Below are positions 1 through 45,595 of a DNA stretch of 45,595 bases, one piece after another (position 1 is the first letter of the stretch; each line of letters begins with the position of its first letter). The position numbers and the translations under genes are program-made. The DNA lies in assembly GCA_013214355.1 (NCBI GenBank), contig JABSSL010000053.1:1-45595 (forward strand), given 5' to 3'. Below the pieces are notes generated by a model. That model was not told the origin of the DNA and ran no database searches. It worked only from the letters and a program-made list of their open reading frames with translations. The stretch is from Saprospiraceae bacterium (GTDB lineage: Bacteria > Bacteroidota > Bacteroidia > Chitinophagales > Saprospiraceae).

Positions 1-137
1 GGTCAATCCATTGTAGCACAGAGACAAAAGTTACTACGCAACGAGATAAAACGAATATCCAAAAACGGGGAAGTCATATTGGCAAAATCTGCCTAATTTC
101 GACCAACCCACTTCGGAAGTGTGGAATAGGATCAAAA

Positions 138-2228
138 TCAAGGTTTATTCTTCAGCATACGATCGAAAAAATCAGCCGTAGCCCGATAGGCAGCCAGCCA
201 GTTCTTATGTAATAGAAAGCCATGAACTTCATCCGGAAAAATCAGCTGTTCTAAATGCACATCTCTATGTCTCAGTGCTTCAACCAAATCTACCGTTTCA
301 CTAAAAGGCACATTGCGATCATCATCACCGTGGATCACCAGCACTGGAGATTTCCACCCATCAATAAAAGCCATAGGTGAAGATTCGTATGCCAACTTAG
401 CAAAAGCAGCTGTACGTTCTGGATTATAAGAAGGAACAAAGTTTCTAATCACAACATTCCAATCATGCACACCATGTATATCTACTCCGGCTGCAAATAG
501 GTCAGAGGCTTTAGCCAATCCCAATGCCGTCAGGTATCCTCCATAGGAACCTCCCCATAAGCCGATTCGATCTGGATCCACATCAGCTCTGCCCCTTAAA
601 TACAATCCTGCCCCGATCACATCATTATATTCACTGGCTCCTTGCGCCCCATAGTTAAGCGCTTCTCGAAATTTCATACCGTAACCAATCCCACTACGGT
701 AATTCACCGACAGTACCACGTATCCTTTACTGGCCAAGTATTGATTCATGGCATAGGCATTGTGATAATAGCCTCTATGATGAAAACCCAGGAGCATCTG
801 CCGCCTTGACCCACCGTGGAAAAACAATACTGCTGGGCGCTTTTCATCCGCTTGTTGGCTAGGCGGCAAAAACAATTGGCCATGGATCATCATTCCATCA
901 GCAGCAGGAAACTCCACTGCCACCGGCTCCACCAACTGGTCTTTCGGAAAGGCTGCGCCCCTTTCTGAATCTGACATAAGTGGGACCAGACCTGCACCCT
1001 GAACTCTCGCCACATGAGCAGCCTCATTGCCGCTGGAAGCAAGGCAAAGAACCGACCCTCTGCCGGCTGTCATGATCGGAGACCACTGAATGCCACGCTT
1101 TGGGCTGAGCTGCTGGGCCACACCTCCTTGGGCCGGCACACGCCAAATATGTTGTCGATCAATGTCATCCTGATTTGAGGAATAGAGAACATATTCGCGG
1201 TTCGGAGACTGAGATACAAATTGCACCTCAAACTCACCTGGTGTCAAACACTGCGTTTCCCCATCTTCGATGGATAAGGTGTACAAATGTGTCCAACCAT
1301 CTCCTTCCCAAGGAAAAACCAGATGATTGTCAGCCCCCCATAGTAACTGGTTATTAGCAGAAATAAATCGAAAGGCTGAACCTGTCCCCTTTGGTGCCTT
1401 CCACACTTCCTGAACCTTCCCCGTTCCTGCGTCAGCGAGCTGTATTGACCAAGGAAGAGCAGTTCTTCTAGGAGAGAAGGGGAGAATCTGTTTTTCATTC
1501 GGAATCCTTATAAAGGCAAGTTGTTGGCCATCTGGGGACCATACGGGGCTCTGATCTTGGTCTACGGAGGGCTGTAGGTATTGAATTTTGGTAGTCTCAA
1601 AGTCATATATCCCAACAAAGCTATGATCTCCCCTATTACTAACAAAGGCCAATTTCTTTCCGGTAGGAGACCATCGCAAACTACCAGGTGTTCCCCTTAG
1701 GGTAAATAGCTGTTTGGCCATAGCACTATCGGCTAGTGGTTTCATCCAAACCCTTCCCGCTCGGACATAGCTTAGTGTACGACCATCAGGTGATAGCGCT
1801 GGGGAGCTACCGTCTGTCAATAGACTTGGAGCAGATCCATCTAATTGAAGCTTCCAGATTTGTCTGTGTGCTTTCTGCACATTACTAGTAGGGTTTGGTA
1901 TTTCCCCCCTCCGATTCGGCGCTCCGCCCCGGAGGTATAAAAGGGTTTCGGTACCACTGAACATTAAAGTGCTAATTTCTTGGCCATCATCTTCATCATA
2001 TTCTGTTAATTGCTTAGGCTCCCAAAGCGGTCCACTGGCCATCCAAATATTACGTACTCCCTCTTTGTTCAGGACCCAAGCAATTCGATCCCCGGCCGGT
2101 GCGGCTACGAGATCAGTTGGGAAAGAAGCACTAAGAATAGCTTCTATACTAAAGGGAGAGTCATCCGATTGAGAAAAAATGAGGGACGCTGTCGAAAAAA
2201 GACAGCAGATTAAAAATAGCTTTTTCAT
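138..2228 (-). CDS. S9 family (prolyl oligopeptidase-like) serine peptidase
   Basis: Predicted exported serine peptidase that should cleave short peptides. The 696-residue protein begins with a signal peptide (about residues 1-19). Residues ~35-430 carry WD40-like/PD40 beta-propeller blades, visible as repeated motifs such as LSPDGRTLSY, WSPTGKKLAF and WSPDGQQLAF. Residues ~430-690 are the alpha/beta-hydrolase domain. The triad looks intact: Ser561 in GGSYGG, Asp637 in HGDDDRNVP and His669 in DEVHGF. Length and order fit the family. The subfamily (dipeptidyl- versus acylaminoacyl-peptidase-like) and substrate cannot be read from the sequence. It appears to be transcribed alone, with no gene within 900 bp upstream. 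The family call is secure. Confidence 0.95.
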   Translation of the reverse strand: MKKLFLICCLFSTASLIFSQSDDSPFSIEAILSASFPTDLVAAPAGDRIAWVLNKEGVRNIWMASGPLWEPKQLTEYDEDDGQEISTLMFSGTETLLYLRGGAPNRRGEIPNPTSNVQKAHRQIWKLQLDGSAPSLLTDGSSPALSPDGRTLSYVRAGRVWMKPLADSAMAKQLFTLRGTPGSLRWSPTGKKLAFVSNRGDHSFVGIYDFETTKIQYLQPSVDQDQSPVWSPDGQQLAFIRIPNEKQILPFSPRRTALPWSIQLADAGTGKVQEVWKAPKGTGSAFRFISANNQLLWGADNHLVFPWEGDGWTHLYTLSIEDGETQCLTPGEFEVQFVSQSPNREYVLYSSNQDDIDRQHIWRVPAQGGVAQQLSPKRGIQWSPIMTAGRGSVLCLASSGNEAAHVARVQGAGLVPLMSDSERGAAFPKDQLVEPVAVEFPAADGMMIHGQLFLPPSQQADEKRPAVLFFHGGSRRQMLLGFHHRGYYHNAYAMNQYLASKGYVVLSVNYRSGIGYGMKFREALNYGAQGASEYNDVIGAGLYLRGRADVDPDRIGLWGGSYGGYLTALGLAKASDLFAAGVDIHGVHDWNVVIRNFVPSYNPERTAAFAKLAYESSPMAFIDGWKSPVLVIHGDDDRNVPFSETVDLVEALRHRDVHLEQLIFPDEVHGFLLHKNWLAAYRATADFFDRMLKNKP

Positions 2229-3169
2229 ACCAAGAAGCGTTTTTCAATTTAGGGTAGAATATTCAACAATTAACCTCTAATCCTCAGGATCATTAGTCAT
2301 TTGAGTCCCTGAATTTAGACTGGGAAAATGCGGTTTGTCATCACCTGGGTCCAATCTAATTTGTACTTTCCGTGTCTCGTTTTCAACAATACAATGGCGT
2401 CATCCTCTACATGGTCTTTCATCGTTTCCAGACTTCGTAATCAACAAAATCCCCTCCATCGTATCCACACGAAACTTATCCTTACTAGGCCAAGGGGTAG
2501 CGATTGAAAAGGATAGCTAGAAGACAAGCACTTTTCCTTGCTTAAATTGGGTGCGAGCACGGTAATGATTGTGCCGTACTAACCCAAGATCTTCCGCCAG
2601 AGACTTAATAGTATTTACATATTTTTTTTATTTAATTCGTGAGTAGCCTAAGTTAACACTAAAATATAAACTACTTATAATCAATCACTTTTAAATACCC
2701 CTGATCTATCTATCTACATAAAAGGCATATATCATACAATTATGTATCTCCCACTTGAAACCTTGAATTATCCTCCGCGTATTAAAGTACAAATGCTCAT
2801 GTAAATTGAGTCAGATAATCCCAAAAAATTGTGGAAAGCAGATTTTCGCTCCACCTCTTCGAGAACACCCATTGGCTATAGCCAACCCAGAATAGAAGAA
2901 AGCTTCTAGAAACAGCGAGTGCTAGTATTCTAGGCACTCCAAAAAACCAAGCCATCTCCTGTTGAGATTTCCTCTATAAAATTGGGGACGGACCACGGTC
3001 CGAGATTGTATTAACAGGCACGACGTTTTGCGTTCTCCTAAATCGTCAACTTTGCCGCCCGGACAATGAACAACCGAACTAATAACACATCCGCAGTTGG
3101 CCCAAAGGGCATCCCTTTGTTTTTGTATTGATCACTAAGCACAAAAACGGTAATCCCAAAAATGTCTTT
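2229..3169. other. 940 bp intergenic stretch, no gene seen
   Basis: This stretch lies between the start of the S9 peptidase and the end of the dehalogenase, both on the minus strand. The only open frame is a 61-codon one at 2335-2520, whose translation looks random. A short inverted repeat (CGGACC, 2 nt, GGTCCG) sits near 2990. I see no tRNA, no promoter box of the TAnnTTTG kind that I would defend, and no decayed gene I can name. It may contain eroded coding sequence. Confidence 0.5.
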
Positions 3170-3838
3170 CTAGTATAAGATGCTGTTCAACTCGTGCAGA
3201 GATGAAAGCGTGTATGTAGGTTTCGGTCCCAGCACCTCTGGTACCAAGGCATTCCTATTGACCCACGCCGTCGAAAACCCGAAGGTGGCAGCACCAGCGA
3301 TATCCCATCGATTTGATGAAAAGAACAAGAAAGCCGATTTATCCAAACCGAAGAAATCAGCCGACATCTGATAGACCTTTGGATTGGGTTTAAACGTTCG
3401 TACTTCCTCAACAGAAAGAACGGCAGACACTAGTTGGCTAATGCCTGTTTTTGTCACACCCGCTTCAAGCATCGCCTTGGTTCCATTTGATAAAATAGCC
3501 ACCTTGTATCCTGTCTGATTTAAGGCCTTTAACCCAGGCAGCACATCGGAGAAAGCCTCAGGTTGTCGATACACAGGCATCAAGATGTCGTAAACCTTAG
3601 GCTCCTCCACCTTTATCTCTCTCAAGGCATAAGTAAGTGCCTCCTCCGTGACCTGATCAAAGGAAACGTAATCGCCCATTAATCCTCTCAGCCAAGTATA
3701 TTCTAACTGTTTATTCCGCCAGATATCCAACAGACGCGCACCCTGACCATTGGTTAATTGATCCAGCTCATCTACCGGCAGCTTCACCTTAAATAAGGTC
3801 CCAAATGCATCAAACAAACATACTTTTATCCCTTGCAT
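3170..3838 (-). CDS. HAD-superfamily haloacid dehalogenase type II-like hydrolase
   Basis: Cytoplasmic HAD hydrolase resembling (S)-2-haloacid dehalogenases, which displace a halide through an aspartyl-ester intermediate. From the chosen start (222 aa), the nucleophile is Asp10 in LFDAFGTLF. Motif II is LSNGT, the motif III lysine lies in FKPNP, and the C-terminal block has SSNRWDIAGA followed by FGF and WVNR, the hallmark of the type II branch. The frame is open for 21 more codons upstream, but that stretch looks non-coding and the family normally begins just before the DxFGT motif, so the ATG at 3838 is preferred. The real substrate may be a phosphate ester or another small acid; dehalogenation is inferred from family resemblance only. 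Confidence 0.85.
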   Translation of the reverse strand: MQGIKVCLFDAFGTLFKVKLPVDELDQLTNGQGARLLDIWRNKQLEYTWLRGLMGDYVSFDQVTEEALTYALREIKVEEPKVYDILMPVYRQPEAFSDVLPGLKALNQTGYKVAILSNGTKAMLEAGVTKTGISQLVSAVLSVEEVRTFKPNPKVYQMSADFFGLDKSAFLFFSSNRWDIAGAATFGFSTAWVNRNALVPEVLGPKPTYTLSSLHELNSILY

Positions 3839-4063
3839 AAGATCTATAATGATTGCCTTGAAGATAAAGGTGTGTATTTCGATTTCAAAGGATTTCTTCA
3901 AAAACTAACTTCACCGGAATATTTGCCTACTTGACCTCGTTTTTCAGGCCAATAGGGTAATAAATGAAGAAGGGCTAAATTTTTTTTATCGAAATTGTCC
4001 CCGGAGCTATTCCTCAACCGTCATGCTTTTGAATTTACATTCTTAAACTATAAACAAAATAAC

Positions 4064-4405
4064 ATGAAAGAATTTATGATGATCTTCCTAGGTGCTGACT
4101 ATCAAACTATTGGTTTATCTCCAGAAGAAAGTCAGCAGCGTATGAAGATGTGGATGGATTGGGTGGGAGACCTTACGACGAAAGGCAAATATATTGAAGG
4201 TCGTCCGCTGCTCCCCACGGCAACGCGATTAAGCGGTGAATCGGCCATTGCTACCGATGGACCATTCGTGGAGACCAAAGAACTCATCGGTGGGTATTTC
4301 ATTGTTAAGGCTGACTCCCTAGAGGAAGCTCAGGAAATGGCTAAAGGCTTCCCCGATTTTGATCTAGATGGAACAGTAGAATTACGTGAAGTACTACAAA
4401 TGTAA
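4064..4405 (+). CDS. YCII-related (DGPF-type) protein
   Basis: Small cytoplasmic protein (114 aa) of the YCII/DGPF family, which folds as a ferredoxin-like dimer. Biochemical function is mostly unknown. The ATG at 4064 gives the typical N-terminus MKEFMMIFLG; an upstream in-frame ATG at 3995 would add 23 atypical residues. The family signature is present as TDGPFVETKELIGGYFIV, followed by the usual SLEEAQEMAKGFPDF and a terminal VELREV. It sits 139 bp before an ECF42-type sigma factor on the same strand. DGPF proteins are known genomic partners of ECF42 sigma factors, so the pair is likely functionally linked. The gap between them is largely filled by an inverted-repeat element. Confidence 0.9.
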   Translation: MKEFMMIFLGADYQTIGLSPEESQQRMKMWMDWVGDLTTKGKYIEGRPLLPTATRLSGESAIATDGPFVETKELIGGYFIVKADSLEEAQEMAKGFPDFDLDGTVELREVLQM

Positions 4406-4413
4406 CCTCCATT

Positions 4414-4522
4414 GATAAATCCTGTGGACAGTCATAAAACGAAATGAAAAAGGGACACCGTAGATCACTGTAAGGAAAGCGTTGAATTCCATTTTTGATT
4501 GCCTTCAAACACAGGATTTGTC
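4414..4522. repeat. 109 bp inverted-repeat element, copy A (MITE/REPIN-like)
   Basis: Element bounded by a 13 bp terminal inverted repeat: GATAAATCCTGTG on the left, CACAGGATTTGTC on the right (one mismatch). A second copy of nearly the same length lies at 36939-37048. The right-hand 47 bases match at about 40 positions and the left 39 at about 30, counted by eye. Two base pairs of the terminal stem differ between copies in a compensatory way, which argues for selection on, or homogenisation of, a paired structure. It lies between the YCII gene and the ECF42 sigma factor gene, ending 22 bp before the TTG start. No coding capacity is seen. Confidence 0.75.
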
Positions 4523-4544
4523 GAAGGACCAAATTTAATCGCTC

Positions 4545-5819
4545 TTGAGAAATACTAACTCCACCCGACAATTGGTCGACCATCTTTTCAGGCATGAGCA
4601 TGGGAAGATGGTCGCCATCCTAAGCCATGCCTATGGCATTAGCCATCTAGAACTGATTGAGGATGCGATCCAAGAAGCATTCTTCAAGGCCTTGCGATCT
4701 TGGAGCTTTAACCACATTCCCGATAGCCCTTCAGCATGGTTATTGACCGTAGCCAAAAATCAGCTACGGGATCACTTTCGCAAACAGCAAACCCGACAAC
4801 GTCATCTCGATAGAATCCCCGAAACAACAACTAGTTCGATAGATCAAGCCCCAGTCTACAGGCCCGAGGAAATCGCGGATAGCCAGTTAAGACTCATTTT
4901 CGCATGTTGTGACCCGATCTTAAAACAAGAAGATCAAGTTGCACTTACTTTAAAGACCCTATCCGGTTTTAGTATCAAGGAAATTGCCAGTAGCTTGCTC
5001 CTACCTGAAGAGACCATAAAAAAGCGTATTCAACGAGCTCGGAAGACAATCGCTAAGCAAGAAAATGCCCTGCAGATCCCAGTGGGGAAAGCCTTGGGTA
5101 AGCGCCTGCAAACTGTGCAAACCATTCTTTATTTACTGTTCAACGAAGGCTATCACTCTCTAAGGGCAGATGAATTGATTCGAAAAGAACTCTGCGCTGA
5201 AGCTATGCGGCTCTGCAAACTCTTGAATGATCACCCAGAGTGTCAAAGTCCCTCCACCAAAGCGCTGCTTAGTCTAATGTGCTTTCACGCAGCAAGGTTC
5301 GAAAGTCGTTTGGATAATCGTCAACAGATTATTCTCTTGAAGGATCAAGACAGGGGTTTATGGAATCAACACCTGATTCAACTGGGACATCTATATCTGC
5401 AACAAGCATCTACCGGACCATCACTTCATCCCTACCAGATCGAAGCGGCCATTGCCGGTTATCATTGTATGGCTCCCTCCTTCGATGAAACCAACTGGAC
5501 AGAGTTACACCGGCTTTACCAGCTATTGCTACAGTATAAATCCAATCCAATTATTCTCTTAAATCTGGTGGTGGTCCTTATACAGTTAGAAGAGCTCGAG
5601 GACGCGCACCTGGTCTTTGATCAGGTAGACGAGGCGCGCTTTGGAGGACGGGCCTATCTTTATTATGCTGTGGGAGCCGAACTTTTCAGCAAAAGATTGG
5701 AACGGGAGAAAGCCAAGATTTTTTTACAACAAGCCATTTCCAACACCCAATCTAAATCAGAAAGAGAACTCCTGCAGCTCAAGCTACAACAGCTAATGAA
5801 TACCCCTCCGTTGCAGTAA
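4545..5819 (+). CDS. ECF42-type RNA polymerase sigma factor with TPR-like C-terminal extension
   Basis: Predicted ECF sigma factor of the group that pairs with DGPF/YCII proteins. The 424 residues hold sigma region 2 (residues ~10-75, with DAIQEAFFKALRSW), sigma region 4 (~125-165, ending EETIKKRIQRARKTI), then the long helical extension typical of the group, including LYLLFNEGYHSL and a TPR-like tail. In this group the C-terminal extension, not an anti-sigma factor, is thought to control activity. The frame has a TAA stop at 4536, so the TTG at 4545 is the first possible start. It is needed to include the conserved LVDHLFRHE segment; the first ATG (4608) would remove it. No anti-sigma gene is adjacent. 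Confidence 0.9.
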   Translation: MRNTNSTRQLVDHLFRHEHGKMVAILSHAYGISHLELIEDAIQEAFFKALRSWSFNHIPDSPSAWLLTVAKNQLRDHFRKQQTRQRHLDRIPETTTSSIDQAPVYRPEEIADSQLRLIFACCDPILKQEDQVALTLKTLSGFSIKEIASSLLLPEETIKKRIQRARKTIAKQENALQIPVGKALGKRLQTVQTILYLLFNEGYHSLRADELIRKELCAEAMRLCKLLNDHPECQSPSTKALLSLMCFHAARFESRLDNRQQIILLKDQDRGLWNQHLIQLGHLYLQQASTGPSLHPYQIEAAIAGYHCMAPSFDETNWTELHRLYQLLLQYKSNPIILLNLVVVLIQLEELEDAHLVFDQVDEARFGGRAYLYYAVGAELFSKRLEREKAKIFLQQAISNTQSKSERELLQLKLQQLMNTPPLQ

Positions 5820-5917
5820 AACTGCTGCGCTTAGAATTTGATTTAAACGAGTGGGACGTAGATATCACGCTCCTATCACACCAAGATGGCACCCTCTTTT
5901 CCTCCTGAAATCCAGGA

Positions 5918-6712
5918 CTAATTTTGCAATTTCTGCTTCTTAAATGCTTCCCATTCTTCCACGGAGAGCTCCTTCACTTCCACCCGACGCAGCTTGTTAT
6001 TAACAAAGCCTGGTTCGTCAGGCTTCTGGATTTCAAATCCTACTAATCGACCTTGCTGATCAAACCAGATCTTACCTCCTCTATCATCCAGCCCCGGACC
6101 ATCAATATGGTAACGCTGACACGAGTTCCCAAACTTCTCCTCCATCTCCTCTCTCCTCATACTCACTTTCCCAATTTCTTTAAAAACAGGTCCAGCAGCT
6201 TCTCTGGCAATATCAGAAATCATGAACTCGACGGTTGGTTCGGTGGAAACCAACTGGGTCATTACCATCCCCAAGCTAGCGAAATCAAAATCATAGCTAT
6301 GCCAGGGAAATTGTTCTAGCTCAACGGAGCTCGGATCCATCCCCGTAATCTGTACTTGAGCCCGGGTACTTCCAGAAGGAATAGAAAGTTGAGCCATTGT
6401 GTTTAGTTCACCATTGGCACGTATGCGGCCACCTGCAAAATGGGAAACCGTAAATCTCTGCCAATCCATCTGCGCTTTGACAAGAGTTCCCTCGTTATTT
6501 CCTTCGGTCCACTTAAATGACTCGATCGTATCATATTCCTTCATGTAAATTGCCACAAAACTTGCTCGACTCCCGTCTAAGTTTGACTTTATGTAAAGCT
6601 GTAACTGGTGTAGCGGAAGTTTATCGGGATTATACTTAAACTCAGTGATCGAGTTTTGTGCCTGACAGCAGGTAAGGCCGATGACGAAAGCAAGCGCTAA
6701 TAGAAATTTCAT
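5918..6712 (-). CDS. secreted protein of unknown function
   Basis: I do not recognise this 264-residue protein. It has a clear signal peptide (residues ~1-18, hydrophobic core LLALAFVIGL) ending near two adjacent cysteines (TCCQAQ). The spacing is not a convincing lipobox, so periplasmic or outer-membrane-associated soluble protein is more likely than lipoprotein, though lipidation cannot be excluded. The mature part has no transmembrane segments, many acidic residues and a probable beta-rich layout. It is convergent with the ECF42 sigma factor gene (about 100 bp between the stops). The ATG at 6712 is supported by the signal peptide beginning there. Confidence 0.75.
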   Translation of the reverse strand: MKFLLALAFVIGLTCCQAQNSITEFKYNPDKLPLHQLQLYIKSNLDGSRASFVAIYMKEYDTIESFKWTEGNNEGTLVKAQMDWQRFTVSHFAGGRIRANGELNTMAQLSIPSGSTRAQVQITGMDPSSVELEQFPWHSYDFDFASLGMVMTQLVSTEPTVEFMISDIAREAAGPVFKEIGKVSMRREEMEEKFGNSCQRYHIDGPGLDDRGGKIWFDQQGRLVGFEIQKPDEPGFVNNKLRRVEVKELSVEEWEAFKKQKLQN

Positions 6713-6859
6713 ATTAATTTGAATTGTGCTTGGGCAAAGGGGCTTCCATTATTGGCAAGAAATACCCTTTGTTCAGCGATTAACAGTAAGGTGAATTACT
6801 CCCGGGTAAAAGTGAAATAATTCAAAGTACTGCACCAGTTAAACACCATCCAAAACTTC

Positions 6860-6875
6860 CGAATACGCGTATTCG
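6860..6875. promoter_or_regulatory. 16 bp perfect palindrome just upstream of the AraC-type regulator gene
   Basis: CGAATACGCGTATTCG is a perfect 16 bp palindrome ending 14 bp before the ATG of the AraC-family gene. Such a dyad next to a regulator gene is a plausible operator, perhaps autoregulatory, or it may act as a short mRNA hairpin over the start region. The palindrome is seen directly; its role is inferred. Confidence 0.45.
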
Positions 6876-6889
6876 AAAAAACAAAAGGT

Positions 6890-7963
6890 ATGTTGAAAGA
6901 CCTGACTGTCGTGTTGAATATCATTGGCTTAGGTCAAGCGCTGATCTTAGCAAGCCTATTGTGGCGAAGCTCTGGCAATTGGCGCACCTCCAATCGTTTT
7001 CTTGCTATTGTACTTTTTTCATTTTCCCTCGTCATTGTCAATACCATTGTGAGACTGAGCAAGTACAAGGCATTCTTCCATCACTTTGAGTTTCTTGCCA
7101 ACGCTTGTGTACTACTGATTGCACCCTCCCTGTTTTTGTATGTAAAATCTAGGCTACATAAGTTAGAAGGGTCGAATCCGAGGGCCCACTACCTCCCTTT
7201 CTTCCTGTATAGTGCTATGCTTGTACTGCTCTTTCTTCTTGGACCAGCTTATAAAGTAAGTCTGCAAATTTGGGAGAGAATAGGGTTGACTTTCTTTCAC
7301 CTACAGTTTGGTGCTTACCTGTATTTCATCTTTAAGCATTTTAAGCAGTCTGCCGGTTCCAATAGTACTACTGATCCCGTAGCAGGTACGAATCATTCCT
7401 GGTTGAAGCGATTTCTTACTGCCATAGCTTTAGCCTGGTTCATGGCCTTCATCTTCTTCCTATTGAAAGCTTTTGCCATCCGTCTACCAGATGCCCTAAC
7501 CCTGAACGTCTCTCTAATCTTCGTCTTAATCGTTGGGCAAATGGCCTACAAAAGTTATCGTCTCCCAAGTCTATTTCAGTCATCCTATAGTTTGTCACAA
7601 CCTGATTTGCCCAATACAACCCAACGAGAGATTGAGCAAAAACTAAATACCGTTTTACAGAAAGAAAAGATCTATTTAGACTCCAATCTCAGTCTGCATG
7701 AACTTGCCAAACACTGTCAACTCCCCGCCAGACAACTCTCCCAATACCTCAATCAGCATAAACAGGTGCACTTCTTTGACTTCATTAATACGTACCGGGT
7801 AGAACATCTGAAGACTTTACTTGCTTGCTCCAGCAATGACCAGTACACCATCCACGCCCTTGCCGAACGATCAGGTTTTCGATCAATATCCACCACTTAT
7901 AGTGCCTTCAAAAAGGTAGTAGGTAAAACTCCAGCACAGTTCAAAAAGGAGCAAAGAGCGTAG
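6890..7963 (+). CDS. AraC-family transcriptional regulator with N-terminal membrane sensor domain
   Basis: Membrane-bound transcription factor of 357 residues. Residues ~1-225 contain about seven hydrophobic helices, such as VVLNIIGLGQALILASLLW and FLANACVLLIAPSLFLYV. Residues ~255-357 form the double helix-turn-helix domain, with LHELAKHCQLPARQLSQYLN as the first HTH and IHALAERSGFRSISTTYSAF as the second, ending in the usual GKTPAQFKKE. This architecture is common in Bacteroidota and suggests direct coupling of a membrane signal to DNA binding; ligand and target are unknown. The next gene has its own promoter, so this one is probably monocistronic. A 16 bp palindrome lies just before the start. 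Confidence 0.92.
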   Translation: MLKDLTVVLNIIGLGQALILASLLWRSSGNWRTSNRFLAIVLFSFSLVIVNTIVRLSKYKAFFHHFEFLANACVLLIAPSLFLYVKSRLHKLEGSNPRAHYLPFFLYSAMLVLLFLLGPAYKVSLQIWERIGLTFFHLQFGAYLYFIFKHFKQSAGSNSTTDPVAGTNHSWLKRFLTAIALAWFMAFIFFLLKAFAIRLPDALTLNVSLIFVLIVGQMAYKSYRLPSLFQSSYSLSQPDLPNTTQREIEQKLNTVLQKEKIYLDSNLSLHELAKHCQLPARQLSQYLNQHKQVHFFDFINTYRVEHLKTLLACSSNDQYTIHALAERSGFRSISTTYSAFKKVVGKTPAQFKKEQRA

Positions 7964-8001
7964 TATTGATACCGATGAACCTTTTATTTCGTCGATAAAA
8001 C

Positions 8002-8033
8002 TTGACCTCACGCCCTTATTCGCAGTACATTTG
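8002..8033 (+). promoter_or_regulatory. Bacteroidota-type promoter for the DUF6159 gene
   Basis: TTG at 8002-8004 and TACATTTG at 8026-8033 with a 21 bp spacer match the Bacteroidota -33/-7 consensus (TTTG or TTG, about 20 bp, TAnnTTTG). Transcription would start near 8040, giving a leader of about 25 nt. Confidence 0.65.
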
Positions 8034-8063
8034 TACTAGTTTCTAACCCTAAAAATCGTATTG

Positions 8064-8903
8064 ATGAATTTTTTTGACCGAATGAGTAATGGTTGGCGCC
8101 TTGGCATGACTAGCATCAAGATCATCCGGGAGAACAAAAGTCTTTTGCTCTTCCCTGTACTTTCTAGTGCGGCTTTGATTACGGTGGTATTCACTTTTGT
8201 AGGCGGAACCTATGCTATTTTTGGTACGGATGTTGAAAGAATGATTGATGAGTTCCTTGGCAACAATCAGATTATCGCTTATGCTACGCTATTCGCTTTC
8301 TATCTGATTAGCTATTTCATCATTGTTTTCTTTAACGTCGCCTTAGTGCACTGCGCACGCTTGATTTTTGATGGGCAAACCCCATCTATTAAGGAAGGCT
8401 TAGCTTTCAGTGGATCACGAGTCGGTACCATCATGTCTTGGGCATTCCTATCCGCTACGGTAGGTGTCATTCTCCAAGCCATTGAAGAACGCCTCGGTTT
8501 TGTAGGACAGATTGTTTCGGGTATTGTTGGAGCGGTGTGGTCTATTGCCACCTTCTTCGTTGTCCCTATCCTGGCTTATGAAGAAGTAGGTCCAGTTGAA
8601 GCCCTAAAGCGTTCTGGTAGATTGATGAAAGAAAAGTGGGGCGAGGCCATCGGAGCGAACTTTAGCTTTGGCGTATTCTTCTTGATCGGGTATCTGATCA
8701 TTTTTGTAGGAGCCGTCGCCTTATTCGCTGTGCACCCTGTGCTAGGTATTGTATCTGGCGTACTATCAGCCTTACTGCTACACACGGTAGTTGCTGCCGC
8801 AAAAACGGTATTCATTGCCGCTACTTACAATCATATGATGGATCGTCCAGCGGGTAGGTTTGATGATGTGGATGTTTTGGATGGTGTATTCATCCAGAAG
8901 TAA
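8064..8903 (+). CDS. DUF6159-like multi-pass membrane protein
   Basis: Integral inner-membrane protein of 279 residues that I match to the DUF6159 type by its N-terminus (NFFDRMSNGWRLGMTSIKII) and by the pattern of about six hydrophobic segments. A conserved soluble loop, VGPVEALKRSGRLMKEKWGE, precedes the last pair of helices. The family has no assigned biochemical role. A TTG at 8061 directly precedes the ATG at 8064; the ATG is taken as start. A good promoter lies upstream and a strong intrinsic terminator 40 bp downstream, so this is a self-contained transcription unit. Confidence 0.8.
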   Translation: MNFFDRMSNGWRLGMTSIKIIRENKSLLLFPVLSSAALITVVFTFVGGTYAIFGTDVERMIDEFLGNNQIIAYATLFAFYLISYFIIVFFNVALVHCARLIFDGQTPSIKEGLAFSGSRVGTIMSWAFLSATVGVILQAIEERLGFVGQIVSGIVGAVWSIATFFVVPILAYEEVGPVEALKRSGRLMKEKWGEAIGANFSFGVFFLIGYLIIFVGAVALFAVHPVLGIVSGVLSALLLHTVVAAAKTVFIAATYNHMMDRPAGRFDDVDVLDGVFIQK

Positions 8904-8944
8904 GTAAAAGAATCTGATAAGAATAAATGCAGATATATTGGAGT

Positions 8945-8980
8945 CCGCAGTCTCGATTGAGACTGCGGGTTTCTTTGTTT
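8945..8980 (+). terminator. Intrinsic terminator after the DUF6159 gene
   Basis: A perfect 10 bp stem (CCGCAGTCTC and GAGACTGCGG) with a 4 nt GATT loop at 8945-8968 is followed by the T-rich tail GTTTCTTTGTTT. The tail is on the plus strand only. It lies between two converging genes and touches the stop codon of the metallo-hydrolase gene. Confidence 0.9.
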
Positions 8981-10016
8981 AGGGCTCTACGCTCCTACCC
9001 TCTCCTTCTTCCAACACCCAGAACTGTTCTTGCGGTATATCGAACTTCTGCAAAGCTGTTTGCAGTCCACTCTGCGCCTCTTTCATGCCTTCAAAGGCTA
9101 AGGGAAAGGTGCCAAAGTGAGAAGCAACGCTTTGCTTAGCATTGACCTCCAAGTGTATTTTTGCTGCTTCCTCTGGCGTGGTATGAATAGGAGACATGAA
9201 CCAAACTGGCGCATAGGCTCCAATCGGAAGCAAAGCCAAGTCAATGCCTGGATGTCTTTCACCTATTGTCTTAAAGAAAGAACCATATCCGGAATCCCCA
9301 GCAAAGTAGATCTTTTGATCTGGCGTATCTATGATGTACCCACACCATAAAGTAGCATCCCGATCCAAAATACCTCGGCCCGAAAAATGCTGAGCAGGTA
9401 CAGCAGAGATTTTGATTTGCTCACTAAACGCAAAACTTTCCCACCAATCCAAATCCGTAGCCTTACCGCTTGCTCTACTTTCGATGAATTGACCTACCCC
9501 CAAAGGCGTCACAATCTGTGGCTGATGTGCTCGCACCAGCTTTTGTACCGTAGGTAGATCCAAATGATCGTAGTGATTATGACTTAAAAGGATAAGGTCA
9601 ATTTTGGGTAGTTGATCCATGGTCAAACCGGGAGGCCTCATCCGTTTTGGGCCGGCAAATTGAAAAGGGCTAACTCGTTTGCTCCAAACGGGATCCGTTA
9701 AGATATTCAAGCCCGCCACCTGAATCAAAAATGTGGAGTGATTGACAAAGGTGATATGAATTCCTTCCTGGACTTCCGCCGGGGGATTCGGTTTAGGCGC
9801 AATCGTTCGAATTTCAGTCCAAGGGCCACGTTTAGGTCCTCGAATTAGTAAACGGAAAATATCTTTGAAGCCCTTGGCCTGAACGCCATCGATATTCTGG
9901 AAAACCTTACCATTAAAGTGATCACTTTCAGGCCCTTTGTACTTGGGAGCAGACAGAAGGGAACCGATGGAGATAAATAGGACGGGAACTATAGTCAAGA
10001 TCGCAATAAATACCAT
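8979..10016 (-). CDS. MBL-fold metallo-hydrolase, NAPE-PLD-like
   Basis: Zinc-dependent hydrolase of the metallo-beta-lactamase fold, 345 residues, closest in motif pattern to N-acyl-phosphatidylethanolamine phospholipase D-like proteins. The metal site begins SHNHYDH (His146, His148, Asp150, His151). Further ligands are expected in VPAQHFSGR, FAGDSGYG and SHFGTFPL. Family-typical segments include ILTDPVW, FAGPKRMRPPG and LPIGAYAPVWFM. The N-terminal ~22 residues form one hydrophobic helix, so the enzyme is probably membrane-anchored with a periplasmic catalytic domain, or exported. The substrate is likely a phospholipid-like phosphodiester, by family only. Confidence 0.9.
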   Translation of the reverse strand: MVFIAILTIVPVLFISIGSLLSAPKYKGPESDHFNGKVFQNIDGVQAKGFKDIFRLLIRGPKRGPWTEIRTIAPKPNPPAEVQEGIHITFVNHSTFLIQVAGLNILTDPVWSKRVSPFQFAGPKRMRPPGLTMDQLPKIDLILLSHNHYDHLDLPTVQKLVRAHQPQIVTPLGVGQFIESRASGKATDLDWWESFAFSEQIKISAVPAQHFSGRGILDRDATLWCGYIIDTPDQKIYFAGDSGYGSFFKTIGERHPGIDLALLPIGAYAPVWFMSPIHTTPEEAAKIHLEVNAKQSVASHFGTFPLAFEGMKEAQSGLQTALQKFDIPQEQFWVLEEGEGRSVEP

Positions 10017-10135
10017 AGCATACAGATTTGCATATAACGCCCAGTTAACAACTGGTTAATCGGCTTGGTTCTACAAATCAATTTTATTTTCCGTAGGTGA
10101 AAATAGAATGATCGAAAAAATGATCAAATCAGCTA

Positions 10136-10166
10136 TTGCTTATACACGATCATTATCTTACATTTG
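10136..10166 (+). promoter_or_regulatory. Bacteroidota-type promoter for the GNAT gene
   Basis: TTG at 10136-10138, a 20 bp spacer, and TACATTTG at 10159-10166. The implied start near 10173 leaves a 60 nt leader before the ATG at 10234. Confidence 0.6.
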
Positions 10167-10233
10167 GAAGCCATAAGCGCCTAATAAGCCCTTAATTTTC
10201 CGATTCGGAATACAACTTCAAAAACCCTGCATT

Positions 10234-10758
10234 ATGTCTAGCGAGACTACTAATCAAAAAGAGGTAAAAATAGAAAGCGCTGAGTTGGTGGATTGGCCTG
10301 CCATAAAAGACATTTACCTGCAAGGTATAGCCACAGGGCATGCCACCTTTGTCACAGCCTGCGGTATACCAGATGGAAAAGAGTGGTTTGGAAAAAAGAT
10401 CCCACAATCCGTCCTAAAAGCTAGCGGGGCTAGCGGGGAGGTATTAGCCTGGGGTGCGCTGCAAGGTATCAGCGGTGCCTGTAGTTATGCCGGCGTGGCC
10501 GAAGTATCCGTATATGTATCGGAAGCAGCGAGAGGTCAAGGTCTGGGTTCAAAAATTTTGGAGGGCCTCATCGCTTTCGCAGAAGCTAACGATCTATGGA
10601 CGCTCCAGGCGAGTATCTTCCCAGAAAATGCAGGTAGCCTCAGGTTACACGAGAAGCATGAGTTTGTGAAGGTAGGACGCCGCCAGGCCATCGGTAAACT
10701 CAATGGAACCTGGCGGGACGAATATCTTCTAGAGCGTCGTTCGCCTAGTTTGTATTAA
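10234..10758 (+). CDS. GNAT N-acetyltransferase, phosphinothricin acetyltransferase-like
   Basis: Cytoplasmic acetyl-CoA-dependent N-acetyltransferase, 174 residues. The acetyl-CoA pyrophosphate loop is RGQGLGS (Arg100-Ser106), preceded by the strand VAEVSVYV. The C-terminal block ends GKLNGTWRDEYLLERRS, which is the pattern of the phosphinothricin/methionine-sulfoximine acetyltransferase (Pat/MnaT) branch. Native substrates in that branch are often amino-acid analogues, so detoxification or amino-acid acetylation is plausible but not shown. It converges on the permease gene with only 4 bp between stops, and no terminator hairpin is visible there. Confidence 0.88.
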   Translation: MSSETTNQKEVKIESAELVDWPAIKDIYLQGIATGHATFVTACGIPDGKEWFGKKIPQSVLKASGASGEVLAWGALQGISGACSYAGVAEVSVYVSEAARGQGLGSKILEGLIAFAEANDLWTLQASIFPENAGSLRLHEKHEFVKVGRRQAIGKLNGTWRDEYLLERRSPSLY

Positions 10759-10762
10759 ATGA

Positions 10763-13159
10763 TCACTCTGTCCGTAGGGAGTGAACGGGGTTGGTACTAG
10801 CTAGGCGTGAAGCATGGTAACTAATCGTGAGGAATGCCACTCCGATGGCCAGTAGACTGACTAAGAAAACCAGTAGAAAATCCATTCCCAAGCGATAAGC
10901 AAAACTTTCTACCCAACTGTTGTACGAAAAGTAAATTATGGGTAGGGCTACCACCGCTGCCACCGCCACAATCACCAATACCTCTTTGAATAGTAGGCCC
11001 ACGATTTGATTTACGGAGGCCCCCAATACTTTTCGCACTCCCATTTCCTTCGTTCTCTGTGCCGTGGTATATGAAGCCAAACCGAATAGGCCGAGAGAGG
11101 AAATCAATCCACAAATGATCGACAACCAAAACAGCAATTTACTTTGTCGTTCATCTGAATTGTATAGGACATTGAGATCATCATCTAGAAAACTAAACTC
11201 CATGGGCAAATCAGGGATTATTGATCTCCATTGCTTGGTTAAATCCTGAATTGCATCTCTAGGGTCACCTTCCTTAATCCGTACAAAAATATTCCGACCC
11301 ACATTTTCAATAATGAATAAGGCAATCGGTAGCATGGGCTCATGCAAGGAATTGGTATTGAAATCTTCTACTACACCAACAACCTGTCCCAATTCTCTAT
11401 TTCCCAAGGAATCTTCCGTTGCTACAAATTTCTTCCCGATCGGCTCCTCCCAACCCTGCTTCTCGACAAAGGTTTCGTTCACAATCATGGCAAAGGTAGA
11501 ATCCGTTGGTCGGCCTAATTCGAAATTTCTACCTTCTATCACTTCCGTTCCCATGACCTCCAAATACTCATGATCTACCAACATATAACTTGTGGGCACA
11601 CGTTCCATACCCTCAGCGGTCTCAATAATAAAATCCGATCGGTCCACATAGATACCTGGAACTTGATTGGATAAGGTAACGCCTTTCACATATTCACTCT
11701 CCTTTAGTTTTTGCTTTAATGCCGTGATCTTCTGAGCCACACTTCTCGAACGGATCGGTATATTGATGACATTCTCTTTGTCAAAACCTAGATCTTTATC
11801 CCTTAGATAGTCAATTTGTCGTCCCATGAGCAGGGTGATTCCGACCACTCCAATGGAAATCATAAACTGAAAGACTACCAAAGTACGCCGTAGGAATATC
11901 CCTGATGTAGTATTCTTGAAAGCTCCTTTCAACACACCCATTGGCTCAATATTGGACAAGTAAAAGGCGGGATACAGGCCGGCCAGCAGGCTCACCAGAA
12001 CGAAAATTCCTAGGATGCCCAACACCAACTCGGGGTTACTAAATAGGTTTAAAGCCAGGTCCTTATCTAATAGCGCATTGAGGTTGGATGTATTGAATAC
12101 CAACTCGGTCAACCCCAAGGCAAGGACGCACGCGATGGCCGTGATAAATAGGGATTCCAGCATGAAGAATCGAATCAGCTGCGGTTTTGTAGCACCAGAC
12201 ACTTTCTTCACGCCAATTTCTTTAGCTCTACCAGTGGCCCTAGCCGTTGCCAAGTTAACATAGTTGATACTGGCCAATAATAGTATCAAAAGACCCACTG
12301 AGAAAAAGGCGTACAGATAACCCATATTCCCTTGTGGACGATCGTATGGAAGATCTGAGTTGAAGTGGATCTCAGTCAAAGGTTCAATAATGGGATGGAA
12401 GGTAGATTCTACATCATTTCCAGGATCTTGCCCGTATTTCTCCGCCCATTCAGGCATACGCGCCTTTACCGTTTCAATACTGGTTCCTTCCTTAAGCAGG
12501 ATGTAGGTGTAATCGCCAATAGAATTTAGAGATTGCCGGTCGGTCAGGCCAAAGTTTCCCTGTCCATTGTAGGTGGACATCAGACCATGATATACAAAGT
12601 GTGTATTCTTGGGCAAGTCCTTGTAAACGCCGGTGATCATTAGGTTCGCTCGATTGAATTTGAGCGATTTCCCCATTGGATCTTCCTCTCCAAAAATGCG
12701 CTTAGCCACTGTTTCGGAGAGAATCAAACTATTTCTACCATCCAAGGCTGTGTTGGGGTCGCCCTGGATAAAATCGAAATCAAAAATCTCTAATGCGGTG
12801 GAATCCGTCTCGTGTATACCATCCAAAAAGAAAGATTCATTACCATACTGAAAAAGCCACTTCTCCGAAATGAAATTGAAACGAACAAAGGATTCTATCT
12901 CCGTGAATTCTTCCTTCAACATCTTACCCAATGCCATCCCACTCAGCGCATACCGGTCCTCTCCTGCTGGCTTAATATAACTAGAACCAACCCGAAAAAT
13001 TCGCTCATGTTTAGTGTAGTGTTGGTCATAAGTCCATTCACTTTGCAAATAGAGAAAGGTGATAACAGCAACACTCATCCCAATGGCCAACCCCATAATA
13101 TTGAGGAAGGAATAGAACTTGGTTTTCCACAAATTGCGCAGTATTAGCTTAAATCTCAT
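10763..13159 (-). CDS. FtsX/MacB-type ABC transporter permease
   Basis: Large inner-membrane permease of 798 residues with the duplicated layout usual in Bacteroidota. A first transmembrane helix (SFLNIMGLAIGMSVAVITFL) is followed by a MacB-like periplasmic domain (~45-280), then three helices (~285-410). A second periplasmic domain follows (~440-680), with three final helices. The cytoplasmic loops carry the paired motifs TGRAKEIGVKKVSGATKPQL and TKEMGVRKVLGAS. Such proteins transmit ATPase-driven mechanical change to the periplasm, for example in export of peptides or lipids. No ATPase gene is adjacent, so the partner must be elsewhere. It is divergent from a sigma-54 response regulator and histidine kinase, which may control it. 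Confidence 0.92.
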   Translation of the reverse strand: MRFKLILRNLWKTKFYSFLNIMGLAIGMSVAVITFLYLQSEWTYDQHYTKHERIFRVGSSYIKPAGEDRYALSGMALGKMLKEEFTEIESFVRFNFISEKWLFQYGNESFFLDGIHETDSTALEIFDFDFIQGDPNTALDGRNSLILSETVAKRIFGEEDPMGKSLKFNRANLMITGVYKDLPKNTHFVYHGLMSTYNGQGNFGLTDRQSLNSIGDYTYILLKEGTSIETVKARMPEWAEKYGQDPGNDVESTFHPIIEPLTEIHFNSDLPYDRPQGNMGYLYAFFSVGLLILLLASINYVNLATARATGRAKEIGVKKVSGATKPQLIRFFMLESLFITAIACVLALGLTELVFNTSNLNALLDKDLALNLFSNPELVLGILGIFVLVSLLAGLYPAFYLSNIEPMGVLKGAFKNTTSGIFLRRTLVVFQFMISIGVVGITLLMGRQIDYLRDKDLGFDKENVINIPIRSRSVAQKITALKQKLKESEYVKGVTLSNQVPGIYVDRSDFIIETAEGMERVPTSYMLVDHEYLEVMGTEVIEGRNFELGRPTDSTFAMIVNETFVEKQGWEEPIGKKFVATEDSLGNRELGQVVGVVEDFNTNSLHEPMLPIALFIIENVGRNIFVRIKEGDPRDAIQDLTKQWRSIIPDLPMEFSFLDDDLNVLYNSDERQSKLLFWLSIICGLISSLGLFGLASYTTAQRTKEMGVRKVLGASVNQIVGLLFKEVLVIVAVAAVVALPIIYFSYNSWVESFAYRLGMDFLLVFLVSLLAIGVAFLTISYHASRLASTNPVHSLRTE

Positions 13160-13444
13160 GATTATTTTTCAACTTTAATTCAGCAGTTTGGAAATCGAGA
13201 ATTTTTAATCAATTTGCAAGCGACACTTCGCTACTCAGAGGGGAAGCCAGAAATCTCTACTTACCCTTCTGCATGACCGAGTACGCTTGGCTACATTTGA
13301 AATACTGCATTATTGTGCCAAAAAACATAATCAACTAATAATCAGCAAGTTTACAATAACATAAAGGAAAACACCGCAGAAAGCGACCGATTTCGTACAC
13401 CCAATTGTTCAACAGCGATCACCTAGTACACAATCAACCCGCCT
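13160..13444. promoter_or_regulatory. Divergent regulatory region between permease and two-component genes
   Basis: 285 bp between divergent starts. On the plus strand TACATTTG at 13292-13299 fits the -7 box, though no TTG lies at the right distance upstream. On the minus strand TGGCACAATAATGCA resembles a sigma-54 -24/-12 element, but the GG-to-GC spacing is one base short. The region must drive both directions. Which sigma factor is used cannot be settled from sequence. Confidence 0.35.
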
Positions 13445-13888
13445 ATGGCCAGAAAAAAACATAGTATACTCCTTATGGATGATGATCCAGATGTGTTGCG
13501 CACCCTGGAGATGGTACTAGGTTATTATTACACTACGGTTGACTCAGAGCGTCATATTGCCGCCTTGGAAGAAAAGCTCTCCCGTAACTCCTATGACCTA
13601 CTTATCCTAGACATGAATTTCCAGAAGGGGCAAATTAGTGGAAATGAAGGCTTATTCTGGTTAAAGAAAATCAAAAAAGCTCATCCAGCAACGGCCGTAA
13701 TATTGATCACCGCCTATGGAGAGGTGGAACTAGCGGTGGAAGCTATGAAATTTGGGGCAGCCGACTTTCTGCTCAAGCCTTGGTCGAATGAAAAGTTATT
13801 GGGCGTAGTAGAGAAGTCCTACCTCGTAAAGGGCTTAAGAAATCTAGTCAGCCAGATTCTTTTCTATTCGGTCAATCTGCGGCCATGA
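13445..13888 (+). CDS. Sigma-54 response regulator, receiver part (frame ends early)
   Basis: N-terminal receiver domain of an NtrC-type response regulator. Asp12-Asp14 form the acidic pocket, Asp56 in LILDMNF is the phosphoacceptor, Thr89 is in LITAYG and Lys111 in LLKPW. The frame runs on to a stop at 13888, but the last ~20 residues (after about VVEKSYLVKG) look unlike the family. The expected linker and the conserved FGQSAAM segment are instead encoded in the -1 frame over the same bases, running straight into the AAA+ domain. So this is probably half of one 450-residue protein. Frameshift mutation, sequence error, programmed -1 frameshifting, and two coupled genes (stop and next ATG overlap as ATGA) are all possible. 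Confidence 0.85.
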   Translation: MARKKHSILLMDDDPDVLRTLEMVLGYYYTTVDSERHIAALEEKLSRNSYDLLILDMNFQKGQISGNEGLFWLKKIKKAHPATAVILITAYGEVELAVEAMKFGAADFLLKPWSNEKLLGVVEKSYLVKGLRNLVSQILFYSVNLRP

Positions 13889-14766
13889 TAGCACTTATGA
13901 AGTCCACTGAAAAAATAGCGGCAACGGATGCCAATGTTCTTTTGTTGGGTGAAAATGGGACGGGGAAAAGTAGTTTAGCTCAATTCATTCATCAGCGATC
14001 TGAGCGTAAGGATCAAGTCTTCATTGCATCTGATCTTGGGGCACTGGATGATCAGCTCATGGCCTCTACCCTATTTGGCCACTTGAAAGGTGCCTTTACG
14101 GATGCACGTGAAGAGCGGCAAGGCTTGTTTCAGACGGCACATAGCGGAACTTTATTCCTGGACGAAATCGCCAATTTATCACTCCCTAATCAAGCCAAAT
14201 TACTACGTGTACTACAAGATCGAAAGGTGAGAAAATTGGGTAGCCATGAAGAAGAAATCATTGATATTCGCCTAATCACTGCTACCAACGCCGCTATCAG
14301 TGAACAAGTAGCCCAACAAGCGTTTAGAGAAGATCTTTTGTATCGTATCAATACCATTACCTTAACCATCCCGCCACTCCGGGAACGCTCCGAGGATATC
14401 CCCCTATTGTATCAACACTTTCTGGATGCCTTTTCTAAACGATATGATAAACAAGTGAGCACTAAAGCGGGAACCCTGAAAAAACTACAACGTTACCACT
14501 GGCCTGGCAACATCCGAGAGCTTAGGAATGCTATCGAAAGAGCCTTTATTCTTTGTGATGATGACGAGATTGGACCAAATGATTTTGTATTAGCGGAACC
14601 ACTCAATGATCAAAGGTTATTTGAATCCTATAATCTGATTGAGGTGGAGAAAATGCTGATTCTAAAGGCTATTGACAGTCACAATGGTAATTTGAGTCAA
14701 GCAGCACAAGCCTTGGGACTTACAAGACAAAGTTTGTATAGAAGAATGGAAAAGTATGATCTTTAA
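13885..14766 (+). CDS. Sigma-54 response regulator, AAA+ and Fis-HTH part
   Basis: C-terminal part of the regulator: an AAA+ ATPase that remodels sigma-54 polymerase, plus a DNA-binding domain. Walker A is GENGTGKSS (residues 22-30), the loop that contacts sigma-54 reads GAFTDA instead of the textbook GAFTGA, and Walker B is GTLFLDEI. Arginines follow in the RLITATN and FREDLLYRI regions. The Fis-type HTH is GNLSQAAQALGLTRQSLYRR at the C-terminus. The ATG at 13885 lies inside the conserved FGQSAAM motif, whose first part is encoded upstream in the same frame (open back to 13792); this shows that the domain originally continued from the receiver. The kinase gene overlaps its end by 11 bp. Confidence 0.88.
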   Translation: MIALMKSTEKIAATDANVLLLGENGTGKSSLAQFIHQRSERKDQVFIASDLGALDDQLMASTLFGHLKGAFTDAREERQGLFQTAHSGTLFLDEIANLSLPNQAKLLRVLQDRKVRKLGSHEEEIIDIRLITATNAAISEQVAQQAFREDLLYRINTITLTIPPLRERSEDIPLLYQHFLDAFSKRYDKQVSTKAGTLKKLQRYHWPGNIRELRNAIERAFILCDDDEIGPNDFVLAEPLNDQRLFESYNLIEVEKMLILKAIDSHNGNLSQAAQALGLTRQSLYRRMEKYDL

Positions 14767-16111
14767 TCGCTTTGCATTACTCGTCGGCCTTCGCCTATTG
14801 TTGCTACTAGCTTTATTAAGCGCACTTGCTGCCACGCAATTTGAACGCAAATGGCTATTTTCTGTCATCATCCTGAGTAGCCTCATTATTTTGGTCGTAG
14901 TCGAATTGCTACGTTTCATTAATCGGACCAATTTTGACTTGGTCAAATTATTACAGGCACTGGAAAAAGACGATTTCTCCACTCATTTCCAACAACGACC
15001 AAGCGGCCGGTCTTTCCGCAAACTATATGGGGCATTTAATAATGTTATAGATCGATACAAGGCAGCTCAGCTACAACAGGAGGCGCAAAAGGAATTTCTT
15101 AACATTGCTGTCAGCAAATTGAACGTTGGTGTGATTGCCCACGAGGAGAATGGGCGTATCCTGATTTTTAACGAATATGCTCGAAGTATAGTAGGGGATA
15201 TTATCCCACAGAATTGGGACATCCTGATCTTGAGAAAGATCCCAGTTATCCAGTTCCTACATAATATGCCGACGGATAGCCCACAGATCTATTCCCAGGA
15301 CACCGGCGCTCAGGATCAAAGTTTGCTGTTACAAGCCAGCCGATTCTCCTTGCTACAAAAAAATATTCGGCTATACACCATCAAAGATATTCGCTCTCAA
15401 TTAGACCAGAAAGAGGTGGAGTCCTGGCAAAAGGTAATTCGGGTACTAACCCATGAAATCATGAATTCATTAACCCCGGTCATTTCACTCACCGATATGG
15501 CAGGAATTATGTTGAATGACCTTGATCGGCCGAAGGAGGAAACCCAAGCTATCAAAGAGGCTTTAGATACTGCCCAAGGGCGAGCGAAGGGACTATTGAG
15601 TTTTGTGAAGAGTTATCGACAATATTTAAAAGTACCTACCCCCAACCTACAGTCAGAATCCATTACAGCCTTTAGTGAACAACTTGTTCAGTTGCTGAGT
15701 CCCAGATTGCAAAAGGCCGCTATCCACCTGGAATACACCCCCACTTCAGGCCTGCAAACCATGCTGGCGGATCAATACCTTTTGGAACAAGTTTTCATTA
15801 ACTTATTCACAAATGCGATTCAAGCGCTAGAGGGTATGCCGACACCGGTGATAAAATTTAAGATCAAGCAGGATGCACAGCGGATTACTTTCTCGATTCG
15901 TGACAATGGTCCAGGAATTGCTGAGGAGCAGGTAAGTGAGATCTTTGTTCCCTTTTATACCAGCAAGGAAGATGGGTCAGGTATAGGTTTAAGTATATCC
16001 CGGCAAATCGTCCAGGCTCATGGTGGACGCCTCTTCGTGCAAACTCAAGAAGGAAAGGGGGCCACTTTCTTTGTTGAATTACCTGTTCCAGAGAAATTGC
16101 AACAGATCTAG
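14756..16111 (+). CDS. Sensor histidine kinase (NtrB/ZraS-like partner of the sigma-54 regulator)
   Basis: Inner-membrane sensor kinase of 451 residues that should phosphorylate the preceding response regulator. Two hydrophobic helices lie within residues ~5-60, with very little periplasmic sequence between them. A HAMP-like or linker helix and a PAS-like segment (~110-210) follow. The dimerisation/phosphoacceptor domain has His233 in LTHEIMNSLTPV. The ATPase domain has the N-box NLFTNAIQAL, G1 RDNGPGI and G2 GSGIGLSISR. The almost absent sensor loop suggests that it detects a membrane or cytoplasmic signal. The 11 bp overlap with the regulator gene indicates one transcript and coupled translation. 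Confidence 0.93.
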   Translation: MIFNRFALLVGLRLLLLLALLSALAATQFERKWLFSVIILSSLIILVVVELLRFINRTNFDLVKLLQALEKDDFSTHFQQRPSGRSFRKLYGAFNNVIDRYKAAQLQQEAQKEFLNIAVSKLNVGVIAHEENGRILIFNEYARSIVGDIIPQNWDILILRKIPVIQFLHNMPTDSPQIYSQDTGAQDQSLLLQASRFSLLQKNIRLYTIKDIRSQLDQKEVESWQKVIRVLTHEIMNSLTPVISLTDMAGIMLNDLDRPKEETQAIKEALDTAQGRAKGLLSFVKSYRQYLKVPTPNLQSESITAFSEQLVQLLSPRLQKAAIHLEYTPTSGLQTMLADQYLLEQVFINLFTNAIQALEGMPTPVIKFKIKQDAQRITFSIRDNGPGIAEEQVSEIFVPFYTSKEDGSGIGLSISRQIVQAHGGRLFVQTQEGKGATFFVELPVPEKLQQI

Positions 16112-16145
16112 ACAGTTTATTGGTTTAGCTTTCTACTTTTACAGG

Positions 16146-16982
16146 ATGATACAATTAGGCCAATACAATAGTCTAAAAGCCGTTCGATCAACCCGTCATG
16201 GCATGTACCTAGCTGACGAGGAGGGTAGAGAGGTGTTATTGCCACGCAAATACGTACCTAAAGATATTAGTGAGGAGCAGGTGCTAGAGGTGTTCGTCTT
16301 CAATGATTCTGAAGACCGCCCAACGGCGACCACCTTGGCACCGAAGATCTTGCTGCATCAGGTAGCCTATCTCCAGGTCAAACAAGTCAATAAGTTTGGT
16401 GCTTTCTTGGATTGGGGACTGGATAAGGATCTCCTAGTTCCTTTTCGGGAACAACGGAGTGAAATGCAGAAGGGAAAAAGCTACCTGGTATACCTCTACG
16501 AAGACGAGGAAAGTCAGCGGCTGGTGGCCACGAGCAAATGGTATCGCTTTATCAATAATGAAGACCTGACCGTTGAACAAGACCAGGAAGTAGATCTGAT
16601 AGTTGCCAATTCCACTAACCTTGGGGTTAATGTGATTATCAACCACAAGCATGTAGGCCTAGTCTACAAAAATGAGATCTTTCGCAGGTTGCGTCCCGGG
16701 GATCACATTAAGGGATTTGTAAAATTAATCCGACCAGACAACAAGATCGACATTAGACTCCAACGAGAAGGCTACGCTCATGTAGAGCCCAATGCAGAAA
16801 AGATCCTACAGATTCTACAAATCAATGATGGATTTCTGGGGCTACACGACGGGAGCTCCCCAGACGATATCCGTGCTCAACTTGAAATGAGTAAAAAGAC
16901 TTTTAAGAAAGCTATTGGAGCCCTTTATAAAAAGAAACTGATTGAGATTAAAGCCAAAGGCATTTATCTCGTTAAAGAGTAA
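16146..16982 (+). CDS. CvfB-like S1-domain RNA-binding protein
   Basis: Cytoplasmic RNA-binding protein of 278 residues resembling CvfB/YitL: S1-type OB folds followed by a C-terminal winged helix. One S1 core is visible as VNKFGAFLDWGLDKDLLVP. A further OB-like block contains VNVIINHKHVGLVYKNEIF, and the winged helix is DIRAQLEMSKKTFKKAIGAL to the end. CvfB proteins affect post-transcriptional gene expression in other phyla; the target here is unknown. The ATG at 16146 gives the typical N-terminus (MIQLGQYNSL). A longer frame from 16020 overlaps the kinase gene and looks non-coding. It starts 34 bp after the kinase stop and is probably co-transcribed. A palindromic repeat follows its stop. 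Confidence 0.88.
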   Translation: MIQLGQYNSLKAVRSTRHGMYLADEEGREVLLPRKYVPKDISEEQVLEVFVFNDSEDRPTATTLAPKILLHQVAYLQVKQVNKFGAFLDWGLDKDLLVPFREQRSEMQKGKSYLVYLYEDEESQRLVATSKWYRFINNEDLTVEQDQEVDLIVANSTNLGVNVIINHKHVGLVYKNEIFRRLRPGDHIKGFVKLIRPDNKIDIRLQREGYAHVEPNAEKILQILQINDGFLGLHDGSSPDDIRAQLEMSKKTFKKAIGALYKKKLIEIKAKGIYLVKE

Positions 16983-16997
16983 GTTTCTTGGTGCATG

Positions 16998-17187
16998 TTT
17001 GGCGATCGCTTTTGGAGGAGAAAAGTGTCATTTCCCACCTGCCGGCAGGCCAAGTTTTGCTGAGACTAGGTGCTTTTTGCAGGCCCATATCCGGCAGATA
17101 CGGTCAAGAAAAACTACGACGCTTGCCTGACGGCAGTCAGGTATCAGCAAAAAAGGGCGTTTCCCACCCAAAGGGTGATCGCCAAAC
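16998..17187. repeat. 190 bp nested palindromic element
   Basis: Outer ends are inverted: GTTTGGCGATC at 16998 and GATCGCCAAAC ending at 17187 (11 bp perfect, then imperfect). Inner parts also pair: GTTTTGCTGA on the left with TCAGCAAAA on the right. Local hairpins occur within, including the perfect 12 bp palindrome CCTGCCGGCAGG and CCTGA..TCAGG. TTTCCCACC also occurs as a direct repeat near both ends. There is no coding capacity. It fits a MITE-like or REP-type intergenic repeat, or a structured RNA at the 3' end of the kinase/CvfB transcript. Confidence 0.65.
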
Positions 17188-17193
17188 CTGAAC

Positions 17194-17643
17194 TTAATTC
17201 CCGGGCAGCGCTTGCACTTGAAAATCCTCAGTGGCTACCCCGACTAACTCGAAGGTGGCCCCGGTCAAGTCTTTGTTATACCAGCAATTGATTTTCAATT
17301 TTTTATAGGTGGCAATCGCCGTTTTTGCATCGGCGAGATTCTGGAAAGCTTTTACAATGTAAAAAGCACCATATTGATTCTTGATCTTCGTTTCACGATG
17401 ATAGATCAACCACACCTCCCCTATACCTTTAGGTGCCATCAACTTATCAGGATTAGTGCTAGCTGGATATACAGCGAACTGTACAAAATGAAAGTCAGGA
17501 ATCCGGGTAAAAGGAGAATCAAATTCTTGCCCAGAGCCAGATTTCACTTCTCTCTCCTTATTCAACCCCCGATAGGTGAATTGCGCAGCCAAAAAATGAG
17601 GAACAACACAAAGTGCAATGATGATAAACCATCCTTTTTTCAT
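17194..17643 (-). CDS. small secreted protein of unknown function
   Basis: I do not recognise this 149-residue protein. Starting at the ATG at 17643 gives a clear signal peptide (MKKGWFIIIALCVVPHFLAA, then QF). An upstream frame of 39 codons looks non-coding. The C-terminal ~60 residues (YIVKAFQNLADAKTAIATYK, then a TGATFELVG-like end) are faintly reminiscent of a SPOR-like alpha/beta fold, but the match is too weak to call. It lies alone between two repeats and divergent or convergent neighbours. On the minus strand, TATTTTTG (17765 down to 17758) could be its -7 box. Confidence 0.7.
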   Translation of the reverse strand: MKKGWFIIIALCVVPHFLAAQFTYRGLNKEREVKSGSGQEFDSPFTRIPDFHFVQFAVYPASTNPDKLMAPKGIGEVWLIYHRETKIKNQYGAFYIVKAFQNLADAKTAIATYKKLKINCWYNKDLTGATFELVGVATEDFQVQALPGN

Positions 17644-17984
17644 AATGCGTTTTTTGAAGTACTCCAAAAGTGCGATGCTTGCTGTTGGATAGCGTCCGGA
17701 TCGATTTGGAGCCATGGTGTCAAGGGATAATTTTCTCGTAACTGGGAGGTATCTGACCAAAAATAATAAATAAACCTACAATATTAAGTTTCTCTATATT
17801 TTTCAGCTTTACCAGCAATCTAACTAGTCAAAGAGTGCTTGTAGAGCCCCTGTACGTGTATTGAAGGTTATTCCGGTCTTGAACTGGAACGTCTCAGTCG
17901 GAAAGAATAATATGCAGTATATCATCTTCCTACCAGAAAAACCTTTAAAATCGCTCAAAACCTCCTCCAATACCTCCATCAGGG
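17644..17984. other. 340 bp intergenic region, no gene seen
   Basis: Between two minus-strand genes. Besides the possible -7 box near 17758-17765 for the downstream small secreted protein, I see no open frame or hairpin worth annotating. Confidence 0.4.
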
Positions 17985-18629
17985 TTAAATAGACCAATCA
18001 TAGGGCTTCAATTGGACCTGAAAGCCTTGATAACGAGGATCATTCAAAAACACCCCCACAAAGTCTGCTTGGTACCAATCAAAAAGAGAGGAACAGATGA
18101 TGGTCTTGGACACTTCGTTAGCGATAAATTCGGCCCCAACGAAACTATCCATAGCCATGCCGAGTTGCTGGTCAATTCGCTCAGCTTGATAATAGGCAAT
18201 GGGGGGACAAGACAAGGCACCGCAATTCAAAGCAAAGTGGATACGATAGTCCAGTTGATCCACTTGCCATTGAAGGATTGCACTATCCGCGGGCAGGTGC
18301 TCCCTGGCATTTTGCCGGAGAATCCCGTGTTCTATATCATCCAAAGACATCCAATACCCACCAATTTCCAAGCGGTTGGACGCAAAGAAACCGGGTATTT
18401 CTTTCATATGCTGTTTAAGCTTATTCCGGATGATCAAGTAATTGGTCATCCCATTGTATACATTAATCCAGAAAGCTAGCTTTTGCTTATCCGTCTTCAA
18501 TGATCGGAGCTTTACGCTTTTCAATCGATCTATCTGCTCTTCCATCTCAGCCTCCATCACCCCTTCTGCTAATTGATAACGGGCTTTTTGGATTTTCATA
18601 AACTTCGAAAACTGACCAGCATCAAACAT
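17985..18629 (-). CDS. DUF547 domain protein
   Basis: Protein of 214 residues dominated by a DUF547 domain, whose function is unknown. The signature blocks are present: FWINVYNGMTNYLIIRNKL near the N-terminal third, then the HFALNCGALSCPPIAYY block. The latter resembles a Cys/His-containing active site and has led others to suspect a transglutaminase-like hydrolase; that is an inference. No signal peptide is seen, so it is probably cytoplasmic, unlike many DUF547 proteins that are exported. It is divergent from the RluA-type gene (about 90 bp between starts). Confidence 0.85.
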   Translation of the reverse strand: MFDAGQFSKFMKIQKARYQLAEGVMEAEMEEQIDRLKSVKLRSLKTDKQKLAFWINVYNGMTNYLIIRNKLKQHMKEIPGFFASNRLEIGGYWMSLDDIEHGILRQNAREHLPADSAILQWQVDQLDYRIHFALNCGALSCPPIAYYQAERIDQQLGMAMDSFVGAEFIANEVSKTIICSSLFDWYQADFVGVFLNDPRYQGFQVQLKPYDWSI

Positions 18630-18700
18630 GAGGAAGATTTAGATGAGTAAGTTGGGTGATCTCAGAGGTCTAGCAGTCCTTCAATGTATAAAAATTCCCA

Positions 18701-18708
18701 TAACTTTG
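18701..18708 (+). promoter_or_regulatory. -7 box (TAACTTTG) before the RluA-type gene
   Basis: TAACTTTGC matches the TAnnTTTG consensus. Transcription from it would begin about 6-8 nt before the TTG start at 18722, giving an almost leaderless mRNA. No clear -33 TTG is present. Confidence 0.45.
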
Positions 18709-18721
18709 CCACAAAAAGGAC

Positions 18722-19615
18722 TTGCAACTACTCGCACAACATATAGTCCCTCCTAGCACCACCCCGACTCGACTTAGTGATTATGCTTGTGGCATTTTCA
18801 CCCAGTTGGTCTCCCGAAAAAGTGTAAAAAAGGCCATCAAAAGCGGAGCTCTTAAGGTTAATGGCAGTGTAGAAAGCACGGCTTACTGGGTTCAAGTCAA
18901 CGATCAAATTCAGCTTTATGAAGAAGCACTAAGTCCTCCTCGGCCTTTGGCCTTGACGCTAGATGTACTATGGGAAGATGACGACCTAGCCGTCATTCGC
19001 AAACCTGCAGGCATAGTAGTCAGTGGCAATCAATACCGTACGGTCACTAATGCCTTAAGTCATAACTTACAAGCCAGTCCGTTGACAGATGCCTTGGCTT
19101 GGCCGCGCCCGGTTCACCGGCTGGATCAAGGAACCAGTGGTCCTTTATTGATTGCCAAGACGGCCCTAGCCCACGTACGACTGGGACAATACTTCGAGGA
19201 AAAGCGGATTCAAAAAAAGTATAGAGCCGTTTGCATCGGGCAGCTGCCCGATCAAGGAACCATTGACACACCGATAGAGGGCAAAGCGTCTTGCTCTCTC
19301 TTTCAGACTATCCGTACAGCACGATCCATCAAAAATGAGCATTTAACCCTAGTTGAACTAGAACCAAAAACAGGTCGAACCCACCAACTGAGAATACATT
19401 TAGCTAGTTTAGGATGCCCCATACTCGGTGATGAATTATATGGAAAGCAAGGACTTATTCTCAAGGGTAAAGGGCTTTTTTTAGCTGCCATTGCGTTGAG
19501 CTTTACCCACCCTAGAAACGGTCAAGTCTGTCAAATCGAAATTCTTCAACCGGCCAAGTTCGATAAGCGAATGGACAGAGAGTTTGAGATGTGGAAAAAG
19601 AAACAGCAGGGATAA
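18722..19615 (+). CDS. RluA-family RNA pseudouridine synthase
   Basis: Converts specific uridines in rRNA or tRNA to pseudouridine. The 297 residues hold an S4-like RNA-binding domain (~15-65, with SRKSVKKAIKSGALKVNG) and the catalytic domain, with HRLDQGTSGPLLIAK containing catalytic Asp135. The later KKYRAV and EPKTGRTHQLRIHLA motifs complete the RluA signature. The position modified cannot be told. The frame opens after a TAA at 18701, and the only start-like codon before the S4 domain is TTG at 18722. Together with the -7 box at 18701-18708, this suggests a very short leader. Confidence 0.9.
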   Translation: MQLLAQHIVPPSTTPTRLSDYACGIFTQLVSRKSVKKAIKSGALKVNGSVESTAYWVQVNDQIQLYEEALSPPRPLALTLDVLWEDDDLAVIRKPAGIVVSGNQYRTVTNALSHNLQASPLTDALAWPRPVHRLDQGTSGPLLIAKTALAHVRLGQYFEEKRIQKKYRAVCIGQLPDQGTIDTPIEGKASCSLFQTIRTARSIKNEHLTLVELEPKTGRTHQLRIHLASLGCPILGDELYGKQGLILKGKGLFLAAIALSFTHPRNGQVCQIEILQPAKFDKRMDREFEMWKKKQQG

Positions 19616-19651
19616 GTGCACCCTTTGTTAATCGATACCAGTTCCTCCTAC

Positions 19652-20449
19652 CTAAGAAAAGTACTGTTGAATAACCTTGTGTATATCTCCATGCAGCTTA
19701 CCATTACTGCTGATTAGTTCTCTCCCAAATAAATAGTCATCTCCTCCCTTGAAATCTGTTACCTCACCTCCTGCTTCTTGTACTAAAAGTACACCTGCCG
19801 CTACATCCCAGGCATTGAGGCTATATTCATAAAATCCTTCAAATCGCCCGCAGGCTACGTACGCCAGGTCGACCGCTGCCGAACCCAAACGGCGGAGTCC
19901 TCGGGTGTTCTGCATAAAAAATTGGAGCACTTCCAGGTAGGCTTGCATGCGCTCATAGTCATAATACGGGAAGCCAGTAGCCAAGAGGGAAGCTGAGAGG
20001 CTTGAAGTTTGACTCACTTGAATCTGGCGATCGTTCATCCAAGCTCCACCATCCTTCCAAGCGTAGAAACACTCCTCTCGATTCACCTCATATACAATCC
20101 CGATGACGGTCTCTTCTTTGTGTTGCAGCGCTACGCTAACAGAAAAGACCGGCAACTGATGTAAAAAATTAGTCGTTCCGTCCAGCGGGTCAATGATCCA
20201 ACGCCATTCTCCCTCTTGCCGCTCTACTGTTTCCTCTTCCGTAAAGAATACTGAACCTGGAACCAAATTAGATAATTCCTCAATTAATAGTTTTTCCGTC
20301 TCTTTATCCACATAACTCACTAAGCTATTTAGATCCTTCTCTTCAATGGCCGCCGCCGCAACTTCACCCACTTGGCTGGCGATAAATGCACCAGCTTTCA
20401 ATACTACGGTACGACTTTTATCACAAAGATCTTGAAGACTTATTTCCAT
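19652..20449 (-). CDS. Inositol monophosphatase family protein (SuhB-like)
   Basis: Mg2+-dependent phosphatase of the inositol monophosphatase/FIG superfamily, 265 residues. Metal ligands are visible: Glu71-Glu72 in FFTEEE, Asp87 and Asp90 in IDPLDGTTNF, and Asp215 in NAWDVAAG. This set matches inositol-1-phosphatase/SuhB rather than the CysQ branch, but members are promiscuous and some act on other sugar phosphates. It lies 54 bp downstream of hpt on the same strand and is likely co-transcribed with it. The start at 20449 has no competing upstream start. Confidence 0.92.
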   Translation of the reverse strand: MEISLQDLCDKSRTVVLKAGAFIASQVGEVAAAAIEEKDLNSLVSYVDKETEKLLIEELSNLVPGSVFFTEEETVERQEGEWRWIIDPLDGTTNFLHQLPVFSVSVALQHKEETVIGIVYEVNREECFYAWKDGGAWMNDRQIQVSQTSSLSASLLATGFPYYDYERMQAYLEVLQFFMQNTRGLRRLGSAAVDLAYVACGRFEGFYEYSLNAWDVAAGVLLVQEAGGEVTDFKGGDDYLFGRELISSNGKLHGDIHKVIQQYFS

Positions 20450-20503
20450 AATTCAAATAGCTAATTGAATGTTCTAATTGTTAAATCTGAGTGCTACAGC
20501 AGC

Positions 20504-21046
20504 TTATTCTGCTAGTTGATAAATGTCCCTAAGTTGTCTACCCAAGCCATCATAGTCGAGTCCGTAACCCACTACAAATCGATTGGGAATCTCAAAGCCC
20601 ACGTAATCAATGGGAATATCATGTTCTAAAGCCTCTCGCTTCACTAATAAACTAGCCAGCGCAATTGATGCTGGCTGTAAGGCTTTCAGCTCTGGAATGA
20701 AGGAGTGCATCGTATTTCCTGTGTCAATAATGTCCTCAACAATAATGACATGGCGATCTTTGATTTCTATATCTAAACCAATCACTGACGCTACTTGACC
20801 TGACGACTTCATCCCACGATAGGAAGAGAGCTTAATAAATGAGATAACACTTTCAAAATCAGTGGCTCGCACAAGATCAGCAGCAAAAATAAATGCTCCA
20901 TTTAATACGCCAAGGAAGATGGGTTGCAGGCCATCATAGCGCTCTTTCATTTCTGCCGCCAATTCCTGGATTCGCGTCGTAATTTGAGTCTCAGTAATGT
21001 AAGATTTGAAGGAAAGATTATTAACGGAGACAGTAGAATCCGGCAT
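20504..21046 (-). CDS. hpt: Hypoxanthine phosphoribosyltransferase
   Basis: Purine salvage enzyme that joins hypoxanthine (and usually guanine) to PRPP, giving IMP or GMP. The 180 residues match the usual bacterial length. Visible elements are the PPi loop (LGVLNGAFIF, ~45-54), the flexible loop SSYRGMKSSG (~74-83), the PRPP-binding signature VIIVEDIIDTGNTM (100-113) and the purine-contacting VGFEIPNRFVVGYGLDY near the end. It is the first gene of a probable two-gene transcript with the inositol-monophosphatase-like gene, and is divergent from pdxA. Confidence 0.95.
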   Translation of the reverse strand: MPDSTVSVNNLSFKSYITETQITTRIQELAAEMKERYDGLQPIFLGVLNGAFIFAADLVRATDFESVISFIKLSSYRGMKSSGQVASVIGLDIEIKDRHVIIVEDIIDTGNTMHSFIPELKALQPASIALASLLVKREALEHDIPIDYVGFEIPNRFVVGYGLDYDGLGRQLRDIYQLAE

Positions 21047-21229
21047 AAATTTATATTGTAATATGGATGAGATGGCGACCGATCTAATGCAAAATTATAG
21101 CACTACAATTCTCTGGGTGACCAAAAGTGCAAATGTATTAGGATGAGCCCGAATTGCCTAAGATTTTACTTGAATTCCGAGTCCATGATAGTAAAAAATC
21201 AGGTCTCTATCAATACCTGGCAAATTTAT

Positions 21230-21238
21230 TATCTTTGC
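21230..21238 (+). promoter_or_regulatory. -7 box (TATCTTTGC) before pdxA
   Basis: An exact match to TAnnTTTG followed by C. The implied transcription start near 21244 leaves a leader of about 90 nt before the pdxA ATG. No TTG at the expected -33 distance was seen. Confidence 0.5.
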
Positions 21239-21336
21239 AGCCTATTTGACGTATATGCTACGTTGATATCTGATGGTTCATAAACGATCCATTGGCTCGG
21301 ACTGTTAGATAAACAAATGACCTAAAAAGGAAAGGA

Positions 21337-22431
21337 ATGGATAAGTTGAAGATCGGTATTAGTATTGGCGATATAAATGGTATTGGACTAGAAGTAATAC
21401 TGAAAGCACTTTCTCATAATAAAATCGTGGACCGATGTACGGCAATCGTATATGGTTCTTCCAAAGTTGTTTCCTATCATAAGAACATTGTTGGCGTCGA
21501 TTTTCATTTCCAAAGCATTAATAAGATTGGCCAGGCGAACCCAAATAAGGTTAACATCTTGAACTGCTGGCAAGACAGTGTGAATATTACTTTGGGTAAG
21601 CCGTCCAAAGAAAGTGGGCAATATGCTTGGCAGTCTTTAGAATCTGCAGTCAATGACCTACAAGAAAAAAAGATTGATGCTCTGGTAACCGCGCCAATTA
21701 GCAAGGAAGCCATGCACATGGCGGAGTTTCCACATCCTGGTCATACAGAATACTTGACCCATAAGATGGGGAGCCGTGAGAGTCTAATGTTCATGATCAA
21801 TGACGATTTGCGTATTGGAGTGGCAACCAATCATATTCCTTTAAAGGAAGTCGTCTCTACCCTATCAAAAGAACTCATCGTTAAAAAAATCCGTTTGATG
21901 CACAATTGCCTGAAGATGGATTTTGGTATTGAGCGGCCGACTATTGCCGTTTTGGGCGTAAACCCTCATGCTAGTGATAACGGTGTATTTGGAAAAGAAG
22001 AGGAAGAACTCATCAGACCCGCCGTCGTGGAATGTAAAAAGAAAGGGATCATGGTAATGGGGCCGTTTCCAGCTGATGGTTTTTTCGGTTCCTCTCAGTT
22101 CTCAAAGTTTGATGGCATACTGGCCATGTATCATGATCAAGGATTAGTGCCTTTTAAACTCTTGTCTTTTGGCAAAGGTGTGAACTATACTGCGGGCTTA
22201 CCTGCCGTTAGGACTTCCCCTGATCATGGAACAGCTTTTGAACTTGCTGGAAAGAATATGGCGGATCCATCTTCTTTTTTGCAGGCTTTATTCCAAGCCA
22301 TGGACATTGCCCAGAGCAGAAGGGATCACGAGGAAATGCATGCAAACGCTTTAGTTAAACGAAAAAAGGAGGCAGAGGATGTACTAGCGGGGCAAGAAGA
22401 GATACCAGATGAAACCAACAAAGAAAGTTAA
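21337..22431 (+). CDS. pdxA: 4-hydroxythreonine-4-phosphate dehydrogenase
   Basis: Catalyses the NAD-dependent oxidation of 4-phosphohydroxythreonine in DXP-dependent pyridoxal phosphate synthesis. The 364 residues show the start signature GDINGIGLEVILKAL and TAPISKEA. Metal-binding His136 is in PGHTEYL; a second block, MYHDQGLVPFK, and a third, SPDHGTAFELAG, supply the other ligands. Residues after about 335 form a short charged tail (KRKKEAEDVLAGQEEIPDET) beyond the usual end. The stop codon lies inside the left arm of a 168 bp hairpin element, which therefore forms the 3' end of the transcript. Confidence 0.96.
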   Translation: MDKLKIGISIGDINGIGLEVILKALSHNKIVDRCTAIVYGSSKVVSYHKNIVGVDFHFQSINKIGQANPNKVNILNCWQDSVNITLGKPSKESGQYAWQSLESAVNDLQEKKIDALVTAPISKEAMHMAEFPHPGHTEYLTHKMGSRESLMFMINDDLRIGVATNHIPLKEVVSTLSKELIVKKIRLMHNCLKMDFGIERPTIAVLGVNPHASDNGVFGKEEEELIRPAVVECKKKGIMVMGPFPADGFFGSSQFSKFDGILAMYHDQGLVPFKLLSFGKGVNYTAGLPAVRTSPDHGTAFELAGKNMADPSSFLQALFQAMDIAQSRRDHEEMHANALVKRKKEAEDVLAGQEEIPDETNKES

Positions 22432-22595
22432 GTAGTGTGACAAAAGTAGTCGTGAAATTTTAGGTAGTGAATTTCGAGGTCAGGCGAGGCAGTAAAATCG
22501 AGCATAGCCGTAGGCTACGTGAGAATTTTACTAACGAAGCATGGTCTCGAAAGACGCAGCTAAAAATTAGGAATATCTATTGTCACACTACTTAA
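22428..22595. repeat. 168 bp long-hairpin element overlapping the pdxA stop codon
   Basis: Bounded by a perfect 16 bp inverted repeat, TTAAGTAGTGTGACAA at 22428 and its complement ending at 22595. The inside continues to pair imperfectly: TTTCGAG with CTCGAAA, GTAAAAT with ATTTTAC, and TAGCC with GGCTA around a GTA apex. The whole element would fold into one long stem with internal loops. There is no coding capacity. It may be a dispersed palindromic repeat or a conserved RNA structure that ends or stabilises the pdxA message. Confidence 0.75.
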
Positions 22596-22680
22596 TGTAA
22601 GGATCGAGCTTAGATCACTTTCAAATGCTTCGTTCCTGCTAGGATAATTGCCCTTAATTCGATCACAACAATTCGGTCTT

Positions 22681-23070
22681 ATGAGTCAGCCAGACGAAAA
22701 AACACGCTATAGCGATGCTGAATTAGAAGAATTCAAAGCCCTAATTGAAGGGAAGAAAGCAAAAGCAGAAAAGCAACTAAATTATTATCTGAAGCAACTG
22801 TCAGATATGGCTGAAAATGCTGATGCAAAAATCAAAGGTTTGGACGATGGGATTAGCACCATGGATAATGAAATCACTTCAAACATGGCTGCTCGTCAAA
22901 AGAAATTGATACAGCACCTGGACAATGCCTTAATCCGCATACAGAATAAGGTTTACGGTATTTGTCGAGAATCAGGAAAACTGATCAGCAAAGAACGCTT
23001 GCGAGCTGTCCCACATGCCACGCTCAGTATTCAAGCTAAGCAGAATAAGAACAATAACAAGAGGAAGTAA
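22681..23070 (+). CDS. TraR/DksA-family regulator with degenerate zinc finger
   Basis: Predicted RNA-polymerase secondary-channel regulator of the DksA type, 130 residues. A coiled-coil region spans ~15-85 and is followed by the C-terminal block YGICRESGKLISKERLRAVP and HATLSI. In DksA this block is a four-cysteine zinc finger; here only one cysteine remains, a pattern I believe is common in Bacteroidota homologues. The ATG at 22681 is used because the 11 codons upstream look non-coding. It lies 113 bp before lspA on the same strand, possibly in one operon. Confidence 0.88.
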   Translation: MSQPDEKTRYSDAELEEFKALIEGKKAKAEKQLNYYLKQLSDMAENADAKIKGLDDGISTMDNEITSNMAARQKKLIQHLDNALIRIQNKVYGICRESGKLISKERLRAVPHATLSIQAKQNKNNNKRK

Positions 23071-23182
23071 TCATTTTAATTTTGAGGACGCTAAGTGGAG
23101 GATGTACCGCGCTCGTATGTAGCGATACGAGAAAGCCATCTAATCGCTCCCTCTCCTCCTTGACAATAAATCAATCAAAGCA

Positions 23183-23962
23183 TTGAAAAAGGCAGGTATC
23201 GTTGTTGGAGTCATATTTCTGGTACTCTTCTTGGACCAGTGGTCAAAGATATGGGTAAAGACCAGTATGACATACGGAGAAGAAATTTTGATTTTCGGCT
23301 TGGAGTGGGCCAAGATCCACTTTGTGGAGAATAACGGCATGGCCTTTGGTATTTCCTTAGGCGGAAACTATGGTAAGCTCGCCCTCAGCCTCTTCCGCAT
23401 ATTGGCCGTAGGCTTTCTAATTTACTATTTGCGCCTACTAATGAAAACAGAGAAGACTTCACTTGGTCTACTCATCAGTTTTGCTTTAATCTTAGCAGGT
23501 GCGATTGGGAATATTTTAGATAGTGCTTTTTATGGCCTGATGTTTTCTGAGTCCACTTATCATGGGGATGTTGCCACTCTTTTTCCCGAAGGTGGGGGAT
23601 ATGCTGGCTTCCTACATGGTAAGGTGGTAGATATGCTTTACTTTCCTATGTTCTCCGGAATTTATCCTGAGTGGCTCCCCCTAAAAGGTGGTGAACCTTT
23701 TCAGTTTTTTAAGCCTGTTTTCAATCTTGCAGATACCTCTATAACTATCGGAGTGCTAAATATTCTCTTGTTTCAGCGCAGCTTTTTCAGTGCGGAAAAA
23801 GAGGAAGAACAGCAGGTAGAAGAGGCCGTTACGGCCACCGAAACTGATCCTGACACGGCTGCTAATACAGAAAATAAAGTAATTGAGGACCAAGAAGAGG
23901 AAGGAAATAATGAAGAAAAGGGAGGTCCAGATGGAGTTGATGCTAATCAATCCAGTGAGTAA
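23183..23962 (+). CDS. lspA: Lipoprotein signal peptidase with long acidic C-terminal tail
   Basis: Inner-membrane aspartic protease that removes signal peptides from prolipoproteins after diacylglyceryl transfer. Four hydrophobic helices are visible. Conserved elements are LDQWSKIWVK (from residue 17), FVENNGMAFG, catalytic Asp113 in GNILDSAFYG, VVDMLYFP, and catalytic Asp184 in FNLADTSITIG. The start is TTG at 23183, which gives the typical KK-hydrophobic N-terminus; no in-frame ATG is nearby. The core ends near residue 205 and is followed by about 55 residues very rich in Glu, Gln, Asp and Asn, which would lie in the cytoplasm. Such a tail is unusual in the family. Confidence 0.94.
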   Translation: MKKAGIVVGVIFLVLFLDQWSKIWVKTSMTYGEEILIFGLEWAKIHFVENNGMAFGISLGGNYGKLALSLFRILAVGFLIYYLRLLMKTEKTSLGLLISFALILAGAIGNILDSAFYGLMFSESTYHGDVATLFPEGGGYAGFLHGKVVDMLYFPMFSGIYPEWLPLKGGEPFQFFKPVFNLADTSITIGVLNILLFQRSFFSAEKEEEQQVEEAVTATETDPDTAANTENKVIEDQEEEGNNEEKGGPDGVDANQSSE

Positions 23963-24079
23963 GTTGAGCCTAAGGAATAATACGACTTTTCCTAAGTTTC
24001 GGCTATTCTAACAATGTCAATCTACTAATCCAGCTGGTCAATTCTTCTAGAAAGAAAAACGATAGGGGGGCTTAGTCTG

Positions 24080-24406
24080 TTAGGCTTTTCCCGCTTTATT
24101 TTCTTCTTCCAAAAATGAATTGATGGCCTTCATAGCATGGCCTACTTTGTCGTAATTAATTCGGTAGTGGATAAACTTACCATCTCGCTCTGTTTCAACT
24201 AAACCAGCTAACCTAAGAATTCGCAGATGTTGAGAAGTAATAGATTGCTCCAGTTTCAAGGTATTATAGATTTTGTTGACATTGATCATTTCGTTACTGT
24301 CGATAAAACCTAAAATCCTTAAGCGAAGGGGATGTGCCAAGGCACGGAGAATCTCTGAGGACACCTGCAGGTTCTCATTGTTGATATTAAGCTTAGCCTT
24401 TCTCAT
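24080..24406 (-). CDS. ArsR-fold winged-helix transcriptional regulator (copy 1)
   Basis: Small DNA-binding repressor-like protein of 108 residues from the ATG at 24406. A longer frame to 24454 adds 16 unlikely residues. The winged helix contains ALAHPLRLRILGFI, then LEQSITSQHLRILRLAGLVE as recognition helix, and the wing ERDGKFIHYRIN. The ELxVCDL-type metal-binding cysteines of classical ArsR/SmtB sensors are absent, so it probably does not sense metal at that site. It is a clear paralog of the next gene on the same strand, with which it shares the LEQS..SQHL..LR.AG and GKFIHY segments. The two are separated by a strong terminator. Confidence 0.88.
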   Translation of the reverse strand: MRKAKLNINNENLQVSSEILRALAHPLRLRILGFIDSNEMINVNKIYNTLKLEQSITSQHLRILRLAGLVETERDGKFIHYRINYDKVGHAMKAINSFLEEENKAGKA

Positions 24407-24486
24407 AGAATTTTCGCCTTTTTTTGGTGGTAGATAGACAGAGCAAATATGCATTTTTTCTTTATCTTTCCAAAAGAAACATATAA

Positions 24487-24521
24487 AAAATGCTGTGAAT
24501 CTGTTTGATTCACAGCATTTT
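24487..24521 (-). terminator. Intrinsic terminator between the two ArsR-fold genes
   Basis: A perfect 15 bp stem (AAAATGCTGTGAATC and complement) with a 5 nt loop. Read on the minus strand it is followed by a run of six T. It ends the transcript of the gene at 24555-24893, so the two paralogs are transcribed separately. Confidence 0.9.
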
Positions 24522-24554
24522 CAGGATTACTAATATCTATTACCTGTGGAAGGC

Positions 24555-24893
24555 TTAGATCGTCAAATCTTCTACTAATTTAGAGATTTGAGCCAAGCGA
24601 TCCTTATCCAATGAATAGTGGATGAATTTTCCTTGGCGATCTGTTTTTACCACTCCTGCTCTGCGAAGAATAGCTAGGTGTTGGGAAGCTACAGATTGCT
24701 CCAATCGCAACTTGATGTAGATATCCGTAACCGTCATATTCTCATTCTCATCCAACAGATCAATGATTCTTTGACGTAGTTTGTGGTTGACTGCTCTCAA
24801 AACCAAAACCGCTTTTCTCAACTCAGCGTAGTCCAATGGAATGTCGTTCGTCCCCTTCTTTAGAACAACTGTTTCATTTTTTTGCTTTCTCAT
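24555..24893 (-). CDS. ArsR-fold winged-helix transcriptional regulator (copy 2)
   Basis: Paralog of the preceding ArsR-fold gene, 112 residues. Key segments are VNHKLRQRIIDLLDEN, the recognition helix LEQSVASQHLAILRRAGVVK and the wing DRQGKFIHYSLD. It contains no cysteine at all, so a classical thiolate metal site is excluded. A charged N-terminal ~20 residues (KQKNETVVLKKG) precedes the fold. The AT-rich upstream region holds TATTTTTG on the minus strand (25011 down to 25004), a possible -7 box. Target genes are unknown; nothing obviously metal-related is adjacent. Confidence 0.9.
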   Translation of the reverse strand: MRKQKNETVVLKKGTNDIPLDYAELRKAVLVLRAVNHKLRQRIIDLLDENENMTVTDIYIKLRLEQSVASQHLAILRRAGVVKTDRQGKFIHYSLDKDRLAQISKLVEDLTI

Positions 24894-25216
24894 ATTTATG
24901 TTGTTTTATCAGTAGAAACAATTCTTACCTATTAGACTTCAAATATCATACCAAAACAAAGCATTAAAATATATTATAACACATAATTGCAGTGAAGCCT
25001 AGACAAAAATACTAAAAAATATATCAAAATAAAAAAATGTGTTAATATGTATTTGTGCTAAAAGGCCGGATAAGCGGTCCGATTTCATAAAAGAAAGGTC
25101 AAAACCAGCAAAAAATATCCTAGGTCCGCCCTCGGAAATGCAGCAAGTACGGGGGCTCCCCCAATTCAGATACACATATAAAGCAAAATAATACGTAAAC
25201 GGGAATTAATTCCCAT
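24894..25216. other. 320 bp AT-rich intergenic region
   Basis: Upstream region of ArsR copy 2 and downstream region of tsaB, both on the minus strand. It is strongly AT-rich around 24960-25060, with a candidate minus-strand -7 box at 25004-25011. No gene or good hairpin is seen. Confidence 0.4.
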
Positions 25217-25927
25217 TTAGAGAAATTTTTTCTTGGAAACGGTGATATTAGGAGGCTTCAGATAGAAAGGTTCGACATAAGCGACATCAACGAAGCGCTC
25301 TTCTTGGTAAGCTTGCAGGGCAAACGGTACCAAATGATAGGCTGAGGCTAGTACCGGCACAAAATGTATGTGAGGATGAGCTAGCACCTCTTCGGTCTTC
25401 GGTGCGCCATTCCCTCCCAGAATCAAATGCTTCTCTTGTTCTAGATAGGTATTAAATACATCACCATCAATTACTACCGCCTCCGGCTCCGCTAAAGCAT
25501 CGAGTTTATGGCTATACACTGCTCGATAAACCTCCATACGACGTGCGTCAATCATGGGAATATACAAGAGCGAGCTAGAAGACGAGATAGATTGAACTTG
25601 TATTGCCTTAGCCATGCCTCCCGCTAAGGCAAGCAAACTAGGCACCGTAATCAAAGGCTTGTCTAAAGCATAACAGATTCCCTTAGCCGTAGAGAAACCC
25701 ACCCGCAGCGAGGTATAGGATCCTGGCCCCATGCTCACGCTCACCGCAGATAGCTCAGCTAAAGATACACCCGCCGCCTCAATCGCTGCATCAATTAACA
25801 AGGTCATCTGCGAAGCATGCTGGTAGGCTTCCCGCGTTTCACTGAAGCCAATGACCTCCTCTCCCCTGCTCACCGCAATGGAACAGATATCGGTAGAGGA
25901 CTCAATATGTAAAAGGATGGGCTGCAT
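25217..25927 (-). CDS. tsaB: tRNA threonylcarbamoyladenosine biosynthesis protein TsaB
   Basis: Non-catalytic ASKHA-fold partner of TsaD and TsaE in making t6A37 on ANN-decoding tRNAs. From the ATG at 25927 the protein has 236 residues and begins MQPILLHIESSTDICSIAV, the family's ATPase-like first strand-turn. SMGPGSYTSLRVGFSTAKG is the TsaB signature, followed by PLITVPSLLALA. The frame is open a further 44 codons upstream, but those overlap a small basic ORF in another frame and do not resemble the family. The last residues (KKKF-rich) are basic, unlike the body. Confidence 0.93.
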   Translation of the reverse strand: MQPILLHIESSTDICSIAVSRGEEVIGFSETREAYQHASQMTLLIDAAIEAAGVSLAELSAVSVSMGPGSYTSLRVGFSTAKGICYALDKPLITVPSLLALAGGMAKAIQVQSISSSSSLLYIPMIDARRMEVYRAVYSHKLDALAEPEAVVIDGDVFNTYLEQEKHLILGGNGAPKTEEVLAHPHIHFVPVLASAYHLVPFALQAYQEERFVDVAYVEPFYLKPPNITVSKKKFL

Positions 25928-25994
25928 GGGGCGAAGATAGGGAAAGTGGAGGAGATCCATGTTTGCCCCATGCTGCTTGGGATAGGTTATTTTT

Positions 25995-26153
25995 TTAACT
26001 ACTAGCTTTTTTTCTATTTGCTCGATAACGACCTTGTTCTCTTTTCTTACGAGAAGCAAGACTAACTAACTGTTCAATACTAGGCTTTTTGGAAGTACTT
26101 TTGAAGTTGATAACTTTAGAGATGGCTATTTTAGGTTGTGGATCTACTTGCAT
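25995..26153 (-). CDS. small basic protein, 52 residues, unknown
   Basis: Open frame from ATG at 26153 to TAA at 25995, 67 bp upstream of the tsaB start and in the same direction. The translation begins MQVDPQPKIAIS and ends with a strongly basic tail (SRKKREQGRYRANRKKASS). The composition looks protein-like, with no rare-residue excess, and the frame is separate from the non-coding extension of tsaB. Basic tails of this kind occur in small nucleic-acid-binding proteins, but I recognise no family. It could be a leader gene of tsaB or chance. Confidence 0.4.
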   Translation of the reverse strand: MQVDPQPKIAISKVINFKSTSKKPSIEQLVSLASRKKREQGRYRANRKKASS

Positions 26154-26472
26154 GGTTGTTTCGTTGTGTTTGCTTCTGAAATAATTTGAAAGAGTTTTAG
26201 TAAAATCCTACTCCCTCAAATGTTTACTCTTTCAAGATCTTGAGTATTGCAGCGCTACTCAACCACACTTTTTCAGGATTTCCCCAAATCATCCTATTTT
26301 GATCCAGCTTGACCCCATTTGTTCGACATACCTTATAGCCAACAAACGACAGAACCCTATAAGCTTTAACTTCACCTTATAGCATCTAAACAACACTTCC
26401 CCGTGCGCCATTACGCTATTCACAAGAAGCTTTATTATCTTTCAAATCCATAGTCGTAAACTCCTTGACCCA
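26154..26472. other. 320 bp intergenic region between divergent genes
   Basis: Lies between the small basic ORF (minus) and the helical protein gene (plus). I see no defended promoter box, hairpin or open frame. Confidence 0.35.
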
Positions 26473-27885
26473 ATGCACAATACAAAGCTACTCCAGGTCT
26501 TAGCTACCTTGTCCGCTAAGGAATTAGAAGAGTTCCAAGCACATGTAAATGAGTTGTCCAAAAGAGAGGCGACAAAAAAACTGCTCGCCCATTTATCCAC
26601 CTTCGAGGATAAATGGCAGCATGAGGATCTTCAACTTGAAGCCGTAGGAAAACAACTGGGATACAAAGCTCCTTACAAAAGTCTTAGCAATAGAGCCTCT
26701 GATCTCTACAAAATTCTGATGGAGTTTATGGTTGTCCGTAGGCCATATTCAAAGGACTACAGATTTGAAAAAGAGTTTCTAGAGTTAAAGATCTTTGAAG
26801 AAAAAGCTGCGGATAAACTAAAGAAATTACAAAGGGAAAAGCTAATTAGGCAACTTGATCAATCCAAAACCAAGGATCAATGGTCAGCCTTTCGGCAAAT
26901 GCTATTGTATGATGTATCTTATTACAATAGCATAGAAGAGAATAGAATAGATCAAAAAAAAACAGAGATAGAACAATCCTTGAAACTGGAAGAACACTTT
27001 CACATCAGCTCTAGGTTAAAATATTCTACTGAATTACTGTCTCGTTCTCAAATCATGAAATTCCCTACTGAAAAGTACAATGCTCTGTTTGAGGAAGTAC
27101 TTTCTAGCAAAATAGATCCAACAGATAATTACCAACTTCTATATCAGGCCACATTTCGAGCACTATACACCCAGGTTCCGAAAGATTTTACAATTGCCTA
27201 TTCCTTGCTACAGCAAAAAGAGGAATTACTGACTAAAACAGATAGATACCAGATATTCCTCTACCTTATCAATGCAGTGGCACAGCATTCTAGACTAAAA
27301 ACCATAGAATACGGTCAACAGTTGCTAGCTCTATATAAGTTTGGATTACCTAGGAAACTCTTGTTTCATGAAGGCCAAATCACAAGAGTGACGTTTCTAA
27401 ATATTGTCGATATAGCAACTAAAATGCGTGATTTTGCCTTTGCTAAGGAGTTCATTAGAACTTATACCAAGAAGTTGCCAAAGGATTACCAAAAAGACAC
27501 CTCCACACTAGCGGAGGTCATGATTAAGTTCGAACGAAAAGAGTACGATATAGTATTAGAAAAACTTCGCACCTTTAATTTTAAATATCCTGATGAAAAA
27601 TTTCGCGCGCACATCCTTGTCCTTTGTACCCTTTACGATCTAAAGTCTGAACCCAATGTAATTTGGGACAAGTGTAATTCCTTTAGAACATTCACCAGTA
27701 GAAATAAGACAAAATTGAATTCTACTTTCCTGCTTGGCATAGAAAGTTTCATCAGTTTTGTCCAAAAGCTCCTACAACAGAAACTCTCTCAAGCGAGACT
27801 CAAAAACGATCTTAATCAGACGGATCCAATTGTTATGAGAATTTGGTTGCAAGAGAAGCTAGAATCGTATAAAGGAATTTCATAG
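26473..27885 (+). CDS. all-helical cytoplasmic protein of unknown function
   Basis: 470-residue protein with no signal peptide or membrane segment, predicted almost wholly alpha-helical and rich in Lys, Glu, Leu and Gln. It starts LLQVLATLSAKELEEFQAHV, a pattern I associate with a lineage-specific family of similar-sized Saprospiria proteins whose role is unknown; that association is from memory and not verified. Helical hairpins in the second half (for example TYTKKLPKDYQKDTSTLAEV) could be degenerate TPR-like repeats. Its A/T-richer codon use and isolation before a 1.8 kb non-coding stretch suggest an accessory gene. Confidence 0.75.
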   Translation: MHNTKLLQVLATLSAKELEEFQAHVNELSKREATKKLLAHLSTFEDKWQHEDLQLEAVGKQLGYKAPYKSLSNRASDLYKILMEFMVVRRPYSKDYRFEKEFLELKIFEEKAADKLKKLQREKLIRQLDQSKTKDQWSAFRQMLLYDVSYYNSIEENRIDQKKTEIEQSLKLEEHFHISSRLKYSTELLSRSQIMKFPTEKYNALFEEVLSSKIDPTDNYQLLYQATFRALYTQVPKDFTIAYSLLQQKEELLTKTDRYQIFLYLINAVAQHSRLKTIEYGQQLLALYKFGLPRKLLFHEGQITRVTFLNIVDIATKMRDFAFAKEFIRTYTKKLPKDYQKDTSTLAEVMIKFERKEYDIVLEKLRTFNFKYPDEKFRAHILVLCTLYDLKSEPNVIWDKCNSFRTFTSRNKTKLNSTFLLGIESFISFVQKLLQQKLSQARLKNDLNQTDPIVMRIWLQEKLESYKGIS

Positions 27886-29668
27886 TAAATACTCTACGTA
27901 GGAGTGCCTTCTTCCGCTTGAACAATCCCAGAAAGAAAACTATGGAGGCTCATTAATCCCATTGTAAAATGAAGAGCCTCCACAGTATGCCGTATTATAA
28001 AATGATTATCTGCTCAATGATAACCATTAGAAGATCTAATGTATCCATGATTTCGATTTTTTGATTAATGAATATGGTTAGAAGGGTTTCCCAATCACCG
28101 CTTCTGAGCGCCTGCAGCTACGCCTAAGCCATGCTGTGAATCCTTAGTTTTGGGCATAGCTCTGGCCCGACACAGAAAGGCCAACTTCTGCGCCTGATCA
28201 AGCCTATGCTTAGTTCTTGACATGACAGGTCCCTACTGCATCAATGACTGATACAGCCTTGTCTTACCTGTATTTATCGAGTTGTATTTTGCTAGCCATC
28301 CTCTAAGGATCGCTAGACGAGTTGTTATCTACTCTTATCGTTTCTTTCTTCTATCCATTAGTGTCGGTTTTCCCAAAATGTTACCCCTATTTCTGCCAAT
28401 ACTTTTCTAATTCGCTAAGAAATGTCTTTGAAATCAATCATTTGACTGGGCAAATATCCGAGCAAAAGCAGTATGGATAAAGCCTGTTCCAATTTTAAAG
28501 GCGTTTACGAAAATTTCTATAAATTTTCCTCTTGACCTCTTTATTCGAATCCGTGTCTCATGACTTTTCAAAAGCCAGTCTCTATTCATTCACATCAAGC
28601 ACATAGGTCATTTAGAATGGCCTAGTCACGTATTCATCTTGTTATAAGAAGATCCGAACCAGTGCCAACAACTTTATTTTTCTTCTCGACTTCCTTTCGA
28701 CCTACTTACAAAGGTCGCCATATATCACCGTCTCTCTCTCCCTAAAGGTGGATATACACTCAGCCCAAAATGACGACTACGTATACCTAGCTATAGGGCA
28801 TTTAGTCTCTTAGTCCTGTTGATCCAACTTTCTCCGCTTATTGATATATCCCCCCTTTTGTCTCCTCTTTCGATTAATCATAGCTATGATTCGCTCTACA
28901 AGAGAGAGCCCTCTCTTAGGTGATTTTTGTCTTACTTTTAAGGGAGAATTGGACATAAGCAAAGAATTAGTGTGGTTCAATAATTTTGGGCATACCACTC
29001 CCTGGCGAAATGGGTACATCTCCATCCGCTTGGGGAAGTATCAACCAGAAAATGTGTTCTAAAAAATCAGGGTTTTAGTAGGTCATTTTCTTAATTCATA
29101 AGCAAGGTATTAGCATTATTTGAATTCTGTAAGCATGACCTAGTAAGCACAAGCTATCAACCGGTGAAACCATCATTTTAATGAGGGAAGCATTTTGAGC
29201 CCCATACAGGCCCCGCCCTTTGTAATCGATTTCCTGGCCCTTTACAGACTGCAAGTTACATAGGATGGGCCCGCCAAGACATACTCAAAACTGTGTATTC
29301 GGACTCCCTAAAATTGATAATGCCTACTACCTATTAATGAGCTTAATTATTTACTACTCATGGGGATTGAGTTTGTAGTAAAGTGAATTTGAAACATCTA
29401 CACTTATATTATGGAGCGAACAGCGTCAAACATTACAAACGGGAAAAAATATTTAGACAAGCAAACTATACCATGGAGTCGGGTAAGCATGGAGAATAGA
29501 CTAGAAAATGGAGAAAAGGGTATAGACTTCCCTTTCATCAGCCTATAAAAAAAGCCCCACACACACCGTGTAGGGCTCCACATTTGGTCTAACAAGCTTT
29601 ATTGCTCCTGGTTGTCAGATAAGACAGACAGGCAAGCATTCGAAAATTCTGTATTTGGGTGCTTAGGG
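27886..29668. other. 1.8 kb stretch without a convincing gene
   Basis: The longest non-coding stretch in the window. Open frames here are at most 73 codons (28810-29062 on both strands) and look random. Local structures are a 9 bp stem with a 22 nt interior (TGGAGGCTC at 27943-27951, GAGCCTCCA at 27974-27982), which may end the upstream transcript, and a perfect 16 bp palindrome AATCATAGCTATGATT at 28876-28891. The right end holds the terminator of the TPR lipoprotein gene. It may contain an eroded gene or an unannotated RNA. Confidence 0.5.
29547..29577 (-). terminator. Intrinsic terminator after the TPR lipoprotein gene
   Basis: On the minus strand AGCCCTACAC pairs with GTGTGGGGCT (10 bp, one T-G wobble) around a 5 nt loop, followed by seven T. 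The wobble pairs only in minus-strand RNA, supporting that direction. It lies about 90 bp after the stop of the TPR gene and would end the sigma/DUF4331/TPR module. Confidence 0.88.
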
Positions 29669-30895
29669 CTAGAGGCTAGCTAGGGATTGTTGTAAGGCCA
29701 ATAGCTCAGGATGTTGAGAATTGGTGCGGGCAGCTCGTTGGAGGTGTGGAGCAGCCAGCGCTGGGCGGTTTTGTTTATGATAGATATAGGCTAGCGTTTG
29801 GTTGATATCGATATTATCTGGGCGCCTTTCGTAGACCTTTTGCGCATACTCCAAAGCCGTTTCATAGTCACCTAGAAGCTCGGCATGTAGGTGTGATAGT
29901 TCTAGGTCCATGACATGGCCAGCTTCTTGGTCTTCCGCCAGCATCACCTTCAGTTCGGCTATCGTCTGATCGAACTCAGTCTGACGATTTTGCTTTTGAT
30001 AAAGGGCGGCCAATTTTTCGTAAAAACTAAATTCGGGAATAATCTTGGCTGCCTGCAGGTACTTTTCTTCTGCGCTAGCCAGGTCACCTTTTTGCTCAGC
30101 AATCTCGCCTAGTGCCGCAATGGCGAATGGATAATCAGGGCGGTCCACTAGAATTCGTTCATAGGCTACTTCAGCTTTTTCCAGTTCACCATATTGAGCA
30201 TAGAGATCACCCAAGGTAAGGCGTGCCCAAGCGGTTTGTTCGTAGCCAGGATAACCTGCATCTACAGCCAATTGCATGGCTTCAATCGCTCCTTCCACAT
30301 CTCCATGTAACTCCCGGAGATAAGAAATGCGAGCGTAGGACCGCAGATCAGGGCGGATACTGATCATCTTATCAGCCATAGCTACGGCCTGGTCATACTG
30401 TCCTAGCTCTACATAAGCATCCACTAAAACACCATATATCTGAGCATTATAAGGATTCATAGCCACGGCTTCCTGACCGGCAGCTAGCGCCTCCGCAAAT
30501 TGGTGCAACGAAAGCAACACTCCAGCTTTCATCGCTAAGGCTTGAAATTGTTCATCGGGATTCTGCTGGGATCGAGTTAGGGCCTCGTCCAGTACTTTAA
30601 GAGCAGCAGGATAGTAATGTCCGTGTTCTCCAGTTACTCGGGCTTCATGGGTGTAGATCTCTGCCAACTTTAAGCGTGGCTTCACCTTCTCTGCGTGTTC
30701 TACCAATTCGTTACGATAACGGACATAATTGCTTTGTACCTGCTCCCACTCTTTTTCATAACGGAGATCGGATGGTCGGTCCAACAAACTTGGGATGGCC
30801 GAAAAAAACTCAGCTAAGTCTTCTGTTTTTTCTTGGGGTTGACAGGCTGAAATCACTAGTACTAATGCTATTAAGATGTATTTGGGAAAATGCAT
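29669..30895 (-). CDS. TPR-repeat lipoprotein
   Basis: Predicted lipoprotein of 408 residues. The signal peptide ends in a lipobox VISAC with Cys18. The rest is a string of tetratricopeptide repeats from ~75 to ~400, seen in segments such as AEALAAGQEAVAMNPYNAQI, YDQAVAMADKMISIRPDL and EKAEVAYERILVDRPDYPFA. These form a helical scaffold for protein binding, presumably in the periplasm or at the outer membrane. It follows two DUF4331 genes on the same strand and is closed by a terminator, so it is the likely last gene of that module. Confidence 0.9.
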   Translation of the reverse strand: MHFPKYILIALVLVISACQPQEKTEDLAEFFSAIPSLLDRPSDLRYEKEWEQVQSNYVRYRNELVEHAEKVKPRLKLAEIYTHEARVTGEHGHYYPAALKVLDEALTRSQQNPDEQFQALAMKAGVLLSLHQFAEALAAGQEAVAMNPYNAQIYGVLVDAYVELGQYDQAVAMADKMISIRPDLRSYARISYLRELHGDVEGAIEAMQLAVDAGYPGYEQTAWARLTLGDLYAQYGELEKAEVAYERILVDRPDYPFAIAALGEIAEQKGDLASAEEKYLQAAKIIPEFSFYEKLAALYQKQNRQTEFDQTIAELKVMLAEDQEAGHVMDLELSHLHAELLGDYETALEYAQKVYERRPDNIDINQTLAYIYHKQNRPALAAPHLQRAARTNSQHPELLALQQSLASL

Positions 30896-30996
30896 GCTGT
30901 ATGTTATTTTGGTGGTGAGTCAGGACCGTAGCTAGCTACATAGCGGCTATTACTTCAAATGACTCAGCGGATAGTGGATGGTAAAAGAGGGAGATA

Positions 30997-31026
30997 ACAG
31001 GGAGAAAGATTTTACTAACTCCCTGT
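30997..31026 (-). terminator. possible weak terminator or attenuating hairpin between DUF4331 and TPR genes
   Basis: ACAGGGAG (30997-31004) and CTCCCTGT (31019-31026) form an 8 bp stem with a 14 nt loop, 28 bp after the DUF4331 stop. On the minus strand the following sequence is only moderately T-rich, so it may be a partial terminator or an mRNA-stabilising hairpin that adjusts the amount of TPR message. Confidence 0.4.
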
Positions 31027-31053
31027 CATTAATGTCCCTGTTAAAGACTACGA

Positions 31054-33135
31054 CTATTTCGATTTCACTAGTTTCTGTATCTGAAGGATTTCTCCTCGTT
31101 CATTCATGATTCTGGCGAAGTAAAGGCCAGCAGGGTAAGCTCCCGCATTCCAATCCACCTCATAGGTGCCTGATTCCTGGAATCCCTTCACCAACTGCGT
31201 TAAGCGTTGACCTTGCATATTGTACACGTCGATGCTGATGGCTCCATCTTGCTCCATTTGATAGCGAAGTGTGGTGTTGTCTGTAAATGGGTTCGGATAG
31301 TTAGCCATGCGAACCTGCATAGGCACTTCTGTACGTGGAATGACGGTAGTGGCTGGCTGAATCATGTTGTCCGTCACCGGGCTCACGACCTGCCCACTGC
31401 AGATACCATCTCCTGCCCATGGTTGTGCCAGGTACGGAAATCGTCGTTCAAAAGGCTTATCATTAGCTTCGACACCAGTAGTGTAAGTCAAGACATTTAG
31501 CAGGTTCTGCGTTACGGGGTTCGGATCTCCGGCCGTATAATCATCATACCAAAGACCAATCGCCGCTAGTACAGCTCCTGAAACAGCTTGCAGTTCAATT
31601 CTTGTCACATCATCTTCCAAACGTCTACCATTAGGAAATCCATCCATATTTGGGATCCACTCTAAATCAGCAGAGGTATTATAGCGAGGGTCAGTAAGTC
31701 CCAGCACGGCAGCTTGTATCAACCCTAGAGAACTAAAGTCTGGATGATTACGGCGGGTGGCTGGGACAGCCATGTTAAGCCTTAGCATATCCCCACCGTT
31801 GGGTAGGAAGTTGTTGACAAAAGGTTTACCAGGGGCTAAGGGGTTTCCGGCCTTGCCTGTAGCCAATTGATAGGGAGGGAAATTGGGTACACCTGTATGG
31901 AAAGCAGGCCACAAGTCGACCGATCGCGGCAGGCCAGGTCCTGGCAGTAACAAAGTACCAAATATTGCGTCATCTAAGGCAGTGCCAGCGACAGCATCGG
32001 AGCCTTTCAACCCAAACAATCCATCATTACCATTGCCAAAATCGAAGGCTTGCAAGGAGTTTCGCTGAATCCGTAATGGTCCAAAGGCAGGTACTGCTCC
32101 GCCAAACAAATCATCATCCATATACAAGGCCAATTCTGGATTGTAGAAGTACTTGTCCAAAAGTGTATCGGCCAATTCATCGTAAGGGGTGATAGCGTTC
32201 CAATAATCTTTCATTCCGATGGGAATCACGGCTTCATTCGTCAAAGGCATACCCAGTCGAGATACCTGTACCCAGTCTCCTGAATACTCTTCTCCGCCTG
32301 GCCTTAGAGTTCGAATAGCTGGGCGGCTAGCGGAAGCCCATACCCCAATTACATAGTCAGGATCTAAAATATTGTCTGGACGCAAACGGCGAATACCTCG
32401 AACTTGTCGCTCAGAGCGCTTCAGCAAGTATGGGATCGGGATTTCCATCACAATCGCACTGGTATTCATACAGGCAATACCATCTTTTGGCGTATCGTTC
32501 TGACGTGGTGCGTCGCCCAGATCGAAGATACCTCCTAGGTCTACAAAAAATGGATCATCTACGGGTCCTGCGAAGACCTTTTCTCCGGTATGCGTTCGGC
32601 GAATCGCCCTTTTCATCAGGCGATCATAAGTTGTATTCAAACCTACTGGTGACTCAATCGATCGATCACCGATATAGTTAGGAGGGACAGGGCCATCTCC
32701 TAGAATTTTAAGCCAACTTCTACCATTATCAATACTCTTCTCTACATCGTATCGCATTCGCAAATTCTGCTTACCTAAACGAATATTGAAGAAGGTAGAA
32801 GGGTCCTCGGTTTCTTGATGAAAGGTAAATCGGTAGATGATTTCATCTCCTTCGATCGAAGCATCATTGTCGACGTGGATCTCATAGCGAATGTTCTCTC
32901 CGAAGTTGTAATAGTTGGGACCACCATGAGGAAGCTGCAAGGGCACATAGGTTGCAACAATAACGATGCTATTTTTATTATTGGGATTCCTGAAGGCGTA
33001 CAAATCCACATTATCAGCTAGTGGATCATCTGCGATCAATGGGGCTTCGCGGTGGCTAGAAGCCAGCAAGGAAGTACCCGAGACCAAGCCTATCAGCCCA
33101 AGGAATAGTACTTTTTTAAAGAAATGGGTTATCAT
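31054..33135 (-). CDS. DUF4331 secreted protein with T9SS type A sorting domain
   Basis: Exported protein of 693 residues. A signal peptide (~1-26) ends just before the DUF4331 opening SSHREAPLIADDPLADN. The DUF4331 domain fills ~27-600; its biochemical function is unknown. The C-terminal ~80 residues form a type A T9SS sorting domain (NYPNPFTDNTTL, then VYNMQGQRL, GLYFARI and a final KLVKSK), so the protein should cross the outer membrane through the type IX system and be released or anchored. The next gene upstream encodes a paralog, closely similar over the whole DUF4331 domain, that lacks the sorting domain. Confidence 0.93.
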   Translation of the reverse strand: MITHFFKKVLFLGLIGLVSGTSLLASSHREAPLIADDPLADNVDLYAFRNPNNKNSIVIVATYVPLQLPHGGPNYYNFGENIRYEIHVDNDASIEGDEIIYRFTFHQETEDPSTFFNIRLGKQNLRMRYDVEKSIDNGRSWLKILGDGPVPPNYIGDRSIESPVGLNTTYDRLMKRAIRRTHTGEKVFAGPVDDPFFVDLGGIFDLGDAPRQNDTPKDGIACMNTSAIVMEIPIPYLLKRSERQVRGIRRLRPDNILDPDYVIGVWASASRPAIRTLRPGGEEYSGDWVQVSRLGMPLTNEAVIPIGMKDYWNAITPYDELADTLLDKYFYNPELALYMDDDLFGGAVPAFGPLRIQRNSLQAFDFGNGNDGLFGLKGSDAVAGTALDDAIFGTLLLPGPGLPRSVDLWPAFHTGVPNFPPYQLATGKAGNPLAPGKPFVNNFLPNGGDMLRLNMAVPATRRNHPDFSSLGLIQAAVLGLTDPRYNTSADLEWIPNMDGFPNGRRLEDDVTRIELQAVSGAVLAAIGLWYDDYTAGDPNPVTQNLLNVLTYTTGVEANDKPFERRFPYLAQPWAGDGICSGQVVSPVTDNMIQPATTVIPRTEVPMQVRMANYPNPFTDNTTLRYQMEQDGAISIDVYNMQGQRLTQLVKGFQESGTYEVDWNAGAYPAGLYFARIMNERGEILQIQKLVKSK

Positions 33136-33267
33136 GATTTTCGATTATTACACCCCTTCCCTAGCCTATTAGGCATAGCACGATCTAAGTCAGTCTTCGT
33201 CAATTGACTGGCTAAACCACTAAGAGAAGGAGTATTACTAAGATTTTATTTAGAAGAAATGTAGGCG

Positions 33268-34992
33268 TTAATTCCCTGTTTCTGTTCCACTCCAAGGAGT
33301 AGCCACGTAAGGAAAAGAAGTTTTAAAAGCTTTGTCGTTTACTTCTACACCAGTCGTGTAGGTCAAAACATCAACCAAATCCTGAGTAACCGGGTTGGCA
33401 TCACCGGCGGTGTAATCATCATACCACAAACCCACTGCTGCCAATACAGCTCCGGACACTGCCTGCAACTCAATACGTGTAACATCATCTTCCAAGCGAC
33501 GTCCGTTAGGGAATCCGTCCATATTAGGGATAAATTCAAGATCGGTCGTAGTATTGAAACGGGGGTCCGTCAACCCAAGCACGGCCGCCTGAATCAAGCC
33601 TAAGCTACTGAAGTCTCCATTATTTCGATCGGTTACTGGGACGGCCATATTTAAGCGCAACATATCCCCTCCATTGGGTAAAAAGTTATGGATGAAGGGC
33701 TTTCCTGCAGCCAATGGATTTCCCTCTTTGCCTGTAGCTAATTGATAAGGAATTACGTTCGGAGCTCCGGTATGGAAAATTGGCCAAAGATCAACAGATC
33801 TCGGTTTGCCAGGGCCTGGCAATAAGAGCGTACCAAATACCGCGTCGTCCAAAGCGGTTCCAGCCACAGCATCTGAGCCCTTCAATGGGAATAGACCGTC
33901 ATTGCCATTACCGAAATCAAAGGCTTGTAATGAGTTTCGCTGAATCCGTAAGGCACTAAAAGCAGGTACAGCACCGCCAAACAAATCATCGTCCATATAC
34001 AAACCCAACTCTGGGTTGTAGAAGAATTTATCCAGAAGATCATCCGTTATTTCTTCATAAGGTGTAATGGAATTCCAGTAATCCTTCATCCCGATGGGGA
34101 TTACCGCTTCATTCGTCAACGGCATGCCTAGGCGAGAAACTTGTATCCATTCACCTTCCTCCACTGGCGCACTACCATTCGTTTGTAGGGTACGCATAGA
34201 CCTTCTGCTAGCAGATGCCCATACCCCAATGACATAATCAGGGTCTAATATGCTTGTAGGACTAGCTGCTGCTCCTTCTTTCAGAAGTGTACTGATCGGA
34301 ACTTGAATGGCGATCGTATGCACATTAAGTTGACCAACACCGTCTCTGGCAGGCTCACCTGATCTTGGTGAATCACCAAGGTCAAAAATTCCTCCAAGGT
34401 CCACGAAGAATGGATCATCTGCGGGTCCGCAGAATACCTTTTCTCCCGTACTAGTGGTGGTAATAGCATCCGTAATCAAACTCTCATAAGTAGTACCAAG
34501 GCCTACTCCACTCTCAATGGAACGTGGTCCAATATTGGTAGGTGGGACGATTCCATCTTGCACTAGCGTTTGAAAGCTCGCACCACCATCAATACTACGC
34601 TCCATCGTGTAGGTGGTCCGGATATTGATCTTTCCTAAACGGATGTTAAAGAATGTCGTCGGATCTTCATTGTTACGAGTAAAGGTAAATCGATAGATAA
34701 TCTCATCTCCAGGGCGGGTAGCATCATTGTCAATATGTACTTCGTAGCGAATATTTTCGCCAAACGTGTAGTAGTTGGGGCCACCATGCGGCAACTCAGC
34801 AGGAATGTAATTGGCTATGATCGTCACTGTATTGGGATCATCAGGACTCCGAAAAGCATAGACATCCGTGTTATCAGCTAGCGGATCATTAGCAATCAAA
34901 GGTGCTTCCCTATGGCTAGAGGCAAAACTCCCGATAGAACTACCTAAAAGAAGGGCCGCGATGACTAACCTCAGGGTTCTTTTTGCAATCAT
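33268..34992 (-). CDS. DUF4331 secreted protein without sorting domain
   Basis: Paralog of the next gene downstream, 574 residues from the ATG at 34992. That start gives a good signal peptide (KRTLRLVIAALLLGSS) directly before SSHREAPLIANDPLADN. A longer frame to 35109 adds 39 residues ahead of the signal peptide and is rejected. It is closely similar to its partner over nearly the whole length, with identical stretches such as LPNGGDMLRLNMAVP and RRLEDDVTRIELQAVSGAVL, showing tandem duplication. It ends soon after the domain, without a T9SS sorting signal, so it is probably periplasmic. One copy retained in the periplasm and one secreted would be consistent. Confidence 0.92.
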   Translation of the reverse strand: MIAKRTLRLVIAALLLGSSIGSFASSHREAPLIANDPLADNTDVYAFRSPDDPNTVTIIANYIPAELPHGGPNYYTFGENIRYEVHIDNDATRPGDEIIYRFTFTRNNEDPTTFFNIRLGKINIRTTYTMERSIDGGASFQTLVQDGIVPPTNIGPRSIESGVGLGTTYESLITDAITTTSTGEKVFCGPADDPFFVDLGGIFDLGDSPRSGEPARDGVGQLNVHTIAIQVPISTLLKEGAAASPTSILDPDYVIGVWASASRRSMRTLQTNGSAPVEEGEWIQVSRLGMPLTNEAVIPIGMKDYWNSITPYEEITDDLLDKFFYNPELGLYMDDDLFGGAVPAFSALRIQRNSLQAFDFGNGNDGLFPLKGSDAVAGTALDDAVFGTLLLPGPGKPRSVDLWPIFHTGAPNVIPYQLATGKEGNPLAAGKPFIHNFLPNGGDMLRLNMAVPVTDRNNGDFSSLGLIQAAVLGLTDPRFNTTTDLEFIPNMDGFPNGRRLEDDVTRIELQAVSGAVLAAVGLWYDDYTAGDANPVTQDLVDVLTYTTGVEVNDKAFKTSFPYVATPWSGTETGN

Positions 34993-35516
34993 GTTATTCA
35001 ATTTTGCGGTTTTCAATAATAGAACTGGTTTAAACAATGAGTTTGGGCATAACAATGCAGGGGCGGTAGTCGCGCGCTTACCGCTCATATTACTTTCTGT
35101 TTTGTCCATTTTTCTCAGACAATTCTTGTGTCATTGAGTCATACTTTTAGCTAGAAAACCTACTTCCATAGGTCGCAATTTTCCTATCTAAAACCTTACC
35201 CGTCTGGCCAGTTGGACAGGATCACAAAAATTGTCGGAGAAGGATACCTTTCGCTTGTTGTAGGTAGATACGGGTCCAGTTTTCAATTCGGTTTTACAAA
35301 AGGCGTTTTTTTTTACTATTTCTCTGATTTGCTTGTAAACAAAGGGCTTTAGCAGAAATTTTGTGGAAGATTTAGTAGTAAAAGGTGAGGAAGTTGGCAA
35401 AGTGATAGATCCAAACAGGGTAAGTTAAGATAGGATATACCTGACTAAGCAAACCAGCAAGTCAACCTAAGGATCTAGCCTTATCGACAATTATAATCCG
35501 CTGCAGATTCGAGCAA
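34993..35516. other. 520 bp intergenic region upstream of the DUF4331 pair
   Basis: Separates the anti-sigma gene from the DUF4331 genes on the same strand. A 70-codon minus-strand frame (35188-35400) looks random. This is where a promoter recognised by the neighbouring ECF sigma factor would be expected, but no motif repeated upstream of the sigma gene itself was found by eye. Confidence 0.4.
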
Positions 35517-36284
35517 TTAGGTACGGTTACCAATAACTTGTAAATCCGTTAAAGTAGGTGAAATACTTCCCCCTGCAGGTTCCAACGTGATGGCAAAGGC
35601 GTCTGCATCCACGATAAAAGGCACCTCAATAAAGGTTTCGCCATTTTCAGGAAGGTCAAACACCCCCATATCAGTTGGTTGATTATCAATTAAAGCCCAA
35701 AGCTGATATTGCTTTCCGTTTTCAGGTGCCGGTAATTGAAAAGGGTCGAGATAAGATTTCTGAGATAATGGATTGAAATACACCACTGCTTGTTGGTCAG
35801 TTTCCCCATTAGGATCTAGCAAGAGAATGGTTGAAGTACCATTTTCTCTTAGGATAGCCATTGGTGGCTCCGACTGTTGGTCCCTTTCGCATTCTTGCAG
35901 CGCAACATTGAGCTCTTCGTTTTCAAGTTCCAAGACTCTTTGCTGTTGTCTAGCATTAAAGAAACCGATGGCTAAAATCACTCCCAGAGCTCCCAACAGG
36001 ATACCAAGCCATAGTGGTAAGTGCTTACCGCTATTATTGGCAGCATCGCTTGGTGGGGTTGAACTTTGGATTTCCGATTTGATTTTATCAAAAGTGGAAG
36101 GCTTAGGTGGCGTTTGGTTTTTCATAGAATAAGCCTCCAAAGTTTGCTCTATAGCCGTCAATTCTTTTTTCACCTCTGGATATTCCATAGCCATTTTCTC
36201 CACCTCTCTCATCTCTCTCGGAGATAGTTGGCCGATCACATAGAGTTCCAGTACGCCTGATGATATGTATGATTGTATCTCCAC
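35517..36284 (-). CDS. RskA-type anti-sigma factor
   Basis: Single-pass inner-membrane anti-sigma factor of 255 residues. The N-terminal cytoplasmic part (YISSGVLELYVIGQLSPREM) is the sigma-binding segment of the anti-sigma-K family. A transmembrane helix lies at ~90-108 (LWLGILLGALGVILAIGFF), then a coiled coil (QQQRVLELENEELNVALQEC). The periplasmic RskA domain contains GKQYQLWALIDNQPTDMGVF and ends AFAITLEPAGGS. It begins 20 bp after the stop of the sigma gene, so the two form an operon. In this family regulated proteolysis releases the sigma factor; the signal here is unknown. Confidence 0.92.
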   Translation of the reverse strand: MEIQSYISSGVLELYVIGQLSPREMREVEKMAMEYPEVKKELTAIEQTLEAYSMKNQTPPKPSTFDKIKSEIQSSTPPSDAANNSGKHLPLWLGILLGALGVILAIGFFNARQQQRVLELENEELNVALQECERDQQSEPPMAILRENGTSTILLLDPNGETDQQAVVYFNPLSQKSYLDPFQLPAPENGKQYQLWALIDNQPTDMGVFDLPENGETFIEVPFIVDADAFAITLEPAGGSISPTLTDLQVIGNRT

Positions 36285-36304
36285 TTCTATTCTACCTTTT
36301 TACA

Positions 36305-36901
36305 TTAAGACAATAAATACCCCATCAGCATCAACATCTGCTCTGGTGTCAAGATTTCACGCAAGACAGAAATGGCCTTGCGGAGCCGAGTTTTAACGGT
36401 GCCTAGTGGAATACCCAAAGCCTCAGCAGTTTCCTTCTGGGTGTACTGCCTAAAATAGAGGTACTCTATGAGTTCTTGGTGTTCTGGATCGATCTGGGAC
36501 AGGACTTTCTGTAACCCCACATCGGGAATCTTATTAAATGCCTTCGCTTTTAGCTGCGCATCTACATTTACGAGGGTATCGATCGATTCAGTTTCTTTAT
36601 TTCGCTGAAAAGAGACTAATCTTGCTGTATCAATTGCTGTATTTCTTGCGATTTGCGACATCCAGGTGAAGAGACGGCTTCTCTTCTCATCATATTGCCC
36701 AATTTTTTTCCAAATCTTCACGAATACATCTTGCAAAATCTCCTCTGCTGCTTCCGGATCAGGAATAATCTTTGAAATATGATGAAGGAGGGCTCCTGCG
36801 TACTTCTGATAGAGGATCTGCAGTGCTGATTCATCTCCACTTTTCATCTGTTGGATCAGCTTGATATTATCCAATTCACTTTGGTCAAGCACTGGGTTCA
36901 T
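36305..36901 (-). CDS. ECF sigma factor (SigK-like), partner of the RskA anti-sigma
   Basis: Alternative sigma factor of 198 residues. Region 2 runs ~25-100 with EEILQDVFVKIWKKIGQYD and RLFTWMSQIARNTAIDTAR. Region 4 runs ~135-190 with RQYTQKETAEALGIPLGTVK and TRLRKAISVLRE. Its immediate partner is an RskA-type anti-sigma factor, as with SigK/RskA pairs. The likely regulon includes its own operon and possibly the two DUF4331 genes and the TPR lipoprotein gene downstream on the same strand; that is inferred from proximity. An inverted-repeat element ends 38 bp upstream of its start. Confidence 0.93.
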   Translation of the reverse strand: MNPVLDQSELDNIKLIQQMKSGDESALQILYQKYAGALLHHISKIIPDPEAAEEILQDVFVKIWKKIGQYDEKRSRLFTWMSQIARNTAIDTARLVSFQRNKETESIDTLVNVDAQLKAKAFNKIPDVGLQKVLSQIDPEHQELIEYLYFRQYTQKETAEALGIPLGTVKTRLRKAISVLREILTPEQMLMLMGYLLS

Positions 36902-36938
36902 GGTAAGGTAAGTGTGTTTTTAAGGATTACCCTTCTTC

Positions 36939-37048
36939 GACAAATCTCGCGGACAATCACAAAATGAACCGAAAAAGCGCGTACTGACGATTACTGTCAG
37001 TAAAGCGTTGAGTTTTATTTTTGAGTGTCTTCAAACACGAGATTTGTC
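36939..37048. repeat. 110 bp inverted-repeat element, copy B (MITE/REPIN-like)
   Basis: Second copy of the element at 4414-4522. The ends are GACAAATCTCG and the exact complement CGAGATTTGTC, and the homology of the flanks (TTCTT before, AAGAA after) lengthens the repeat. It shares the internal AAAGCGTTGA and CTTCAAACAC with copy A. It lies between the divergent sigma gene and prfA, upstream of both, and does not overlap the prfA promoter at 37099-37129. Confidence 0.75.
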
Positions 37049-37098
37049 AAAGAACCAGGATTACTACGGCGTACAAATATAAGGGTCTTTTGGAACTA

Positions 37099-37129
37099 TT
37101 GGGGGAATTGAAAGATTGTACTATTTTTG
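37099..37129 (+). promoter_or_regulatory. Bacteroidota-type promoter for prfA
   Basis: TTG at 37099-37101, 20 bp spacer, TATTTTTG at 37122-37129: a full match to the consensus. The implied start near 37136 gives a leader of about 135 nt. The rest of the 36902-37270 gap is the repeat element and AT-rich sequence. Confidence 0.7.
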
Positions 37130-37270
37130 CCCTGCAAATTTAAGCGTATGTTTAAAAGATAAAATTTATGGACCAGTCCTCTCTACAATTCATGTAGCTT
37201 ATTGACCTTTCACCATCTTTCTTGAAACTATTTCAAGCTCACTTTTCGTCCATAAATAATCAATAATAAC

Positions 37271-38344
37271 ATGATAGATAAACTCGAAGCCATACAAGAT
37301 CGCTATTACTATTTGGAGGAGCAGCTCTCTGACCCAGAGGTGATAGCCGATATGAAGCGATATAAGAAAATAGGGAAAGAGTATAAAGACCTCAAGCCCA
37401 TCATCGATGCCTTTACCTTTTACAAAGATATCTTGGGTAATATTGAGACGGCCCAAGAAATGCTAAAGGAGAATGATGCAGAGATGAAAGAAATGGCTCA
37501 AATGGAGTTAGACGAGCTAGTTCCACAACGGGAAACCCTAGAAGAGGACATCAAGCAGCTATTAATTCCCAAGGACCCAGAAGATGAACGAGATGTAATA
37601 TTCGAAATCAGATCCGGGGCTGGTGGGGATGAGGCGAGTATCTTCGCAGGCGACCTCTACCGAATGTACACTCGCTTCTTTGAATCTCAAGGCTGGAAAA
37701 CAGAGTTAATTTCAGCGAATGAAGGCTCCGCCGGTGGATACAGTAAGCTCGTTATGGAAGTAAATGGTGAGGATGTTTACGGCCGACTGAAGTTCGAGTC
37801 CGGTGCCCATCGAGTTCAACGCGTACCCAAAACAGAATCCCAAGGCCGAGTCCATACATCGGCTGCTACGGTTGCGGTAGTTCCTAAGTTGGAAATTGAA
37901 GATGTAGACATCAACAAGGCCGATCTGAAAGTAGATACCTACCGTTCAAGTGGAGCTGGAGGGCAGCACGTAAACAAAACGGAATCTGCCGTCAGGATTA
38001 CGCACTTGCCAACTGGCGTTGTTTCTGAGAGTCAGGATAGTAGAAGTCAGATTAAGAACCGAGAAATTGCTCTGCAGCGACTCTATGTAAAAATTGCAGA
38101 AATGCAGAAGAAGCAACATGAGTCGGAGCAAGCAGCCAAGCGAAAATCACTAGTAGGCTCAGGAGACCGATCGGACAAAATTCGCACGTACAATTATCCT
38201 CAAAATCGTATGACTGATCACCGGATTAATCTGACTATGTACAACTTAGATCAGATTATGGAAGGAAACATAGGGGATATAATAGAAGGGTTACAAATGG
38301 CAGAGAATGCCGAAAAACTAAAGGGCGAAGACGCCGAAGGCTAA
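37271..38344 (+). CDS. prfA: Peptide chain release factor 1
   Basis: Reads UAA and UAG stop codons and triggers peptide release. The 357 residues have the normal RF1 layout. The stop-codon recognition tripeptide is PKT (186-188, in HRVQRVPKTESQGR), the PxT form of RF1 rather than the SPF form of RF2. The GGQ catalytic loop is at 230-232 within SGAGGQHVNKTESAV. The C-terminal part shows DHRINLTMYNLDQIMEG. It is preceded by a full promoter and appears monocistronic. Confidence 0.97.
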   Translation: MIDKLEAIQDRYYYLEEQLSDPEVIADMKRYKKIGKEYKDLKPIIDAFTFYKDILGNIETAQEMLKENDAEMKEMAQMELDELVPQRETLEEDIKQLLIPKDPEDERDVIFEIRSGAGGDEASIFAGDLYRMYTRFFESQGWKTELISANEGSAGGYSKLVMEVNGEDVYGRLKFESGAHRVQRVPKTESQGRVHTSAATVAVVPKLEIEDVDINKADLKVDTYRSSGAGGQHVNKTESAVRITHLPTGVVSESQDSRSQIKNREIALQRLYVKIAEMQKKQHESEQAAKRKSLVGSGDRSDKIRTYNYPQNRMTDHRINLTMYNLDQIMEGNIGDIIEGLQMAENAEKLKGEDAEG

Positions 38345-38643
38345 CATAATACATAGATTAATATATTTAACTACTTCATTTCTAAAGACCTTACTATCAA
38401 TTCATCTACTACCTTATCGTAGTATCTTCTGCTGATTTTTTGCTGTTTTGCGGTAATTTTCGCATATTTGTAAAGCTCGGTAAAAAGAGCTTTGCGGGAA
38501 TGGCAGTATTCGGCTATTTTTCATATCGTTTTTGCTGTTTCCTCATATAACCAACAAGTCTCCCGAGTTCATTAGTCTAATGAATCCTCATCTCGTCTGT
38601 AAGCACGACCTACAACACTTTAGTGTTGCTAAGACGATCAAAT

Positions 38644-38671
38644 TCACATGTTACCCCCCTAACACATGTGA
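38644..38671. promoter_or_regulatory. C-loop hairpin or operator-like dyad
   Basis: TCACATGT and its complement ACATGTGA form an 8 bp stem around a 12 nt loop containing six C in a row. It lies about 120 bp upstream of the -7 box of the PorP/OmpA operon. It could be a dimeric regulator site (each arm contains the palindrome ACATGT) or chance. Confidence 0.35.
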
Positions 38672-38793
38672 TCGATAGTTACGAATTGTGCCGACAGAAT
38701 TAGCAAGAATAGCTATCTACCAGAAACCATTTTTTCTTCATCAGTTATGAAATGCCACAGCATTGCCTGGCAGGGTTTTGCTGTTGACATATA

Positions 38794-38801
38794 TAACTTT
38801 G
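38794..38801 (+). promoter_or_regulatory. -7 box (TAACTTTG) for the PorP/OmpA/adhesin operon
   Basis: Matches TAnnTTTG; implied start near 38808, leader about 57 nt to the GTG start at 38865. The -33 region is not well conserved: the nearest TTTG is only 13 bp upstream. Confidence 0.45.
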
Positions 38802-38864
38802 GCAATACTTTTGATATAGCCAGAGTAAGCGATAATCGAATTTTATTAACCAAAAGGTCATACT

Positions 38865-39875
38865 GTGTATAAAACACCTAAACTAAAGCTTTGGCTGATT
38901 GTTGTTTTGTTCTCTTCTGCGACCCAATTGCTTAGTCAGGACATCCATTTTTCGCAATTCGCCAATTCCCCACTAAATCTTAACCCAGCACTCACAGGTG
39001 CCTTTGATGGAGAATACCGCTTTAATAGTAGTTTCCGCCGTCAATGGAATCCCACTGTTAATTACCGAACCTTTACCATTTCTGGAGAAAAGAATTTCTG
39101 TACTGTAAAGTGCGACTCTAGTAATTGCTGGCGCCCCGAAGGCTTTGCGCTAGGCGCCGTATTCAATTATGATGTTGCTGGTGATTCTAGACTCAGCCTA
39201 ACACAACTCGAGCTGACGGGTTCTTACAACACCTATCTTGGCTCTGGCTTCTCCTTAGCAGGTGCCCTGATGTTGGGCGGAGCTCAACGTGCTTTCACCC
39301 GAGAAGAACTTTCACTGGAAAACAATAGTGATCCTGCCAATAGTAAGTCCGTAGGACGAGAAGCTCGTTCGCTCTTCGATATTTCTTTAGGGGCTAACTT
39401 GCATTACCAAGGATGCGCAAGAAGAAATAGCTTAGACTTTGGCATTGGGGTTTATCACCTCAACCAGCCCAACACCAATTTCTTCGATGTGGCCGATATT
39501 AACCTTCCTATACGCTACTCCCTTTATGGTCTTGGTGCCTTCCAACTATTCAATCGACTGGACCTACTCGTCAATGGCCTGGTACAATTCCAGGGGCCTT
39601 ATCAAGAGATTGTGCTCATGGGTGGCGTTAGACTATTGCCCTTCGATACCGACTTAGGTAGCTTTATGCTTGACCTAAACTTAGGTGCTCGCTTTGACGA
39701 CTCCATCATTGCCATGATCCAACTCCATTATGATATGTGGAACTTTGGAATCAGCTACGATATAACATCTTCTGACGCTAGAGATCTTTTGGGTATTGAT
39801 GGTGGTCTTGAGTTATCGGTTGGGTACATCGTCAATCGTCCAAACCCTGCTAGAGTTTGTAAAGTACAATTCTAG
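38865..39875 (+). CDS. PorP/SprF-family outer-membrane protein
   Basis: Outer-membrane beta-barrel protein of 336 residues of the PorP/SprF type, associated with type IX secretion and with surface adhesins in gliding bacteria. A signal peptide (~1-25, KLWLIVVLFSSATQLL) is followed by the family opening QDIHFSQFANSPLNLNPAL and GAFDGEYRFNSSFRRQW. The rest is amphipathic beta strands, ending near a short Cys-containing tail. A cysteine-rich insertion (CTVKCDSSNC) near residue 80 is notable. The start is GTG at 38865; no ATG fits. PorP/SprF genes next to an OmpA-type gene and a giant repeat protein are a known arrangement, SprF being needed for SprB surface localisation. Confidence 0.9.
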   Translation: MYKTPKLKLWLIVVLFSSATQLLSQDIHFSQFANSPLNLNPALTGAFDGEYRFNSSFRRQWNPTVNYRTFTISGEKNFCTVKCDSSNCWRPEGFALGAVFNYDVAGDSRLSLTQLELTGSYNTYLGSGFSLAGALMLGGAQRAFTREELSLENNSDPANSKSVGREARSLFDISLGANLHYQGCARRNSLDFGIGVYHLNQPNTNFFDVADINLPIRYSLYGLGAFQLFNRLDLLVNGLVQFQGPYQEIVLMGGVRLLPFDTDLGSFMLDLNLGARFDDSIIAMIQLHYDMWNFGISYDITSSDARDLLGIDGGLELSVGYIVNRPNPARVCKVQF

Positions 39876-39928
39876 CCGAATCAAAAAATGATCTATAGTT
39901 ATTTAATCTACTCTTAAATCCCTAAACA

Positions 39929-42900
39929 ATGAAAAAGCTACTTTTACTAGCTTTCCAATTAGGATTTCTACTCCCCCAACTCAGTGGTCAGTCTACAGCT
40001 AGCTATTTGAAGAGTGCAGAAGAGGCATTTGCAGCTAAAGACTATGCTACCGCATACATACACGCTAAAGAAGTGCTCAAAAGAGATTCCAGTGCCAATC
40101 TGGATCTTCTCAAAATTGCCATGATGGCTTCTGTCGAGGTGTGTGAATTTGATCAGGCAGAGCAGTACATGCGCACTATTAGCTCCATAGCTCCTGATGA
40201 CAACGATCCTATTCTTACCTTTTATCGCGCAAAAAATCAACACCGCCAAGGTAATTACGAAGAGGCTATCCAGGCCTATGATGATTTCATCGGCAGTTCT
40301 GGTAGTAACAATCCAGAATTGGTTGCCCTTGCCAAACAAAAAGTATCAGAATGTAATCAGCTTCTAGGTCCAAAGATGTACTTAGTAGAGAGAGACAGCA
40401 ACCCCTCTATTAGTACCCCCAGAATGCTAGAAGATTTAAGCACTCCCGGGCAATCTGACTTTGCCATGCCAATTTTCAAAGACAACATCATCGTAGGGAA
40501 ACATACTCCACCAGAACAATGTGAATGTGAAAAACCCTGTTCAGATAAGATCTCTTTATTAGAAAGAAATACTTCAGGTGCAGCCAATAAACTGGCACTT
40601 CCAAAGAGCTTCAAAAAAGTAGGCCATATCACCTATGCTAATGAAGGGCAGCGAGTATATTTCACCTCTTGCAAGTGTAAAGACGACTCTTACACCTGCG
40701 AAATATACTATGCCGATCGCGATGGTAGTAGCACTGGATGGTCTTCTCCGGTAAAACTTCCGGCTCATATCAACCATGGGAAGGGCTATACTAGTACTCA
40801 ACCATTTTATCTGGAGGGAAAAGATAGAGGCAAAGATATTTTATTCTATGTCTCGGATTTTCATGGAGGACAAGGAAGCGGTAGAGAAGACCTCGATATT
40901 TACTACTCCATAGTGGAAGGAAATGATCATAAACCTTCGGTAAGTTTGAATGAAATCAATACTACTGGTGATGAAGTCACCCCCTACTTCCACAATTCTA
41001 CCCGTACCTTCTTCTTCAGTTCCAATGGCTATATGACCTTAGGAGGTTTTGACTTCGATATCTTCAAATACACGCCATCTGAGAGCGATTATATATCACA
41101 ATTCCTACGATCTACATCTGAAGCTGAGAATAGTGAATGTTCTGGAAAATCTACCATATCAGGGTTCAGTCGCGAAGTCCAAAATATGGGTAGTCCTATC
41201 AACACTCAATTTGACGATTTATTTTTTAGTCAAGAAGAGGGTGGTGATAAAATGATTTTCTCTTCTAATCGAGAAGGGCACAAGTACGCTGAGTTGGAAC
41301 ATTGTTGCCCAGATGTTTTTGAAACAGTCTATAACCCCAAGGTGGATATCATAGTTTCTGTCTTCTGTGAGGGTGAGGAATATTGCCGCCAAGACGGTGA
41401 TAACCCTGAACCTATTGGAAAGGGTGTCGCTGATCTATTACAATGGGAAGGAGAGTATAAACTTCCTACACCGGAGCGTCCAGGTAACAACAATGTATTC
41501 AAATTCAGGGGCATTCCGTTGGATATGACTTTCAAAATGACGGCCACCTTAGGACCAGAATCAGGTTATACGCCGGCCAGCGGTGAAATCTACACAGGGA
41601 AATGCGATGGAGAGACGATAAGATTAAACTTGGTTCTAGTACCTGATCTATATTATAGTATCAATTTTATTGACCAGTGTGACGAGTCCAAAGCCGTAGA
41701 TGTAAGCAACTTTGTACTTAGGGATAACGACACAGGGCAAGCCGTCCCACCTATCGAGCAATCAGGCACCCATACTTTCAAATATCAGTTGTGTCCCAAT
41801 ACTACTTATAGTTACACTACAGATGGTTGTTCTGCCTTAGATGCCAACTATCGCTTTCCTAAAAGTTTTTCAAAGACCATCACTACGACTTGTGCTCCCC
41901 TAGATGACCAAGAGACTATCCCACTGATTCCACCCCAGCCACTAGTAGTCAACTTTGTCGAGTACTGTGATAATGGCATTCCTGTACCCGTTAATAATTT
42001 TGTGCTGAGGGATCAAGCTACTGGTGCGGAAATTAGCCCAGTTAAGACCGATGGAGGTCACACCTATAGCTACGAGATCTTTGCCGGCTCCAAATATGAA
42101 TTTAATCCTGACGAAGCCTCCCCAGTAGATGAAGAATACGTTTTCTCAGATAAAGGAGAATTGACCACCGTAGATGCGGCTTGTGATGGTAGAAACTTTA
42201 TTATTCCACTCCACAAACAGACGCCAATAGTCCTAGACTTTAATCTTCCTTTATACTTTGACCACGATCAACCTAGAGTTGAAAATGTTCAGCAAGATGG
42301 ACAAGTTAGGGACTATACTTCTTTCTTTGAAAGCTACCTGACCGGAGTAGATTTTGACCAAACGGTAAGGCCCTACAGGGACGACAGCGAGTACCAAACT
42401 CAAAGGAATCAACTTAGGTTGGCGGATGCAGCTTTAGTAAATGGCATAAACAACGATTCTCTTAGAATACGATATCAGGACTACCTTCAGGCCGTAAGCG
42501 ATGGGCGAGCAAGAGGATCTGTAGCTGGTAGTAGTTGTAATGGAGATACTACCGAACTTGCGGTCAGAAATTTCTTCAATGAGCTACGAAGTAACTATCA
42601 ACAATTTACCTCTTCTTTAACAGATCAAGTTGAGCTGCTTTATGAAGCTGGTTATGATATCAAAATTATCGTCGAAGGAGCCGCTAGTGGATCAGGAGGG
42701 CTAGTGCACAACAATAGCCTATCAGGAAGACGAATCGCTACGATTACCGAGTACTTTAGGGACTATATCGAAAAGCAAGTTGGAGAATTTGATGCAACTC
42801 GCTTCAGTTATGTTGAACGACAGAAAGGTTCCAGTGAATACGAAGGAAATTACCCGCGCAGGGGCGTATGTAGAATCTATGATGTCAGAGCTGCTCGAGA

Positions 42901-43000
42901 TCGAAACATCAGGATCCTCAAGGTAGAAGGGCTTCCTAAAGATAAACCCCTTTGTGATCCTGCCACTTATGGAAGTGTAATCCATCCTAATAACAACTAA
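39929..43000 (+). CDS. TPR, PD40-propeller and OmpA-like outer-membrane protein
   Basis: Exported 1023-residue protein. Order: signal peptide (~1-20); TPR helices (~25-130, for example YEEAIQAYDDFIGSS); PD40-type beta-propeller (~160-460, with VYFTSCK and MIFSSNREGHKY blades); two tandem ~95-residue beta domains (~570-765, each containing NFVLRD); and a C-terminal OmpA-like region (~780-1000, with LSGRRIATITEYF). In the OmpA-like part the usual peptidoglycan-contacting Asp of the GHTD motif is missing (EGAASGSG instead), while the Arg side is kept. The domain order matches PorE-like and related T9SS envelope proteins. It follows the PorP-like gene by 53 bp, and the adhesin gene follows by 34 bp. 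Confidence 0.88.
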   Translation: MKKLLLLAFQLGFLLPQLSGQSTASYLKSAEEAFAAKDYATAYIHAKEVLKRDSSANLDLLKIAMMASVEVCEFDQAEQYMRTISSIAPDDNDPILTFYRAKNQHRQGNYEEAIQAYDDFIGSSGSNNPELVALAKQKVSECNQLLGPKMYLVERDSNPSISTPRMLEDLSTPGQSDFAMPIFKDNIIVGKHTPPEQCECEKPCSDKISLLERNTSGAANKLALPKSFKKVGHITYANEGQRVYFTSCKCKDDSYTCEIYYADRDGSSTGWSSPVKLPAHINHGKGYTSTQPFYLEGKDRGKDILFYVSDFHGGQGSGREDLDIYYSIVEGNDHKPSVSLNEINTTGDEVTPYFHNSTRTFFFSSNGYMTLGGFDFDIFKYTPSESDYISQFLRSTSEAENSECSGKSTISGFSREVQNMGSPINTQFDDLFFSQEEGGDKMIFSSNREGHKYAELEHCCPDVFETVYNPKVDIIVSVFCEGEEYCRQDGDNPEPIGKGVADLLQWEGEYKLPTPERPGNNNVFKFRGIPLDMTFKMTATLGPESGYTPASGEIYTGKCDGETIRLNLVLVPDLYYSINFIDQCDESKAVDVSNFVLRDNDTGQAVPPIEQSGTHTFKYQLCPNTTYSYTTDGCSALDANYRFPKSFSKTITTTCAPLDDQETIPLIPPQPLVVNFVEYCDNGIPVPVNNFVLRDQATGAEISPVKTDGGHTYSYEIFAGSKYEFNPDEASPVDEEYVFSDKGELTTVDAACDGRNFIIPLHKQTPIVLDFNLPLYFDHDQPRVENVQQDGQVRDYTSFFESYLTGVDFDQTVRPYRDDSEYQTQRNQLRLADAALVNGINNDSLRIRYQDYLQAVSDGRARGSVAGSSCNGDTTELAVRNFFNELRSNYQQFTSSLTDQVELLYEAGYDIKIIVEGAASGSGGLVHNNSLSGRRIATITEYFRDYIEKQVGEFDATRFSYVERQKGSSEYEGNYPRRGVCRIYDVRAARDRNIRILKVEGLPKDKPLCDPATYGSVIHPNNN

Positions 43001-43034
43001 ACCCTACTTAACACCTCCCGCTAAAGGCAGAATA

Positions 43035-45595
43035 ATGAAAAATAAGATGATATCTAAACCATATAGAATAGTGCTAAGTACCCTGGTACTACTTCTCTCT
43101 ATAGAGGTGTTAGCCAAAAGCAGCCTAAATGCTGATCAGATGCCCTACGGTTGGATCCAAGAAAAGATCGACTGGACAGATGCCGCCCACATCTGGAACC
43201 CTCAAAAGGTACAGCAATTACAAGAAAGAGGTGAATATACTTCCATCTTCGCTACCTCGCTCTGGGGGCCTTTCGGCACGGATAAAGCAACTAGTTTAAT
43301 CCTAAATAGTGATTGTGACAATGTGGTTGACCCCGGATCAATCGGCTATGACCAAGAGTTTTGTGAACCCAATAGTGATCCCGATGAAATCGTGAGCCTC
43401 ACCCCTGCCGGTGGTGGTAGCGGCGAATTGGAATACATCTGGTTAATCAAAATCGGGAATGGCGATTGGGAAACCATTCCCGGTTCCACAGGGGCATCCT
43501 ACGATCCCGGGCCTCTTTCTCAGCCAACTTTCTTTCGTCGATGTGCTCGCCGTGTCGGTTGCGAAGAATACCTCGAGACGGACATCATTCACATCACCTT
43601 TTTGATTCCTTCTTTGCTAGAAAGTAGCAAAGAATGTGTGGAAGGGGAGCCTGGTAAATACCAGGTGGATTTGAACCCAAGCAATGTTACCCAAGTAACG
43701 GCAAATGGTGAAATCATTTACCCTCCGTACATTGTACAAGCGGATTCAGGAGAAGTAATCCAAGTGGTAGCTACTGGAGATTGTGGAACGATCGAGCGTA
43801 CGATTACGGATGAAGGAGTTGACTATACCGTGTGCGAAGAAACTATTTGCATAGCTCCAGAAATTACCATTACCAGCGGCCCAGTTTGTAATGATGACAA
43901 TGTAAGTTATACAATAGAATTTACCGTTACCGATGCAGATTCTGTTTTTGTAAACGGGGTTCTACAAGAAGGGAATGGCCCTGATTTTATTGTTGAAGTA
44001 CCTGAAGGAGAGAATGCTAGTATTCGCGCCGTGAATGAATGTGATAGCGCTACGAGTTTGGTCAATGGTATTCCATGCGAAGATGGCTTATGCCCAGTCA
44101 CTATTACCATACCTACTGATGGCAATCCATTCTGTAACGATGATAATGAGACCTACACGGTAACCTTTACCGTAGAAGGAGCAGATTCTGTTTTTGTAAA
44201 TGAAGTATTTTATACGCCAACTAGTGGCAACACTTACACGCTTACTTTCCCAAGAGGAGTAAGAACGTGCATCTTCGCCTGGAAGTATGATGAAAATGGC
44301 GAGGCGATATGTAGAGCAAACCGAGAAGTGGAAGCACCTCCATGCTGTGACGATCCTGATCCCAGCATTCCTACTATCCTAACTGAATGTAATGATGACA
44401 ATGCGACATACACTTTAACCGCTACCGTGCTTAATGCCGACGAAGTGAGAGTCAATGGAGAACTGGTCGCCCCAGAAGCTTCGGATTCTACCCAGTATGT
44501 GGTAGTTCTACAAGTTGGTGTACGTGCTGAGATTGAAGCGATCACCGAATGTGATGGCCAAAAACTGAGAGCTTTCCGTTCAGCAGAATCACCAGTTTGT
44601 AACTGTCCTAAGCCGGAGATTGAAATTACGGAACAAGTGTGCGATGCAGATGGTCAAAATTACAATATTAGCTTCACCGTTATGGGTGCTGATTCCGTTT
44701 ATCTAAATGGAGAATTGCTAGCTGGAACTGGTCCTGACTTTTCCGGAACACTACCGACAGCTGTGGATGCTATGATTAGAGCCGTGAAAGACTGTGGAGA
44801 TGTAAAAGCAGAAGCTACCGCAACGGCTCCAGCTCCTTGCTGCTTGCCTACTCCAACCATCGTTATCGACGAAAAATTCTGTAGCGCCGATAGCACGGAC
44901 TTCACGCTTACTTTCACCGTAACAGACGCAGATGAGGTTTTTGTCAATGATGTGTTGCAAACAGAAGCAGGTCCGCAATATACGATCACGCTTCCAGCAT
45001 CTGATACAGCCAGAATCTTAGTTAAGAATGAATGTGCACAAGCTTCTCGCCAAGAAGTAGCTATCTGCTGCCCAAAACCAGAAATTATCATTTCTTTTGA
45101 TGATAATCCTGCATGTAACGATGATGGAGAGACTTACACTTTAGATTTCACGGTAACAGGAGCGGTATCTGTTTCAGTCAATAATGTAGAATTAGAAGGG
45201 GCTGGACCTGATTATTCTATTACGCTCCCCAATGGTACGCAGGCTTGCATTGTAGCCACCGCAGACTGTGGTAACCGAGGAACCAGAGAGGTAGAAGCAC
45301 CCGAGGAGTGCCCACCGCCTTGTCCTACACCAACGGTGAACATCACCGTAGATGACAACAACCCGATGTGTAATCCTGGCGACACCACTTACAATATTAC
45401 TTTCACCGTCTCCAACATGCCGGATTCCGTATTCGTCAACGGAGACCTGGTAACTTCTGAAGATTCGACCTTCTCTATCGATGTGCCCATCGATCAGCAG
45501 GCCGTCATCACAGCCGTAAAAATCTGTGGAGACCTCAGAGCAGAAGACTCTGAAACCATTGATCCGCCTACTTGCCCACCGGTTTGTCCTACACC
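43035..45595 (+). CDS. Very large secreted Cys-repeat protein, 5' part (runs off the window)
   Basis: Open from ATG at 43035 to the right edge, 853 codons with no stop. A signal peptide (~1-28, IVLSTLVLLLSIEVLA) precedes a non-repetitive region (~30-95). An Ig-like domain of a type frequent in Saprospiria adhesins follows (~97-200, with VDPGSIGYDQEFC and YIWLIK). Then come seven repeats starting at Cys285 and running off the end. The protein is probably a cell-surface adhesin or structural protein; by analogy with SprB it could be exported by T9SS with the PorP-like and OmpA-like partners encoded just upstream. The C-terminus, where a sorting domain would lie, is not visible. Confidence 0.85.
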   Translation, partial: MKNKMISKPYRIVLSTLVLLLSIEVLAKSSLNADQMPYGWIQEKIDWTDAAHIWNPQKVQQLQERGEYTSIFATSLWGPFGTDKATSLILNSDCDNVVDPGSIGYDQEFCEPNSDPDEIVSLTPAGGGSGELEYIWLIKIGNGDWETIPGSTGASYDPGPLSQPTFFRRCARRVGCEEYLETDIIHITFLIPSLLESSKECVEGEPGKYQVDLNPSNVTQVTANGEIIYPPYIVQADSGEVIQVVATGDCGTIERTITDEGVDYTVCEETICIAPEITITSGPVCNDDNVSYTIEFTVTDADSVFVNGVLQEGNGPDFIVEVPEGENASIRAVNECDSATSLVNGIPCEDGLCPVTITIPTDGNPFCNDDNETYTVTFTVEGADSVFVNEVFYTPTSGNTYTLTFPRGVRTCIFAWKYDENGEAICRANREVEAPPCCDDPDPSIPTILTECNDDNATYTLTATVLNADEVRVNGELVAPEASDSTQYVVVLQVGVRAEIEAITECDGQKLRAFRSAESPVCNCPKPEIEITEQVCDADGQNYNISFTVMGADSVYLNGELLAGTGPDFSGTLPTAVDAMIRAVKDCGDVKAEATATAPAPCCLPTPTIVIDEKFCSADSTDFTLTFTVTDADEVFVNDVLQTEAGPQYTITLPASDTARILVKNECAQASRQEVAICCPKPEIIISFDDNPACNDDGETYTLDFTVTGAVSVSVNNVELEGAGPDYSITLPNGTQACIVATADCGNRGTREVEAPEECPPPCPTPTVNITVDDNNPMCNPGDTTYNITFTVSNMPDSVFVNGDLVTSEDSTFSIDVPIDQQAVITAVKICGDLRAEDSETIDPPTCPPVCPT
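43887..45595 (+). repeat. seven tandem ~80-residue coding repeats in the adhesin
   Basis: Repeat units start at Cys codons 285, 367, 452, 536, 616, 694 and 779, giving spacings of 82, 85, 84, 80, 78 and 85 residues. Each unit opens with a Cys followed by an acidic stretch (CNDDN in most), then a Y-T-x-x-F-T-V strand, an ADSVFVNG-like strand (variants ADEVRVNG, ADSVYLNG, ADEVFVND), and a GPDF-like turn in about half. It ends with an EC or DCG and a proline-rich Cys-containing linker (CPxP). The units have clearly diverged at DNA level, so they are not a recent expansion. The last one is cut by the window edge. Confidence 0.9.

Follow-up and report, generated by a model that had tools for sequence, protein, structure and literature searches.

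An NtrC-type response regulator gene with a private -1 frame lesion in a draft Saprospiraceae genome

In a stretch of 45,595 nucleotides from a Saprospiraceae bacterium (hereinafter, the window), the receiver domain and the sigma-54 AAA+ domain of a response regulator are encoded in two overlapping open reading frames that are related by a -1 shift, and the overlap contains a heptamer that fits the slippery X_XXY_YYZ pattern. The question that this arrangement raises is whether the two frames are joined by programmed ribosomal frameshifting at the heptamer, as proposed in a preliminary description of this DNA, represent two proteins that are made separately by design, or are the remains of a single, ordinary gene whose frame was disrupted by an indel, either real or introduced in sequencing. 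The window belongs to an 11.2 Mb draft genome in 224 contigs, and the locus was compared with the corresponding contigs of three congeners (C72 of G001, C71 of G002 and C32 of G003) as well as with paralogous regulators from the same genome. The features of the locus are listed in Table 1.

Table 1. Features of the regulator locus and its immediate neighborhood (positions in the window)
Feature	Positions	Strand	Basis
Divergent MacB/FtsX-type permease gene	10763..13159	-	Pfam MacB_PCD, FtsX
Receiver-domain part of the regulator, 147 aa	13445..13888	+	Pfam Response_reg; frame comparison with G001, G002
Open -1 frame: linker, sigma-54 AAA+ domain, AAA lid, Fis-type HTH	13792..14766	+	Pfam
Interval of the net -1 frame change relative to congeners	13810..13822	+	Switch-point scoring against G001, G002; DNA alignment with G001, G003
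AAAGGGC, proposed slippery heptamer; AAA GGG C (Lys-Gly) in the congener-homologous frame	13828..13834	+	
First ATG of the AAA+ frame; forms ATGA with the receiver-frame stop	13885..13887	+	Internal Met in 3/3 congeners
Histidine kinase gene, intact, 11-nt overlap with the regulator	14756..16111	+	Pfam HATPase_c

One regulator in two reading frames

The receiver ORF and the AAA+/HTH frame are two parts of one NtrC-type response regulator split by a net -1 frame change. Pfam searches identify Response_reg at residues 8-122 of the first ORF (E 1.1e-20) and, in the second frame, Sigma54_activat (E 1.7e-60) and HTH_8 (E 5.7e-15), with AAA_lid_14 among further matches; the NtrC-type set of receiver, sigma-54 AAA+ domain and Fis HTH is complete, divided between two frames in the window and contained in a single frame in the congeners. 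As read from the sequence, the AAA+ frame is bounded upstream by the TGA at 13789-13791; counted from its first ATG, it is an ORF of 293 aa (13885-14766, with the stop at 14766), and the entire open frame is 86% identical to the G001 protein over 324 residues. ORF reading and Pfam bear out the extent of both frames and their -1 relation as initially described, and it is indeed the -1 frame that encodes the FGQSAAM block noticed ahead of the AAA+ domain, the last codon of the block being ATG 13885.

The interpretation of the two ORFs as a single interrupted protein is borne out by the congeners, in all three of which receiver, linker and AAA+ domain occupy a single open frame across the junction. 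The intact orthologs consist of 440 aa in G001 and 441 aa in G003; the G002 gene is spread over two contig ends (C71 and C525), with the junction covered and the frame open through it to the contig end. Accordingly, the frame transition is conserved in none of the three congeners, and the lesion is private to the window genome. Four paralogous regulators in that genome (L002, L003, L004 and L005) likewise carry the end of the receiver and the Walker A motif in one frame, a count that leaves out three loci (L008, L009 and L010) in which the motif expressions found no receiver. No intact duplicate copy of the gene was found in the same genome: the closest other match shares 54% identity and is, therefore, a paralog.

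The surroundings of the regulator are shared with the congeners. The 11-nt overlap between the kinase and regulator genes is identical in G001 and G003, and the divergent permease gene is a neighbor in the contigs of both these genomes as well. A search of the region 13160-13444 yielded no match to the sigma-54 promoter pattern, for which the window contains 32 matches compared to 34.6 expected. Near the start of the regulator, within codons 3-5, there is a run of seven A (13453-13459, plus strand) that also comprises seven A in G001 and could be a slippage tract. Transcript slippage at this run was considered and rejected, given that the resulting -1 frame runs into the TGA at 13789-13791 and so never reaches the AAA+ part.

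The site of the frame change and the candidate recoding signals

The window sequence and those of G001 and G002 are comparable codon by codon apart from the net -1. Of all the switch points scored, the best have 13816 (against G001) and 13819 (against G002) as the start of the -1 frame. G003 was not scored in this manner because its linker contains gaps; its match to the receiver likewise ends at 13819. Placing the switch after the heptamer lowers the score by 29 (G001) and 23 (G002) BLOSUM62 points. Immediately upstream of and across the heptamer, the -1 frame of the window reads VLPRKG, to be compared with VLPRKG in G001, SLPRKG in G002 and ALPKRK in G003, and the receiver frame over the same stretch reads SYLVKG; the allegedly natural join through YLVKG thus falls where the congeners have LPRKG, LPRKG and LPKRK. 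These residue matches place the homologous frame switch upstream of the heptamer, so that LPRKG, which spans the heptamer, belongs to the -1 frame; with the best switch points preceding position 13828, homology does not change frame at the proposed join. A coarser, homology-free scan of codon statistics is contrary to this result, as its best switch falls at 13837, immediately past the heptamer; we gave more weight to the homology-based switch because it uses residue matches. Relative to G001 and G002, the first 121-125 or so codons of the receiver ORF are homologous and the last 22-26 or so are out of frame.

The heptamer A_AAG_GGC is present in the receiver phase, as previously pointed out, but its occurrence at the overlap is no more than chance gives: in-phase X_XXY_YYZ heptamers number 54 over the 28,830 nt of the 24 listed genes of the window, which gives an expectation of 0.17 per 93-nt overlap. 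None of the three congeners contains AAAGGGC in the slippery phase. In G001, the same letters are read as CGA AAA GGG CGC, that is, in the non-slippery phase AAA_GGG_C; G002 has AAA GGA CGT (AAAGGAC) instead, and G003 lacks AAAGGGC at this place. It was thus the lesion that produced the A_AAG_GGC phase in the window, as a side effect. Relatives with a continuous frame and no slippery site were named beforehand as grounds for refuting programmed shifting, and with a continuous frame and no slippery-phase AAAGGGC in all three, a programmed shift at this heptamer is not supported. The stem 3' of the heptamer fares no better as a signal: no downstream stimulatory structure was detected by pseudoknot-free folding of the 60 nt that follow the heptamer, which fold at -9 kcal/mol, with 79 of 200 shuffled sequences at least as stable (z -0.14).

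Some of the congener linkers contain heptamers of their own. There is an in-phase A_AAA_AAA in G002 (L028), at the place equivalent to window position 13810, and two in-phase heptamers in G003 (L014), namely, A_AAA_AAC, which lies some 3 nt away from where the window has its heptamer, and A_AAA_AAA further on; the G001 linker has no in-phase heptamer. A -1 slip at these three sites leads to a stop after 7, 6 and 6 codons, respectively, and because the G002 and G003 genes are continuous, such a slip would join no halves. A dnaX-type release signal in the congeners would give rise to a receiver-only product through a -1 slip in the linker. This candidate was rejected inasmuch as neither the motif nor its position is common among the three linkers. 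Among the nine paralogous loci, five have no linker heptamer, and in the remaining four there are one or two, of different kinds from these. With neither motif nor position common to the linkers, we read these heptamers as lysine-rich codons.

The ATG at 13885 corresponds to an internal methionine of the congener proteins (SPPM, SPAM and SPAM) and thus is not a designed start; initiation at this codon would drop FGQSAA, with which the Pfam match begins (6 residues). The ATGA overlap is, then, incidental, which leaves without support the receiver-free AAA+ protein coupled through ATGA that had been put forward as an alternative.

Constraint on the gene and integrity of the assembly

To gauge selection on the two pieces, counts of private residues were used in place of dN/dS because synonymous sites were saturated in 14 of the 15 pairs compared (pS of 0.73-0.92 over all 15). 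Among 121 receiver positions, 6 residues are private to the window, 5 to G001 and 5 to G002; among 148 positions of the AAA+ part, the respective counts are 9, 8 and 5. When polarized by G003, the counts for the window and G001 are 4 and 3 of 121 positions, and 4 and 7 of 315 positions. No relaxed selection is visible from these counts in either the receiver or the AAA+ piece, and in the absence of an excess of private residues, ordinary constraint acted on the gene until recently, if it does not still do so.

The regulator is the sole gene split between frames among the 28 G001 ORFs that were compared with the window; the contig comparison kept 29, one of which (24953-28408) has no match other than a distant one at 25% identity and was not counted. 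Stops occur within the best window match of five other G001 ORFs: for four of these, the window open frame spans all but 12-18 nt at the ends, and the fifth (15178-15534) matches at 59% identity over 70 residues, with 2 stops. Conversely, four window ORFs have one stop within their best G001 match, where the G001 open frame spans all but one end (18-87 nt). An ab initio scan for frame breaks, which detects solely pairs of overlapping open frames, was run over the window and 400 kb of the same genome (445.6 kb altogether) and ranked the regulator pair first of 20 candidate pairs, with a score of 3.8 compared to 2.2 for the next one. Judging by this ranking, such breaks are uncommon in the assembly.

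No tandem repeat was found in 13400-14800. Within 13810-13822, the longest base run in the window is 2; the equivalent place holds a run of A in G001 (5) and in G002 (7). Phase variation was ruled out on these grounds, that is, the lack of a tandem repeat in the region and of a run longer than 2 bases in the interval.

Several other genes of the window stand out in the comparison with G001. Two adjacent genes on the minus strand (31054-33135 and 33268-35109) encode DUF4331 proteins, and one of these also carries a Por secretion C-terminal sorting domain. When cross-matched with the copies in G001, they are approximately 72-73% alike, and each is 95-96% identical to its own G001 counterpart. 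Two adjacent ArsR-type HTH proteins (24083-24520 and 24558-24905, minus strand) are 44-51% alike in cross-matches and show 99% and 100% identity to G001, far above the immediate neighbors (78% and 87%). A 1023-aa protein (39929-43000, plus strand), with PD40 as its sole match (20.8 bits against the Pfam cut-off of 20.9), is among the less conserved in the window, with 67% identity to G001 in the first part and 40% in the later part.

Competing explanations and comparison with known systems

The window gene is an ordinary NtrC-type regulator with a private frame lesion and no recoding signal. In all likelihood, this lesion is a single, isolated net -1 change around 13810-13822, in an ordinary gene that precedes its kinase, and came about either as a recent indel or as a base error in the draft assembly; a real or sequencing indel was already among the alternatives initially listed, in agreement with a private lesion. 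Recent mutation or a sequencing mistake is favored over a programmed shift because the three congeners lack the frame change, and we consider the two origins about equally probable. There is an even chance that the sequence is in error and the gene is intact in the organism, given that both pieces look fully constrained, that the kinase and the other compared genes are unsplit and that the genome is a draft in 224 contigs; on the other side, the site lacks a homopolymer, and no other pair in the scanned sequence scored as high, so the assembly does not look error-ridden. Somewhat short of even are the chances of a genuine recent indel in the strain that turned the regulator into a fresh pseudogene or two fragments. 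The rarity of frame breaks in the sampled sequence is compatible with such a mutation; the place is A-rich in G001 and G002, so a tendency to slip is conceivable, even though the window sequence contains no run there; and four paralogous regulators in the genome, at 45-54% identity, might buffer the loss. However, neither piece shows a second inactivating change or more private residues than expected, so the event must have been recent. We infer this recency, and also the functional consequence if the lesion is real: translation would yield a receiver with a scrambled tail and, at most, restart at ATG 13885 would add an AAA+/HTH fragment that lacks the receiver and the FGQSAA block, so that, with the receiver parted from the AAA+ and HTH domains, the pathway would be uncoupled from its kinase.

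The readings that assign a function to the split appear highly improbable. A deliberately divided system, with a receiver and a receiver-free AAA+ protein translated through ATGA coupling, would account for the overlap of ATG 13885 with the receiver stop; we consider it very unlikely given that this ATG is an internal methionine of single-frame proteins in all three congeners, that the start would lose the beginning of the Pfam match and that the last 22 or so codons of the receiver ORF match nothing in the congener frame. Lower still is the probability that the lesion, if real, shifted the pre-existing Lys-Gly codons AAA GGG C, located a few codons downstream, into the A_AAG_GGC phase and thereby created a site for slipping back, a fortuitous newborn signal that suppresses its own frameshift mutation, in a linker that holds A-rich heptamers of the slippery type in two of the three congeners as well. 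If so, small amounts of the complete regulator would continue to be produced, with changes at several linker residues. In a systematic study in E. coli, A_AA.G_GG.C is among the 18 motifs chosen, is under-represented and yields more than 0.10% shifting without stimulators (PMC4066793); it is, then, weakly shift-prone in that bacterium, and a trace of fortuitous fusion is possible. The same value, along with the correct phase of the heptamer and the codon-statistics switch just after it, is what can be adduced for programmed -1 frameshifting at 13828-13834. This is the least probable of the readings weighed here, considering the single frame in all congeners, the non-slippery phase in G001 and the missing AAAGGGC in G002 and G003, the homology switch upstream of the heptamer, the chance-level stem and the expected frequency of in-phase heptamers in an overlap of this size.

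A two-component regulator is thereby struck from the candidates for programmed frameshifting, and the annotation of the gene should carry a frame-disrupted mark. The locus also illustrates a trap: an ordinary lesion can bring AAA GGG into the slippery phase and an internal methionine into an ATGA overlap, and so mimic recoding. A search of the open-licence literature for programmed frameshifting combined with a response regulator and sigma-54 found no report.

Like NtrC-type sigma-54 response regulators, the window gene encodes Response_reg, Sigma54_activat and HTH_8 in this order, next to a histidine kinase; the difference is that the frame is broken in the linker between the receiver and the AAA+ domain. 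Genes with programmed -1 frameshifting include those for DNA polymerase III subunits and insertion-sequence transposases (PMC4066793, PMC3711429), and the window shares with them an in-phase X_XXZ_ZZN heptamer near a two-frame overlap; the differences are that the congeners do not share the heptamer, its phase or the break, that no supporting structure was found and that the homology switch is off the heptamer. In the GeneTack survey, a conserved frameshift site is a feature of programmed frameshift clusters, and non-clustered frame transitions (singletons) are considered likely indels or sequencing errors (PMC3711429). The regulator split resembles these singletons, with a private transition, homology on both sides of it and no conserved frameshift site, and differs from them in nothing notable.
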